Virus record (IMG/VR): IMGVR_UViG_3300009168_000076
Coordinates: 1-38,136 of that record
Length of the DNA: 38,136 nt
Direction: 5' to 3' (one strand)
From: a virus
Part shown: in pieces, positions 1 to 38,136 of the stretch
How the letters are laid out: every line of letters starts with the position of its first letter
Position numbering within the stretch: position 1 is the first letter of the stretch
The notes under the pieces: model-generated
What the model was told of the DNA's origin: nothing
Databases searched by the model: none
Seen by the model: only the letters and a program-made list of their open reading frames with translations
Program-made: the position numbers and the translations under genes

Positions 1-36
1 ACCATCCAGGGAATTTTTTGCCCTTTGGATCAGACA

Positions 37-53
37 CATATTTCCAGAATATG
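37..53. promoter_or_regulatory. 17-bp inverted repeat upstream of terminase
   Basis: A perfect inverted repeat, CATATT-TCCAG-AATATG, lies just before the terminase small-subunit gene in an AT-rich leader. It could be an operator or a packaging-site element; nothing else in the sequence decides between them. The leader also holds the ribosome-binding site GGAGG a few bases before the ATG at 73. Confidence 0.35.
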
Positions 54-72
54 AAAAATCACTGGAGGTTCG

Positions 73-453
73 ATGGGAAGAAAGAGGCACACGCCGACCG
101 CCGACCAACGGCGGCAGGTTGAGACCATGGCAGGTTATGGAATTCGCGAGGCGGACATCGCGGGTGTCATGGGCATTGATCCGAAGACACTCAGCCTTCA
201 CTACCGGGACGAGCTCGATCTTGGGCACGTTAGGACCAACACGCAAGTAGCTGACAACCTGTTCAAGATCGCGACCGGCACCGGGCGTGAGGCGGTCACC
301 GCGGCGATTTTCTGGCTGAAGGTGCGCGCCGGTTGGTCCGAGTATGCGCCGTCGCCATCGCCATTGCCGCCTCCGCTCGGCAAGAAGGAGCAGGCGACGA
401 TCGACGCGGTCAAGAGCGCCGATGGCACCGAGTGGGTCACGCTGGTGCACTGA
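73..453 (+). CDS. terS: terminase small subunit
   Basis: This is a 126-residue DNA-binding subunit of the packaging motor, which recognises phage DNA and hands it to the large subunit. Residues about 10-45 form a helix-turn-helix-like segment (DQRRQVETMAGYG, then EADIAGVMGIDPKTL) of the kind found in small terminases and resolvases. The rest is a short helical region and a proline-rich linker (SPSPLPPPLG). The start is backed by GGAGG seven bases upstream. The stop overlaps the next start as TGATG, typical of a terS-terL pair. Identity rests on the HTH plus position immediately before the large subunit; sequence signatures of small terminases are weak. Confidence 0.82.
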   Translation: MGRKRHTPTADQRRQVETMAGYGIREADIAGVMGIDPKTLSLHYRDELDLGHVRTNTQVADNLFKIATGTGREAVTAAIFWLKVRAGWSEYAPSPSPLPPPLGKKEQATIDAVKSADGTEWVTLVH

Positions 454-2141
454 TGCTCGACCTGTCGTGTGCGGACTGGGGCGAGCGCATTCGCAATCTG
501 CGCTCGCTGGTCCCGCCGGCGGCGCACAGCATCAACGCGGCCGAGACCGCGCGCGCGACCAGGATCTTCGACAAGCTGCGGCTGCCGGACGTGCCGGGCA
601 CGCCGGCGCTGGCGGATGCCGCCGGCGCGTGGTTTCGCGAGATCGTCGGCGTGCTGCTCGGCGCCGTCGACACGGAGACCGGCGAGCGGGTGATCCGCGA
701 GCTGTTCCTCTTGGCGGCGAAGAAATCGAGCAAGACGTCCTACGGTGCGGCGCTGATGATGACGGCGCTGTTGATGAACAAGCGGCCGCGCGCCGAGTTC
801 TTGCTGGTGGCGCCGACGCAGGCGGTGGCCGACCTGGCGTTCATGCAGGCGGCCGGCATGACGCAGATCGATCCGGACGGGTTCCTGCAGAAGCGGATGC
901 TGGTGCAAGAGCATCTGAAGTGCATCACGGATCGTAGGACCAAGGCGCAGTTGAAGATCAAGACGTTCGACACGAGCGTGCTGACCGGCGTCAAGCCGGC
1001 GGGCGTGCTGATCGACGAGCTGCATGAGATTTCGCGCAACGCGAAGGCCGCCCGGATCATCGGCCAGATCCGCGGCGGGCTATTGCCGATCCCGGAGGCG
1101 TTCCTGGCGTTCATCACGACGCAAAGCGACGAGCCGCCGGCGGGCGCGTTCCGGGCCGAGCTGAACATGGCGCGCGCGATCCGCGACGGGTTGGCCGGCG
1201 CGGCGGGCGCCGCGATGTTGCCGGTGCTGTACGAGTTTCCGCCGGACATCGCGAAGGACCGGCAGCAGTGGCAGAATCCGGCGCACTGGCCGATGGTGAC
1301 GCCGAACCTCGGGAAGTCGATCACCATCGACCGGCTGGTCGCGGACTACGAGACCGCCACCTACAAGGGCGAGGAGGAGATCCGGCGCTGGGCCTCGCAG
1401 CATCTCAACATCGAGATGGGCATCGGGTTCACGACCGACCGTTGGGCGGGCGCGGACTTCTGGGAGGAGGCGCAGGATGCGGCGCTGACGCTCGAGGAGA
1501 TACTGATCCGGTGCGAGGTGGTGGTGGTCGGGATTGACGGAGGTGGGCTCGACGACCTGTTCGGGGTCGCCGTGCTCGGGCGCTGCCGCGAGACGCTCGA
1601 CTGGCTGTGCTGGACGCATGCGTGGTGTCATCGGAGCGTGCTCGAACGGCGCAAGTCGATCGCGGCACGGCTGGTGCAGGCGCAGGCGGCCGGTGAACTG
1701 ACAATTGTCGAGCACGCGAAGCAGGACATTGAGGAGATCGTCGAGCTGATTGCCGAAATCCGGGACAAGAAGCTGCTGGCGTGCGTGGCGGTCGATCCCG
1801 CGGGCCTGGGCGAGTTCATCGAGGCGTTGCGCGCGATCAAGATCACGCAGGAGGGCGAGCAAGTCGTCGGCGCGCCGCAAGGCTATCAGCTTATGAACGC
1901 GATCAAGACGGCCGAGCGCAAGGTCGAGAACGGCACGCTCAAACACGCGCCAAACGCGCTGATGGACTGGTGCGTGGGCAATGTGAAGATCGAGCCGACG
2001 GCGACGGCGATCCGGGCGACCAAGCAGAGCGCGGGCGACGCCAAGATCGATCCGTGGATGGCACTGATGGACGCGGTCACGGTGATGGTGCGCGATCCGA
2101 AGCCGCAGCGCGATCCCGAGTATCAGTTGTTCTTTGCGTGA
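453..2141 (+). CDS. terL: terminase large subunit
   Basis: This 562-residue protein is the ATPase and nuclease that cuts concatemers and pumps DNA into the prohead. The N-terminal ATPase has a Walker A-like loop, AAKKSSKTS (about 88-96), a deviant P-loop usual in this family, and a Walker B, VLIDELHE (about 185-192). The nuclease half shows the acidic residues of an RNase H-like site: GIDGGG (D362), VAVDPAG (D448) and KIDPWMALMD (D533/D540). The frame is open further upstream to 333, but the ATG at 453 overlaps the small-subunit stop (TGATG) and gives the expected length. Likely Terminase_1-type (HK97-like phages). Confidence 0.95.
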   Translation: MLDLSCADWGERIRNLRSLVPPAAHSINAAETARATRIFDKLRLPDVPGTPALADAAGAWFREIVGVLLGAVDTETGERVIRELFLLAAKKSSKTSYGAALMMTALLMNKRPRAEFLLVAPTQAVADLAFMQAAGMTQIDPDGFLQKRMLVQEHLKCITDRRTKAQLKIKTFDTSVLTGVKPAGVLIDELHEISRNAKAARIIGQIRGGLLPIPEAFLAFITTQSDEPPAGAFRAELNMARAIRDGLAGAAGAAMLPVLYEFPPDIAKDRQQWQNPAHWPMVTPNLGKSITIDRLVADYETATYKGEEEIRRWASQHLNIEMGIGFTTDRWAGADFWEEAQDAALTLEEILIRCEVVVVGIDGGGLDDLFGVAVLGRCRETLDWLCWTHAWCHRSVLERRKSIAARLVQAQAAGELTIVEHAKQDIEEIVELIAEIRDKKLLACVAVDPAGLGEFIEALRAIKITQEGEQVVGAPQGYQLMNAIKTAERKVENGTLKHAPNALMDWCVGNVKIEPTATAIRATKQSAGDAKIDPWMALMDAVTVMVRDPKPQRDPEYQLFFA

Positions 2142-2180
2142 GTGAGTTTAACCAGGCAACCAAAAAAGGAGCAAATTGCC

Positions 2181-2372
2181 ATGGCACAGCAAGAAGGTGG
2201 ACAAGGACAAGGCGGCCAGCACGGTCAATATCAGGGCAAGAACATCCGCAACATGCGTGACGCGCGAAAGGGCGATCAGGGCTTTGCGGATGGCCAGGAC
2301 CAGGTTGTTGTCACGCTCGAGGACGGCACCGAAAAGGTCGTCAAGCGCAGCGAAGTTCAAGAGCGGCGCTAA
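2181..2372 (+). CDS. small Gly/Gln-rich phage protein
   Basis: This 63-residue hydrophilic protein has a glycine- and glutamine-rich N-terminus (QQEGGQGQGGQHGQ) and an acidic-basic C-terminal segment (VVVTLEDGTEKVVKRSEV) that looks like a small beta-hairpin. The ATG at 2181 is chosen because AAAGGAG precedes it by eight bases. The same frame is open from 2142 with no ribosome-binding site. It lies between the terminase and the capsid genes, where small virion or scaffold accessory proteins are common, but I recognise no family. Confidence 0.65.
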   Translation: MAQQEGGQGQGGQHGQYQGKNIRNMRDARKGDQGFADGQDQVVVTLEDGTEKVVKRSEVQERR

Positions 2373-2392
2373 GCCGGAAGTGCGTAGAGTGG

Positions 2393-2410
2393 TGGGGGCT
2401 TACGCCCCCA
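2393..2410. terminator. hairpin between convergent genes
   Basis: A 7-bp perfect stem, TGGGGGC-TTAC-GCCCCCA, sits where the + strand gene ending at 2372 meets the - strand gene ending at 2400. The loop contains the TAA stop of the antisense gene. There is no U-tract on either strand, so termination efficiency is uncertain. It could serve both directions. Confidence 0.45.
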
Positions 2411-2567
2411 GTGCTCGTTCCCTGGCCTTGAGGCCGTCCCAGTGGCCCCGGTCGATGGCCTGCTGCTCGAACTGGTTCCTGGCGGCTGGAAGGCTCCAGC
2501 CATTGAATGCGGCGCAATGTGCATCGAGGTAGGCGCCGGTCTGCTTGATGGGGTCTTGCTTGGTCAT
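2400..2567 (-). CDS. antisense small protein (moron candidate)
   Basis: This 55-residue protein starts MTKQDPIKQTGAYLDAHCAA and is encoded against the late operon. The ATG at 2567 has AAGGAA about nine bases upstream, and a sigma70-like promoter lies a little further out (2596-2623). It has no signal peptide or helix-turn-helix that I can see, and I do not recognise the family. Its orientation, own promoter and flanking hairpin fit a cargo gene expressed from the prophage independently of lytic transcription. Confidence 0.62.
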   Translation of the reverse strand: MTKQDPIKQTGAYLDAHCAAFNGWSLPAARNQFEQQAIDRGHWDGLKARERALGA

Positions 2568-2595
2568 GTCCGTGTTCCTTCGTTCCAATACTTGT

Positions 2596-2623
2596 AATGT
2601 ACTTTGATTTACCAAGTAGTCAA
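2596..2623 (-). promoter_or_regulatory. sigma70-like promoter for the antisense gene
   Basis: On the - strand TTGACT (2623-2618) is followed after 16 bases by TACATT (2601-2596), in an AT-rich stretch that contrasts with the GC-rich surroundings. A 6-bp inverted repeat, TACTTG/CAAGTA (2589-2594 and 2613-2618), brackets the promoter core and could be a repressor site. The prediction is by eye only. Confidence 0.5.
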
Positions 2624-2683
2624 TGTATTTCAGTAGTATTTGCGCGTTATTATTTGGACAACGTAGAGCAGGCAAGTAAAGCA

Positions 2684-2776
2684 ATGGCCGACCGCGACGT
2701 GGTGATAGCGACGGGCCTCGCCGCGCTCATCGCCGCCGTGGCAATCGTGTTCGCCGTCGTGATGTTCCGGTTCTGA
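2684..2776 (+). CDS. 30-residue single-helix membrane peptide
   Basis: A short open frame begins MADRDVVIATGLAALIAAVA and continues as an unbroken hydrophobic stretch to a final FRF. It is a typical single transmembrane helix with a charged N-terminal tail. It ends 14 bases before the protease-capsid gene, in the same direction. A weak purine-rich GAGCAGGCAAG lies upstream. Function is unknown. It could be a real small membrane protein or a chance frame in the leader. Confidence 0.42.
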   Translation: MADRDVVIATGLAALIAAVAIVFAVVMFRF

Positions 2777-2790
2777 AAAGGCCAACCGCC

Positions 2791-4749
2791 ATGCTCAACA
2801 GGGCTTATTCGATCCTCACTGTGAAAGCGGTAGAGGATGATCAGCGCATCATTACGGGCACGGCCACAACACCTGAACCTGACAGAATCGGGGACATTAT
2901 CGAGCCGCTTGGCGTAAACTACAAAAACCCGCTTCCGCTTTTGCACCATCACAAGTCCGACAAACCTATCGGCACGGTTACGTTTGATAAACCTACCGAG
3001 GACGGAATTACCTTTAAAGCGCGAATACCTCACGTCGCAGAACCGCCTTCTCTGAAAGATCGCGTAGACACAGCCTGGGCAGAAGTGAAGGCCGGGTTGG
3101 TGCGCGGCGTGTCGATCGGGTTTCGACCACTTGAGCACGCGATGCTCAAGGATGGAGGAATTCGTTTCATTGAAACCGAAGTCGTAGAGCTGAGCTTGGT
3201 AAGTGTGCCGGCAAATGCTTCGGCCACAATTCACACCATCAAATCTCTCGACACCGCGCAGCGGGCCGCGCCTGGCCGCATGCCACGCGCTGTCGTGCAT
3301 CTCAACCCACCCGGCGCCTCGGGACGAACATCAGCCCAGGAGGGCGCCATGAAGACTATTGCAGAGCAAATAACCGCGCTGGAAGCGAAGCGGATGGCGA
3401 GTGCCACCCGCATGGAAGCCGTGATGCAGAAGACGTTGGACGAGGATCGCACCTCGGACACGGCCGAGCAGGACGAGTTCGACAAGCTGTCCGGCGAGGT
3501 CGAGGCGATCGACAAGGACCTGGTCCGCTTGCGCCAGGTCGAGAAAGCCAAGGCGTTCACGGCTCGGCCGGTGACCAAAGCCAGCACCGCGCAGGAAGGC
3601 TCCGACGCGCGCGGCTCCTCGATCATCGTCAAGCCGCAGCCGAGGCTGGAGCCGGGACAGCTGTTTGCCCAAAAGGTTAAGTGCTTGGCCTTGTCACAGA
3701 AGGTGTTTCGTCCCGCGGCCGATCTTGCTGTGGAAATGTACGGCCCCGACAGTGCCATCGTCGGTGAGTTTACCAAAACCGCCGTCCCGGCCGGCTCGAC
3801 GATCAGCGGCAACTGGGCCGCCAACCTGTACAGCGCGGAGAGCGCCGCGGTTGCTGCTTTTCTGGAATATTTGCGGCCGATGACCATCCTTGGCCGCTTC
3901 GGCACGGGCGGCATTCCCGCGCTGCGGTCGGTGATGTTCAATACGCCGATCGTTACGCAGACCGGTGGCGGTGCCGGCTACTGGGTTGGCGAAGGCAAGG
4001 CCAAGCCGCTGACCTCGTTCAACTTCGCGCGCACGACACTTCCGCCAACCAAGGTCGCCAACATCTGCGCGCTCACCGACGAGTCGATTCGCTTCAGCAA
4101 TCCGAAGTCGGACATCATCGTTCGCGACAGCCTGGCACAAGCCTTACGGGAACGGCTGGACATCGATTTTATCAATCCAGCGAAAACCGCGGTGTCGGGT
4201 GTCTCGCCGGCCTCGATCACCAACGGTGCTGCCACGGTGGTGTCGTCGGGCGATGATGCCGACGACATCCGGCTCGATATCCGATCGCTCTACGCCAAGT
4301 TCGCTGCGGCCAATAATCCAATCTCGAGCGGCGTCTGGATCATGTCTTCGAACAATGCGGTTGCCTTGGCAATGATGACCAACCCGTTGGGACAGCATGA
4401 GTTCAATGGCATGAGCATGACCGGCGGCACGCTTAACGGTATGCCGGTGATTGCCAGCGATTACATCACCAAGGCGATGAACATCGTCGTGCTTGTCAAC
4501 GCCTCGGACATCTTCGTGGCGGACGATGGTGACATCCAGATCGATGCCAGCCGCGAAGCCTCGCTCGAAATGTCGGATGCGCCGGCGCATGACTCGATCA
4601 CGCCGACCGGTGCATCGTTAGTATCGGCCTTTCAGACCAACAGCGTTTTTATACGCGCCGAGCGTATAATCAACTGGATGCGTGGACGGACCCAGTCGGT
4701 TGCGTATCTGACCAGCGCCGATTGGGGCGGCCCGGTTCACACCGCGTGA
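2791..4749 (+). CDS. prohead protease-major capsid protein fusion
   Basis: This 652-residue polyprotein combines two HK97-type morphogenesis genes. Residues 1 to about 155 are a peptidase family S78 (U35) prohead protease: HHH (52-54) supplies the catalytic histidine, VRGVSIGF the nucleophile Ser108, and ELSLVSVPANA the usual end of the domain. After a Pro/Gly/Ala-rich linker, residues 187-652 are a Phage_capsid-type major capsid protein with a coiled-coil delta domain (about 187-245) followed by the shell fold. An in-frame ATG at 3349 (Met187) is preceded by AGGAGGG five bases upstream. Capsid protein may therefore also be made on its own. The protease half uses more AT-rich codons than the capsid half. 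Confidence 0.93.
   Translation: MLNRAYSILTVKAVEDDQRIITGTATTPEPDRIGDIIEPLGVNYKNPLPLLHHHKSDKPIGTVTFDKPTEDGITFKARIPHVAEPPSLKDRVDTAWAEVKAGLVRGVSIGFRPLEHAMLKDGGIRFIETEVVELSLVSVPANASATIHTIKSLDTAQRAAPGRMPRAVVHLNPPGASGRTSAQEGAMKTIAEQITALEAKRMASATRMEAVMQKTLDEDRTSDTAEQDEFDKLSGEVEAIDKDLVRLRQVEKAKAFTARPVTKASTAQEGSDARGSSIIVKPQPRLEPGQLFAQKVKCLALSQKVFRPAADLAVEMYGPDSAIVGEFTKTAVPAGSTISGNWAANLYSAESAAVAAFLEYLRPMTILGRFGTGGIPALRSVMFNTPIVTQTGGGAGYWVGEGKAKPLTSFNFARTTLPPTKVANICALTDESIRFSNPKSDIIVRDSLAQALRERLDIDFINPAKTAVSGVSPASITNGAATVVSSGDDADDIRLDIRSLYAKFAAANNPISSGVWIMSSNNAVALAMMTNPLGQHEFNGMSMTGGTLNGMPVIASDYITKAMNIVVLVNASDIFVADDGDIQIDASREASLEMSDAPAHDSITPTGASLVSAFQTNSVFIRAERIINWMRGRTQSVAYLTSADWGGPVHTA
3337..3351 (+). 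promoter_or_regulatory. internal ribosome-binding site and start for the capsid domain
   Basis: CAGGAGGGCGCCATG lies in frame inside the protease-capsid gene, exactly where the delta domain of the capsid protein begins (MKTIAEQITALE). The near-consensus Shine-Dalgarno and spacing suggest that a 466-residue capsid protein is translated separately, giving excess capsid over protease fusion. Confidence 0.6.
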
Positions 4750-4757
4750 GGACATCA

Positions 4758-4770
4758 GGCGTTAGACGCC
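4758..4770 (+). terminator. hairpin after the capsid gene
   Basis: GGCGT-TAG-ACGCC forms a 5-bp stem, extendable with a bulge through CAG/CTG, in the 34-base gap after the capsid stop. There is no U-tract. It may attenuate read-through or protect the capsid mRNA end; it may also mean nothing. Confidence 0.3.
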
Positions 4771-4783
4771 GTCTGGAAGGCTT

Positions 4784-5143
4784 ATGCCGATGACAAAAAT
4801 GCGCCGGTTGACGGCGGTCAAGCCGCACAAGTACGGCACGCGGCACCTGACCGCCGGCGACGAGTACGAGGTGCCGGCGCGGCATGCGCTTGCGCTCCTC
4901 GCCAGCAAGAAGGCGCGCTATGCGGCGGAGGCTTCGCCTCGTCCTCCCGGCAAGTCTCCGCCGCAGTCGTTGCCACCGGCTCCGATGCCAGAGCCGGTGG
5001 TGGCGGCGCGGATGGAGACCAAACTCGATCCGCTCGACGATCTGCGTGCGCAAGCGCACCGGCTCGGCATCGAGATCGACAAGCGCTGGGGTACGATCCG
5101 GCTGCAGCACGAGATCTCGAAGGTTTCACGGGAAACCCGCTAG
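4784..5143 (+). CDS. head-associated protein with C-terminal HeH/SAP-like helix pair
   Basis: The 119 residues fall in three parts: a basic N-terminal segment resembling a small beta domain (VKPHKYGTRHLTAGDEYEVPARHALALLASKKARY, given here only as a location, about 13-47), a proline-rich linker (about 52-74), and a short helix-extended-helix-like C-terminus (DLRAQAHRLGIEIDKRWG). Such proteins commonly follow the capsid gene in alphaproteobacterial phages, but the role is not established. The TAG stop overlaps the GTG start of the portal gene (TAGTG), indicating translational coupling. An alternative start two codons downstream (MTKMRR) is possible. Confidence 0.62.
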   Translation: MPMTKMRRLTAVKPHKYGTRHLTAGDEYEVPARHALALLASKKARYAAEASPRPPGKSPPQSLPPAPMPEPVVAARMETKLDPLDDLRAQAHRLGIEIDKRWGTIRLQHEISKVSRETR

Positions 5144-6528
5144 TGCGCATTTTCGGCTTGCCGATCCCGTTCACCGGGGAGAAGCAGAAGGCGTTGAGTT
5201 CTGTCTCGGAGGGCCGCGGTGGCTGGTTCCCGATCATCCGCGAACCGTTCGCCGGGGCCTGGCAGCGCAACGTCTCGATCAACACCGACACGGCGTCGAG
5301 CTTCCATGCCGACTTCGCATGCAAGACTTTGATCGCGCGCGACATCGCCAAGCTGCGCGTCAAGCTGGTCGAAAAGGACAGCAATGACATTTGGAGCGAG
5401 ACAACGAACCCGGCGTACTCGCCCGTGCTGCGCCAGCCGAACGACTACCAGACCCACAACCAGTTTTTCGAATGCTGGGTGCTGTCGAAACTGAGCCGCG
5501 GCAATGCGTACATTCTCAAGGTGCGCGACAACCGCCAGGTCGTGACCGACTTGCACGTCCTCGATCCGACGCGGGTGCAGCCACTGGTGTCCGACGACGG
5601 CAGCGTGTTCTACCGGCTCAGTAGCGACAATCTCGCCGGCATCGGCGACATCATCGTGCCGGCGCGCGAGATCATCCACGACAGAATGAACTGCCTGTTC
5701 CATCCGCTGTGCGGCACGCCGCCGGTGTTTGCCAGCGGCTTGTCCTCGATGCTCGGCCTCAATGCGCAAAGGGCATCGACGCTGCTGTTCGAGAACTCGT
5801 CAACGCCTGGCGGCATCATCACCGCGCCCGGCGAGATCAGCGACGTCCAGCAGACGCGGTTCAAGGAGCAATGGGAAGCCCGCTTCGGTGGCGCCAACTA
5901 TGGTCGCGTTGCCGTGCTGGGCGGCGGTCTGAAATATGAAAAGGTCTCGATGACCCATGTTGAGGGTCAGTTGATTGAGAACCTGAAATGGTCGGCCGAG
6001 GTGGTGTGCTCGGTCTACCATGTCCCGCCCTACAAGGTCGGCGTCGGCGCGTTGCCCTCCTACAACAACGTGCAGGCGCTCAACGTCGAGTATTATTCGC
6101 AAGCGCTGCAAAGCCACATCGAGGAGATCGAGGAGCTGCTCGACTATGCGCTCGGCCTCGGCGGCAGCGATCTCGGAACAGAGTTCGACACCGAGACACT
6201 GCTGCGCATGGATACCGTGACGCTGGTCACCTCGATCCGCGACGCCGTCGGCGCTGGCGTCATGTCGCCGAACGAAGGCCGCGGCAAGCTCGACCTCAAG
6301 CCGGTCGACGGCGGCGAGTCGCCGTACTTGCAGCAGCAGAATTATTCGCTCGCGGCCCTGGCCAAACGCGACGCGCAAGACGATCCGTTCAAGCCGAATG
6401 CTCCGCCGGCTCCACCATCTCCGCCGCCCGATGGCAGCGCGGCCAAGCCGCCAAATGAGGAACAGCTTGCGGATGTGCCGAAGCAGTTTCATCGGGCGCT
6501 GCAAGCCGTGTATCGCGAGGCCGCGTGA
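5143..6528 (+). CDS. portal protein
   Basis: This 461-residue protein forms the dodecameric vertex through which DNA enters and leaves the capsid. It matches HK97-type portals (Phage_portal): an early helical region with ACKTLIARDIAKLRVKLVEK, a QPNDYQTHNQFFECWVLSKL segment, GNAYILKV, and the conserved stem/crown part with VYHVPPYKVGVG and NNVQALNVEYYSQAL. A proline-rich tail (NAPPAPPSPPPDG) precedes a short terminal helix. The start is GTG, overlapping the preceding stop. The position between capsid and connector genes agrees. Confidence 0.93.
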   Translation: MRIFGLPIPFTGEKQKALSSVSEGRGGWFPIIREPFAGAWQRNVSINTDTASSFHADFACKTLIARDIAKLRVKLVEKDSNDIWSETTNPAYSPVLRQPNDYQTHNQFFECWVLSKLSRGNAYILKVRDNRQVVTDLHVLDPTRVQPLVSDDGSVFYRLSSDNLAGIGDIIVPAREIIHDRMNCLFHPLCGTPPVFASGLSSMLGLNAQRASTLLFENSSTPGGIITAPGEISDVQQTRFKEQWEARFGGANYGRVAVLGGGLKYEKVSMTHVEGQLIENLKWSAEVVCSVYHVPPYKVGVGALPSYNNVQALNVEYYSQALQSHIEEIEELLDYALGLGGSDLGTEFDTETLLRMDTVTLVTSIRDAVGAGVMSPNEGRGKLDLKPVDGGESPYLQQQNYSLAALAKRDAQDDPFKPNAPPAPPSPPPDGSAAKPPNEEQLADVPKQFHRALQAVYREAA

Positions 6529-7286
6529 TGGACGACAGAATGATTCAGGCCTTGGCAAAAGGCCTGGTCCCGTTCGTGAACGAGGTCGTAGGCGCGGTCG
6601 TCGCGCCGCTCATTGCGCGCCTCGTCGCCATTGAGGCGCGGCCGGTCCAGAAGGGCGACGCCGGTGAGCCGGGGCCGGTCGGAGAGCGAGGGATCGATGG
6701 ATCGCAAGGCGAACGTGGTCTTCCTGGACCCGAAGGTCCGATCGGGCCGAAAGGCGATGCCGGTGAAAAAGGGGCGCAAGGCGAGAGAGGAACCGATGGA
6801 ATTCCAGGTCCTCCTGGGCCGGAAGGGCAACGTGGTGTTCAAGGCGATCCTGGGCCGCAAGCTACTCAAGGCCCTCCTGGGGAAAAAGGCGACAAGGGAG
6901 ATCCTGGACGCGATGGCCGGGACGCCGCTGACCTTGCGTTGCTACGGAGCTACATCGTCGAGCAGGTCACGGCAGAGATCGCCGGCGTCTTCGAAAAGGC
7001 CGCGTTCACCTCGGCGGATCTCGGCCGCACGCTGAACGCGGCGCTCGGCGGCAAAACCCACGAGATCAAGACCGCCATTCCGCTTGATGCCGGCGTCTGG
7101 ACCGAGCGCGCCTATGTGGCCGGCGATACGGTCAGCCACGGCGGGTCGATGTTCATCGCGCAGGCCGATACCAGCGAGAAGCCCGGCAAGTCGGACCACT
7201 GGCGGCTCGCCGTCAAGCGCGGCGCCGACGGCCGTGACTTCCGGCCGGACGACAAGCGCGCGCTCGAGCCGGTCAGGTTCAAGTAG
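6528..7286 (+). CDS. collagen-like virion protein with carbohydrate-binding C-terminus
   Basis: The product is 252 residues. An N-terminal amphipathic helix (about 1-40) is followed by roughly thirty Gly-X-Y triplets (about 43-134) with one slip (QATQGP). Then come a helical segment and a C-terminal module with the aromatic/Gly spacing of CBM5/12-type binding domains (VWTERAYVAGDTVSHGG, then HWRLAVKRG). Such proteins trimerise through the collagen helix and usually decorate capsids or serve as fibres. The ATG at 6528 overlaps the portal stop (TGATG). A GTG one codon upstream is also possible. Its place next to portal and connector suggests a head or neck fibre, which is inference. Confidence 0.82.
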   Translation: MDDRMIQALAKGLVPFVNEVVGAVVAPLIARLVAIEARPVQKGDAGEPGPVGERGIDGSQGERGLPGPEGPIGPKGDAGEKGAQGERGTDGIPGPPGPEGQRGVQGDPGPQATQGPPGEKGDKGDPGRDGRDAADLALLRSYIVEQVTAEIAGVFEKAAFTSADLGRTLNAALGGKTHEIKTAIPLDAGVWTERAYVAGDTVSHGGSMFIAQADTSEKPGKSDHWRLAVKRGADGRDFRPDDKRALEPVRFK

Positions 7287-7288
7287 CG

Positions 7289-7909
7289 ATGCACTCGATC
7301 TTCGAGATCGTCGACGAGGCGACCGACAGCGCCGGCCCCGACCTCGTCAGTCTCGCCGACCTCAAGCTCGCGCTCGGCATCGAGGGCAGCGCGGACGACG
7401 CGGCGCTGCAGGCGGCTATCACGTTTCAATCACGGCTTATTGCGGAATATTGCGACCGACGCTTTGGACGGGCGGAATGCCTGGAAACGTTTACCTTCGA
7501 TCGCAACGAAATCATGCCGGCGCGGCAGGCGTTGACGCTGTCTCTCTATCCGGTGGTCGAGGTGCTCGAGATCTCGACACTGGGCGCCACCGCGGCCGAC
7601 TACGAGTTCGATCCGCCGACCGGGCGCCTCTGGATGCCGGACGGCGCCTGGGAGAACAAGATCGCGGTCGCCTATTCGGGCGGCTACGATCTGCCGGAAG
7701 AGGCACCGGCCAGGCTCGCCAAGGCAGTCATCGAGGCGGTGTTCGAAGTCAGGTCATCCGGTGGGCGCGACCCGAGCATCCGCGACATCAGCCACGGCGA
7801 TACGCGGATCAGTTACTTCACCTCGGCGACGGCAACGGCGAATTCCGGGTTTCTGTCGGCACCGGTGGTCGATCTCATCCGGCCGTTCCGGCGGCTGGGT
7901 GTCGCATGA
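7289..7909 (+). CDS. head-tail connector (gp6-like)
   Basis: This 206-residue protein belongs to the head-tail connector/DNA-packaging family that forms a ring under the portal. The N-terminal LADLKLALGIEGSADDAALQ is the hallmark of the family, followed by helices ending in EYCDRRFGR. The middle region is beta-rich (YPVVEVLEIS, DYEFDPPTGRLWMP, VAYSGGY), and PARLAKAVIEAVFEVRS is the final helix. It starts three bases after the preceding stop without a clear Shine-Dalgarno, so coupling is likely. Confidence 0.85.
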   Translation: MHSIFEIVDEATDSAGPDLVSLADLKLALGIEGSADDAALQAAITFQSRLIAEYCDRRFGRAECLETFTFDRNEIMPARQALTLSLYPVVEVLEISTLGATAADYEFDPPTGRLWMPDGAWENKIAVAYSGGYDLPEEAPARLAKAVIEAVFEVRSSGGRDPSIRDISHGDTRISYFTSATATANSGFLSAPVVDLIRPFRRLGVA

Positions 7910-7932
7910 CCATCAACGGGCGTCCGATATGA
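7906..7932 (+). other. 8-codon bridging ORF
   Basis: An ATG overlaps the connector stop (ATGA), encodes MTINGRPI and stops on a TGA that overlaps the ATG of the next gene. It may act as a ribosome bridge that couples translation of the coiled-coil gene to the connector gene rather than as a functional peptide. Confidence 0.35.
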
Positions 7933-8075
7933 GCGAAGATGCGCTGGCGGCTACTCTCGATGACCTGAGAGAAGAAGTCCGCAAGCTGAAAGAGGAAGTG
8001 CGCGAGTTGCGCGAGGAAGTATCCAAACTGCGCGGCGCGCGGTCCTGGGGGGATTACACCAGTGCGTCAGCTTGA
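7929..8075 (+). CDS. 48-residue coiled-coil protein with GARSWGDYT tail
   Basis: The peptide is almost entirely a parallel-type heptad repeat (LREEVRKLKEEVRELREEV) followed by SKLRGARSWGDYTSASA. The same C-terminal string LRGARSWGDYT ends the unrelated 196-residue protein encoded at 26058-26648. The start at 7929 overlaps the stop of an 8-codon ORF. No known family. The coiled coil suggests oligomerisation, and the shared tail suggests a docking or recognition peptide. It opens the cargo block that interrupts the head-tail genes. Confidence 0.68.
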   Translation: MSEDALAATLDDLREEVRKLKEEVRELREEVSKLRGARSWGDYTSASA

Positions 8076-8093
8076 GGACGTGGAGCGGTCGCC

Positions 8094-8315
8094 ATGTCAT
8101 TGACCGGGTTGCTGCTCGGCGTGGTCAATGCCGCAATCGTGGCCGCCATCCTCGTGCTGGTCGGCGCGATCATCGTCATGGTCGCGAAGTGGTTCACCTA
8201 CAGCATCGACTGGAACGTGCAGCGGCTATACTTGCTCGTGGTGATGCTGATCGTTCTGTATATGGTCGTGGCCATGCTGCTGGGACTGCCGACGTGGCGC
8301 ATCGTCCATGGGTAA
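8094..8315 (+). CDS. two-helix membrane protein
   Basis: The 73 residues contain two strong transmembrane segments (about 4-31 and 45-66), separated by a short loop with KWFTYSIDWNVQR. GGAG lies nine bases upstream of the ATG. A small two-helix membrane protein could be a holin, but it sits far from the endolysin and next to sugar-modification genes. A membrane anchor or a superinfection-exclusion role is equally plausible. Its last codons overlap the next gene by eight bases. Confidence 0.7.
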   Translation: MSLTGLLLGVVNAAIVAAILVLVGAIIVMVAKWFTYSIDWNVQRLYLLVVMLIVLYMVVAMLLGLPTWRIVHG

Positions 8316-8964
8316 GACGATGACGTTCTGGTCGGTGCCGCGCGAATGGGAACGCGAGACTGCGTTCATCATTGCCGGCGGGCCGTCGGTGCTCGGGCAC
8401 GACCTCGGGCAACTGCGCGGGCGGCGGGTGATTGTGATCAATTCAAGCATCCATGCCGCGCCGTGGGCTGACTTCTGCTACTTCGGCGACTGGCGCTGGT
8501 GGAACGAGCCGGAAAACCAGGCGGCGATCGCGAGCCTCGGCGGGCGCGTCGTCACGGTCTCGAACATGGTGCAAAACGAGAAGGTGCTCGTCTGCCGCAA
8601 AGGCAAGCCGCCAGGACTGTCGCAGGCGCCCGACACCCTGACGCAGAAGTGGACGTCTCTCACCGCGGCCACCAATCTGGCGGCGCACCTGGTCGGCCGC
8701 GGCGGCACGATCGTCTGGCTCGGCGCCGACGGCAAGGCGGCTCCGGATGGCCGGGTCTGGCACCACAAGCCGCACCGTTGGGGGCCGAAGCCGGAACGCT
8801 ACGATCGGCATCGGGCTGATGTCGCGACGATGGTCGAGCCGCTGCGGACCATGGGCATCTCGTTGCTCAACGCCAGTCCTGGCAGCGCCTACGCCGACCT
8901 GTGGCCGGTCGTCGACCTGCCGGACGCAATCCACGAAGCAGTTCATCGGCGGGTGGCGGCATGA
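8308..8964 (+). CDS. AGGPSV-motif protein, DUF115/glycosyltransferase-like
   Basis: This 218-residue protein begins with FIIAGGPSVLGHDLGQLRG and VIVINSSI, the nucleotide-binding entry of DUF115/MptE-like and sialyltransferase-like proteins. It continues with WADFCYFGDWRWW, a pattern seen in phage-encoded proteins often labelled norphogenetic. A GGTIVWLGADGK strand and an HHKPHRWGPK motif follow. The family is thought to act in nucleotide-sugar or surface-glycan chemistry, but no reaction is proven. Downstream GT9-like and methyltransferase genes overlap it (ATGA), supporting a joint modification pathway. Confidence 0.68.
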   Translation: MGKTMTFWSVPREWERETAFIIAGGPSVLGHDLGQLRGRRVIVINSSIHAAPWADFCYFGDWRWWNEPENQAAIASLGGRVVTVSNMVQNEKVLVCRKGKPPGLSQAPDTLTQKWTSLTAATNLAAHLVGRGGTIVWLGADGKAAPDGRVWHHKPHRWGPKPERYDRHRADVATMVEPLRTMGISLLNASPGSAYADLWPVVDLPDAIHEAVHRRVAA

Positions 8965-9917
8965 AGATGAAGCCGCCTCTCGTGTTCGACGGCATGCATG
9001 GATTTGGAGATTGCATCCACCAGCGCGCGCTCGTGCGCCGCGTGCTCGCGACGTCGGATTCGGACGTGTGGCTCCACACCCCGTGGCCGTGCCTCTATCA
9101 CGACCTCGTCGGCGAGCGGTTTGCGGTATTGCCGCCGGCTCGAACGACGCTGCGCACCCAGTGCAAGAACGTTCTGCGCGAGCGCGAAAGCTATGCGCGC
9201 CTGCGGCGGACAATCATCCCGCCAAAGAAAAAGAAGATCTGGTACGACACGACGTGCATTCGCGCCTCGGGCTCCATCCTGGGCGGCATGCTGCGCTATA
9301 CGCTGCACCAACCCCTCGACGGCGCGGACTTCTCGTTGCCGGTGCCCGAGGCATGGCGCGCGAAGGCACTGCACATCGTGCGCCCACGGCCCGGCCGTCC
9401 TGTCATGGTGCTGCGCCCACTGGTCGACCGTACCGAATGGGGCGGCTGCGCCACCCGCAATCCCGACCCGAAGGCCTACGCGGCGATCTACAATGCCATC
9501 CGCTCCCGGTTCTTCGTGGTGTCGATCGCCGACCTGGTCGACGGCGTCGAATGGATTTGTGGCGACCATCTGGATGCCGACGTTGTCCTGCACGCGGGCG
9601 AACTGGACGCCGAGGCCATGATCGGTTTGATCGCATCCGCTGCGCTCACCTTCTGCTCGCCCGGCTTCGCGCTGATCCTGTCGCAAGCTGTCGGCACGCC
9701 GGTGATCACCGTCTACGGCGGGCGCGAGTCGTCGCGCTTCTATGCCTACGGCGCGCGCTTCGCGCCCACGCTCGGCATCGATCCGGTGCAGCCGTGCGAC
9801 TGCTTCCTGCCCAAGCACCCGTGCAACAAGGACATCGACCTCGACGACGCTCACGCACGCATCGCGCGTTTCCTGGATAACCATGTCGCTGCCGACCGTT
9901 CCGCAATCGCGATTTGA
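8961..9917 (+). CDS. glycosyltransferase family 9-like protein
   Basis: The product is 318 residues. The N-terminus LVFDGMHGFGDCIHQRALVR resembles the Gly-rich entry of heptosyltransferases (GT-B fold). The C-terminal half carries LTFCSPGFALILSQAVGTPVITVYGG, the conserved donor-binding region of the ADP-heptose:LPS heptosyltransferase family. A final CDCFLPKHPCNK cysteine cluster is present. It would move a sugar onto a glycan or protein acceptor, with donor and acceptor unknown. The start at 8961 overlaps the previous stop as ATGA. The longer frame upstream to 8901 encodes low-quality Arg/Ser-rich sequence and is rejected. Confidence 0.78.
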   Translation: MKMKPPLVFDGMHGFGDCIHQRALVRRVLATSDSDVWLHTPWPCLYHDLVGERFAVLPPARTTLRTQCKNVLRERESYARLRRTIIPPKKKKIWYDTTCIRASGSILGGMLRYTLHQPLDGADFSLPVPEAWRAKALHIVRPRPGRPVMVLRPLVDRTEWGGCATRNPDPKAYAAIYNAIRSRFFVVSIADLVDGVEWICGDHLDADVVLHAGELDAEAMIGLIASAALTFCSPGFALILSQAVGTPVITVYGGRESSRFYAYGARFAPTLGIDPVQPCDCFLPKHPCNKDIDLDDAHARIARFLDNHVAADRSAIAI

Positions 9918-10476
9918 CGTGCGTCCCATCGATTGGGCCGGCTTGCCGCGGCGCTACATGAACCACGGCGAGCTCGAGGTGCTGATCGCGCTCGTGCGCA
10001 GCGTATCGCCACGCCACGTGATCGAGATCGGCGTCAATACGGGCCGCACCGCCAAGGCGATCCTCGCCAACGTGCCGGACATCGAGCACTATACCGGGGT
10101 CGACGTGATGCCCGGCTATGTACCGGAGAAGGCAGTGCAGCGTCACGAGGTGCCCGCCAATCCGGGCGAACTGGTTAAGGACGACGCGAGGTTCGAGCTG
10201 GTGCTGCTGCGGCGCGGATCGCTCGATCTCACGCCGCAGGACTTGCCGCCCGCCGACGCGATCTTCATCGACGGGGACCACGGACGCGCGGCCGTCGAGC
10301 ACGATAGCGCGCTCGCGAGGTCGATCGTCAGGCCGGGTGGGATCATCATTTATCATGATTTTCATGAACTCGGCACCGTCGACGTGAAGCCAGTGCTCGA
10401 AGCCTTGCACCACGACGGTCGCGACATCGTGCACGTCGAGGGCACGTGGCTCGCATACGAGCTGCTGACGCTGTGA
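9883..10476 (+). CDS. SAM-dependent methyltransferase
   Basis: This 197-residue class I methyltransferase (Methyltransf_24-like) shows motif I HVIEIGVNTGRTAKAIL (about 45-61), the acidic loop YTGVDVMPGY, the catalytic-region IFIDGDHGRAAVEHD, and GGIIIYHDFHELG. The family often methylates sugars. The ATG at 9883 lies inside the preceding gene, a 35-base overlap. With the two upstream genes it makes a three-step glycan-tailoring cassette placed within the virion operon. Confidence 0.82.
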   Translation: MSLPTVPQSRFDVRPIDWAGLPRRYMNHGELEVLIALVRSVSPRHVIEIGVNTGRTAKAILANVPDIEHYTGVDVMPGYVPEKAVQRHEVPANPGELVKDDARFELVLLRRGSLDLTPQDLPPADAIFIDGDHGRAAVEHDSALARSIVRPGGIIIYHDFHELGTVDVKPVLEALHHDGRDIVHVEGTWLAYELLTL

Positions 10477-10904
10477 CGATCAACTACGGCGCACTGCTGT
10501 TCGACCCGGTCTATGCCGAGATCGGCGTGCCGGCCATCATGGGCACTGCCGACATCACGGTCATCGACGACACCCGGCCGAAGGCCTTGCCGATCTCGTC
10601 GGCGGTGACGCAGGCATCTGCCGCGGAGGTTCGCAGCGTCGGGCCAGGTGCGTTTGCGCGCATCTATGAGCTGGCGGCAAAAGGCATTACCCGCGATGTC
10701 TATAGCGACGCCGTGCTCGCGTTCAACGGCCGGACCTGGACCGTGCGCTCGTGGGAGGTGCGCGGCAGCCCGAACGGCGAGGACTTTGGCGAGGTGCGGT
10801 TCCTGTTGAAGGAGCATACCGGCAATGGCGGCGGCAGCGGCGGCGGCGGTTTTGCCTCGTCGAACTCCGTCTCCAGCCGCTCGATTTCGGGAGGGGCGAT
10901 ATGA
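10473..10904 (+). CDS. head-tail joining-type structural protein
   Basis: This 143-residue protein starts with GTG overlapping the previous stop (GTGA). It is mostly beta-strand ([34 protein letters not shown]), and ends in a flexible Gly/Ser tail ([17 protein letters not shown]). Position after the connector and before the tail terminator, once the cargo genes are discounted, and its small beta-barrel look fit a head completion or joining protein. I do not recognise a named family. Confidence 0.6.
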
Positions 10905-12928
10905 CCGTGATGGGGACGCCGTTCGATCGCGTCCAGTGTCCAACGGCCACGCTCGGCACCGGGAACGTCGTGGTCACCGACCCAGACCCGCGGTACATGC
11001 GTCCTTACGATGCCGGTGTGCGCGATGGCGATCCGGTGACACTGCTGCTTGAGGAAGGCAGTGACTTCGAACTTTCGGAAGCGACCGTACGCAATTGCAC
11101 GGCGCAGAGTTGTGAGTTCGCGCGCAATACGGTGCGGTACTCTTCGATTGGCGGGGTGATCGGTCAAGCCAAGCTGAATTTGAAGGGCGCGGCGCGCGCG
11201 GCTGTCGTTGCCGGTGCCGCCGACCTCAATGTGCATCGTGGTGGGACTATCGACGGCGATATCACCCTCAATGGCAGTCTCGCGGTCAGCGGCACGCTCA
11301 CGGCGCCCGGATTGGAGGTGCCGCCAGGGCCAGCCGGGCCGCAAGGTGAGCCGGGGCCACAAGGGCCACAAGGGCCGCAAGGTGCGGAGGGTCCGCAAGG
11401 CGATCCGGGCGCGCAGGGATCGCAAGGCCCACAAGGCGTGCCTGGTCCGCAAGGGAATGCAGGAGCCGCCGGCCCACAAGGTCCCAAGGGGGACATCGGC
11501 GCCACCGGCCCGACTGGTTCGCAAGGACCAAAAGGCGACAAGGGCGATGCGGGTGCGACAGGTGCTCAGGGGCCGCAGGGCGCTCCCGGCGTGATGCTGC
11601 CGGGGACGGCGCAGCCGAAGATGGATGGCGTCGCCGCGGCGGGTGTCTCGGCCACGCTCGCATCGCGCGAGGATCACGTCCACCCGAGCGACACATCGCG
11701 CGCACCGCTTGCATCTCCGGTATTCACAGGCGATCCGCAGGCGCCGACGCCGTCAACCGGCGATAACGATACATCAATTGCGACGACGGCGTTTGTTGCT
11801 AATGCGGTTGCGGCTCTCGGCATTGGCGGCATGTCTACAGCGGAGTATACTTATTCAACGACACTCACAGCGCCACCGTCAACCGGGCAGTTGCGGGGCA
11901 ATAATGCAACGCAGAGCGCCATAACGGCCTTCTACTTACACGAGACGAATGCGGTTGGCATCGATATTACCAATGCTTTGAAGCTCATTGCGGCGGGCGT
12001 CAAAATCCTCGTGCAGGACAAGACTAACGCAACGAATGTGCAGTATTACCAAACCTCCGGGCCTGCGGTCGATAACGGAGCTTATTTCACCATCCCCGTC
12101 GCATGGCTAGCAACCGGCAGTGCCACGCCGTTCTCGGCGGGGCGGGTGATCTTCGCAGGCTTTGGCATCGGCTCAAACAACATGCCGGAAGCCCCGGCAG
12201 ACGGAACGGCTTATGGCCGCCGTGGTTCTGACACGTCTTGGCAGGCTGCGGTTGCCAAGGCCGGCGACACCATGACGGGGAACCTGACACTCGCTTCCCC
12301 CGATCCATACCTCCTGATCAACGCAGGCGCAGGCACCCATAGTTCTTCAATTGCAGGCCAGAAGGGCGGGATCACCCGATGGATTATGATCCCCGGATCG
12401 AGTGATGCCGAAACCGGCGGCAACGCTGGCTCCGATTTCCAGTTAATTCGCGCCAATGATGCAGGCGGGCTGCTTGACATTCCGCTGGCCATCTCCCGCG
12501 CCACTGGCGATTTGTCGGTGAGTGCTAATGCTTACAAGCCGGGAGGTGGTCCTTGGGCCGCAACATCCGACGAACGCATCAAGGACGTGCTCGGAGACTA
12601 CACGCACGGCCTCGCCGAGGTGCTGAAGCTCGATCCGGTGCGCTACACGTTCCAGGGCAACTATTCCAAACAGGCCACCGGCCAGTCGCCGCATCAGCAG
12701 CTGGCGGAAGAGAAGAAGGAATTTGTCGGGCTGATTGCACAGCAGGCCGAAGTGCCGATGCCTGAGATGGTTACGACGGAGGCCGGCTACATCGACGGCG
12801 AGCCGGTTGACGATTTGCGTGTGCTCGACACGACGGCGCTGTTGTTTGCGCTGGTGAACTGCGTGAAGGAATTGAGCGCGCGCATCGACGCGCTGGAGAG
12901 CGGCGTCCAACCCCGCCGGGTGAGATGA
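10901..12928 (+). CDS. collagen-like tail fibre with S74 autoproteolytic chaperone
   Basis: This is a 675-residue fibre. Residues 1-140 are a beta-rich base ending in a repeat-like [20 protein letters not shown]. Residues 141-230 are about thirty Gly-X-Y triplets, rich in GPQG. A fibre segment with [20 protein letters not shown], typical of trimeric tail fibres, follows. From about residue 556 the ATSDERIKD motif opens a peptidase S74 intramolecular chaperone. Ser556 and Lys561 have the five-residue spacing of the known Ser-Lys dyad. The domain ends in a coiled coil ([22 protein letters not shown]). The chaperone trimerises the fibre and then cuts itself off. The start overlaps the preceding stop (ATGA). 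Confidence 0.88.
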
Positions 12929-13383
12929 GCATCGACGTCCGCGAGGATATCCTGGCGCGCCTGCTCGAGGTGGTCGCCGGCATTCCGAATATCCGATCGG
13001 CGCTGCGCAACGATCCAGATATCCCGGAAGACAAACTGCCGGCCGCGATCGTGTTCGATGGCGACGAGGAAACCGACGACGCGTCCGACCTGTCGATGCG
13101 GCTACCCAACCGGTCAACCGTCGTCCGCATGCAACCCGAGATCGTCATCGCGCAGCAAGCCGACGAGGTCGGGTCCGAGCTCACCACCCTGCGGCGCGAG
13201 CTGATCCGGCGGGTGCTGACCGACACCGCGCTGAACGAGACGATCGTCAAGACCGGAAGGTTCGGCAACGGCGCGATCCGTTACCTCGGCTGTCAGACCG
13301 ACCTCGGCTGGGGTCGCTCGCTGCAGGGCGCTCTGCGAGCGCAGTTCATGTTCAAATACTCACTCAAAATAAAGGACCTATAA
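12925..13383 (+). CDS. tail terminator/completion protein
   Basis: This 152-residue protein is the likely cap of the tail tube that stops polymerisation and docks to the head. Its layout matches such proteins: an N-terminal helix ([18 protein letters not shown]), a beta strand ([10 protein letters not shown]), [11 protein letters not shown], a long helix ([16 protein letters not shown]), then [20 protein letters not shown], which resembles the final strands. It lies directly before the tail tube gene. The start overlaps the fibre stop (ATGA). The assignment is by order and fold pattern, not by a signature motif. Confidence 0.68.
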
Positions 13384-13386
13384 GCC

Positions 13387-13914
13387 ATGCCCGCAAGCCC
13401 ATCGATCCAAAACTATCACATCGGCAAGGGTATCGTTTCGTTCAAGGAAGACGGCGCCGCCGACTTCGTCGATCTCGGCAATGCGCCGTCGTTCGTCTGG
13501 ACGCCCACGATCGAGAAGAAGGAACACTTCTCGGCGCGCGAGGGCGTCAAGGTGAAGGACTTCACCGCCATCACTCAAACGGGCGCAACGATCAAGATGA
13601 CGCTCGACGAGATCAACGGCGAGAATTTGGCCATCTTCACGCTCGGCGAAAAGGGCACCGACACGGATGGCAATGTCACCGTCTCGGCCTTCAAGAAGAC
13701 CGAGGTCGCCGGCGTAATCAAAGTCGAGGGCACCAACGATATCGGCCAGCAGGTCGACTACATCGGCCGCGTCTCGGTCAACCCGTCCGGTGATTTTAGC
13801 TTCATCACCGCCGAGGACGACTTCTCGGCGCTCGAGGTCGAGCTTGAGGTGCAGAAGGGCGACGACGGCGACTTCGGCATCTTCACCGTCCGCGATGAAA
13901 CGGTGTCGGCGTAA
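13387..13914 (+). CDS. major tail tube protein
   Basis: The product is 175 residues, mostly beta-strand, with the pattern of siphovirus tail tube subunits: an N-terminal GKGIVSFKE, FVDLGNAPSFVWTPTIEKKEHFS, the strand GATIKMTLDEINGENLAIFTLG, and GQQVDYIGRVSVNPSGDFSFI. These rings stack around the tape measure to make the tail. AAAGGACC precedes the ATG. The position between terminator and tail assembly chaperone is the canonical one. Confidence 0.85.
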   Translation: MPASPSIQNYHIGKGIVSFKEDGAADFVDLGNAPSFVWTPTIEKKEHFSAREGVKVKDFTAITQTGATIKMTLDEINGENLAIFTLGEKGTDTDGNVTVSAFKKTEVAGVIKVEGTNDIGQQVDYIGRVSVNPSGDFSFITAEDDFSALEVELEVQKGDDGDFGIFTVRDETVSA

Positions 13915-13925
13915 AGGACAACAGT

Positions 13926-14399
13926 ATGGCCGATCTATTGGATATCGCGCCGTCGACGGCGGTCGGGGTCGTCAAGATCGACGGGCAGCGGGTCAAGGTC
14001 CGCGGCGTCTCGGTCGATGCGATCGCATCCATCGTCTCCCGTTTTCCCGAGCTCAAGGCGCTGGTCAACGGAGGTCTCGGCGACAGCATCGTCCCGCGCC
14101 TGATCGAAGGCTGTGGCGCGGCGGTCGGGCCGATCATCGCGGCCGGCTGCGGGCACCTAGCCGACGAGATCTACGAGCAGCACGCTGCTAAGTTATTGCC
14201 CGAGCATCAGGTCAAATTCATCAAGGCTATATTCGGTCTCACATTCCCAAACGGGATCGGCTCCTTCGTCACGGAACTGACCAGCCTCATCGGCGGGGCG
14301 GACGAAGGGGCAAAAACCGTCAGGATGCGCTTGCGGAAATCGCCATCGCCGTCGTCGCCCTCGGACGACGCGCCGGCTTCTCGCCAGACCTTGCAATGA
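13926..14399 (+). CDS. tail assembly chaperone (upstream, unshifted product)
   Basis: The zero-frame product is 157 residues. It corresponds to the G-like chaperone that coats the tape measure during tail assembly. Residues 1 to about 130 are well-formed helices (VDAIASIVSRFPELKALV, KFIKAIFGLTFPN). The last 25 or so residues (after GADEGAK) turn into Ser/Pro/Arg-rich sequence that looks out of frame, whereas the -1 frame remains well-formed across the same bases. The likely main long product is therefore a -1 frameshift fusion with the downstream frame. Confidence 0.8.
   Translation: MADLLDIAPSTAVGVVKIDGQRVKVRGVSVDAIASIVSRFPELKALVNGGLGDSIVPRLIEGCGAAVGPIIAAGCGHLADEIYEQHAAKLLPEHQVKFIKAIFGLTFPNGIGSFVTELTSLIGGADEGAKTVRMRLRKSPSPSSPSDDAPASRQTLQ
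14310..14318 (+). other. probable -1 programmed frameshift site
   Basis: The codons GCA AAA ACC contain a run of five A. Slipping back one base lets tRNA-Lys re-pair perfectly on AAA, and reading continues AAC CGT CAG GAT. The -1 frame then encodes LAEIAIAVVALGRRAGFSPD and joins the downstream ORF with no stop. This is the G/GT arrangement conserved in long-tailed phages, although the heptamer is not the classical X XXY YYZ. Confidence 0.6.
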
Positions 14400-14548
14400 C
14401 GCTGACGCCGCGCCAGATCGCGGCCTACCTGGAATTCGGAGAGAAGCTCGACCGCATCGAACGGGCGAACGATCTCACGATCGCCGCCATCGGGGCGCAG
14501 GGCGACAAGACGTCGATCGAGAAGACGATCAAGGAGTTGGGCGGGTGA
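14396..14548 (+). CDS. tail assembly chaperone, shifted-frame part (T-like)
   Basis: This 50-residue frame, beginning MTLTPRQIAAYLEFGEKLDR and ending KTIKELGG, has an ATG overlapping the upstream stop (ATGA). It can be entered by re-initiation, but the same frame is open back to about 14312 and reads as good protein there, so it is better viewed as the C-terminal part of a frameshifted G-T fusion. The T part binds the tape measure and tube subunits. It is too short to stand as an ordinary gene. Confidence 0.7.
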   Translation: MTLTPRQIAAYLEFGEKLDRIERANDLTIAAIGAQGDKTSIEKTIKELGG

Positions 14549-14549
14549 A

Positions 14550-14849
14550 TTATTTGGGGCCACAGATGGTGGTGACCTTGTCGTCAGTCGTAGTGAGGAC
14601 CACGCAATTTTGGGTCGGCCCTTTCTCGAGTCGCAAGTTCTTGACGCCGATTGAGCGGAATAGCTTGGTTGCTTCCGCACTCTGCCGACAGTCTCTCGGA
14701 GTTGTTCCTGGGTAGCGCAGTGCGGCGATGGCTTCGGCGACGGCTTCCGGCGACCCAGGCGGATAAGGGGTGATAGTGCATGATTCAGCCATTGCCGGTT
14801 GGGTCGTCAACATGGTCGCGATAAGGATGGCGAGCACGACAGGTTTCAT
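14550..14849 (-). CDS. antisense exported small Cys protein (moron)
   Basis: This 99-residue protein has a clear Sec signal peptide, MKPVVLAILIATMLTTQPAMA without its last residue shown here as the AMA/E cleavage region, followed by a small domain with four cysteines (ESCTIT, PRDCRQ, QNCVVL, TTICGPK). It is probably periplasmic and disulphide-bonded. AGGA lies seven bases before the ATG. A TTG two codons upstream is less likely. It is antisense inside the tail operon and its stop abuts the chaperone stop, the hallmark of a moron expressed in the lysogen. Function unknown; host envelope modification or superinfection exclusion are guesses. Confidence 0.72.
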   Translation of the reverse strand: MKPVVLAILIATMLTTQPAMAESCTITPYPPGSPEAVAEAIAALRYPGTTPRDCRQSAEATKLFRSIGVKNLRLEKGPTQNCVVLTTTDDKVTTICGPK

Positions 14850-14954
14850 GTGCAAGTCCTACGTTGGCCCCCGACCACGTCCAGCGGTGTCCAATCCTGA
14901 AGATGCCGTCTTGATAAATCGTGCCACGCCCTTGCTCATCGGTGCCAATCTGAC

Positions 14955-15491
14955 ATGAAGCTGGTGTTTTCTGCGCAGGAAGCCGTTCTGGATCGGCTGG
15001 TGAAGGAGATCGAGCGCCAGATCGACGAGGCCAGGGCGGGCGCCGTACAGGATGCCGCCGACCTCGCGGTACGAGAGGGGCGCGCGAATATCGCATCGGC
15101 CGGCTTCCCGGCGCGCTGGCGGGCGGCGCTGAAGTCGAAATTCTACCCGAACAAGGGCGACGATCCGGCGGCATTGATCTTTGACACCATCCCGTTCGCC
15201 GGGGTGTTCGAGCGCGGCGTCACGATCAAAGGACGGCCGTTGCTGTGGCTGCCGCTGGAGCGGAACCTGCCGGCTGGCATCCATTCGCCGCGGGCGTATG
15301 GCGGCAGGCTCGTATCGGTGAATGTGGCCGGCAAGCCGCCGCTGCTGTTCGACGCCGGCAAGCGCGAGCTCGGGCCGCTGTTCGTCGGCGTGAGCCAGGT
15401 CAACATTCGCAAGCGGCTCGACCTCTACGCCATCTTCGCACGGGCTGCGGGACGCATGACTGAATTCTATGAGCAACGGATCAAGGGCTAA
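14955..15491 (+). CDS. DUF6441-like tail protein
   Basis: The product has 178 residues: an N-terminal helix (DRLVKEIERQIDEARAGAVQDA), then a region with RANIASAGFPARWRAALKSKFYP, FDTIPFAGVFERGVTIKGRPLLWLPLE and GPLFVGVSQVNIRKRLDL. This pattern is common in phages of Alphaproteobacteria just before the tape measure and resembles the DUF6441 group. It presumably takes part in tail assembly or completion. The stop overlaps the tape measure start (TAATG). Confidence 0.7.
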   Translation: MKLVFSAQEAVLDRLVKEIERQIDEARAGAVQDAADLAVREGRANIASAGFPARWRAALKSKFYPNKGDDPAALIFDTIPFAGVFERGVTIKGRPLLWLPLERNLPAGIHSPRAYGGRLVSVNVAGKPPLLFDAGKRELGPLFVGVSQVNIRKRLDLYAIFARAAGRMTEFYEQRIKG

Positions 15492-18271
15492 TGGCCAGCA
15501 AGACGATAAGCCAGCGGATCAGCCTTGAGGGCAGCGACGACATCAAGAAGAAGCTCGAAGAGCTTGGCAAGGCTGGCGAGAAGTCGTTCAAGCAGATCGC
15601 AGACGCCGCCGAGAAAACCAAGGCCGATCCGGCGAGGTTTGATCAAGTCAAGACCTCTGTCGAGAAGCTCGGCGTGGCCAGCACGCAACTAGGGAATCAA
15701 TTCAAGGGGCTGGCCGAGAGCGTCGTAAACTTTGGAAGCAAAGGCGTTGCCTCGTTTTCCGAAGTGGCGGGGGCGGCTGGAAAGACCACTGCGGCGGCTC
15801 AGGATTTTGGGATTGCAGTCGGGCAAAGCGCGCAGCGGATCGAGGCTTCCGGGCAAACGGCTTCGCAGAAGCTCGTTTCAACAGCCACCGCTTTCAAGCT
15901 CGCCGCCATCGGCATTGCCGGTGCCATCACTGTCTTGATTTCGGCTCTGACGAAGGGCGCAGTCGAAACCGGAGTGAAGATCGCCGAGCAGGCCGAGAAG
16001 CTGAAACTATCCACCAAGGAATGGGTGGCGCTGCGTCAAGCGATTGCCGGCGCCGGCGGGTCGTTCGATGATTTTGTCAAAGGCGCGGGCAAAACCGTCG
16101 ACCTTATCCAGAAGATGAAGGACGAGATTGCGAAGGTGTCGACGACATTCAAGGTGATGGGGGTGGACGGCAAATCGGTCGAGGTGACCGCCACCCGCAT
16201 GAACGAGCTGACGAAAGAAAGCGCAGCAGCGGCGATGGCATTCCGCTCGCTCGGCGTACAGATGAAGACGCTTCAGAGCGGCGACACGATGGCCATACTG
16301 CGCGAGACCGCGACGATCATCAACGGCATGCCGGATGGCCTGAAGAAATCGGCGGCCGGCGTTCAATTCTTTGGTGACAGCTGGCAGGCCGTGATCAAGA
16401 CCCTGCTTGCTGCAAGGACCGCCACGGTCGATACGGCAGAAGCGGCGCGCTTGAAGTCTCGCGAACTGACGGCCGATCAGATCGACACCGCCGGGAAGGT
16501 CAAGAAGGCGTGGGATGACCTGGGCGCCGCGATCCGCGCCACCAAGGACCAGGTCGGCGCGTTTTTTCTCGCGGGCGAACTGAAGCGCGTTACATGGCTG
16601 CGGGATATGGTCGATGACACGCGCCTGCTGTTGCGACAATGGCTTGGCTTGAGCGATGCGCAGCGCGCGCTGCGCCTGCAGGACATCGGGACCGGCGCAG
16701 CTGCAACAGCATTCAAAATTCTGATCGCACTTGGCGATCAGCTCGCCGGGATCTGGAACGATGTCCTGGTCCCGGCCGGTGAGAAAGTGATGGCCGTTGT
16801 CAAGCAGATCGCCGGCAATTTTGGCGTGACGTGGGAACAGGTGGCTGCGGGTTTAGTCACGGTGGCGATTGCCGCGACCGCCTTTGCAGTTGCATTTAAG
16901 GGAATTGCTTTTGTGCTGTCGCCGTTCACGGCGCTGATCGGGCTGTTTGCTTCGTTCGGCCCTATTCTCATCCCCCTCATCGCGCTGGTGGTGCTGTTCT
17001 GGGACCAGATCAAGGCCGGCGCCGGCGCAGTGGCGGCGCTGCTCCCGCTTTCGATCGAGAAACTAAAGCAGGCATTCCAATCATTGCTGCAAGGCGACTT
17101 CGCAAAGGCCTGGGAATTATTCAGCGCGGCGGCGATCGAGGCGTTCGAGACCATCAAGTTTGTCGTTATTCAAACCTTCAACGACATCAGGCGCACTGGC
17201 GAGGGCGTGTTCGCGGACCTCATCCGACTGATAGCCGGGGACCAGATTAGATCGCCCTGGCTGGCGGAATTGGTTGAGTCCATCAAGCAAATTGGCGTGG
17301 AGTTGCCGGCTACACTCGCGCTTCTCGCTGCCGCTTTTGTTGGCTTGCGCAAAGCCGGGGTTGCTCTCGCACCTATTCTCAGCCGCATATTCGGAGTGGA
17401 AATAACTGGCACGGGAGCTCTCGTGCTGGGGATCGTCGGACAAATGTCCGGGGCATTCTCGGCGCTAGCGGCGGTGGCTACCGTTGTTGGTGGAGTTTTC
17501 ACAGCTCTGGTCGCCACCGTGACGTTGATCGGATTTGCCTTTGGCGCTACGGCGGCGGCGGTCGCTGGGTTTATTGCGTTGCTGCCTGTCCTTGCTGTTC
17601 TAGTCGTTGTTTTCTGGGACACCATCAAGAACATGGCGGTCGTCGCAGGGAATACTATCAAGAACGTAATTGCAGACGTGACTGCCTTGATAACAGCGTG
17701 GGTGACAACGCCCATCGCCAACGCCTGGCAGTGGCTCGTCGCCGCCTTCGATGCCGTCGTGGCGCAATTGGTGGCAGCGGCCGAGAGTGCGGGGGCGAAA
17801 ATACTTAAAGCCCTGGTTTCGCCCGTTTCGTTGGCGGGTGACGCGGCGCGCCTTGGTGCCTCGCTGTCAGGTGGCAAAGGAAACGCCGCTGGCGGATTGC
17901 TCGGCGGCCGCGGCACCGGCACCAGCGACTCAAACCTCGCCTGGGTCTCGCGTGGCGAGCACATCATGCCGGCGCGCGCCGTCAGCCAGCCTGGCGTCCT
18001 CGCTTTCCTCGAGGCGCTGCGCCTCTCGGGCGGCAATCTGCGCGCCGTGCTCAACAGCATGGGCCACTTCGCGCTCGGCGGCATGATACGGGCGCCGTTG
18101 TCGATCCCGGCGTTCGCCGGCGGCGGCATGCACAACGTCACCATCGCTTTTCCCGGCCTGCCCGACATCACCGGCCTGCGCGCATCGTCCGGCGTGGTCG
18201 ATCAGTTGCGCCAGGCGGCTGCGATGGCGCAGGTCCGCTCGGGCGGGCGCAAGCCGAGCCGGTATTCGTAA
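15491..18271 (+). CDS. tape measure protein
   Basis: At 926 residues it is the largest protein in the window, stretched along the tail lumen and setting tail length. It has an N-terminal coiled coil (DIKKKLEELGKAGEKSFKQI), long Ala-rich helices, several hydrophobic segments (about 135-155, 455-500, 600-620, 640-700) and a C-terminal Gly-rich region with WVSRGEHIMPARAVSQPG, seen at the end of many tape measures. At about 0.15 nm per residue this predicts a tail near 140 nm. The absence of sheath and baseplate genes implies a non-contractile tail. Confidence 0.92.
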   Translation: MASKTISQRISLEGSDDIKKKLEELGKAGEKSFKQIADAAEKTKADPARFDQVKTSVEKLGVASTQLGNQFKGLAESVVNFGSKGVASFSEVAGAAGKTTAAAQDFGIAVGQSAQRIEASGQTASQKLVSTATAFKLAAIGIAGAITVLISALTKGAVETGVKIAEQAEKLKLSTKEWVALRQAIAGAGGSFDDFVKGAGKTVDLIQKMKDEIAKVSTTFKVMGVDGKSVEVTATRMNELTKESAAAAMAFRSLGVQMKTLQSGDTMAILRETATIINGMPDGLKKSAAGVQFFGDSWQAVIKTLLAARTATVDTAEAARLKSRELTADQIDTAGKVKKAWDDLGAAIRATKDQVGAFFLAGELKRVTWLRDMVDDTRLLLRQWLGLSDAQRALRLQDIGTGAAATAFKILIALGDQLAGIWNDVLVPAGEKVMAVVKQIAGNFGVTWEQVAAGLVTVAIAATAFAVAFKGIAFVLSPFTALIGLFASFGPILIPLIALVVLFWDQIKAGAGAVAALLPLSIEKLKQAFQSLLQGDFAKAWELFSAAAIEAFETIKFVVIQTFNDIRRTGEGVFADLIRLIAGDQIRSPWLAELVESIKQIGVELPATLALLAAAFVGLRKAGVALAPILSRIFGVEITGTGALVLGIVGQMSGAFSALAAVATVVGGVFTALVATVTLIGFAFGATAAAVAGFIALLPVLAVLVVVFWDTIKNMAVVAGNTIKNVIADVTALITAWVTTPIANAWQWLVAAFDAVVAQLVAAAESAGAKILKALVSPVSLAGDAARLGASLSGGKGNAAGGLLGGRGTGTSDSNLAWVSRGEHIMPARAVSQPGVLAFLEALRLSGGNLRAVLNSMGHFALGGMIRAPLSIPAFAGGGMHNVTIAFPGLPDITGLRASSGVVDQLRQAAAMAQVRSGGRKPSRYS

Positions 18272-18274
18272 CAG

Positions 18275-18418
18275 ATGGCTCTGACGGTAGTGGACTCGGG
18301 CACGACCAAGGCTTTGCTAGAGAAGAAGCATGCCGTGGGCGGCCCCTGTTGTACGGCTGCTTGGCAGCATCGCCTCGATCCTTCAGGCGACGGGGCTCTC
18401 CGAACGCGATCCATATAG
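18275..18418 (+). pseudogene. possible interrupted small gene before the tail tip genes
   Basis: An ATG four bases after the tape measure stop opens MALTVVDSGTTKALLEKKHA and runs 47 codons to TAG. The same frame resumes and ends in a TGA that overlaps the ATG at 18451, the junction style of intact neighbours. This suggests a gene of about 58 codons broken by one nonsense codon. A second frame (from 18330) also reads as plausible protein here, so a frameshift is an alternative. There is no Shine-Dalgarno. Confidence 0.33.
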
Positions 18419-18450
18419 CCTATCACCGACGAGAAGCGAGTCATATCCTG

Positions 18451-18840
18451 ATGCCTGCCTATACGCTGCTGGCGATCGACGGTGTGGACTTCAGCCAATA
18501 CGCCGTGCGCGGCATCACCATGACGCTGGCGCCGATCGATCAGGCGGCAGCTCTGGCGCGCGACTGCCGAGGCGCGCTCGCCGACATCTCGCTGGCGCAA
18601 TTCCGTCAACACAAGGTGACGATCAGTTGCACGGACCACGAGGCGCCCGAGCTCACGGATGTCTGGCCGGGGACGGATGTCACCATCGTCTGCATCCCCG
18701 GCCTCGGCAGCGGCGGCACCGATGGCGCAGGCGAGGTGCTGACTATCCTGGCCAAGGTCACGAGCTGGAACACGTCGCGCGACGAATGGGCGGCCGAAGT
18801 GGCGTGGACGCTTGAGGCAGAATCACGCGTGGCGCCGTGA
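18451..18840 (+). CDS. minor tail protein
   Basis: This 129-residue beta-rich protein begins MPAYTLLAIDGVDFSQYAVR and has a conserved-looking LAQFRQHKVTISCTDHEAPELTDVWPGTDVTI core. It sits directly after the tape measure, the usual place of distal tail or hub proteins. I recognise it only as a tail protein by position and composition. The sequence CCTGATGCCTGCC around its start is repeated at the next gene's start (18851). The longer frame upstream of 18451 gives Arg/Ser-rich sequence and is not used. Confidence 0.65.
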   Translation: MPAYTLLAIDGVDFSQYAVRGITMTLAPIDQAAALARDCRGALADISLAQFRQHKVTISCTDHEAPELTDVWPGTDVTIVCIPGLGSGGTDGAGEVLTILAKVTSWNTSRDEWAAEVAWTLEAESRVAP

Positions 18841-18850
18841 GGATCGCCTG

Positions 18851-20923
18851 ATGCCTGCCGGCTTGCCGTATTTCGCCTGGGTCGACCCGACCGAGACGAC
18901 GTTCGCGCCAGAACATATGCGCTGGGACGAGAACATCTTCAGCTTCACGCTCAAGCAGGACGAGGGCGACCCGGCATCCTTGACCCTGGTCGTTCGCCGC
19001 CCGCGCAACGATGCCGGCAATGCCATCGGCCTGCTCGGCCCCGGCCGCAAGATCTGGTGTTGGTTCGCGTTCGACTGCGGGCCGGATCTGGTTCGCTTCC
19101 GCGGGCGCCTCGTCGGGGTGCCGACTTCGATATTCGAGGAACTCGTGACGCTCGAATTCGTGGCGCGGCCGATCGATCTGGTGGCGCAGAAGGAGGCCCT
19201 GGCTGAGACGCTGCGGGTGCTGCCGTATTACGACGAGGTGGTGATCGACAAGGCGCGGCGCACCGACCCCGAGGTCGTGCTCGAGGGCTACAGCGCAATC
19301 TGGCACTACGACCGCGAGACGCATCTCTTGACGGTCTCGGACGAGATCACCGGCGAGGATGGCCTGGTCGAGTTCGACGGCGCCAGCGAGGACGGTAAGA
19401 TCTTGTATGACGGCCTCGGGCTCACGCTGACCAGCGGCCCGCTCGCGCGCGTCGACGTCAAAGCCGAATATACCTGGACGCAGCAGGCGCAGGGCACGGT
19501 CGACCTGACGAAATACTTGATCCGCAACTGGCCGGAGGCGGGCCCCAACTACATCACTTCGCTGACCATGACGGCCGATAGCTGGCCGAAGGCCGGGGCC
19601 GGGATTGGGGATGGCTGGGTCGTCAGCGAAGCAACCGCCAGCACGCCGTATGACTTCACGGTTCAGAGCAAGAGCGTGGGTAGCCAACAGAAGCTCTTTT
19701 TCCCGGACACGAGCTGGTTCGGCGGTTCGACCACGACCCTGAATTATACGGAAACGACGAGTTTCGTGATGGGCCCGATCGCCATCACCTATCCCGAGAT
19801 GCTGACCCAAGACAAGATCAGCTTCGCGACCGCGCCCGAGCCTGGGGGAATTATATCCTCATACACCTCGTCCTATAGCCGCAACTGGTCGGGTGTGGGT
19901 GCCGTGGTGCCACTCAACACCATCGCACCCACACTGCTGGCGGGCTACACCGCCAATCGGCAATGCACGGAGCTGGTGTCGTTCTCGCTCTACGCCGACG
20001 TGCAGCATGTCTTGACCGATCCCGAGGATGGCGAGGCGTTGCGGGTTGACGACGTCAAGTCGGTCAACCTGAGCGAGGCCATCGGCGAAGGGTCCGAGGC
20101 CCATGTGCCGATCGTCGATCCGCGGCGGCGGTCCTACATCGCGACCGAGCGCGGCAACCAGAGCCTCGAGCACCTGATCGCACTGGCGCGGGCTCACCTG
20201 ATGAAGCGGGCGCGGGTGGTGGAGATCGCGTTCGCACCGAAGCTGTCGCGCATGCCGGAAATTACGTTGCGCAAGAACGCATTTCTGATCGAGCCTCGGA
20301 TCGGCGAGGCGCTTGGTAAGGTCATCGGTTATTCGCTGGCGCTGGACGGCTCGGACGGGCGCGTCAAGTGCGAGATCCGCATCGGCTGCGCGATCGGCCG
20401 CGGCGGCTCGGCGGTGGCTGCCGGCGGCGAGCCGACGTATTGCGATGTCGAATATGCCGGCGCGGACTATCAGCAGTTCACCGGCCGCACGGTCTTGTTC
20501 GACACCTCGGTCGGCTATCAGCCGCCGGCCGCGGACCCGAACGACGATGGGATCAACTTCCTTTCCACGCTCAAGGCCGAGGATGTGATCGACATTCCGC
20601 TCGCCGTCGAAAATCCGGCATCGGTGCAGGTGAACTACGTTTGGACGCATGCCCATTGGGTTTCCCCATCGCCTATCGTCGAGCTATTCGACACCGGGCT
20701 CATCGTTGGCGGCGGGGACGAGGACCAGAACTTCGCCATCACCGACGAGCAGAGGCAAGCCGCAGTTCAGGCGCGGTCACAGTCGATCAGCAACGCCTTG
20801 AACGAGGTTCCGACCAAGGCAACGTTCAAGCTCAAGAGCATGTCTCGCCAGTTCTCCAGCGATTACGAGATTGCGGTTACTATGTTGAGTGTGCCGACCG
20901 GCTATGACTTGGAGGCTGTGTAA
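18851..20923 (+). CDS. tail tip/hub protein
   Basis: This 690-residue protein follows the small minor tail protein. The N-terminal part (about 1-150) has a hub-like pattern: FSFTLKQDEGDPASLTLVVR, IWCWFAFDCGPDLVRFRGRLVG and TLEFVARPIDLVAQKEAL. Similar folds form the tail-tip ring in gp27/Tal-type proteins. It continues with beta domains rich in Asp and Tyr, and near the C-terminus has a NALNEVPTKATFKLKSMSRQFSSDYEI segment. Likely roles are closing the tube end and carrying fibres. No catalytic motif is apparent. The assignment is by order and fold pattern. Confidence 0.7.
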   Translation: MPAGLPYFAWVDPTETTFAPEHMRWDENIFSFTLKQDEGDPASLTLVVRRPRNDAGNAIGLLGPGRKIWCWFAFDCGPDLVRFRGRLVGVPTSIFEELVTLEFVARPIDLVAQKEALAETLRVLPYYDEVVIDKARRTDPEVVLEGYSAIWHYDRETHLLTVSDEITGEDGLVEFDGASEDGKILYDGLGLTLTSGPLARVDVKAEYTWTQQAQGTVDLTKYLIRNWPEAGPNYITSLTMTADSWPKAGAGIGDGWVVSEATASTPYDFTVQSKSVGSQQKLFFPDTSWFGGSTTTLNYTETTSFVMGPIAITYPEMLTQDKISFATAPEPGGIISSYTSSYSRNWSGVGAVVPLNTIAPTLLAGYTANRQCTELVSFSLYADVQHVLTDPEDGEALRVDDVKSVNLSEAIGEGSEAHVPIVDPRRRSYIATERGNQSLEHLIALARAHLMKRARVVEIAFAPKLSRMPEITLRKNAFLIEPRIGEALGKVIGYSLALDGSDGRVKCEIRIGCAIGRGGSAVAAGGEPTYCDVEYAGADYQQFTGRTVLFDTSVGYQPPAADPNDDGINFLSTLKAEDVIDIPLAVENPASVQVNYVWTHAHWVSPSPIVELFDTGLIVGGGDEDQNFAITDEQRQAAVQARSQSISNALNEVPTKATFKLKSMSRQFSSDYEIAVTMLSVPTGYDLEAV

Positions 20924-20925
20924 CA

Positions 20926-21324
20926 ATGGCAGGGTTTGAAGTCGTCGTTCGTCCGGTCGTCTTGCCCAACATCCGGCCGGCGCCTCCGCGCGTGCTGGCA
21001 CTCGAGAGTGACCCCACGCAGGGCCTCGCCGTCATCAGCGGCTCGGGCGGCAAGTCGATCGACATTCCTCACACTTGGAGCGTCAGCCTTTCGCGTCAGA
21101 AGTCGCAGCATCGGGAATCGGCGCGGCAATTCGATAAAGAGAGGGTCCACCAGGTCAAGACGACGGCGGGCGGCGCCACCATTTTGAGCGCAGAGAATTT
21201 CGTCGAGGTCGAGCGCTTGAAGCGAGTTAGGTTGGAGACAGACCAGGGGCCGATCAAAGTGCTCTATAACGATCCGCCGCAAGCCAACAATGTCGTACCC
21301 CTGGCGACAGACGTGACACGATGA
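20926..21324 (+). CDS. small tail protein, unknown
   Basis: This 132-residue protein starts two bases after the tail-tip stop and overlaps the following gene (ATGA). The N-terminus is proline/valine-rich (VVVRPVVLPNIRPAPPRVLALE), and the remainder mixes strands and basic helices (SLSRQKSQHRESARQFDKERVHQVK). I do not recognise it. Its place between tip and fibre proteins suggests a structural or assembly role. Confidence 0.62.
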   Translation: MAGFEVVVRPVVLPNIRPAPPRVLALESDPTQGLAVISGSGGKSIDIPHTWSVSLSRQKSQHRESARQFDKERVHQVKTTAGGATILSAENFVEVERLKRVRLETDQGPIKVLYNDPPQANNVVPLATDVTR

Positions 21325-22118
21325 CGATCGTATACGTTACCACCGGCGCCTGGGGTTCTGGCACCGGCGCGCCGAACAGCGCGGGCCAGGTCGACGGCAA
21401 TTTTTACGACCTCGATCAGCGCATCGTCGCCCTGAACGCCGACCTGGCTGACGGCAAGAGCATCGAGAGCGTCAGCTCCACACCCAACAGCATGACGATC
21501 CATTTCACCGATGGGACGTCGCAAGTCATTCCGCTGCCGATTGCCGTCATCACCTACGTCGGGCAGTGGACCAACAGCACGCCATACACCCGCGGACAGA
21601 TGATCTCGGCCCGCGGCCTCGGCATGTTCCAGGTGCTGTTCGATCACATGACGCCGCCGCTGCCGGCGATCTTCGACCCGAATGCGACGGACGGGAGCAC
21701 CGACGAGAACCCGCTCTATTCGTTTTGGCTGCCGCTGTATGACGTGAACTACGACGCGGCCATCTTTGTGCCGGGGTCCATCCAGCGCGAGCCGGACGAG
21801 TTGCTGTTCCAGGCGGTTGCCGGCAGGACGATGCAGATCGTGAGCGGCGACGCGCACGCCTACGCCTATCTGGACGTGGGTATCGCTGCGGGCACCAGCA
21901 TCATCTTGTCGATCGAAAAGAACCGCGTCGAGATCGGCACCATAACCTTTGCTGTCGGCGGTCTCGATGCCGGCGGCGGCAAAGCCGGTACGTTCAACAT
22001 TCCGGCGCTGGTGGATTTTGCCGAGGGCGACAGCTACGCCATCCGCGCCACGCAATCCGATAATGCCGCGCCGTCCGGGCTATCCGTGACGCTGCCGTTC
22101 CTGCGCACGGATATCTGA
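21321..22118 (+). CDS. tail fibre/tip protein with carbohydrate-binding-like segment
   Basis: The product is 265 residues. The N-terminus (NSAGQVDGNFYDLDQRIVAL) resembles the attachment region of small fibres, ending in a short coiled coil. Residues about 72-110 (ITYVGQWTNSTPYTRGQMIS, then GMFQVLFDH) have the aromatic/Gly spacing of CBM5/12-like modules common in phage fibres. The C-terminal 130 residues are beta-rich. Probably contributes to receptor binding. The stop overlaps the next start (TGATG). Confidence 0.66.
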   Translation: MTIVYVTTGAWGSGTGAPNSAGQVDGNFYDLDQRIVALNADLADGKSIESVSSTPNSMTIHFTDGTSQVIPLPIAVITYVGQWTNSTPYTRGQMISARGLGMFQVLFDHMTPPLPAIFDPNATDGSTDENPLYSFWLPLYDVNYDAAIFVPGSIQREPDELLFQAVAGRTMQIVSGDAHAYAYLDVGIAAGTSIILSIEKNRVEIGTITFAVGGLDAGGGKAGTFNIPALVDFAEGDSYAIRATQSDNAAPSGLSVTLPFLRTDI

Positions 22119-22726
22119 TGCCGGTCGGGCCGTACTCGCAGGATGTGCTGACGCGCATCTACAATGTGCACTGGGCTGAGGGCCTTTCACTTGCAGTATT
22201 ATCGCTTGGTTTTTCTGCCAGACCGTTAGGTATTTATATAGACAGCACTCCGACCATCGCGACATTGTCGGTACAAGGTCTTCCCCTGCTTGATCCAAGT
22301 ACGTTCAAGGTGAATGCGGTGGAAGGGACCCATCCGTCTTTCCCCCCCTGGTACGGTGGCCGTACTGAGCTGACCATGCCCGTCGGAGAGTCAGGCACAC
22401 TGAAAGCGAATTGGTCGCTTCGGCAATTGCCAGTCGTGGGTACTGTGTCCGGCCAGGTTACCTACGACAGTTCTACAACTCCGCCTCAGAAACCGTTCCT
22501 GGGGGAAAACACAATACAAATAAAAGTTGCCATGAACTTGAGGCCGACCGTAGCTTTTGCAGACAATTATTATGAGTGGCAGGCAATCGCCACCGCAATC
22601 ATACCAGGGTTGTTCAACAACCCAATGGCGAAATCCGGAAGGGCCGCGCCTGAAGAAACCCTGACATTTACTCTGGATGTGATCATAGACCCACCCAGCG
22701 CCACGTTTTCTGCTGGAGGAACTTGA
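22118..22726 (+). CDS. virion-associated protein of unknown family, AT-richer
   Basis: This 202-residue protein is mostly beta-strand, with YIDSTPTIATLSVQGLPLLD, GGRTELTMPVGESGTLKANW and TLTFTLDVIIDPPSATFSAG. Codon use is visibly more AT-rich (runs such as TTATATAGACAG near 22230) than in flanking genes, suggesting recent exchange. Position among fibre genes and beta-rich make-up suggest a tail-tip decoration or adhesin partner. I recognise no family. Confidence 0.6.
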   Translation: MPVGPYSQDVLTRIYNVHWAEGLSLAVLSLGFSARPLGIYIDSTPTIATLSVQGLPLLDPSTFKVNAVEGTHPSFPPWYGGRTELTMPVGESGTLKANWSLRQLPVVGTVSGQVTYDSSTTPPQKPFLGENTIQIKVAMNLRPTVAFADNYYEWQAIATAIIPGLFNNPMAKSGRAAPEETLTFTLDVIIDPPSATFSAGGT

Positions 22727-23653
22727 ATGCTCGTCTGTAACGTCATCCAATCGCGGCGGCGGGCGGCGATCGCGGCCGATGTTGCCGAGGCTGCCGCGGC
22801 GTTGGATGCACCGGGGACCGGCAACGTCGTCTTCGCCACGCTGGTGGACGACCCGGCTTCGGTGGGCGACCACGTCGATGCGTTCCTCGGGCAGATCATG
22901 CGCGAGGTGGCAAACGCCAGCTCCACCGTCACTGCCGGGCTCGCCTACGCTGCCGGGATCGTCGAAGCGGCAGCCGCTGCCGATACGTCTTCTGTGCCTG
23001 TTGTTGGAACGGTGGCGGAGACGGCTACCGCGGCATCCACGCAAGATGCTTCGGTGATCAGCGGCGTTGCGTATGCAACATGGGACCCGGCGACCGTTAC
23101 CGCTGTCACACTCTCAGGCGGCAATCTGGTCGCCACCAATACCGGAACGACTTCGGCCGACCAGGGGGCGCGAGCCGCCAGTACGGCAGGCAAGACCACC
23201 GGCAAGTTCTATTTCGAGGCGACGTTCACGACGAACACGGGTGGCGCCAATCGTGGTCTAGGCATAGGCACAACAGCATCGACTTATACCGGCATGAGTA
23301 ATAGCGCGACGACGGGCAGTGTTGTGTATGTGACTTCTGGGGCTATTTATTCGAATGGCTCTAGCCAAGGAATTTCTATCAGCGGGAGTGGCTCAACGTA
23401 CGGAATGGCGGTTGATCTGACCAACCGGAAGATCTGGTTCCGTCGCGGAGCTTCGGGCAATTGGAATAATAACGCCACCTATGACCCGGCTACCAATGTC
23501 GGAGGTGTCACAATCCCGGCGGGCACGATGGTGCCGTTTGTAGTTTTTGGCGGCACTGCTGGCGCCGCCAATAATGTGTTTACTGCCAATTTCGGTGCGT
23601 CTGCATTCGCTGGCGCCGTGCCATCCGGGTTCACCTCGGGGTGGACTGCCTAG
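22727..23653 (+). CDS. tail fibre protein with SPRY-like C-terminal domain
   Basis: The 308 residues comprise an Ala/Thr-rich helical first third (about 1-110) and a C-terminal domain that matches the SPRY/B30.2 pattern: GKFYFEATFTTNTGGANRGL, YGMAVDLTNRKIWFRRGASG, NWNNNATYDPATNVGG and a final FTANFGASAF. SPRY domains in phage fibres are taken to bind host surface ligands. GGAGG precedes the ATG by seven bases. This is a good candidate for host-range determinant. Confidence 0.76.
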   Translation: MLVCNVIQSRRRAAIAADVAEAAAALDAPGTGNVVFATLVDDPASVGDHVDAFLGQIMREVANASSTVTAGLAYAAGIVEAAAAADTSSVPVVGTVAETATAASTQDASVISGVAYATWDPATVTAVTLSGGNLVATNTGTTSADQGARAASTAGKTTGKFYFEATFTTNTGGANRGLGIGTTASTYTGMSNSATTGSVVYVTSGAIYSNGSSQGISISGSGSTYGMAVDLTNRKIWFRRGASGNWNNNATYDPATNVGGVTIPAGTMVPFVVFGGTAGAANNVFTANFGASAFAGAVPSGFTSGWTA

Positions 23654-23685
23654 TTTCCTTCACGCTGACTTAATGGAGAAACCTG

Positions 23686-24270
23686 ATGACCGACGAACGC
23701 GCGCAGGCGCGCGAATGCAATGATGCGTCCGTTGTCCGTGGCTCTGGTCTCGGCGAGCACGCCGAGGCACATGGCCGCTACGAGGTCGAATGCATCGGCG
23801 CGGACGGCAAGCTGAAATGGCGCGAGGTGATCGAGAACGTCGTCGCCACGGTCGGCAAGAACCTGATGCTGGATACCGCCTTTGCCGGGGCGGCCTACAC
23901 CGTGACCGGGCCTTACATGGGCCTGATCTCGTCCGCGTCCTACAGCGCAGTCGCCGCCGGCGACACCATGGCGTCGCACTCGGGATGGCTGGAAGCTGGC
24001 GGCGCCAATGCGCCGACGTACACGGGCAACCGCAAGACCGCGGTGTGGTCGGCGGCCTCGGCGGGATCGAAGGCGCTGTCGGCGGCGCTATCGTTCGCCA
24101 TCACCAGCACGGGCACAGTGAAGGGCGCGTTCCTGGTCTTCGGCACCGGCGCGGTCGCCACCAAGGACGACACCGGCGGCGTGCTGTGGAGTGCCGGCAC
24201 GTTCAGCACGGGTGATAAGGCGGTAGTGAATGGTGATCAGTTGAATGTAAATTATTCAACGAGCCTGTGA
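23686..24270 (+). CDS. virion/tail-tip structural protein
   Basis: This 194-residue protein has an N-terminal RYEVECIGADGKLKWREVIENVVATVGKNLMLD segment (named here by location, about 31-63), a Gly/Ala/Ser-rich beta region and a TFSTGDKAVVNGDQLNVNYS C-terminus. This layout is widespread in podo- and siphovirus tail-tip or fibre-associated proteins, where it is usually labelled hypothetical structural protein. GGAG lies ten bases upstream. The stop overlaps the next start (TGATG). Confidence 0.7.
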   Translation: MTDERAQARECNDASVVRGSGLGEHAEAHGRYEVECIGADGKLKWREVIENVVATVGKNLMLDTAFAGAAYTVTGPYMGLISSASYSAVAAGDTMASHSGWLEAGGANAPTYTGNRKTAVWSAASAGSKALSAALSFAITSTGTVKGAFLVFGTGAVATKDDTGGVLWSAGTFSTGDKAVVNGDQLNVNYSTSL

Positions 24271-24368
24271 TGCGAAGACCGATTGACCGTTTGCTGGTGG
24301 CGCAGATCGTTTCCGCCAGCACGCTCCCGATCCTGGCCGTGCTGCTGCTTCTGATGTTCACTCGCTGA
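24270..24368 (+). CDS. 32-residue single-helix membrane peptide
   Basis: The peptide begins MRRPIDRLLVAQIVSASTLP and ends in a hydrophobic helix (ILAVLLLLMFTR). The ATG overlaps the previous stop and the stop lies ten bases before the endolysin, so it is coupled to lysis expression. A basic N-terminus plus one hydrophobic helix is compatible with a small holin-like or pinholin-like role, which is a guess. Too short for most gene callers. Confidence 0.55.
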   Translation: MRRPIDRLLVAQIVSASTLPILAVLLLLMFTR

Positions 24369-24378
24369 GAGGTAAAAA

Positions 24379-25323
24379 ATGCGCGTCGTCATATCGTCTG
24401 GTCACGGTCTCTACGTTCGCGGCGCCTGCGGCATCCTCGACGAGGTCAATGAGGCCCGCAGGGTTGTCAATGGCGTTGCAGCCGAGCTGCACAACCGCGG
24501 CGCCGACGTGATGGTGTTTCACGACAACACCAGCAAGACCCAGCAAGAGAACCTCGAACGCATCGTTGCATTTCACAACGCGCAGGAACGCGATCTCGAT
24601 GTCTCAATCCATTTCAACGCGTTCGAGCAGCGCGAGGGGCCGGTCGGCACCGAGGTCTGGTATGTGACGCAAGAGGCGCTCGCCGCTGAGATGTCCGCTG
24701 CCATTGCGTCCTGCGGCTTCATCAATCGCGGCGCGAAGCGGACCACCGATCTGTTCTTTCTCAACAACACCGAGAAGCCAGCGATCTTGCTCGAGATCTG
24801 TTTCGTCGACAGCGAGGCCGACGCGAAGATCTACGAGGCGAAGGTTTATGACATCTGCATGGCGATCGCCGATGAGCTCGGCGGTGCGCCGTTGGACGGC
24901 ATCGCCGAGGCGCCGGCGCCGGCCTTCACGGCGCGCGGCAAGTGCTCCAGCTTCGGCGGGCCGGACGACACGGGGGTCTCGCCGAGCGAGGGTCTCGCCT
25001 TCATCTCCGAGGTCGAGCAGGCGCCGCACCTGTTCCTGCCGTATCAGCCGGAAGGGACGACTGGCCTGGCGCGGCGGCTCAATCCGCACATCCACTACGT
25101 CGCTTGCCGATGGGATTACAACGTGACGCCGAAAGCGATGATGCGCGAGGAGATTGCGATCGTGCGCGCGGGCGGAATCGAGCTGACGGCATTCCCGGCC
25201 GACTGGGGGCCGAACGAGGCCACGGGGCGGGTGGCTGACCTTAGCCCTGGCTTGCTGGCCGACCTTGGCCTCAAGACCGATGACGAGGTCGAGGTCATCT
25301 TTCCGTCGGGGGGTAGCCGATGA
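24379..25323 (+). CDS. endolysin, N-acetylmuramoyl-L-alanine amidase
   Basis: This 314-residue zinc amidase cleaves the bond between MurNAc and the stem peptide. Residues 1-170 are Amidase_3: SSGHG (His9), ILDEVNEARRVV (Glu22 or Glu26), VSIHFNA (His78) and the catalytic AILLEICFVDS (Glu139). After a Pro/Ala linker, residues about 187-314 form a second domain (CSSFGGPDDTGVSPSEGL, VACRWDY, FPADWGPNEATGRVADLSPG) reminiscent of double-psi beta-barrel modules in phage lysins; its role may be wall binding. GAGG precedes the ATG. There is no signal peptide, so a holin is needed for export. Confidence 0.9.
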   Translation: MRVVISSGHGLYVRGACGILDEVNEARRVVNGVAAELHNRGADVMVFHDNTSKTQQENLERIVAFHNAQERDLDVSIHFNAFEQREGPVGTEVWYVTQEALAAEMSAAIASCGFINRGAKRTTDLFFLNNTEKPAILLEICFVDSEADAKIYEAKVYDICMAIADELGGAPLDGIAEAPAPAFTARGKCSSFGGPDDTGVSPSEGLAFISEVEQAPHLFLPYQPEGTTGLARRLNPHIHYVACRWDYNVTPKAMMREEIAIVRAGGIELTAFPADWGPNEATGRVADLSPGLLADLGLKTDDEVEVIFPSGGSR

Positions 25324-25598
25324 GTATTCCAGAGGAAGTTGGAAAGGTTGCCGCCAGCACCCTGGATGCGATGAAGTCGACGCCGCTGGCCATCGCGCTG
25401 CTGGTGGTCAACGTCGGCTTCCTTGGCTTCGCAGCTTACGTGCTCGGCGAGGTCGCCGCCAATGCCAGCGAGCGCAACAAGTCGCAGCTCGAGCTCATCA
25501 GCAATCTGGTCCGAGACATTCGCGACTGCCGTCAGCCGGCAAAGCCCGCCTGGCTGGAGTTGCCGTTGCTCAATCCCGCGGCGCTTAGTTCGGCGTAG
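25320..25598 (+). CDS. holin/spanin candidate, single-helix membrane protein
   Basis: The 92 residues have one strong transmembrane helix (PLAIALLVVNVGFLGFAAYV, about 22-41) followed by a charged helix (NASERNKSQLELISNLVRDIRDCRQ) and a proline-containing tail. The start overlaps the endolysin stop (ATGA). Gene order suggests a holin or inner-membrane spanin; the topology (short cytoplasmic N-terminus, periplasmic helix) fits an i-spanin or single-helix holin. It ends the late operon. Confidence 0.7.
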   Translation: MSIPEEVGKVAASTLDAMKSTPLAIALLVVNVGFLGFAAYVLGEVAANASERNKSQLELISNLVRDIRDCRQPAKPAWLELPLLNPAALSSA

Positions 25599-25618
25599 TC
25601 CGCTGCGTTGATGTCCAT
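25532..25618 (-). other. remnant or short ORF duplicating the start of the next gene
   Basis: On the - strand GGGGACAGCC-ATG opens MDINAADYAELSAAGLSNGN and ends after 28 codons. The leader, start and first codons mirror those of the gene at 25976 (GGGGATACCT-ATG, MDINPKDYVE). It overlaps the 3' end of the holin candidate and is probably a partial duplication rather than a functional gene. Confidence 0.4.
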
Positions 25619-25634
25619 GGCTGTCCCCTCGCTG

Positions 25635-25976
25635 TCAGAGAGAAGGCATGCCGGGCTGATTGAGCCTGAGTGATTCGCGCATGAGTTTGATCCGACGCCA
25701 TGCCTCGTCCTTCGTGCATTCCTGCACGAGATACATATAGCTTTCTAGCACACCAGCCGCGAGCATGCGGTCGTCGCAGATGTTTGGTCCTCGATCCGGC
25801 TCTGGCCGCACATAGCGCAGTTGCCAAAGCCACTGTCCGATTGGCACCGACATGACTGCGCCGTCGCCAACTTCAATAGTCCAGACGCGATCCTTGCCAT
25901 GCATCGTTCCGATAGTTCGGTCCATGATCCTGCCGTCCCAATTTGTCTCGACGTAGTCCTTTGGATTGATGTCCAT
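25635..25976 (-). CDS. unknown protein, last gene of the leftward operon
   Basis: This 113-residue protein begins MDINPKDYVETNWDGRIMDR. It contains GQWLWQLRYVRPEPDRG and a helical C-terminus (LVQECTKDEAWRRIKLMRES). There is no signal peptide, membrane helix or catalytic motif. A GGGGA Shine-Dalgarno-like run lies just upstream. I do not recognise it. It is the last gene of the - strand module before the late operon ends head-on. Confidence 0.62.
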   Translation of the reverse strand: MDINPKDYVETNWDGRIMDRTIGTMHGKDRVWTIEVGDGAVMSVPIGQWLWQLRYVRPEPDRGPNICDDRMLAAGVLESYMYLVQECTKDEAWRRIKLMRESLRLNQPGMPSL

Positions 25977-26057
25977 AGGTATCCCCTAGATTTCATCATC
26001 CCTCACTCGGCATCCGAACGTGCATTTCCTTGGTCAGCCTGCGCATGGGTGCTGCAC

Positions 26058-26648
26058 CTATGACCTGGTATAGTCTCCCCAAGATCGCGCGCCCCTCAAT
26101 TTCTCGATCATCCCACGCAGTTCGAGAACTTCTTCCCGCAGCCGCTCGACCTCTTGCTCGTGGCGTATCTGTTCGCAGGGGGTGCCGAATTGGTCGTCAA
26201 GTAGTTTCGTGCGCTGTCTCACGACATCCCGCAACTTCTCGATCATCTCACGCAGCTTGCGAACCTCCTCTTTCAACTGGTCGTGGGTGGCGACGCGGTC
26301 GGAGGCCTCCCCGTCTCCCGATTGAGGGGGTGGGGATGGTGGAGGGTCTGTTGGCGCCGCGGGGTTTTCGTGACGGCAATGGCTCAATGATGCGCACGCG
26401 CACCAAGTTGCCGTTTGCGTAGGCCCGACTCGACCCGTCATTTGCTTGCGACACAACTCTACAACATCATCGATCTCATCTCGAAGTGGCTTTGCCACCA
26501 ACTGCCAGCCATCCGCCCGGCTCAGCGGAGCGGGGGCTTGGCGGTCTTGCCAAACATACATCTTCAACTCGTCGTTCCATCGACGTACTGAGTCGGGGTG
26601 GCTCGGGTGGCTCGGGGGCACGTCTTGTCGCTTGTCCTTGTCGTCCAT
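26058..26648 (-). CDS. coiled-coil protein ending in GARSWGDYT
   Basis: This 196-residue protein has a charged N-terminus (MDDKDKRQDVPPSHPSHPD), a segment RRWNDELKMYVWQDR, three cysteines near the middle (LCRK, WCACAS, SHCRHE), a proline-rich linker, and two coiled coils (KEEVRKLREMIEKLRDVVRQ and VERLREEVLELRGMIEK). It ends KLRGARSWGDYTRS. The same last eleven residues end the 48-residue protein at 7929-8075. GAGGAG lies upstream of the ATG. No family recognised. Confidence 0.68.
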   Translation of the reverse strand: MDDKDKRQDVPPSHPSHPDSVRRWNDELKMYVWQDRQAPAPLSRADGWQLVAKPLRDEIDDVVELCRKQMTGRVGPTQTATWCACASLSHCRHENPAAPTDPPPSPPPQSGDGEASDRVATHDQLKEEVRKLREMIEKLRDVVRQRTKLLDDQFGTPCEQIRHEQEVERLREEVLELRGMIEKLRGARSWGDYTRS

Positions 26649-26669
26649 GCGCGGCTCCTCTATTCCCTT

Positions 26670-27482
26670 TCATGCCGGCAACAGCGTCTGGACGGCCCGC
26701 ACGCCCTTGAGCAATTCGGCCATGGCGCCGCCGCCCTGCAGCTCAGCCACCGCTTCCAGCGCTGGCAAGCCGCTGGTGATCGCGGCCTCGATCTCGGCGC
26801 GCGTCGCCGCCCGACCCTCACAATACCAGAGCACGCGCTCCGGCGGGCCGAGGGCGAACAGAATGCCGTCCTCGCCCATGTCTGGCCGAAACGGCCGCAC
26901 GCTGCGCGTCACCCAAATGCAGGCCGCTCCCGGATTACGCCGCAAATGCACACCGGCCGCCTCGATGCGCGCCGCTGGCAAAGCATGCTCGTTGCGCCGC
27001 ATCCGCGGGCGCGTCAGGAACGGGCAGACGCGCGCCGCATAGTCCGCACATTCAAAATGACACGATGGCTCGCTGGTGACCTTGTTCACCGCGCACATCG
27101 GCCCGATCAGAAAGGCCAAGTGCACACCGAGCCTGTCGCCGCAAACCCAGCAGCGCTTCTCCTGCAACGCGCGCCGAAACTTGCGCTCGTCGGCAACGCG
27201 GAAGTCGGGCGCGCCCTCGCCAAAGGCGCTGGCCTCGCCGTCCTTGAACCACTGCACAAAAAATGGAACGACAAACCCCTGGTGATTGACCGACAGATGT
27301 TTTATGCGGCGCGGGATTGGAGGCAAAGGACGATCCTTGCTCATTCGACGTGGCTCCATCGCTGATGGGATTTGATCCGGGTAATTGCTTGGCGGCGGAC
27401 GTTGTATCGTGACCGCGTCGAGCAGCGCCCCGCACGCGAGGCAGGTATTGCGCCGATGGCGGAGGGATTCACCGAGTTTCAT
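26670..27482 (-). CDS. conserved-looking protein with CxxC motifs
   Basis: The product is 270 residues. Two CxxC pairs (CLACG at 14-18 and CWVCGD near 110) and further cysteines and histidines (SCHFECADYAARVCPF) suggest one or two structural zinc sites. It contains HLAFLIGPMCAVN and IWVTRSVRPFRP. The ATG at 27482 overlaps the upstream stop (ATGA), which favours this start over the internal Met47. Proteins of this look occur in alphaproteobacterial phages, but no function is known to me. Confidence 0.68.
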   Translation of the reverse strand: MKLGESLRHRRNTCLACGALLDAVTIQRPPPSNYPDQIPSAMEPRRMSKDRPLPPIPRRIKHLSVNHQGFVVPFFVQWFKDGEASAFGEGAPDFRVADERKFRRALQEKRCWVCGDRLGVHLAFLIGPMCAVNKVTSEPSCHFECADYAARVCPFLTRPRMRRNEHALPAARIEAAGVHLRRNPGAACIWVTRSVRPFRPDMGEDGILFALGPPERVLWYCEGRAATRAEIEAAITSGLPALEAVAELQGGGAMAELLKGVRAVQTLLPA

Positions 27483-27970
27483 TGCCGCGTCCCCCGTTGC
27501 GGCAGCAGGCCGACCATGCGCCCTTCGGAGGAGGCAGGCGTGGCGATCTCAAGCGGACCGAGATAGGCCTTGCCGTGGGGCGGGCGATGGATGACACGAC
27601 GCGCCACGCAAATTCCGGCGATCTCGTCTTCGCCATTCAACACTACGATTTCGACGCGGTCGGGGTGATCCTTCAGCGAGCCGCCAAGCTTTCGCGAGCG
27701 AGCAGTGAGCGCGTCCACGTCTTCACCCGGTCGCCTCGCGACCTCAACCTGCCAAGCCTCGTCGATGAAAACGTAGCGCACCACATCGCTCAACTCGAAC
27801 ATCGCGCGCATCAAGGCGACCGCGGTGTCCTTGTCGTCGCTCGGCGACGGTGTCATCAGGTGCTCGCCGGCGCGCGTGACGGCGTGCCACATTGGGGAGA
27901 GGTGACCGCGCAGATGAAACACCTTCGCGGCGGCATCGCTGCAACCTGTGATGAATTCATGCAGGGTCAT
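27479..27970 (-). CDS. unknown protein
   Basis: This 163-residue acidic-basic protein begins MTLHEFITGCSDAAAKVFHL, with a helical core (DKDTAVALMRAMFELSDVVRYVFIDEAWQVEV) and strands near the C-terminus (VEIVVLNGEDEIAGICVARRVI). The start lies inside the end of the upstream gene and the stop overlaps the downstream start, so it is coupled on both sides. No motif gives a function. Confidence 0.65.
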   Translation of the reverse strand: MTLHEFITGCSDAAAKVFHLRGHLSPMWHAVTRAGEHLMTPSPSDDKDTAVALMRAMFELSDVVRYVFIDEAWQVEVARRPGEDVDALTARSRKLGGSLKDHPDRVEIVVLNGEDEIAGICVARRVIHRPPHGKAYLGPLEIATPASSEGRMVGLLPQRGTRQ

Positions 27971-28145
27971 GTCGCGCCGCCATCAACAGCGGACTGAACC
28001 GCACCGGGCACCCGGGATCGTGGATCGCCGCGGCCAAGCCGTCGATGATCTCTTGTCGCGTCATTGGCGAACTCATTTCCTGTCGCCCCTGATCTGCCGC
28101 GCCAAATGCTCCAGCAACTCGGGCAGCATAGAATTTGGCAATCAT
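27957..28145 (-). CDS. small unknown protein, start uncertain
   Basis: The frame gives up to 62 residues, ending PMTRQEIIDGLAAAIHDPG and then CPVRFSPLLMAARHDPA. The longest start (28145) has GGGAG ten bases upstream. A shorter start at 28076 (MSSPMTRQ) overlaps the TGA of an 18-codon ORF in another frame (MLPELLEHLARQIRGDRK, 28130-28074), which also reads as plausible protein, so a two-gene arrangement is possible. Function unknown. Confidence 0.5.
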   Translation of the reverse strand: MIAKFYAARVAGAFGAADQGRQEMSSPMTRQEIIDGLAAAIHDPGCPVRFSPLLMAARHDPA

Positions 28146-28357
28146 CGGATTATTCTCCCAAGAACGAATGGAGATTTTTCCACGGATTTTACACGGATCG
28201 GAGCGCCTCGTTCACGCTCCGTTGCGTCGCGAAACGTCGTGAGCCGGCGCGGCAAGGCCAATAAATGCGGGGGTTTGTGGGATAGAAACGGAGCGGCCCG
28301 CCTCCGGGGGGAGAGAAAGGACGCTGTTGACGGATCAATGGGTTGCGGGTTGGTCAT
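28142..28357 (-). CDS. doubtful Arg/Pro-rich ORF downstream of integrase
   Basis: The 71-codon frame starts three bases after the preceding stop and overlaps the next start, so its placement is gene-like. However, the product is Arg/Ser/Pro-rich with no clear fold (SPRRRAAPFLSHKPPHLLA). The same DNA holds repeated CCACGGATTTT motifs and could be a non-coding control or attachment region. If it is not a gene, 28146-28360 is otherwise empty. Confidence 0.38.
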   Translation of the reverse strand: MTNPQPIDPSTASFLSPRRRAAPFLSHKPPHLLALPRRLTTFRDATERERGAPIRVKSVEKSPFVLGRIIR

Positions 28358-28376
28358 GGGTCAGTCCACGGATTTT
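28180..28376. repeat. CCACGGATTTT repeats near integrase
   Basis: CCACGGATTTT occurs at 28180-28190 and 28366-28376, and a related ACACGGAT directly follows the first copy (28191-28198). Such short direct repeats downstream of an integrase could be arm-type or attachment-related sites; no tRNA end or core site is visible to support this. Confidence 0.3.
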
Positions 28377-28561
28377 CCAAGAATCTGAGCCTGTAGGCGG
28401 CCCAGCGTCGCACACGCTTTGTCTACGTCGGCAATCCAATTGGTGTCGCCATAGCGAGCAACAATCCGTTGCTCGTCGTCGTGCTTAACCGAGCCGGGGG
28501 CACCGCCGTTCGTCCATCCCCAAAACTCCATGTAGCTCTTAACATCGGCCAGGGCGCTCAT
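28361..28561 (-). CDS. small protein after integrase
   Basis: The 66 residues begin MSALADVKSYMEFWGWTNGG and end LGRLQAQILGKSVD. The ATG at 28561 is chosen because a near-perfect AGGAGGA lies a few bases upstream, right after the integrase stop. The frame is open back to 28639 but would then overlap the integrase with poor sequence. Unknown function; possibly a recombination accessory factor by position only. Confidence 0.65.
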   Translation of the reverse strand: MSALADVKSYMEFWGWTNGGAPGSVKHDDEQRIVARYGDTNWIADVDKACATLGRLQAQILGKSVD

Positions 28562-28571
28562 TCTCGTCCTC

Positions 28572-29615
28572 CTATGCTGTCTTCTTTTCCACACTCGGCA
28601 GATTGTCGACCCGATTCCATTCCTCGCGCTGGACGGCATGCGCGTAGCGGCTGGCCGACCGTTCGTCGCGCCAGTTTCCGGTCGCCACCAGCCCCTTTAC
28701 ATCGGCCCCGGCGCGCCGCATCCAAGTCGCCCAGGTGTGCCTGAACGAATGGAAGTTGAGCCACTGAAGCCGGTTCGGCGGTTGGCGCCAGCCGGTTGGG
28801 CGCTCAACGGGGGCAGGCATGCCCAGCGCTGCCAGCTTGGCGCGGACAAGCAGATATTTGAGCCGTCCGCCTTGCCCGAAGGTGAACACGCGCCCTACGG
28901 GCTCCTGTGGGCGGCGGGCGGCCATCCCGGCCACCAGCTCGCCCCGCAGCCGCACCGGGGACGCCGGCCCGCCCTTGCTGCGGCGGACCCAGGCCGTTGC
29001 TTCGTCGAGCTGCAAGTCTTCCCAGCGCAGACGCAGCGCCTCATTGAGCCGTAGGCCGGTGAACAGCAGGTAGCGCAGCAGCAGCCCGAATTGGGGGTTG
29101 ATCTTGTCGGCTGCCGTGATGATGGCGCGGGCGTCGGCTTCTGAAATCCAGTCGGTGACGACCCGGCCCTTGGCACCCTTCGGCCGGCGGATGGTGATCT
29201 TGATGCCGGCGTGGTGCAGGATCGCGGACACCGGTGTATAGACGCAGGCATTGCGCGTGCCGGGCGTGGTGTTCGGGCAGATCGCGATCGCGGCTTCATC
29301 GATCGCCGCCTGGTCGATCTCTGTGAGGGGCGTCTCTCCGAAATGCTTGATCAGCCTGGCAACATATTTCGGCCGCCGGCCGGCTTCCATGTACGCAACG
29401 GCTGCACTCAGGAACGTTGGTTGTCCACGATCAGTTGGGGCTTCTTTGGGCGGGTACTCGCCGCGCTCGATGGCCTCTTCAAGTCGCTTGAGTTCGGCAA
29501 CAGCGACTGATCGTTTGTGAGTTCCGCAGCTCTTGTCCACGCGGATACCGCGGTACGTCCCCCGGATCGAGTAGTTCGGGCTTTTGCCTTTGCGGGGGTC
29601 TTTGAGCTTGAGCAT
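28572..29615 (-). CDS. int: tyrosine-type site-specific integrase
   Basis: This 347-residue phage integrase catalyses attP x attB recombination. The first 60 residues are a basic arm-binding-like region (MLKLKDPRKGKSPNYSIRG). The core-binding part follows (about 65-160). The catalytic domain shows box I TGLRLNEALRLRWEDL (the conserved Arg), the RRSKGG beta-hairpin Lys, FHSFRHTWATWMRRAG (H-x-x-R), and the terminal NWRDERSASRYAHA with the Tyr nucleophile. All catalytic positions are present, so it should be active. The excisionase frame overlaps its 5' end by 208 bases. Confidence 0.95.
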   Translation of the reverse strand: MLKLKDPRKGKSPNYSIRGTYRGIRVDKSCGTHKRSVAVAELKRLEEAIERGEYPPKEAPTDRGQPTFLSAAVAYMEAGRRPKYVARLIKHFGETPLTEIDQAAIDEAAIAICPNTTPGTRNACVYTPVSAILHHAGIKITIRRPKGAKGRVVTDWISEADARAIITAADKINPQFGLLLRYLLFTGLRLNEALRLRWEDLQLDEATAWVRRSKGGPASPVRLRGELVAGMAARRPQEPVGRVFTFGQGGRLKYLLVRAKLAALGMPAPVERPTGWRQPPNRLQWLNFHSFRHTWATWMRRAGADVKGLVATGNWRDERSASRYAHAVQREEWNRVDNLPSVEKKTA

Positions 29616-29776
29616 GGCAGAGCCTCGATCAGTCGGCCGACGTCGATCTCGGTGAATAGCCGAGTGCGCCCGGCCAGCCGTCCGATGTCCCGACCGCGCA
29701 GGAAATCCTGCAACCAGCGCCGGCTCTTGTGAAGGCGCCCGGCCACATCGTCCACGGTATACAGCGGTGCGGTCAT
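29408..29776 (-). CDS. xis: excisionase-type MerR/HTH DNA-binding protein
   Basis: The 122-codon frame begins MTAPLYTVDDVAGRLHKSRR and continues WLQDFLRGRDIGRLAGRTRLFTEIDVGRLIEAL, a compact HTH_17/excisionase winged-helix domain (about 5-55). Such proteins direct integrase towards excision and often bind operator DNA. The remaining residues are Ser/Lys/Arg-rich and overlap the integrase start by 208 bases in another frame, so they are probably a dispensable tail. The start overlaps the preceding stop (ATGA). Confidence 0.78.
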   Translation of the reverse strand: MTAPLYTVDDVAGRLHKSRRWLQDFLRGRDIGRLAGRTRLFTEIDVGRLIEALPCSSSKTPAKAKARTTRSGGRTAVSAWTRAAELTNDQSLLPNSSDLKRPSSAASTRPKKPQLIVDNQRS

Positions 29777-29955
29777 GTTTTCGATTCCACTGCCGCGTCT
29801 ATCAATTCGCAAACCTTTTGAACGAGAAGATCTTTGCACTCGCGTACTCTGCCCGGCTCCTTGCTGACGACAGCGAGGCAGAGGTTTGTCATGTGCAGCC
29901 GAAGTTCGAGTTCGACTTCTGTCGGATTGACCGGCTCGAAGCGGACAGTATGCAT
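29773..29955 (-). CDS. small helical protein before excisionase
   Basis: The 60 residues, MHTVRFEPVNPTEVELELRL and then helices (TNLCLAVVSKEPGRVRECKDLLVQKVCELIDAAVES), form a well-behaved acidic protein. GGAGAAACCCC provides a good ribosome-binding site before the ATG. It is nested in a second frame that runs from 30088 into the excisionase. Function unknown; probably an early regulatory or accessory protein. Confidence 0.68.
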   Translation of the reverse strand: MHTVRFEPVNPTEVELELRLHMTNLCLAVVSKEPGRVRECKDLLVQKVCELIDAAVESKT

Positions 29956-30088
29956 GGGGTTTCTCCATTAGCGATTGCAGCGCCACGAGCGGCCGTTGGT
30001 TGGTGTAGACGCGGCCCTTGCCCTGGTCTCCCCGTGCCCAAAACTCGCAGGTATCGCAGCGTTTCGTTTGGTGCCTATGTCCGCTCAT
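29777..30088 (-). CDS. CxxC small protein whose frame runs into excisionase
   Basis: The ATG at 30088 opens MSGHRHQTKRCDTCEFWARG, then VYTNQRPLVALQ and PHAYCPLRAG. Cys11, Cys14 and Cys48 suggest a small zinc-knuckle protein of a type common in these phages. There is no stop after it: the frame continues through a Ser/Arg-rich stretch, over which the 60-residue gene is read in another frame, directly into the excisionase Met at 29776 and on to 29408. Either a 226-residue fusion is made, or the original stop was lost. Confidence 0.55.
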
Positions 30089-30090
30089 TG

Positions 30091-30327
30091 TCAAAACATC
30101 CATAACGAAACGAGGGCGACGAACGTGTACAAAGCCACGCCTTGAGCGGCGAGCTGCCAGCCGCCTTCTTGGTAGTAGTAGATGCCAACGCAGACGCCGA
30201 GGGCGACGAGCAGCACGTCGATGCGGCGGATGCTTTTCCAGGCATCGGCGTTGATCCATTCCAGCCACACTGCAAACGCCTTGGCCAAGCGTGCCGGCAT
30301 GCGGGGCAGCGTGATCTTGAGGTTCAT
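30091..30327 (-). CDS. two-helix membrane protein
   Basis: The 78 residues have a basic amphipathic N-terminus (MNLKITLPRMPARLAKAFAV) and two transmembrane helices (IDVLLVALGVCVGIYYY and LAAQGVALYTFVALVSLWMF). The start overlaps the upstream stop (ATGA). Function unknown; a membrane protein in the early operon could influence superinfection. Confidence 0.68.
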   Translation of the reverse strand: MNLKITLPRMPARLAKAFAVWLEWINADAWKSIRRIDVLLVALGVCVGIYYYQEGGWQLAAQGVALYTFVALVSLWMF

Positions 30328-30497
30328 TTGGCCTTGGCCTTGGTTTTGAGTTCGGCTTTGACCCTGGCGAGTTCTTCCTTGATCCACCGGCTGAGTTCTT
30401 CGGCGTGCTCGTTCTCGGCGATCCGCTTGGCGCTGAGCTTGCGGCCGGTCTTCCAGTAGCGCGGTGATTTTTCACGGACCTCGGGGTGGGTGGTCAC
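30324..30497 (-). CDS. 57-residue basic helical protein
   Basis: Starting with GTG (GTGA overlap with the upstream stop), it encodes MTTHPEVREKSPRYWKTGRK, then a long charged helix (KRIAENEHAEELSRWIKEEL) and a Lys/Ala tail (KTKAKAK). The sequence is coherent, and overlaps at both ends support it as a real gene that length filters would miss. Basic tail and helix suggest nucleic-acid or membrane-surface binding, not proven. Confidence 0.66.
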   Translation of the reverse strand: MTTHPEVREKSPRYWKTGRKLSAKRIAENEHAEELSRWIKEELARVKAELKTKAKAK

Positions 30498-30631
30498 GAT
30501 CCCATTATCCGCGTTACCGCGACGAACAACCCGTAGGCGGCCAGTACCATTAGCGCCAACACGACGATCCCAAAGCCGGCGATATAGCCAAACGGGATTT
30601 GCCCCATCGTCATGAACTCATGTTCGATCAT
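30494..30631 (-). CDS. 45-residue single-helix membrane protein
   Basis: MIEHEFMTMGQIPFGYIAGF is followed by a strong transmembrane segment (GIVVLALMVLAAYGLFVAV). GGAG lies eight bases before the ATG at 30631. Longer starts upstream give Arg/Ala-rich sequence. It is the first of a run of overlapping small genes down to the excisionase. Function unknown. Confidence 0.62.
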   Translation of the reverse strand: MIEHEFMTMGQIPFGYIAGFGIVVLALMVLAAYGLFVAVTRIMGS

Positions 30632-30728
30632 GCGGGCAGCTCCAGCAGAGCATGATGCGCGTGCGGGACGCGGCACATAACCCGCACGCGCCCTCATGCT
30701 GACGGGAGGGCACCAGAGGGTTGCCCCG

Positions 30729-31316
30729 TCAGGCGTGAGCTTGTTGACGACGGCGTTTCCACCAGACGCCGACCGCGCCGAACGCGGTTAGCAATCCAGG
30801 AATGCCTGCACCTGCGATGGGGCCGGGCACGGCAAGCGTTGATATGTTGCCACCATAACCAGAAGTCCCGCCGCCGGTGCCGGTCAGGCTGACGTAGTAG
30901 GACCCGGCATCAAGCGTGGCGATACCAAACAAGTTCTGGCAGAGATTGGAGCAGCCTAGTGTCGCGAATTGCGGGCCAAACAACAGCGAGTCGTCACCGA
31001 TCCCTGGGCCGTCGAAGAGGTTGTCGAGACCGTAGCTGTAGATCGACGCCGCGAAGTTAGTGATAAAGTCAGTCGTCGTGTTGCCGCCGGGGAAGCTGTT
31101 GGTGGCCGAGGCGACGGTGATAGTTTGTGCGTTGGTCAACTGGAACAGTATTTGGTCGGAGAAGAGACCATTTCCGGTGGCGTTGACGCCGCCGAGGACG
31201 CTGGTGAAATCGCCCTGGGCACTTGTAGGGTTGGAGCCCAAATTATCGATGATTGCTGCGTTGCCCACCACCGTCGTGGCGAGCAGCGCGGCGGTCGCGA
31301 GAAGTAGCTTCTTCAT
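30729..31316 (-). CDS. exported protein with VPGPIAGAGIPG sorting-like tail
   Basis: This 195-residue protein has a Sec signal peptide (MKKLLLATAALLATTVVGNAA up to the AA cleavage region), a Ser/Thr/Gly-rich beta passenger with one CSNLC pair, and a C-terminal AVPGPIAGAGIPGLL, transmembrane helix and basic WWKRRRQQ. This tripartite end resembles PEP-CTERM-type sorting signals and is common in Bradyrhizobium-like hosts. GAGG precedes the ATG. It is probably exported and held at or processed from the inner membrane. Such a protein is unusual in a phage. Confidence 0.78.
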   Translation of the reverse strand: MKKLLLATAALLATTVVGNAAIIDNLGSNPTSAQGDFTSVLGGVNATGNGLFSDQILFQLTNAQTITVASATNSFPGGNTTTDFITNFAASIYSYGLDNLFDGPGIGDDSLLFGPQFATLGCSNLCQNLFGIATLDAGSYYVSLTGTGGGTSGYGGNISTLAVPGPIAGAGIPGLLTAFGAVGVWWKRRRQQAHA

Positions 31317-31348
31317 GTGGTTACCTCATGAGGGTTGGTTGGAAGAAT

Positions 31349-32008
31349 TCAGGCGAGCCCGATCTGCCGCTGCCGCCGCCGCTTGTTGAGCCCGAACAGC
31401 ATGAAGCAAGCTGCGATCAGCCCAGGCAGGCCAGCGCCAGCTATGGGGCCCGGCACTGCCGCGAACGGCGCGACATCGATGCGGAAGTGTTCGAAGTCAG
31501 AGATGGTGCCGCCGATGTTCACCAAGTCCATGTCCCAGATACGCTCGCCGTTGATGGCCTGGAAATCAAACCCGTTCTGCCCGCTCCCGAGCGTGTAGCC
31601 GCCAAAGTTGAAGGTCTGGAAGGTGCCGTCCGCTTCCAAGGCCGTCACATGGAAGAACATGGTCCCGGTGCCTTTGATGCTGAAGATATCTCTTGTGACA
31701 CCAAGTTGGATCAGGTTGTTGCTGTCGAAGACCGTGATGTCCAAGTCCGATGTGTTCACGATCTTGATGTCGTTGCCGTTGGCGGCGCCGGAAAAAGCGC
31801 CGTTGCCGGACAAGTCCCGGAAGCGGACAAACTCGTTGTTCTGGCCGTTGAGGCGGCCAAGGATCAGGCTAGAGTTGGCAATGCTGCTGAAGATGACGTT
31901 GTTGCCGGTGCCACCTTGGCCGGTCGTGTCGATGATGATGTCGGCTTTCGCAGGTGCCGCCATAGCGAGTAAGACGGCTGTGGTCGCGAGCGCGAGTAGT
32001 TTCCTCAT
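31349..32008 (-). CDS. second exported protein with VPGPIAGAGLPG tail
   Basis: This 219-residue protein has a signal peptide (MRKLLALATTAVLLAMAAPA), a beta-rich passenger (NSSLILGRLNGQNNEFVRFR, NTSDLDITVFDSNNLI, FQTFNFGGYTLGSGQNG) and the same C-terminal architecture, AVPGPIAGAGLPGLI, a hydrophobic helix and NKRRRQRQ. The passenger differs from that of its neighbour. AAGGA lies ten bases upstream of the ATG at 32008. Longer starts add unlikely sequence. Role unknown; the pair may modify the lysogen surface. Confidence 0.78.
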   Translation of the reverse strand: MRKLLALATTAVLLAMAAPAKADIIIDTTGQGGTGNNVIFSSIANSSLILGRLNGQNNEFVRFRDLSGNGAFSGAANGNDIKIVNTSDLDITVFDSNNLIQLGVTRDIFSIKGTGTMFFHVTALEADGTFQTFNFGGYTLGSGQNGFDFQAINGERIWDMDLVNIGGTISDFEHFRIDVAPFAAVPGPIAGAGLPGLIAACFMLFGLNKRRRQRQIGLA

Positions 32009-32034
32009 GGGGTGATAGTCCTTCTGGGTTGAGA

Positions 32035-32394
32035 TCATTTCCGGCATCTCCATCGCCGGCCGTAGTCCACGCGACGGAGGCCGTGTCGCGTACAGATGTC
32101 GTCCGGCCGGTAAGCCAGCCTGGTCTTCTTCTTGACTGACTGAGGTGGAGGAGGCCCGAAGGCGGGGATGGACCGGGCCTCCTCCGTCACGACCGGACGC
32201 TCGACCAGGACCGGCGTGAATGGTGTGGCGGTGACGACCAGCGCCGGCGCGCGGAAGCTGTCGGTCTTGACCGCGCGCAGTACGGTCGCCTGCTCGATCG
32301 GCGCCGGCGGCTTCTGCGGCTTGCCGTAGCTCCCGATCGCGAACACCACGAGCGGGACCATGGCGAGCACAATGACTGTCGCGTGAAGCCGCAT
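32035..32394 (-). CDS. membrane-anchored small protein with CxRHG-type C-terminus
   Basis: The 119 residues have an N-terminal signal or anchor helix (MRLHATVIVLAMVPLVVFAI), a Pro/Val-rich periplasmic stretch, and a C-terminal DICTRHGLRRVDYGRRWRCRK-like motif (Cys pair about 17 residues apart, Arg-rich) that resembles tails of small exported proteins in Rhizobiales. GAGG precedes the ATG. The upstream gene ends two bases before its start, so the two are coupled. Confidence 0.7.
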   Translation of the reverse strand: MRLHATVIVLAMVPLVVFAIGSYGKPQKPPAPIEQATVLRAVKTDSFRAPALVVTATPFTPVLVERPVVTEEARSIPAFGPPPPQSVKKKTRLAYRPDDICTRHGLRRVDYGRRWRCRK

Positions 32395-32396
32395 GG

Positions 32397-32564
32397 TCAA
32401 ACCTCGTCCCGCGCGCGCAGCTTGAGCATCTCGGCTTTCTCCCACTCGGCCAGGTCGCGCAGTGCTGCGTGGTTGTCCTCCGCGCTCATGTCGCCGTTGA
32501 GCACCAGTCGGGCGAGGTGCTGGATCATGCGGTCGACGCGCTGCTGGATCTCGCGCTTGGTCAT
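32397..32564 (-). CDS. 55-residue helical protein
   Basis: MTKREIQQRVDRMIQHLARL continues as an almost fully helical acidic-basic protein (SAEDNHAALRDLAEWEKAEMLKLRARDEV). The ATG at 32564 overlaps the preceding stop (ATGA). Upstream in-frame sequence (poly-His) is rejected. Possibly a small regulatory or structural accessory protein; family unknown. Confidence 0.62.
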   Translation of the reverse strand: MTKREIQQRVDRMIQHLARLVLNGDMSAEDNHAALRDLAEWEKAEMLKLRARDEV

Positions 32565-32743
32565 TTCGGGCAGTATCCGTAGGATGTGCAGTACCGCCTC
32601 GGTGCCGGTGCTGTGGTGGTGGTGCAAACCGTCTGGATGCCCCCATCAACCCTGGATGTCGTGCAGCGCGTCGTCATCGTCTGCGCGGACGCCAGCGTGG
32701 TGCTGGCGACGGTCATGGTGGCGGCAATAATTATGATGCTTCG
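32561..32743 (-). CDS. 60-residue exported Cys/Thr-rich peptide
   Basis: From the GTG at 32743 it reads MRSIIIIAATMTVASTTLAS with cleavage after ASA, then a mature part of about 37 residues with four cysteines (TRCTTS, TVCTTT, RYCTSYGYCPK). GGAG seven bases upstream supports this start over an earlier GTG at 32773 that overlaps the RecT stop. It is likely periplasmic. It belongs to the cluster of exported early proteins. Confidence 0.64.
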   Translation of the reverse strand, partial: RSIIIIAATMTVASTTLASAQTMTTRCTTSRVDGGIQTVCTTTTAPAPRRYCTSYGYCPK

Positions 32744-32769
32744 CACAGGTGGTCTCCGTGGTGTTCGAT

Positions 32770-33786
32770 TCACGTCATCAGCCCGCGCAGCGCCGCGATC
32801 TTCGCCTTCAATGCGGCATCAAGCCTGTCACGATCGTCTGGATCGACGTTCAAGCGATTGCGCAAGACTTTCTCGGCTTTCCATCTTTTCTCCCCAGCGT
32901 CGGCGTCGAGCAGGTTTTCGATCCATGCGTGGGTGTCTTGCAGATAGGCAGCAGCAGAGGCCGCGCCGGCTCCCGGTTGTTCTGATTTCCTTTGGGAGGG
33001 ATCAGGATCGGAAGCCGGCTGGCCCGTCGCAGGTGGGGCATCCATTGCTGAAGGCGCCTGCGTCGAAGCTGTGCCCGCACGCGGAGCTTCGTCGGTGATT
33101 TCGCCGGTCTCGGGGTCGTGCGTCTCGGCCTTGGCGGGGATTTGGGCGAGAGCGTCGAGCTTGTCGGCCAGGTTTTTCGCCGGCGTCACGTCCCGCATCT
33201 TCGGCATCGTCTCAAGTTCTTCGACGGCCGGCATGCCGAGCATGACCTCGGGGGCGTAAAGGCGGATCAGCATCGCGGCCGAGCGCCAGCGCAGCATATG
33301 GGCCGGCATGCTTTTGTATTTGGCGTTTTTGGTCCATCCCTCGGCGGCCGCCATACGCATGTCCGCAGACGCGCGGATTTCTTCTCCAGTGGCTGCGAGC
33401 ACTGCCTTTGCAGTCACAGTGAGCGCGTCGCCCTCACCCGCCTCTTCCCATGTGATTGGGCCTTTTAATATCCCAGCGCGGTTGACGCGCGAGATCATGT
33501 AGCTCGTGTACCAACCGGGGCGGCCATTCACGATGTAGATTTGCTGCATGACCGTCAGAGGCTCTTCGTTGAGCCTGCGTGCGATCTGGAGCGCAATAAG
33601 ACAGTCGGCCGTGTTGCCCTGCATGTGTTGCGGGACGAGCTTTGACGAGGCAAAGACCTTGGCAACTCGCTGCGCGTGTTCGAAGGCCGCTGGGTCGGAG
33701 AACAGATCGGTTGATGGCACGAGATGGCGCGTCGGCAACGCTGCGACGTTGCTAGCCTGCTGGACTGCGACTTCGGTGGTGGTCAT
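32770..33786 (-). CDS. recT: RecT-type single-strand annealing protein
   Basis: This 338-residue protein resembles phage RecT-family annealases. The core shows FEHAQRVAKVFASSKLVP, NTADCLIALQIARRLNEEPLTVMQQIYIVNGRPGWYTSYMISRVNRAG (location about 57-105) and a basic KNAKYKSMPAHMLRWRSAAMLIR segment, features of this group. The C-terminal third is Ala/Pro-rich and ends in helices. It anneals single strands left by the partner nuclease encoded upstream (YqaJ-type). The start overlaps the coiled-coil gene stop (ATGA) and AAGGAAG precedes it. Confidence 0.82.
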   Translation of the reverse strand: MTTTEVAVQQASNVAALPTRHLVPSTDLFSDPAAFEHAQRVAKVFASSKLVPQHMQGNTADCLIALQIARRLNEEPLTVMQQIYIVNGRPGWYTSYMISRVNRAGILKGPITWEEAGEGDALTVTAKAVLAATGEEIRASADMRMAAAEGWTKNAKYKSMPAHMLRWRSAAMLIRLYAPEVMLGMPAVEELETMPKMRDVTPAKNLADKLDALAQIPAKAETHDPETGEITDEAPRAGTASTQAPSAMDAPPATGQPASDPDPSQRKSEQPGAGAASAAAYLQDTHAWIENLLDADAGEKRWKAEKVLRNRLNVDPDDRDRLDAALKAKIAALRGLMT

Positions 33787-34682
33787 CGAAAACTTCCTTT
33801 CGTGGTGAGCACGAACGTCACGCCGTCGATCTTGGCGCCGCCGGCTTTGAGCTCGTCCTTGTTCGCGCGCGCGTAGGCGCGTAGCGCCAACATGATCTCG
33901 TCTTCTCGAATGAAGGCCCGGATCGCGAGCAAATCGACCTTCGCGAAGTCGCCGACTTTCGGCTCGTAAGTTTCCAGCAAACTGCTCGTTCCGCCGGCGG
34001 TGTGCGTACGTGCAAGGTCGGCCGTCTTTGCCGTTGCCGCCTTTTCTGTCGCCGCGGTCTGGGCCGTCGCTTCGCTGGCGGCTTTCTGCTCGGCCTGCGC
34101 GCGCGCCGTCGCTGCGGCGACCTCAGCATCAGCTGCGGCCTTCGCCTGTGCCGCTTTCTCCAACGCCCCCGCATCGGCCATTGCTGCGGCCTTGGCGCGG
34201 TCCGCCTCCGCCTTCTCAGCGGCTTCGCGCGCGCGCCGTGCTGCGGCCTCCGCGGCTTCGGCTGCAGCGCGCTGGCGAGCTTCTTCCTCGCGGGCTTTGC
34301 GGGCTTCTTCCTCGCGCGCGATGCGCTCGGCGTCGGCCTTCTTCTTGAGGTATCGGCCGCCGCGGCTCTCGAGATCCGTCTTGAGCGTGAGCAGGCGGTT
34401 TTCAAACGCCTTGAAGAAGGTTTGCACCGTGGTGCCGGCGTCGAGGTAGGGCCGCTTCTCTTGGTCGCGGACCTCGTCGCAATGCTTGGCGCCGGCGCGC
34501 AGATTGGGCACCAGCGCATTGACGATGGCGAGGTCCTCATCGTCTTCAACGACGGGGGCGACGTCCTTCGCTGTAGCCTCAAGTTCAGCCACGAACTTCT
34601 CGATATGCGCGAAGTCCTTCGCGAGCTGGTCGGCGGTGATGAGCGCGGGCCGGTTGTCACCAATGGCAAGTCGGTCAGACAT
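33783..34682 (-). CDS. Ala-rich coiled-coil protein of the recombination module
   Basis: This 299-residue protein has an ordered N-terminal part (MSDRLAIGDNRPALITADQL, LVPNLRAGAKHCDEVRDQEKRPYLDAG), a central coiled coil made of Glu/Arg/Ala/Lys repeats (about 120-215) and a C-terminal domain (VGDFAKVDLLAIRAFIREDE). Proteins of this pattern accompany RecT in phages of Alphaproteobacteria and may help assemble the annealase or single-strand complex. The first codons overlap the end of the homing endonuclease gene. Confidence 0.7.
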   Translation of the reverse strand: MSDRLAIGDNRPALITADQLAKDFAHIEKFVAELEATAKDVAPVVEDDEDLAIVNALVPNLRAGAKHCDEVRDQEKRPYLDAGTTVQTFFKAFENRLLTLKTDLESRGGRYLKKKADAERIAREEEARKAREEEARQRAAAEAAEAAARRAREAAEKAEADRAKAAAMADAGALEKAAQAKAAADAEVAAATARAQAEQKAASEATAQTAATEKAATAKTADLARTHTAGGTSSLLETYEPKVGDFAKVDLLAIRAFIREDEIMLALRAYARANKDELKAGGAKIDGVTFVLTTKGSFR

Positions 34683-35523
34683 TAACGTGCCCCCAGGTTG
34701 TCCCATTCTTGATGTGTGAGATTGTTCGCCTGGAAACACCAAAGTCACAGCCAATCGGCGTACTCCTTTCTCCGCTTGCAATGCGTTTCTTGATTTCGCA
34801 AACCGCTTCTTCATTCAATTTTGCCATGCTGTTACCCTCACCACACGAGAGCCCTTTGGCCTGATAAGCCGCACGACCAGCGGCCGCGCGAGTTTTAAAT
34901 TCTGGGTCGGCGCTGCGCTTGCGCATGCGTTCGGTATTCGCTTTGGTGAATTCCGGGTCAGCGTGAAGCTTAACTAAAGCTTCAGCACGCGCCTTGATGA
35001 ATTCCGGATCGGCATTTTGCTTCCGCGTACGGTCGGAATTAGCCTTCCTAAATTCCGGGTCGGCAGAGCGCTTTCGCATGCGTTCGGAATTGGCCTTCCT
35101 AACCTCCGGCTTTCGCAAACCTTCAACTCTTGCTTTGGAAAACTCAGACTCAGGATCGGTGAGTTGTTTTCGAAAGCGTTCGACGCGCGTCGCAGTAATC
35201 AAACATCCAGACGCGCCATCGCCACCGTCAGTAAGATTGCAAAGAGTGCCCAAGCCAAGATCGCGTCGTCCATATTGGGCGATCAATTCGATTTCGCGCT
35301 GAAAGGCTTCGGTCTCGACATCGAAATGGCCGACGATCTCAATCTGCGGTTCCAAGCCAGATTTGTGAAGTTTGCCAAAGACGCGACGGAGCAATGGATT
35401 CCTATGGTCGAGGGCTTTGCGCCAATGCACGTGTACTCGTCTACCTTTGCCTTTGCCGACGTAGATCGGCTGCAAGTTTTTACCCGGGCGCGGGTCGCGC
35501 ATCACGTAGGTGTAGAAGGTCAT
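34675..35523 (-). CDS. GIY-YIG homing endonuclease with NUMOD-like repeats
   Basis: The product is 282 residues. The N-terminal nuclease has YTYVM (4-8), PIYVGKGKGRRVHVHW (19-34) and EAFQREIELIAQYGRR (72-87), with Arg28/29 and Glu in the expected places, then LCNLTDGGDG. Residues about 120-212 are tandem ADPEF-x-KA-type repeats of about 17 residues, like NUMOD3 DNA-binding modules, and the C-terminus is a helix-turn-helix (STPIGCDFGVSRRTISHIKN). It overlaps the exonuclease stop by one base and the next gene by eight. Codon use is more AT-rich than its neighbours, consistent with a mobile gene. Confidence 0.87.
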   Translation of the reverse strand: MTFYTYVMRDPRPGKNLQPIYVGKGKGRRVHVHWRKALDHRNPLLRRVFGKLHKSGLEPQIEIVGHFDVETEAFQREIELIAQYGRRDLGLGTLCNLTDGGDGASGCLITATRVERFRKQLTDPESEFSKARVEGLRKPEVRKANSERMRKRSADPEFRKANSDRTRKQNADPEFIKARAEALVKLHADPEFTKANTERMRKRSADPEFKTRAAAGRAAYQAKGLSCGEGNSMAKLNEEAVCEIKKRIASGERSTPIGCDFGVSRRTISHIKNGTTWGHVNV

Positions 35524-36443
35524 CAGTTTGCTGCCAAAATTTTGATTGCGCGGTAAGTGGTGGCTTTGACATAAAATTCTGCGCGATTAACGGTGATGTT
35601 CGAGATGCGCCGACCATCGGCGAGGCGCGCGAAGCGGGCAGGGCCCATCTTCTCGTTGATGCCGGTTTTGGCGACCTTCTCGCGCGTCTCGGCATCCTTC
35701 TTGTCGGCGCGCGCGCGCTCGAGGTCGGCCACGAGCTGCGGCGCCATGTTGTCCGCGCTCAAATCGATTTCGCTGCCGTCGTCTTTCGGGAAAAGCTTGG
35801 CGATCAGCGCGCCATCCTTCCCATAGTCGGGGTCGGGCGGCGTTCCCGCCTCGATGCGGCGCCAAAACTCGGCGACCTCGTATTTCAGCCGATCGATGAT
35901 GCCTTCGTGCAGCGGGATGGGGATGAGTTCGATCTCAACACCGAAGCTGACGCGCATCGGCGCGACGGCCGCCCATTCGGCGCCGGTCAGGTACGCCTCG
36001 ATGAGGGCTTGCACCACGATCCACAGTGGCGGATCGACGACGCCGTTCTCTCCGCGCCAGTCGCGGCGGAAGATTGAGGGCTCGACATTTTTTATTTGGA
36101 TTACGCCGAGCCGTCCTTTGGCGTCCCTCGCCAGCACGTCTGGCGTAGCGCCAATGCGCGCCTCAGGATCGAGATAATACGTCCCTACCGGGTATTCTTC
36201 TAGCGTAATGGCGGGGTAATCTTCTCGGATCAACTGAACCGCGACAGGCTCCAAAAGCCTTCCGCGCTTCATCGGCGCCGTCTCTTCGACGTCGTCGGCG
36301 ACCAATCCGGCCTTGACCATGTGCAAGCTATAGGGGGTCCAGTGGGGATGGACGCCGAGCAGGCCGCCACCAACGGACCCGGTGATGGCGAACGCCCGGA
36401 GCGGGTGAACCCGTCCGTCCGTCATGGGGTGACGTTCGATCAT
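35523..36443 (-). CDS. YqaJ-type viral recombinase exonuclease
   Basis: This 306-residue 5'-3' exonuclease is of the lambda Exo/YqaJ group, which resects double-strand ends for RecT-mediated annealing. The catalytic PD-(D/E)xK core is visible: MKRGRLLEPVAVQLI (Glu), GATPDVLARDAKGRLGVIQIKN (Asp and Gln-x-Lys). Next come WIVVQALIEAYLTGAEWAAV and a C-terminal helix region. It pairs functionally with the RecT gene further along the operon. The ATG at 36443 overlaps the upstream stop (ATGA). The longer frame to 36521 lacks support. Confidence 0.86.
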   Translation of the reverse strand: MIERHPMTDGRVHPLRAFAITGSVGGGLLGVHPHWTPYSLHMVKAGLVADDVEETAPMKRGRLLEPVAVQLIREDYPAITLEEYPVGTYYLDPEARIGATPDVLARDAKGRLGVIQIKNVEPSIFRRDWRGENGVVDPPLWIVVQALIEAYLTGAEWAAVAPMRVSFGVEIELIPIPLHEGIIDRLKYEVAEFWRRIEAGTPPDPDYGKDGALIAKLFPKDDGSEIDLSADNMAPQLVADLERARADKKDAETREKVAKTGINEKMGPARFARLADGRRISNITVNRAEFYVKATTYRAIKILAAN

Positions 36444-36619
36444 GACGGGTGCCCTTCCTGTCCAACCACCTCCGGATCTTTGTAAATCAGTTTGAAACAT
36501 TGACGCATGAGATCGAGCCATAGGTTCCGCTCGGTCTCCGGCCAGACGCTGCCCACTTCCGGTAGACGGGCAATGAGCGCTCCAATGATCGGATCGACTG
36601 CGTATCCGGGCGTCATCAT
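36440..36619 (-). CDS. 59-residue conserved-type phage protein
   Basis: MMTPGYAVDPIIGALIARLP and EVGSVWPETERNLWLDLMRQ, then CFKLIYKDPEV, form a short helical protein with a GSVWP motif that I know from phages of Alphaproteobacteria, where it is usually a hypothetical early protein. Both ends overlap neighbours (ATGA at the stop; the start lies in the preceding gene's last codons). Short length hides it from many predictions. Confidence 0.7.
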   Translation of the reverse strand: MMTPGYAVDPIIGALIARLPEVGSVWPETERNLWLDLMRQCFKLIYKDPEVVGQEGHPS

Positions 36620-36927
36620 TTCAATCGCTCTTCACGGTGTAGGTGCCGGTCAGGTTCGGCGATGCGGCTCCGCTTGACGCCGAGCGATCCATCGCCCGAC
36701 CATTCGAGCCAAGTCCTTTCGGCGGGCAGAAATGCACCGGCGATTGATGGCTGGAAGCTGCGAAGCATCTGGCTGCGCAGGCACCAACTCAGTTGTTTGA
36801 TGGCCGTTACTTCAAAGCAGTGGAATTCTTCGCGGAATTGCGCGAGCAGTTCCGGCTCAAGATGCACCTGCCTCTGTTTCACCAGCAGCATCATGTCCTT
36901 CACGATGCGATAAGCGAGCGGGGTCAT
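36616..36927 (-). CDS. conserved-type early protein
   Basis: The 103 residues begin MTPLAYRIVKDMMLLVKQRQ. They include FREEFHCFEVTAIKQLSW and a FLPAERTWLEW motif, a pattern recurring in early regions of alphaproteobacterial phages. The start at 36927 overlaps the upstream stop (ATGA), and a GTG three codons earlier is the alternative. No enzymatic motif is seen; possibly a nucleic-acid or protein-binding early factor. Confidence 0.68.
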   Translation of the reverse strand: MTPLAYRIVKDMMLLVKQRQVHLEPELLAQFREEFHCFEVTAIKQLSWCLRSQMLRSFQPSIAGAFLPAERTWLEWSGDGSLGVKRSRIAEPDRHLHREERLK

Positions 36928-37331
36928 GCGATCCACTCCCGCTCGGCTTCGGTCGCGTTGGCAGCCGCGCGTATTGGCGCGTAGAGATAGTCGGCGGCGA
37001 CATCGACAAACGCCGACACGAACTGCTGGCAGTCGACCTTCTCGCCGGCGACGAGGTGCTGGTTGAGATCCTCGACCACCGCTTTGAGATACTTGAGGTA
37101 ATTTCCGGTCACCGCGCGGACGTGCATCTCGCGCAGCCCGATGTCGGTTTCGTCGGCGCCGCGGGCGGTGCGAATGACAGTGGGCTTCGCCGCCGCGAGC
37201 TTGGCGATCAGTTCGGCGTGCGCCTGATGCGGCGGCGACAGGGCGGGGCGCGCGGGGCGCTCCGTCTGCGGCTCAGGGCCGAGCAGCTCGTCGGCGGGGT
37301 TGGTCGCCCTCCAGGCGTCGTAGGATCTCAT
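36924..37331 (-). CDS. early protein of unknown function
   Basis: The 135 residues start MRSYDAWRATNPADELLGPE. A Pro/Ala-rich N-terminal part leads to helices: HAELIAKLAAAKPTV and NYLKYLKAVVEDLNQHLVAG, then VSAFVDVAADYLYAPIRAAA. It starts four bases after the previous stop. A predicted all-helical C-terminal domain is all that can be said. Confidence 0.64.
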   Translation of the reverse strand: MRSYDAWRATNPADELLGPEPQTERPARPALSPPHQAHAELIAKLAAAKPTVIRTARGADETDIGLREMHVRAVTGNYLKYLKAVVEDLNQHLVAGEKVDCQQFVSAFVDVAADYLYAPIRAAANATEAEREWIA

Positions 37332-37335
37332 GGCC

Positions 37336-37560
37336 CTACGCCCCCACCGCGACGGTCTCGCCCGCCTCGTCCGGCACGCGGACCGCGACGGCGGCGATTT
37401 CGGGCGCCGCCATGGTCACCATCAATTTGACGGTCCTGAATGCTTGGCCGCCCATGCTTTCTTGGCACTGGGACAGCGCGATATCGGCGTCGATATCGGC
37501 GACGTAATCGCCGTCCTCGTTGAGGCAGACGAAGACTTCGAGGTCGTGGAGTTTCGGCAT
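37336..37560 (-). CDS. first early gene after the operator region, unknown
   Basis: The 74 residues begin MPKLHDLEVFVCLNEDGDYV and are mostly beta strands with a VKLMVTMAAPEIAAVAVRVP C-terminus. GGGAG lies before the ATG. It is the first gene downstream of the palindromic promoter region and so probably an immediate-early gene. I know similar small proteins from alphaproteobacterial phages, without function. Confidence 0.66.
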   Translation of the reverse strand: MPKLHDLEVFVCLNEDGDYVADIDADIALSQCQESMGGQAFRTVKLMVTMAAPEIAAVAVRVPDEAGETVAVGA

Positions 37561-37588
37561 GGGCGGCTCCCGGTGAACGTGGGGAGCA

Positions 37589-37631
37589 GTGCTACACTAC
37601 GTAGCAGAGGCCGTCAACTACGTTTTGTAGC
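37589..37631 (-). promoter_or_regulatory. early promoter with paired palindromic operators
   Basis: Two copies of the palindrome RCTAC-N5-GTAGC lie at 37591-37605 and 37617-37631, with centres 26 bases apart. On the - strand TTGACG (37617-37612) followed by 17 bases and a weak TAGCAC (37594-37589) would make a promoter whose core is straddled by the two sites. It faces the early genes to its left. A dimeric repressor binding both sites could control the leftward operon or the adjacent toxin-antitoxin pair. Confidence 0.5.
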
Positions 37632-37634
37632 AAT

Positions 37635-37829
37635 TCAAAATTGTTTGGCTAATCCGGCTTGTTTCAGCACTGCGTTCGCCAAGTGGCGGGATGCAATCTT
37701 GCTGTCGACCGGGAAGCGCTTGTTGGAAACCGGGCTTTCCCAGATTTCATGGTCGCCCTTCCCCGATCTGACGACAAAACAACCGGCTTCACGCAGAAGT
37801 TTTTTTAACGCCGGGGTAAAATTATTCAT
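37635..37829 (-). CDS. hicA: HicA-type mRNA interferase toxin
   Basis: This 64-residue protein with the double-stranded-RNA-binding-like HicA fold contains ALKKLLREAGCFVVRSGKGD, then HEIWESP with the catalytic His in the G-x-H-x-x-W context, and FPVDSKIASRHLANAVLKQAG. It would cut mRNA when freed from its antitoxin. The start overlaps the antitoxin stop (ATGA), ensuring coupled synthesis. Its order, antitoxin first, is the reverse of classical hicAB. Confidence 0.82.
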   Translation of the reverse strand: MNNFTPALKKLLREAGCFVVRSGKGDHEIWESPVSNKRFPVDSKIASRHLANAVLKQAGLAKQF

Positions 37830-38056
37830 GCCACGCGCGTGTTCACGACGCTGAATTTGTGGGCCACGATGCTGAACGGAATTTCCGTGTCCGGGTACGC
37901 TTCTGCCAAAAGACTTCGCAGCACAATTGGGATTCGTTCCAGCAATTCGTTCAATGTAGGAGCACCAGTTGCTAACGCGTGGCGATCGTCAATATCCGCG
38001 GTGGCCCACCAGGATTCGGAGTCGGGATCAAATTCAGCCTTAATGACGATCAGCAT
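37826..38056 (-). CDS. DUF1902/HicB-like antitoxin
   Basis: The 76 residues, MLIVIKAEFDPDSESWWATA and DIDDRHALATGAPTLNELLE, then RIPIVLRSLLAEAYP, match the DUF1902 pattern, a HicB-like partial RNase H fold that neutralises HicA. No DNA-binding domain is attached, so autoregulation would need another factor. The ATG at 38056 has no good Shine-Dalgarno. The frame is open to a TTG at 38116, so the N-terminus is uncertain. It is the last gene in the window. Confidence 0.76.
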   Translation of the reverse strand: MLIVIKAEFDPDSESWWATADIDDRHALATGAPTLNELLERIPIVLRSLLAEAYPDTEIPFSIVAHKFSVVNTRVA

Positions 38057-38136
38057 TGGCACAGGCTTTGATCTCTTGAAGGCATCGGGTGGCACCAAGT
38101 TTTTTCCGGTCAACAAATAGGCATCCGAGACATTGA

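Follow-up and report, generated by a model that had tools for sequence, protein, structure and literature searches.

A tailed soil phage that carries, within its early operon, two adjacent genes for exported proteins ending in sorting-signal-like tails raises the question of what such proteins do for a virus. The genes, designated P2 and P1, lie on the - strand of IMGVR_UViG_3300009168_000076, a record of 38,136 nt analyzed here over its whole length and referred to as the window. The explanation we favor, with a probability of about one half, is that P2 and P1 form a phage surface-display cassette which relies on exosortase-type sorting by the host and probably masks or remodels surface glycans.

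Gene organization of the P2-P1 region

All features of this region are on the - strand. P2 (31349..32008; family fam0), the first gene of the cassette, encodes a 219-aa product predicted to be exported and to comprise a signal peptide, a CBM-like beta-sandwich and a VPGPIAGAGLPG tail. The signal peptide, MRKLLALATTAVLLAMAAPAKA (31943..32008), was recognized by eye and from hydropathy, with cleavage predicted, and the C-terminal sorting-tag-like tail, VPGPIAGAGLPGLIAACFMLFGLNKRRRQRQIGLA (31352..31456), was assigned from the sequence and a modeled helix at residues 194-217. P1 (30729..31316; fam2), the second gene, encodes a predicted exported protein of 195 aa related to the FxDxF PEP-CTERM family, with a VPGPIAGAGIPG tail; the sorting-tag-like region, VPGPIAGAGIPGLLTAFGAVGVWWKRRRQQAHA, corresponds to 30732..30830 and was assigned from the sequence. 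Both ORFs begin where the initial annotation had placed them (32008 and 31316) and end, as it had described, in VPGPIAGAG(L/I)PG followed by a hydrophobic helix and then a cluster of Arg and Lys. The two genes are separated by 32 nt, and ribosome-binding-like sites, AAGGA and GAGG, are situated upstream of P2 and P1, respectively.

Upstream of P2 are genes for a membrane-anchored companion of 119 aa with a C-terminal DICTRHGLRRVDYGRRWRCRK mini-domain (32035..32394; tblastn matches in 33 loci, some on the same contig), a 76-aa protein lacking an N-terminal hydrophobic segment (32397..32627; matches in 6 loci), and a predicted small exported protein of 61 aa that contains Cys and starts with GTG at 32746 (32561..32746; no match among the phage loci compared). 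A gene for a RecT-like annealing protein (32770..33786) flanks the block on this side. On the other side are genes for a 67-aa protein with one hydrophobic helix (30494..30697), 92% identical in a sister phage, and, downstream in the same direction, a tyrosine integrase (28572..29615). Hydrophobic segments at the N-terminus were clear in both cassette proteins, in the 119-aa companion that starts at 32394 and in the small product near 32743, so that the claim of four exported proteins among five consecutive genes agrees with inspection by eye and hydropathy; position 32743, given as the start of the last of these, falls on a CGA codon, the nearest start being the GTG at 32746. A scan of 28000-38136 for sigma-70 promoters was uninformative (0 found versus 2.2 expected).

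Relatives of P2 and their neighbors

Relatives of P2 were confirmed in 135 viral stretches, and scanning of 84,980 bacterial and archaeal genomes returned one interrupted 28-residue piece of P2-like sequence, in a Rhizobium MAG (G001). A median dN/dS of 0.34 over 875 pairs indicated purifying selection. IMG/VR contigs are predictions and many are fragments, and the region might be misclassified bacterial DNA bearing ordinary host PEP-CTERM genes; however, the window carries terminase, portal, capsid, tail, endolysin, integrase and RecE/RecT genes, the frequent neighbors of P2 in other phages are polymerase, helicase and virion genes, and bacterial genomes yielded only the single piece in G001, which makes such an artifact extremely improbable.

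Among loci cut to at most 10 kb per side, P2 was on the same strand as helicase in 26 of 27 cases, DNA polymerase in 15 of 19 and exonuclease in 14 of 14. Endolysin relatives were present in 26 of 106 P2 loci, at a median distance of 2.6 kb, as might be expected if the exported pair acted late at the envelope with endolysin as an accessory of lysis or envelope disruption. We consider this role very unlikely, since endolysin was on the opposite strand in 23 of the 26 loci, P2 is co-oriented with the helicase, DNA polymerase and exonuclease genes, and no enzymatic feature is visible in P2 or P1. The initial annotation had suggested remodeling of the lysogen surface; as far as these records show, the block is not mainly a feature of lysogens, tyrosine integrase being detected in 11 of 50 records, which may be fragments. 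With so few integrases and replication genes as common neighbors, P2 and P1 may well serve in lytic infection.

Similarity to PEP-CTERM proteins

P2 and P1 resemble substrates of the PEP-CTERM/exosortase (EpsH) system (TIGR02595, PF07589, PF09721) in having an N-terminal signal-type helix (hydropathy and AlphaFold2) and, close to the C-terminus, a Pro-containing motif followed by a transmembrane helix and a basic cluster. Several like-tagged proteins per genome are a further shared trait, two being present in the window, and the Thr/Asn-rich ectodomains, strong similarity of tags within a genome and fast ectodomain turnover are as described for that system (PMC1569441). The ectodomains contain 10.4% Thr, 8.3% Asn, 1.1% Lys and 1.8% Arg versus 6.5, 2.7, 4.1 and 7.2% in the other window proteins, and their Thr, Ser, Asn, Lys and Arg contents follow the published description of PEP-CTERM proteins (PMC1569441, section 5). 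Cys is absent from P2 (0.0%), in line with the low content of PEP-CTERM proteins, and makes up 1.2% of the P1 family, which departs from it.

There are also differences. Where the C-terminal domain of PEP-CTERM proteins opens with Pro-Glu-Pro, the window tails have VPGPIAGAG, and neither P2 nor P1 of the window matched TIGR02595 or PF07589. PEP-CTERM genes are described as mostly single-gene operons with a long upstream region (Haft et al. 2006, PMC1569441), whereas P2 and P1 are phage-borne and lie 32 nt apart in a run of phage genes on one strand; moreover, none of 50 phage records carried a PF09721 exosortase.

The connection is closer for relatives of the pair. At E up to 0.1, PF07589 was matched by 15 of 60 P2 relatives, TIGR02595 by 13, PEPxxWA-CTERM (NF035944) by 13 and VPLPA-CTERM (TIGR03370) by 2; the last two models thus match P2/P1 relatives in other phages, although they represent sequence classes different from the tag of the window. 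With E values no higher than 0.1, the best being 2.6e-21, every one of the 14 sequences in the P1 alignment matched NCBIfam NF038126 (FxDxF family PEP-CTERM protein). P1 of the window aligned through residues 7-189 to positions 2-164 of this 165-position profile with E 4e-4 and 20.5 bits, below the curated cut-off of 50, and its family differs from NF038126 in being phage-borne and mostly VPGP-tailed. The evidence strongly supports a common architecture for P2 and P1, in which a linker joins a beta-rich ectodomain to a C-terminal tag built like an exosortase signal, and on these sequence features both are very probably exported, membrane-tagged surface proteins.

Distribution and classes of the tail

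A DNA pattern for the VPGPxxGAGxPG tail, of which 0.00 copies were expected in the shuffled window, matched at least 119 viral stretches across seven multi-member ectodomain families, and chance was rejected as its source; the motif therefore has relatives well beyond the P1/P2 pair, as the initial annotation had required of a genuine signal. Within the window the pattern recovered the P1 copy only, the P2 tail being missed because its Ile codon, ATA, falls outside the pattern. By a hydropathy rule, 118 of 133 tail ORFs extracted from these loci had a signal-like N-terminus, some of the remaining 15 being cut by contig ends. Tail length in the loci had a median of 33 (range 27-44). A looser first scan had given 30 further ORFs, several of them plainly false (opposite strand, no signal). 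Three contigs whose VPGP tails gave them a host-like look, and which were considered as possibly misclassified bacterial DNA (L190, L203 and L212), were found by eye to have ORFs for terminase-, portal- or capsid-like proteins, and this explanation was dropped.

VPGPxxGAGxPG, PEP-CTERM/PEPxxWA-like and VPLPA-like forms alternate within families. The 77 non-redundant fam0 tails comprised 48 of VPGP class, 24 of VPE-W class and 5 of VPLPA class; the corresponding numbers were 12, 1 and 1 for fam2 (n = 14) and 11, 2 and 0 for fam3 (n = 13). A VPEP motif was seen on relatives such as L066, L068, L078 and L080. At single loci the class was uniform: it agreed in all 24 loci with two or three tail proteins, including 14 of 14 fetched by P2 homology (exact permutation P 8.3e-6 for the latter, with phage relatedness ignored). 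In one further locus, L034, a W-class second tail seen in the looser scan is concordant with its P2; it stands outside the stricter-scan count. Tail DNA identity within pairs was 0.56-0.79, with one value of 0.93, versus a mean of 0.66 between loci (207 G-class pairs). Tail DNA is thus hardly more alike within pairs than between loci, and recent tandem duplication was rejected as the cause of matching tails except in L074, the pair with 0.93.

Search for a host and a sorting enzyme

The initial annotation had taken the tail for a PEP-CTERM-style sorting signal used by the host. Its first part is borne out by exosortase-type behavior, as the same families alternate between this tail and tails recognized by the models; use by a host did not receive support, the DNA pattern for VPGPxxGAGxPG having no match in the 297 and 385 genomes of the order and class samples around G001. 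Other DNA patterns gave 0 of 5 genomes for a genus, 0 of 39 for a family and 0 of 3 for another order. G001 itself had neither exosortase (0/1) nor the tail. As controls, three DNA patterns recovered 27, 37 and 20 of 55 distinct G-class tails from phage loci found by homology, and the host samples were drawn evenly over groups, with few genomes per genus; owing to this partial recovery and sparse sampling, the zeros bound the frequency of the tail and leave room for a host; they say little about single genes and more about hosts in which many proteins are tagged. Of 240 genomes from the class to which G001 belongs, 29 had a PF09721 exosortase. These 29 carriers are included in the 385-genome sample and none had the tail, and a known exosortase using VPGPxxGAGxPG was therefore not demonstrated. 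A tblastn search with the short tail gave no match in plasmids or phages, a query of this kind being one that the BLAST low-complexity filter may mask. A profile search that gave 0 of 240 genomes carries no weight, as it had no positive control. Tails of the VPGPIVGAGLPG type may occur in Bradyrhizobium proteins.

These zeros, together with the failure of window P2 to match any PEP-CTERM model, would fit a simpler arrangement in which the tail is a C-terminal transmembrane helix with positive-inside residues that holds the proteins in the inner membrane, facing the periplasm, with no enzyme involved; basic clusters are normal stop-transfer features. However, such an anchor would work without any motif conserved ahead of the helix, yet the 14 aligned P1 members all have V163, P164, P166 and A170. 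Nor does it account for the exchange of the tail for recognized PEP-CTERM and VPLPA-type tails, or for the agreement of class in 24/24 loci. We therefore hold a plain anchor to be unlikely, and an exosortase-type enzyme of the host probably handles the tag.

Exchange of ectodomains between related phages

Comparison with two sister contigs, L208 and L211, showed that the flanks share 85-93% DNA identity with the window and that both ectodomains are swapped, a pattern seen in these two contigs only, which differ from the window elsewhere too. The block of the window with no DNA match in them (30742..31933, - strand) covers the P2 ectodomain and tail, the spacer, and P1 to its last codons. The block is not ordinary conserved phage core, and the flanks are retained while its contents change.

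Across loci, first-gene families paired only with second-gene families in 20 of 20 assignable pairs, a result equaled by 8 of 200,000 shuffles in a test that, like the concordance test, ignores phage relatedness. Relatedness was not detectable between P2 and fam1 or fam4, nor between P1 and fam3 or P2. Alignment of fam1 with fam4 by hhalign (E 4.5e-6, probability 87) suggests that these two are probable remote relatives. It is strongly supported that unrelated first- and second-gene ectodomains are combined freely and that the tag is of one class per locus.

A wider interpretation, to which we give slightly less than even odds, is that soil tailed phages operate a modular display system addressed to the host surface, in which recombination exchanges the two lectin-like ectodomains as a block and both tags stay in the class of the host's exosortase-type enzyme; VPGPxxGAGxPG would then be an undescribed sorting signal, found before its enzyme, and tag class would predict the host.

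Predicted structures

In the AlphaFold2 model of P2 (pLDDT 87.5), a helix at the N-terminus is followed by a beta domain, a linker modeled with low confidence and, at residues 194-217, a C-terminal helix. The best match of this model by Z was CBM29 (VIA-align 2), with Z 8.2 and rmsd 3.6 over 120 aligned residues, the level the tool assigns to a common arrangement. In two Foldseek searches other folds ranked beside CBMs, FlaA1 being first in one with low TM. The P1 model was weak (pLDDT 69) and also had an N-terminal helix. A beta-sandwich ectodomain fold like those of CBM29, CBM22 and CBM61 is predicted for P2, and like that of CBM35 for P1; identity to these modules is about 10%, Z reaches about 8 at best (P2), P1 gave no E below 0.001, and glycan binding is putative. 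By this borderline match, the P2 ectodomain may be a CBM-like beta-sandwich. A BFVD fold search returned low-TM matches only, several of them tail fibers.

Possible role of P2 and P1

In the proposed cassette, the tag would be matched to the sorting enzyme of each phage's host, and infected cells would process P2 and P1 and display them in or through the outer envelope, where the two may act together. The lectin-like ectodomains could bind glycans of the envelope or exopolysaccharide, by which the receptor surface would be masked or remodeled; masking might exclude other phages, or prevent debris and progeny from trapping one another. The surface remodeling and superinfection block suggested by the initial annotation may be read as possible effects of P2 and P1, and receptor masking as their specific role is put forward tentatively.

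A displayed lectin-like pair might instead tie infected cells or lysogens to exopolysaccharide in flocs or biofilm, keeping hosts dense for the progeny without any exclusion. Floc formation by Zoogloea resiniphila needs PEP-CTERM proteins (PMC9012009), and the predicted CBM-like fold of P2 and the PEP-CTERM-like ectodomain composition are compatible with such a matrix role. Short-lived competition would account at least equally for the replacement of the ectodomains between kept flanks and for the lack of a detected integrase in 39 of 50 records (possibly fragments), and we rate the matrix role as rather unlikely.

If the surface-display explanation is true, phages exploit a bacterial envelope-sorting route to put their own glycan-binding proteins on infected cells; no description of such phage control of the host surface via PEP-CTERM-type signals was found in the literature searched. 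A sorting enzyme not yet known would be implied for the VPGPxxGAGxPG tag, and tag class would be a host clue for uncultured phages. Swapped versions of the pair occur in many further soil viruses, which suggests viral redecoration of the infected-cell surface; if true, the explanation would also give access to a large group of soil phage genes now annotated as hypothetical.

The Llp lipoprotein of phage T5 acts at the envelope by masking or exclusion. The mode proposed for P2 and P1 would be analogous, in that a small protein made by the phage would be exported and work on the cell envelope; Llp differs in being a lipoprotein, of 77 aa (PMC9409062). T5 Llp and T4 Imm are both listed as phage proteins blocking superinfection in the same source.

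Differences between the window and a sister contig, G763, extend to the distal parts of 22118-22726, 22727-23653 and the fiber gene 10751-12928. Covariation with receptor-binding proteins was considered but gives no support by itself, as the fibers also differ in G700, where P2 is kept.

Predicted exported protein pair of the early block

Five minus-strand genes lie in the block that separates RecT from the integrase. They encode a small exported protein (GTG start at 32746), proteins of 76 aa and 119 aa, the latter membrane-anchored (32035–32394), P2 (ORF at 32008–31349) and P1 (ORF at 31316–30729). The initial annotation had described an adjacent exported pair with VPGPIAGAG(L/I)PG tails in this minus-strand early block, and both ORFs were found there. 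At the C-terminus, P2 and P1 carry VPGPIAGAGLPG or VPGPIAGAGIPG, then a hydrophobic helix and a cluster of Arg and Lys; export and this tag architecture are predicted from sequence. P2 of the window had no convincing match among the Pfam, NCBIfam and PHROG families, and P1 matched NCBIfam NF038126 (FxDxF family PEP-CTERM protein) at an E value of 4e-4, below the cut-off of that family. The family of the 119-aa protein was present in 33 loci, often near P2, and has a conserved C-terminal mini-domain of about DxCxRHxMRKVxxxxGxSWRCRR.

Occurrence and exchange of the C-terminal tag

The tail is not peculiar to this pair: at least 119 viral stretches carry a match to a DNA pattern for VPGP(I/V)(A/V)GAG(L/I/F)PG, for which the chance expectation within the window is 0.00. 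These loci yielded 133 tail ORFs, of which 118 had a signal-like start. A wider three-class tail scan of the loci collected at that stage gave 173 non-redundant tail proteins, comprising 136 of class G (VPxPxxGxGxP), 28 of class W (VPE..W) and 9 of class L (VPLPA-like); 13 of the proteins were singletons and the rest formed seven ectodomain families of several members. Classes were exchanged within the families of P2 (fam0; 48 G, 24 W and 5 L, n = 77) and P1 (fam2; 12 G, 1 W and 1 L, n = 14), and in fam3 (11 G and 2 W, n = 13) and fam5 (4 G and 1 L, n = 5); fam1 (n = 38) and fam4 (n = 11) had the G class only, yet it was the G-class pattern alone that retrieved both. In sequence, tags of the W and L classes are like known sorting tags: among the 60 members of the P2 alignment, matches at E up to 0.1 were to PF07589 (15), PEPxxWA-CTERM (13), TIGR02595 (13) and VPLPA-CTERM (2). 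That the tag of the window probably does the job of the recognised tags is best supported by their exchange on the same proteins. Two P2 relatives, L016 (9953–10642, plus strand) and L021 (214–903, plus strand), have a hybrid tail in which VPGPVAG runs straight into VPEPATW or VPEPGTW; it appears to be intermediate between two of the classes.

Two or three tail proteins occurred in 24 non-redundant loci, and in each of the 24 their class was the same; 10 of these loci had been retrieved by the G-class pattern and hence had at least one G member by selection. The 14 retrieved by P2 homology (7 G, 4 W and 3 L) were all concordant, with an exact permutation probability of 8.3e-6 when shared ancestry is ignored. 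Recent copying was considered as a simple cause, by which the tails of a locus would be alike in DNA. Identity within a locus was 0.56–0.79 (0.93 in L074) and between loci averaged 0.66 (207 random G pairs); because tails within loci are thus hardly more alike than between loci, the concordance is not simply due to recent copying. According to Haft et al. (PMC1569441), PEP-CTERM regions resemble each other more within one species than across species. A match of tag class to host would follow from the swaps and the concordance.

Gene pairing and block replacement in sister contigs

Pairing was analysed in the 20 loci with two assignable families, leaving out four loci with singletons or an unassigned truncated ORF. 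First genes came from families 0, 1, 4 and 6 and second genes from families 2, 3 and 5; all 20 pairs were first-second, with no first-first or second-second pair. The order was first-then-second in 19 of 20 loci (reversed in L081), and 18 of 20 had at most 400 nt between the genes, the exceptions being L099 (1.3 kb) and L071 (3.9 kb). The first/second split was taken from the data; under label shuffling, which accepts any split, a two-sided graph of this kind arose in 8 of 200,000 trials.

The synteny comparison suggested in the initial annotation showed flanks kept and P2/P1 replaced as a block in two sister contigs, L208 and L211. These were identical to the window at 90.9% over 32783–34667, at 85.0% over 31934–32401 (the 119-aa gene and the P2 signal peptide) and at 92.9% over 30338–30741 (the P1 end and a 67-aa gene). 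Between the matching flanks, a fam4 protein stood in place of P2 and a fam3 protein in place of P1, both with G-class tails, and the edges of the swapped block lay inside the P2 signal peptide and at the end of the tail. The whole contig of L208 (G763) was collinear with the window across the capsid, portal and tail genes (head 83%, portal 86%), and the comparison found nothing in it that matches the integrase or the endolysin of the window. Since other stretches besides the block also differ, this is a mosaic phage. Two adjacent late genes of the window (22118–23653, plus strand) had their first 27 and 72 residues conserved in G763 and the rest unmatched, as expected of receptor-binding tips.

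Distribution and neighbours of P2

A search of 50,697 phage records (E up to 1) did not find P2. In IMG/VR, 79 distinct loci were found with the P2 sequence itself, and with the P2 alignment of 60 non-redundant sequences 135 stretches were confirmed, from which 80 loci were retained; one of the six peptides in the first search, and none in the alignment search, lay within the tail helix of the window. Against 84,980 bacterial and archaeal genomes, the alignment had a single match, of 28 residues, on a Rhizobium MAG contig (L090, 1262–1345); search peptides were short and not alike across scans, so that divergent chromosomal relatives could escape. The piece is a true P2 start, KADVIIDPHLSGTGDNVVFDSF, and because it reaches a stop a few codons later, it is either a broken copy or an assembly error.

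P2 was present in 105 loci by construction, the loci having been retrieved via P2 or P1. What the comparison does tell is that the other 42 window ORFs compared were rarely shared across loci (endolysin in 25, tail fibre in 13, P1 in 13, most in fewer than 10). The block is not part of the usual conserved phage core. Genes often beside P2 in other phages encode an SNF2-type helicase (27 loci, 26 with both on one strand), a family A DNA polymerase (19 loci, 15 on one strand with P2) and an exonuclease (on the strand of P2 in all 14 loci); the endolysin was usually downstream on the opposite strand. In L008, a second P2-related stretch (3–359, minus strand) was located at the locus end, on the opposite strand and approximately 10 kb from the main copy.

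Predicted structure, composition and selection

The AlphaFold2 model of P2 (60 sequences) had a mean pLDDT of 87.5 and 13 strands, with an N-terminal helix (2–15), a linker and a helix at 194–217. Foldseek placed flagellar sheath protein FlaA1 in the top rows with low TM, followed by many carbohydrate-binding modules; upon realignment, CBM29 ranked first (Z 8.2, rmsd 3.6, 120 aligned), a score at the edge of a common arrangement. The P1 model, of lower quality (pLDDT 69.4), had CBM35-like matches, none with E <0.001.

Tail-family ectodomains contained Thr 10.4, Ser 7.1, Asn 8.3, Cys 0.7, Lys 1.1 and Arg 1.8%, compared with 6.5, 5.8, 2.7, 1.1, 4.1 and 7.2%, respectively, in other window proteins. 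The bias is mostly in the same direction as that given for PEP-CTERM proteins by Haft et al. (PMC1569441). Cys was very low in fam0 and fam3, but 1.0–2.1% in the other five families. The median dN/dS of P2 was 0.34 (range 0.08–0.67; 875 pairs with dS between 0.05 and 1.5), and P2 is therefore constrained, not decaying.

Search for the tag enzyme and proposed function

Exosortase (PF09721) was not detected in 50 phage records. The partner proposed in the initial annotation was present in 29 bacterial genomes, and neither in these nor in any other bacterial genome searched did the DNA patterns detect the G-class tail; of 55 known phage tails the patterns recover 27, 37 and 20. Neither exosortase nor a G-class tail was detected in the Rhizobium MAG that carries the interrupted P2 piece. 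The enzyme may belong to host groups poorly sampled in this analysis, or the tag may be processed in some other way.

In the likeliest mechanism, P2 and P1 would be exported via the host Sec route after early transcription. The C-terminal helix would hold them, and an enzyme of the host that reads the tag would process them or pass them to the cell surface. The tag class would have to fit the host and so be conserved within a phage, and the ectodomains would be under pressure to change and so be swapped as a block. Most simply, surface lectin-like domains on the infected cell would cover or rearrange the glycans used by tail fibres, excluding rivals or freeing progeny from receptor debris; glycan binding and benefit to the phage are what we infer. 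The main alternative is that the proteins retain cells in a matrix. Each part of the system has a known relative. A phage-borne, recombining pair with exchangeable exosortase-type tags was not found in the literature searched, which includes few subscription papers. Titles and abstract openings of papers that pair PEP-CTERM or exosortase with phage named no phage-borne PEP-CTERM protein, and none emerged from searches on viral contigs, auxiliary metabolic genes or the motif itself; passages on the subject in PMC12642866, PMC4886054 and PMC9012009 deal with bacterial genes. The tag of the window is possibly a new sorting tag.

The phage and its probable host

By gene content, the window (38,136 bases) comes from a tailed phage. 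Its plus strand encodes terminase, portal, tape measure, tail fibre and endolysin, together with a protein that matches major head as well as head-protease families; the minus strand encodes integrase, RecT and RecE-type proteins. The window is identical throughout to reversed positions 14277–52412 of its parent, the 52,412-base IMG/VR viral contig IMGVR_UViG_3300027743_000033 (L234), of which the other 14 kb encode RusA, a primase-helicase-like protein and GcrA (PF07750, E 1.1e-30). GcrA is an alphaproteobacterial cell-cycle regulator, and because the phage carries it, the host is probably an alphaproteobacterium; the phage-encoded GcrA-like proteins (PF07750) of L234 (6740–7243) and another locus, L051 (6586–7038), both on the minus strand, suggest that these soil phages infect such hosts. 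A weak pointer in the same direction is an IS21-type element, a transposase with its helper, that has inserted into the early region of L234 (11591–13886): the best 15 of 1,088 plasmid records, at 69–71% DNA identity, are all from alphaproteobacteria, and the full-length matches listed include Beijerinckiaceae, Roseomonas and Bradyrhizobium; Burkholderia tops the overall tally of the 1,088.

A tyrosine integrase was detected in 11 of the 50 phage records, two of which (window and parent contig) are one phage; the other records may be virulent or incomplete. In G696, the record of L044, integrase matches at both contig ends (bases 24–248 and 45699–46064, the second under the cut-off) suggest a complete, circularly permuted genome. 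The window ORF at 34675–35523 (minus strand), with a GIY-YIG-like N-terminus by eye, internal repeats (34896–34938 and 35049–35091, 86%) and no match in G763, is probably a mobile endonuclease insertion.
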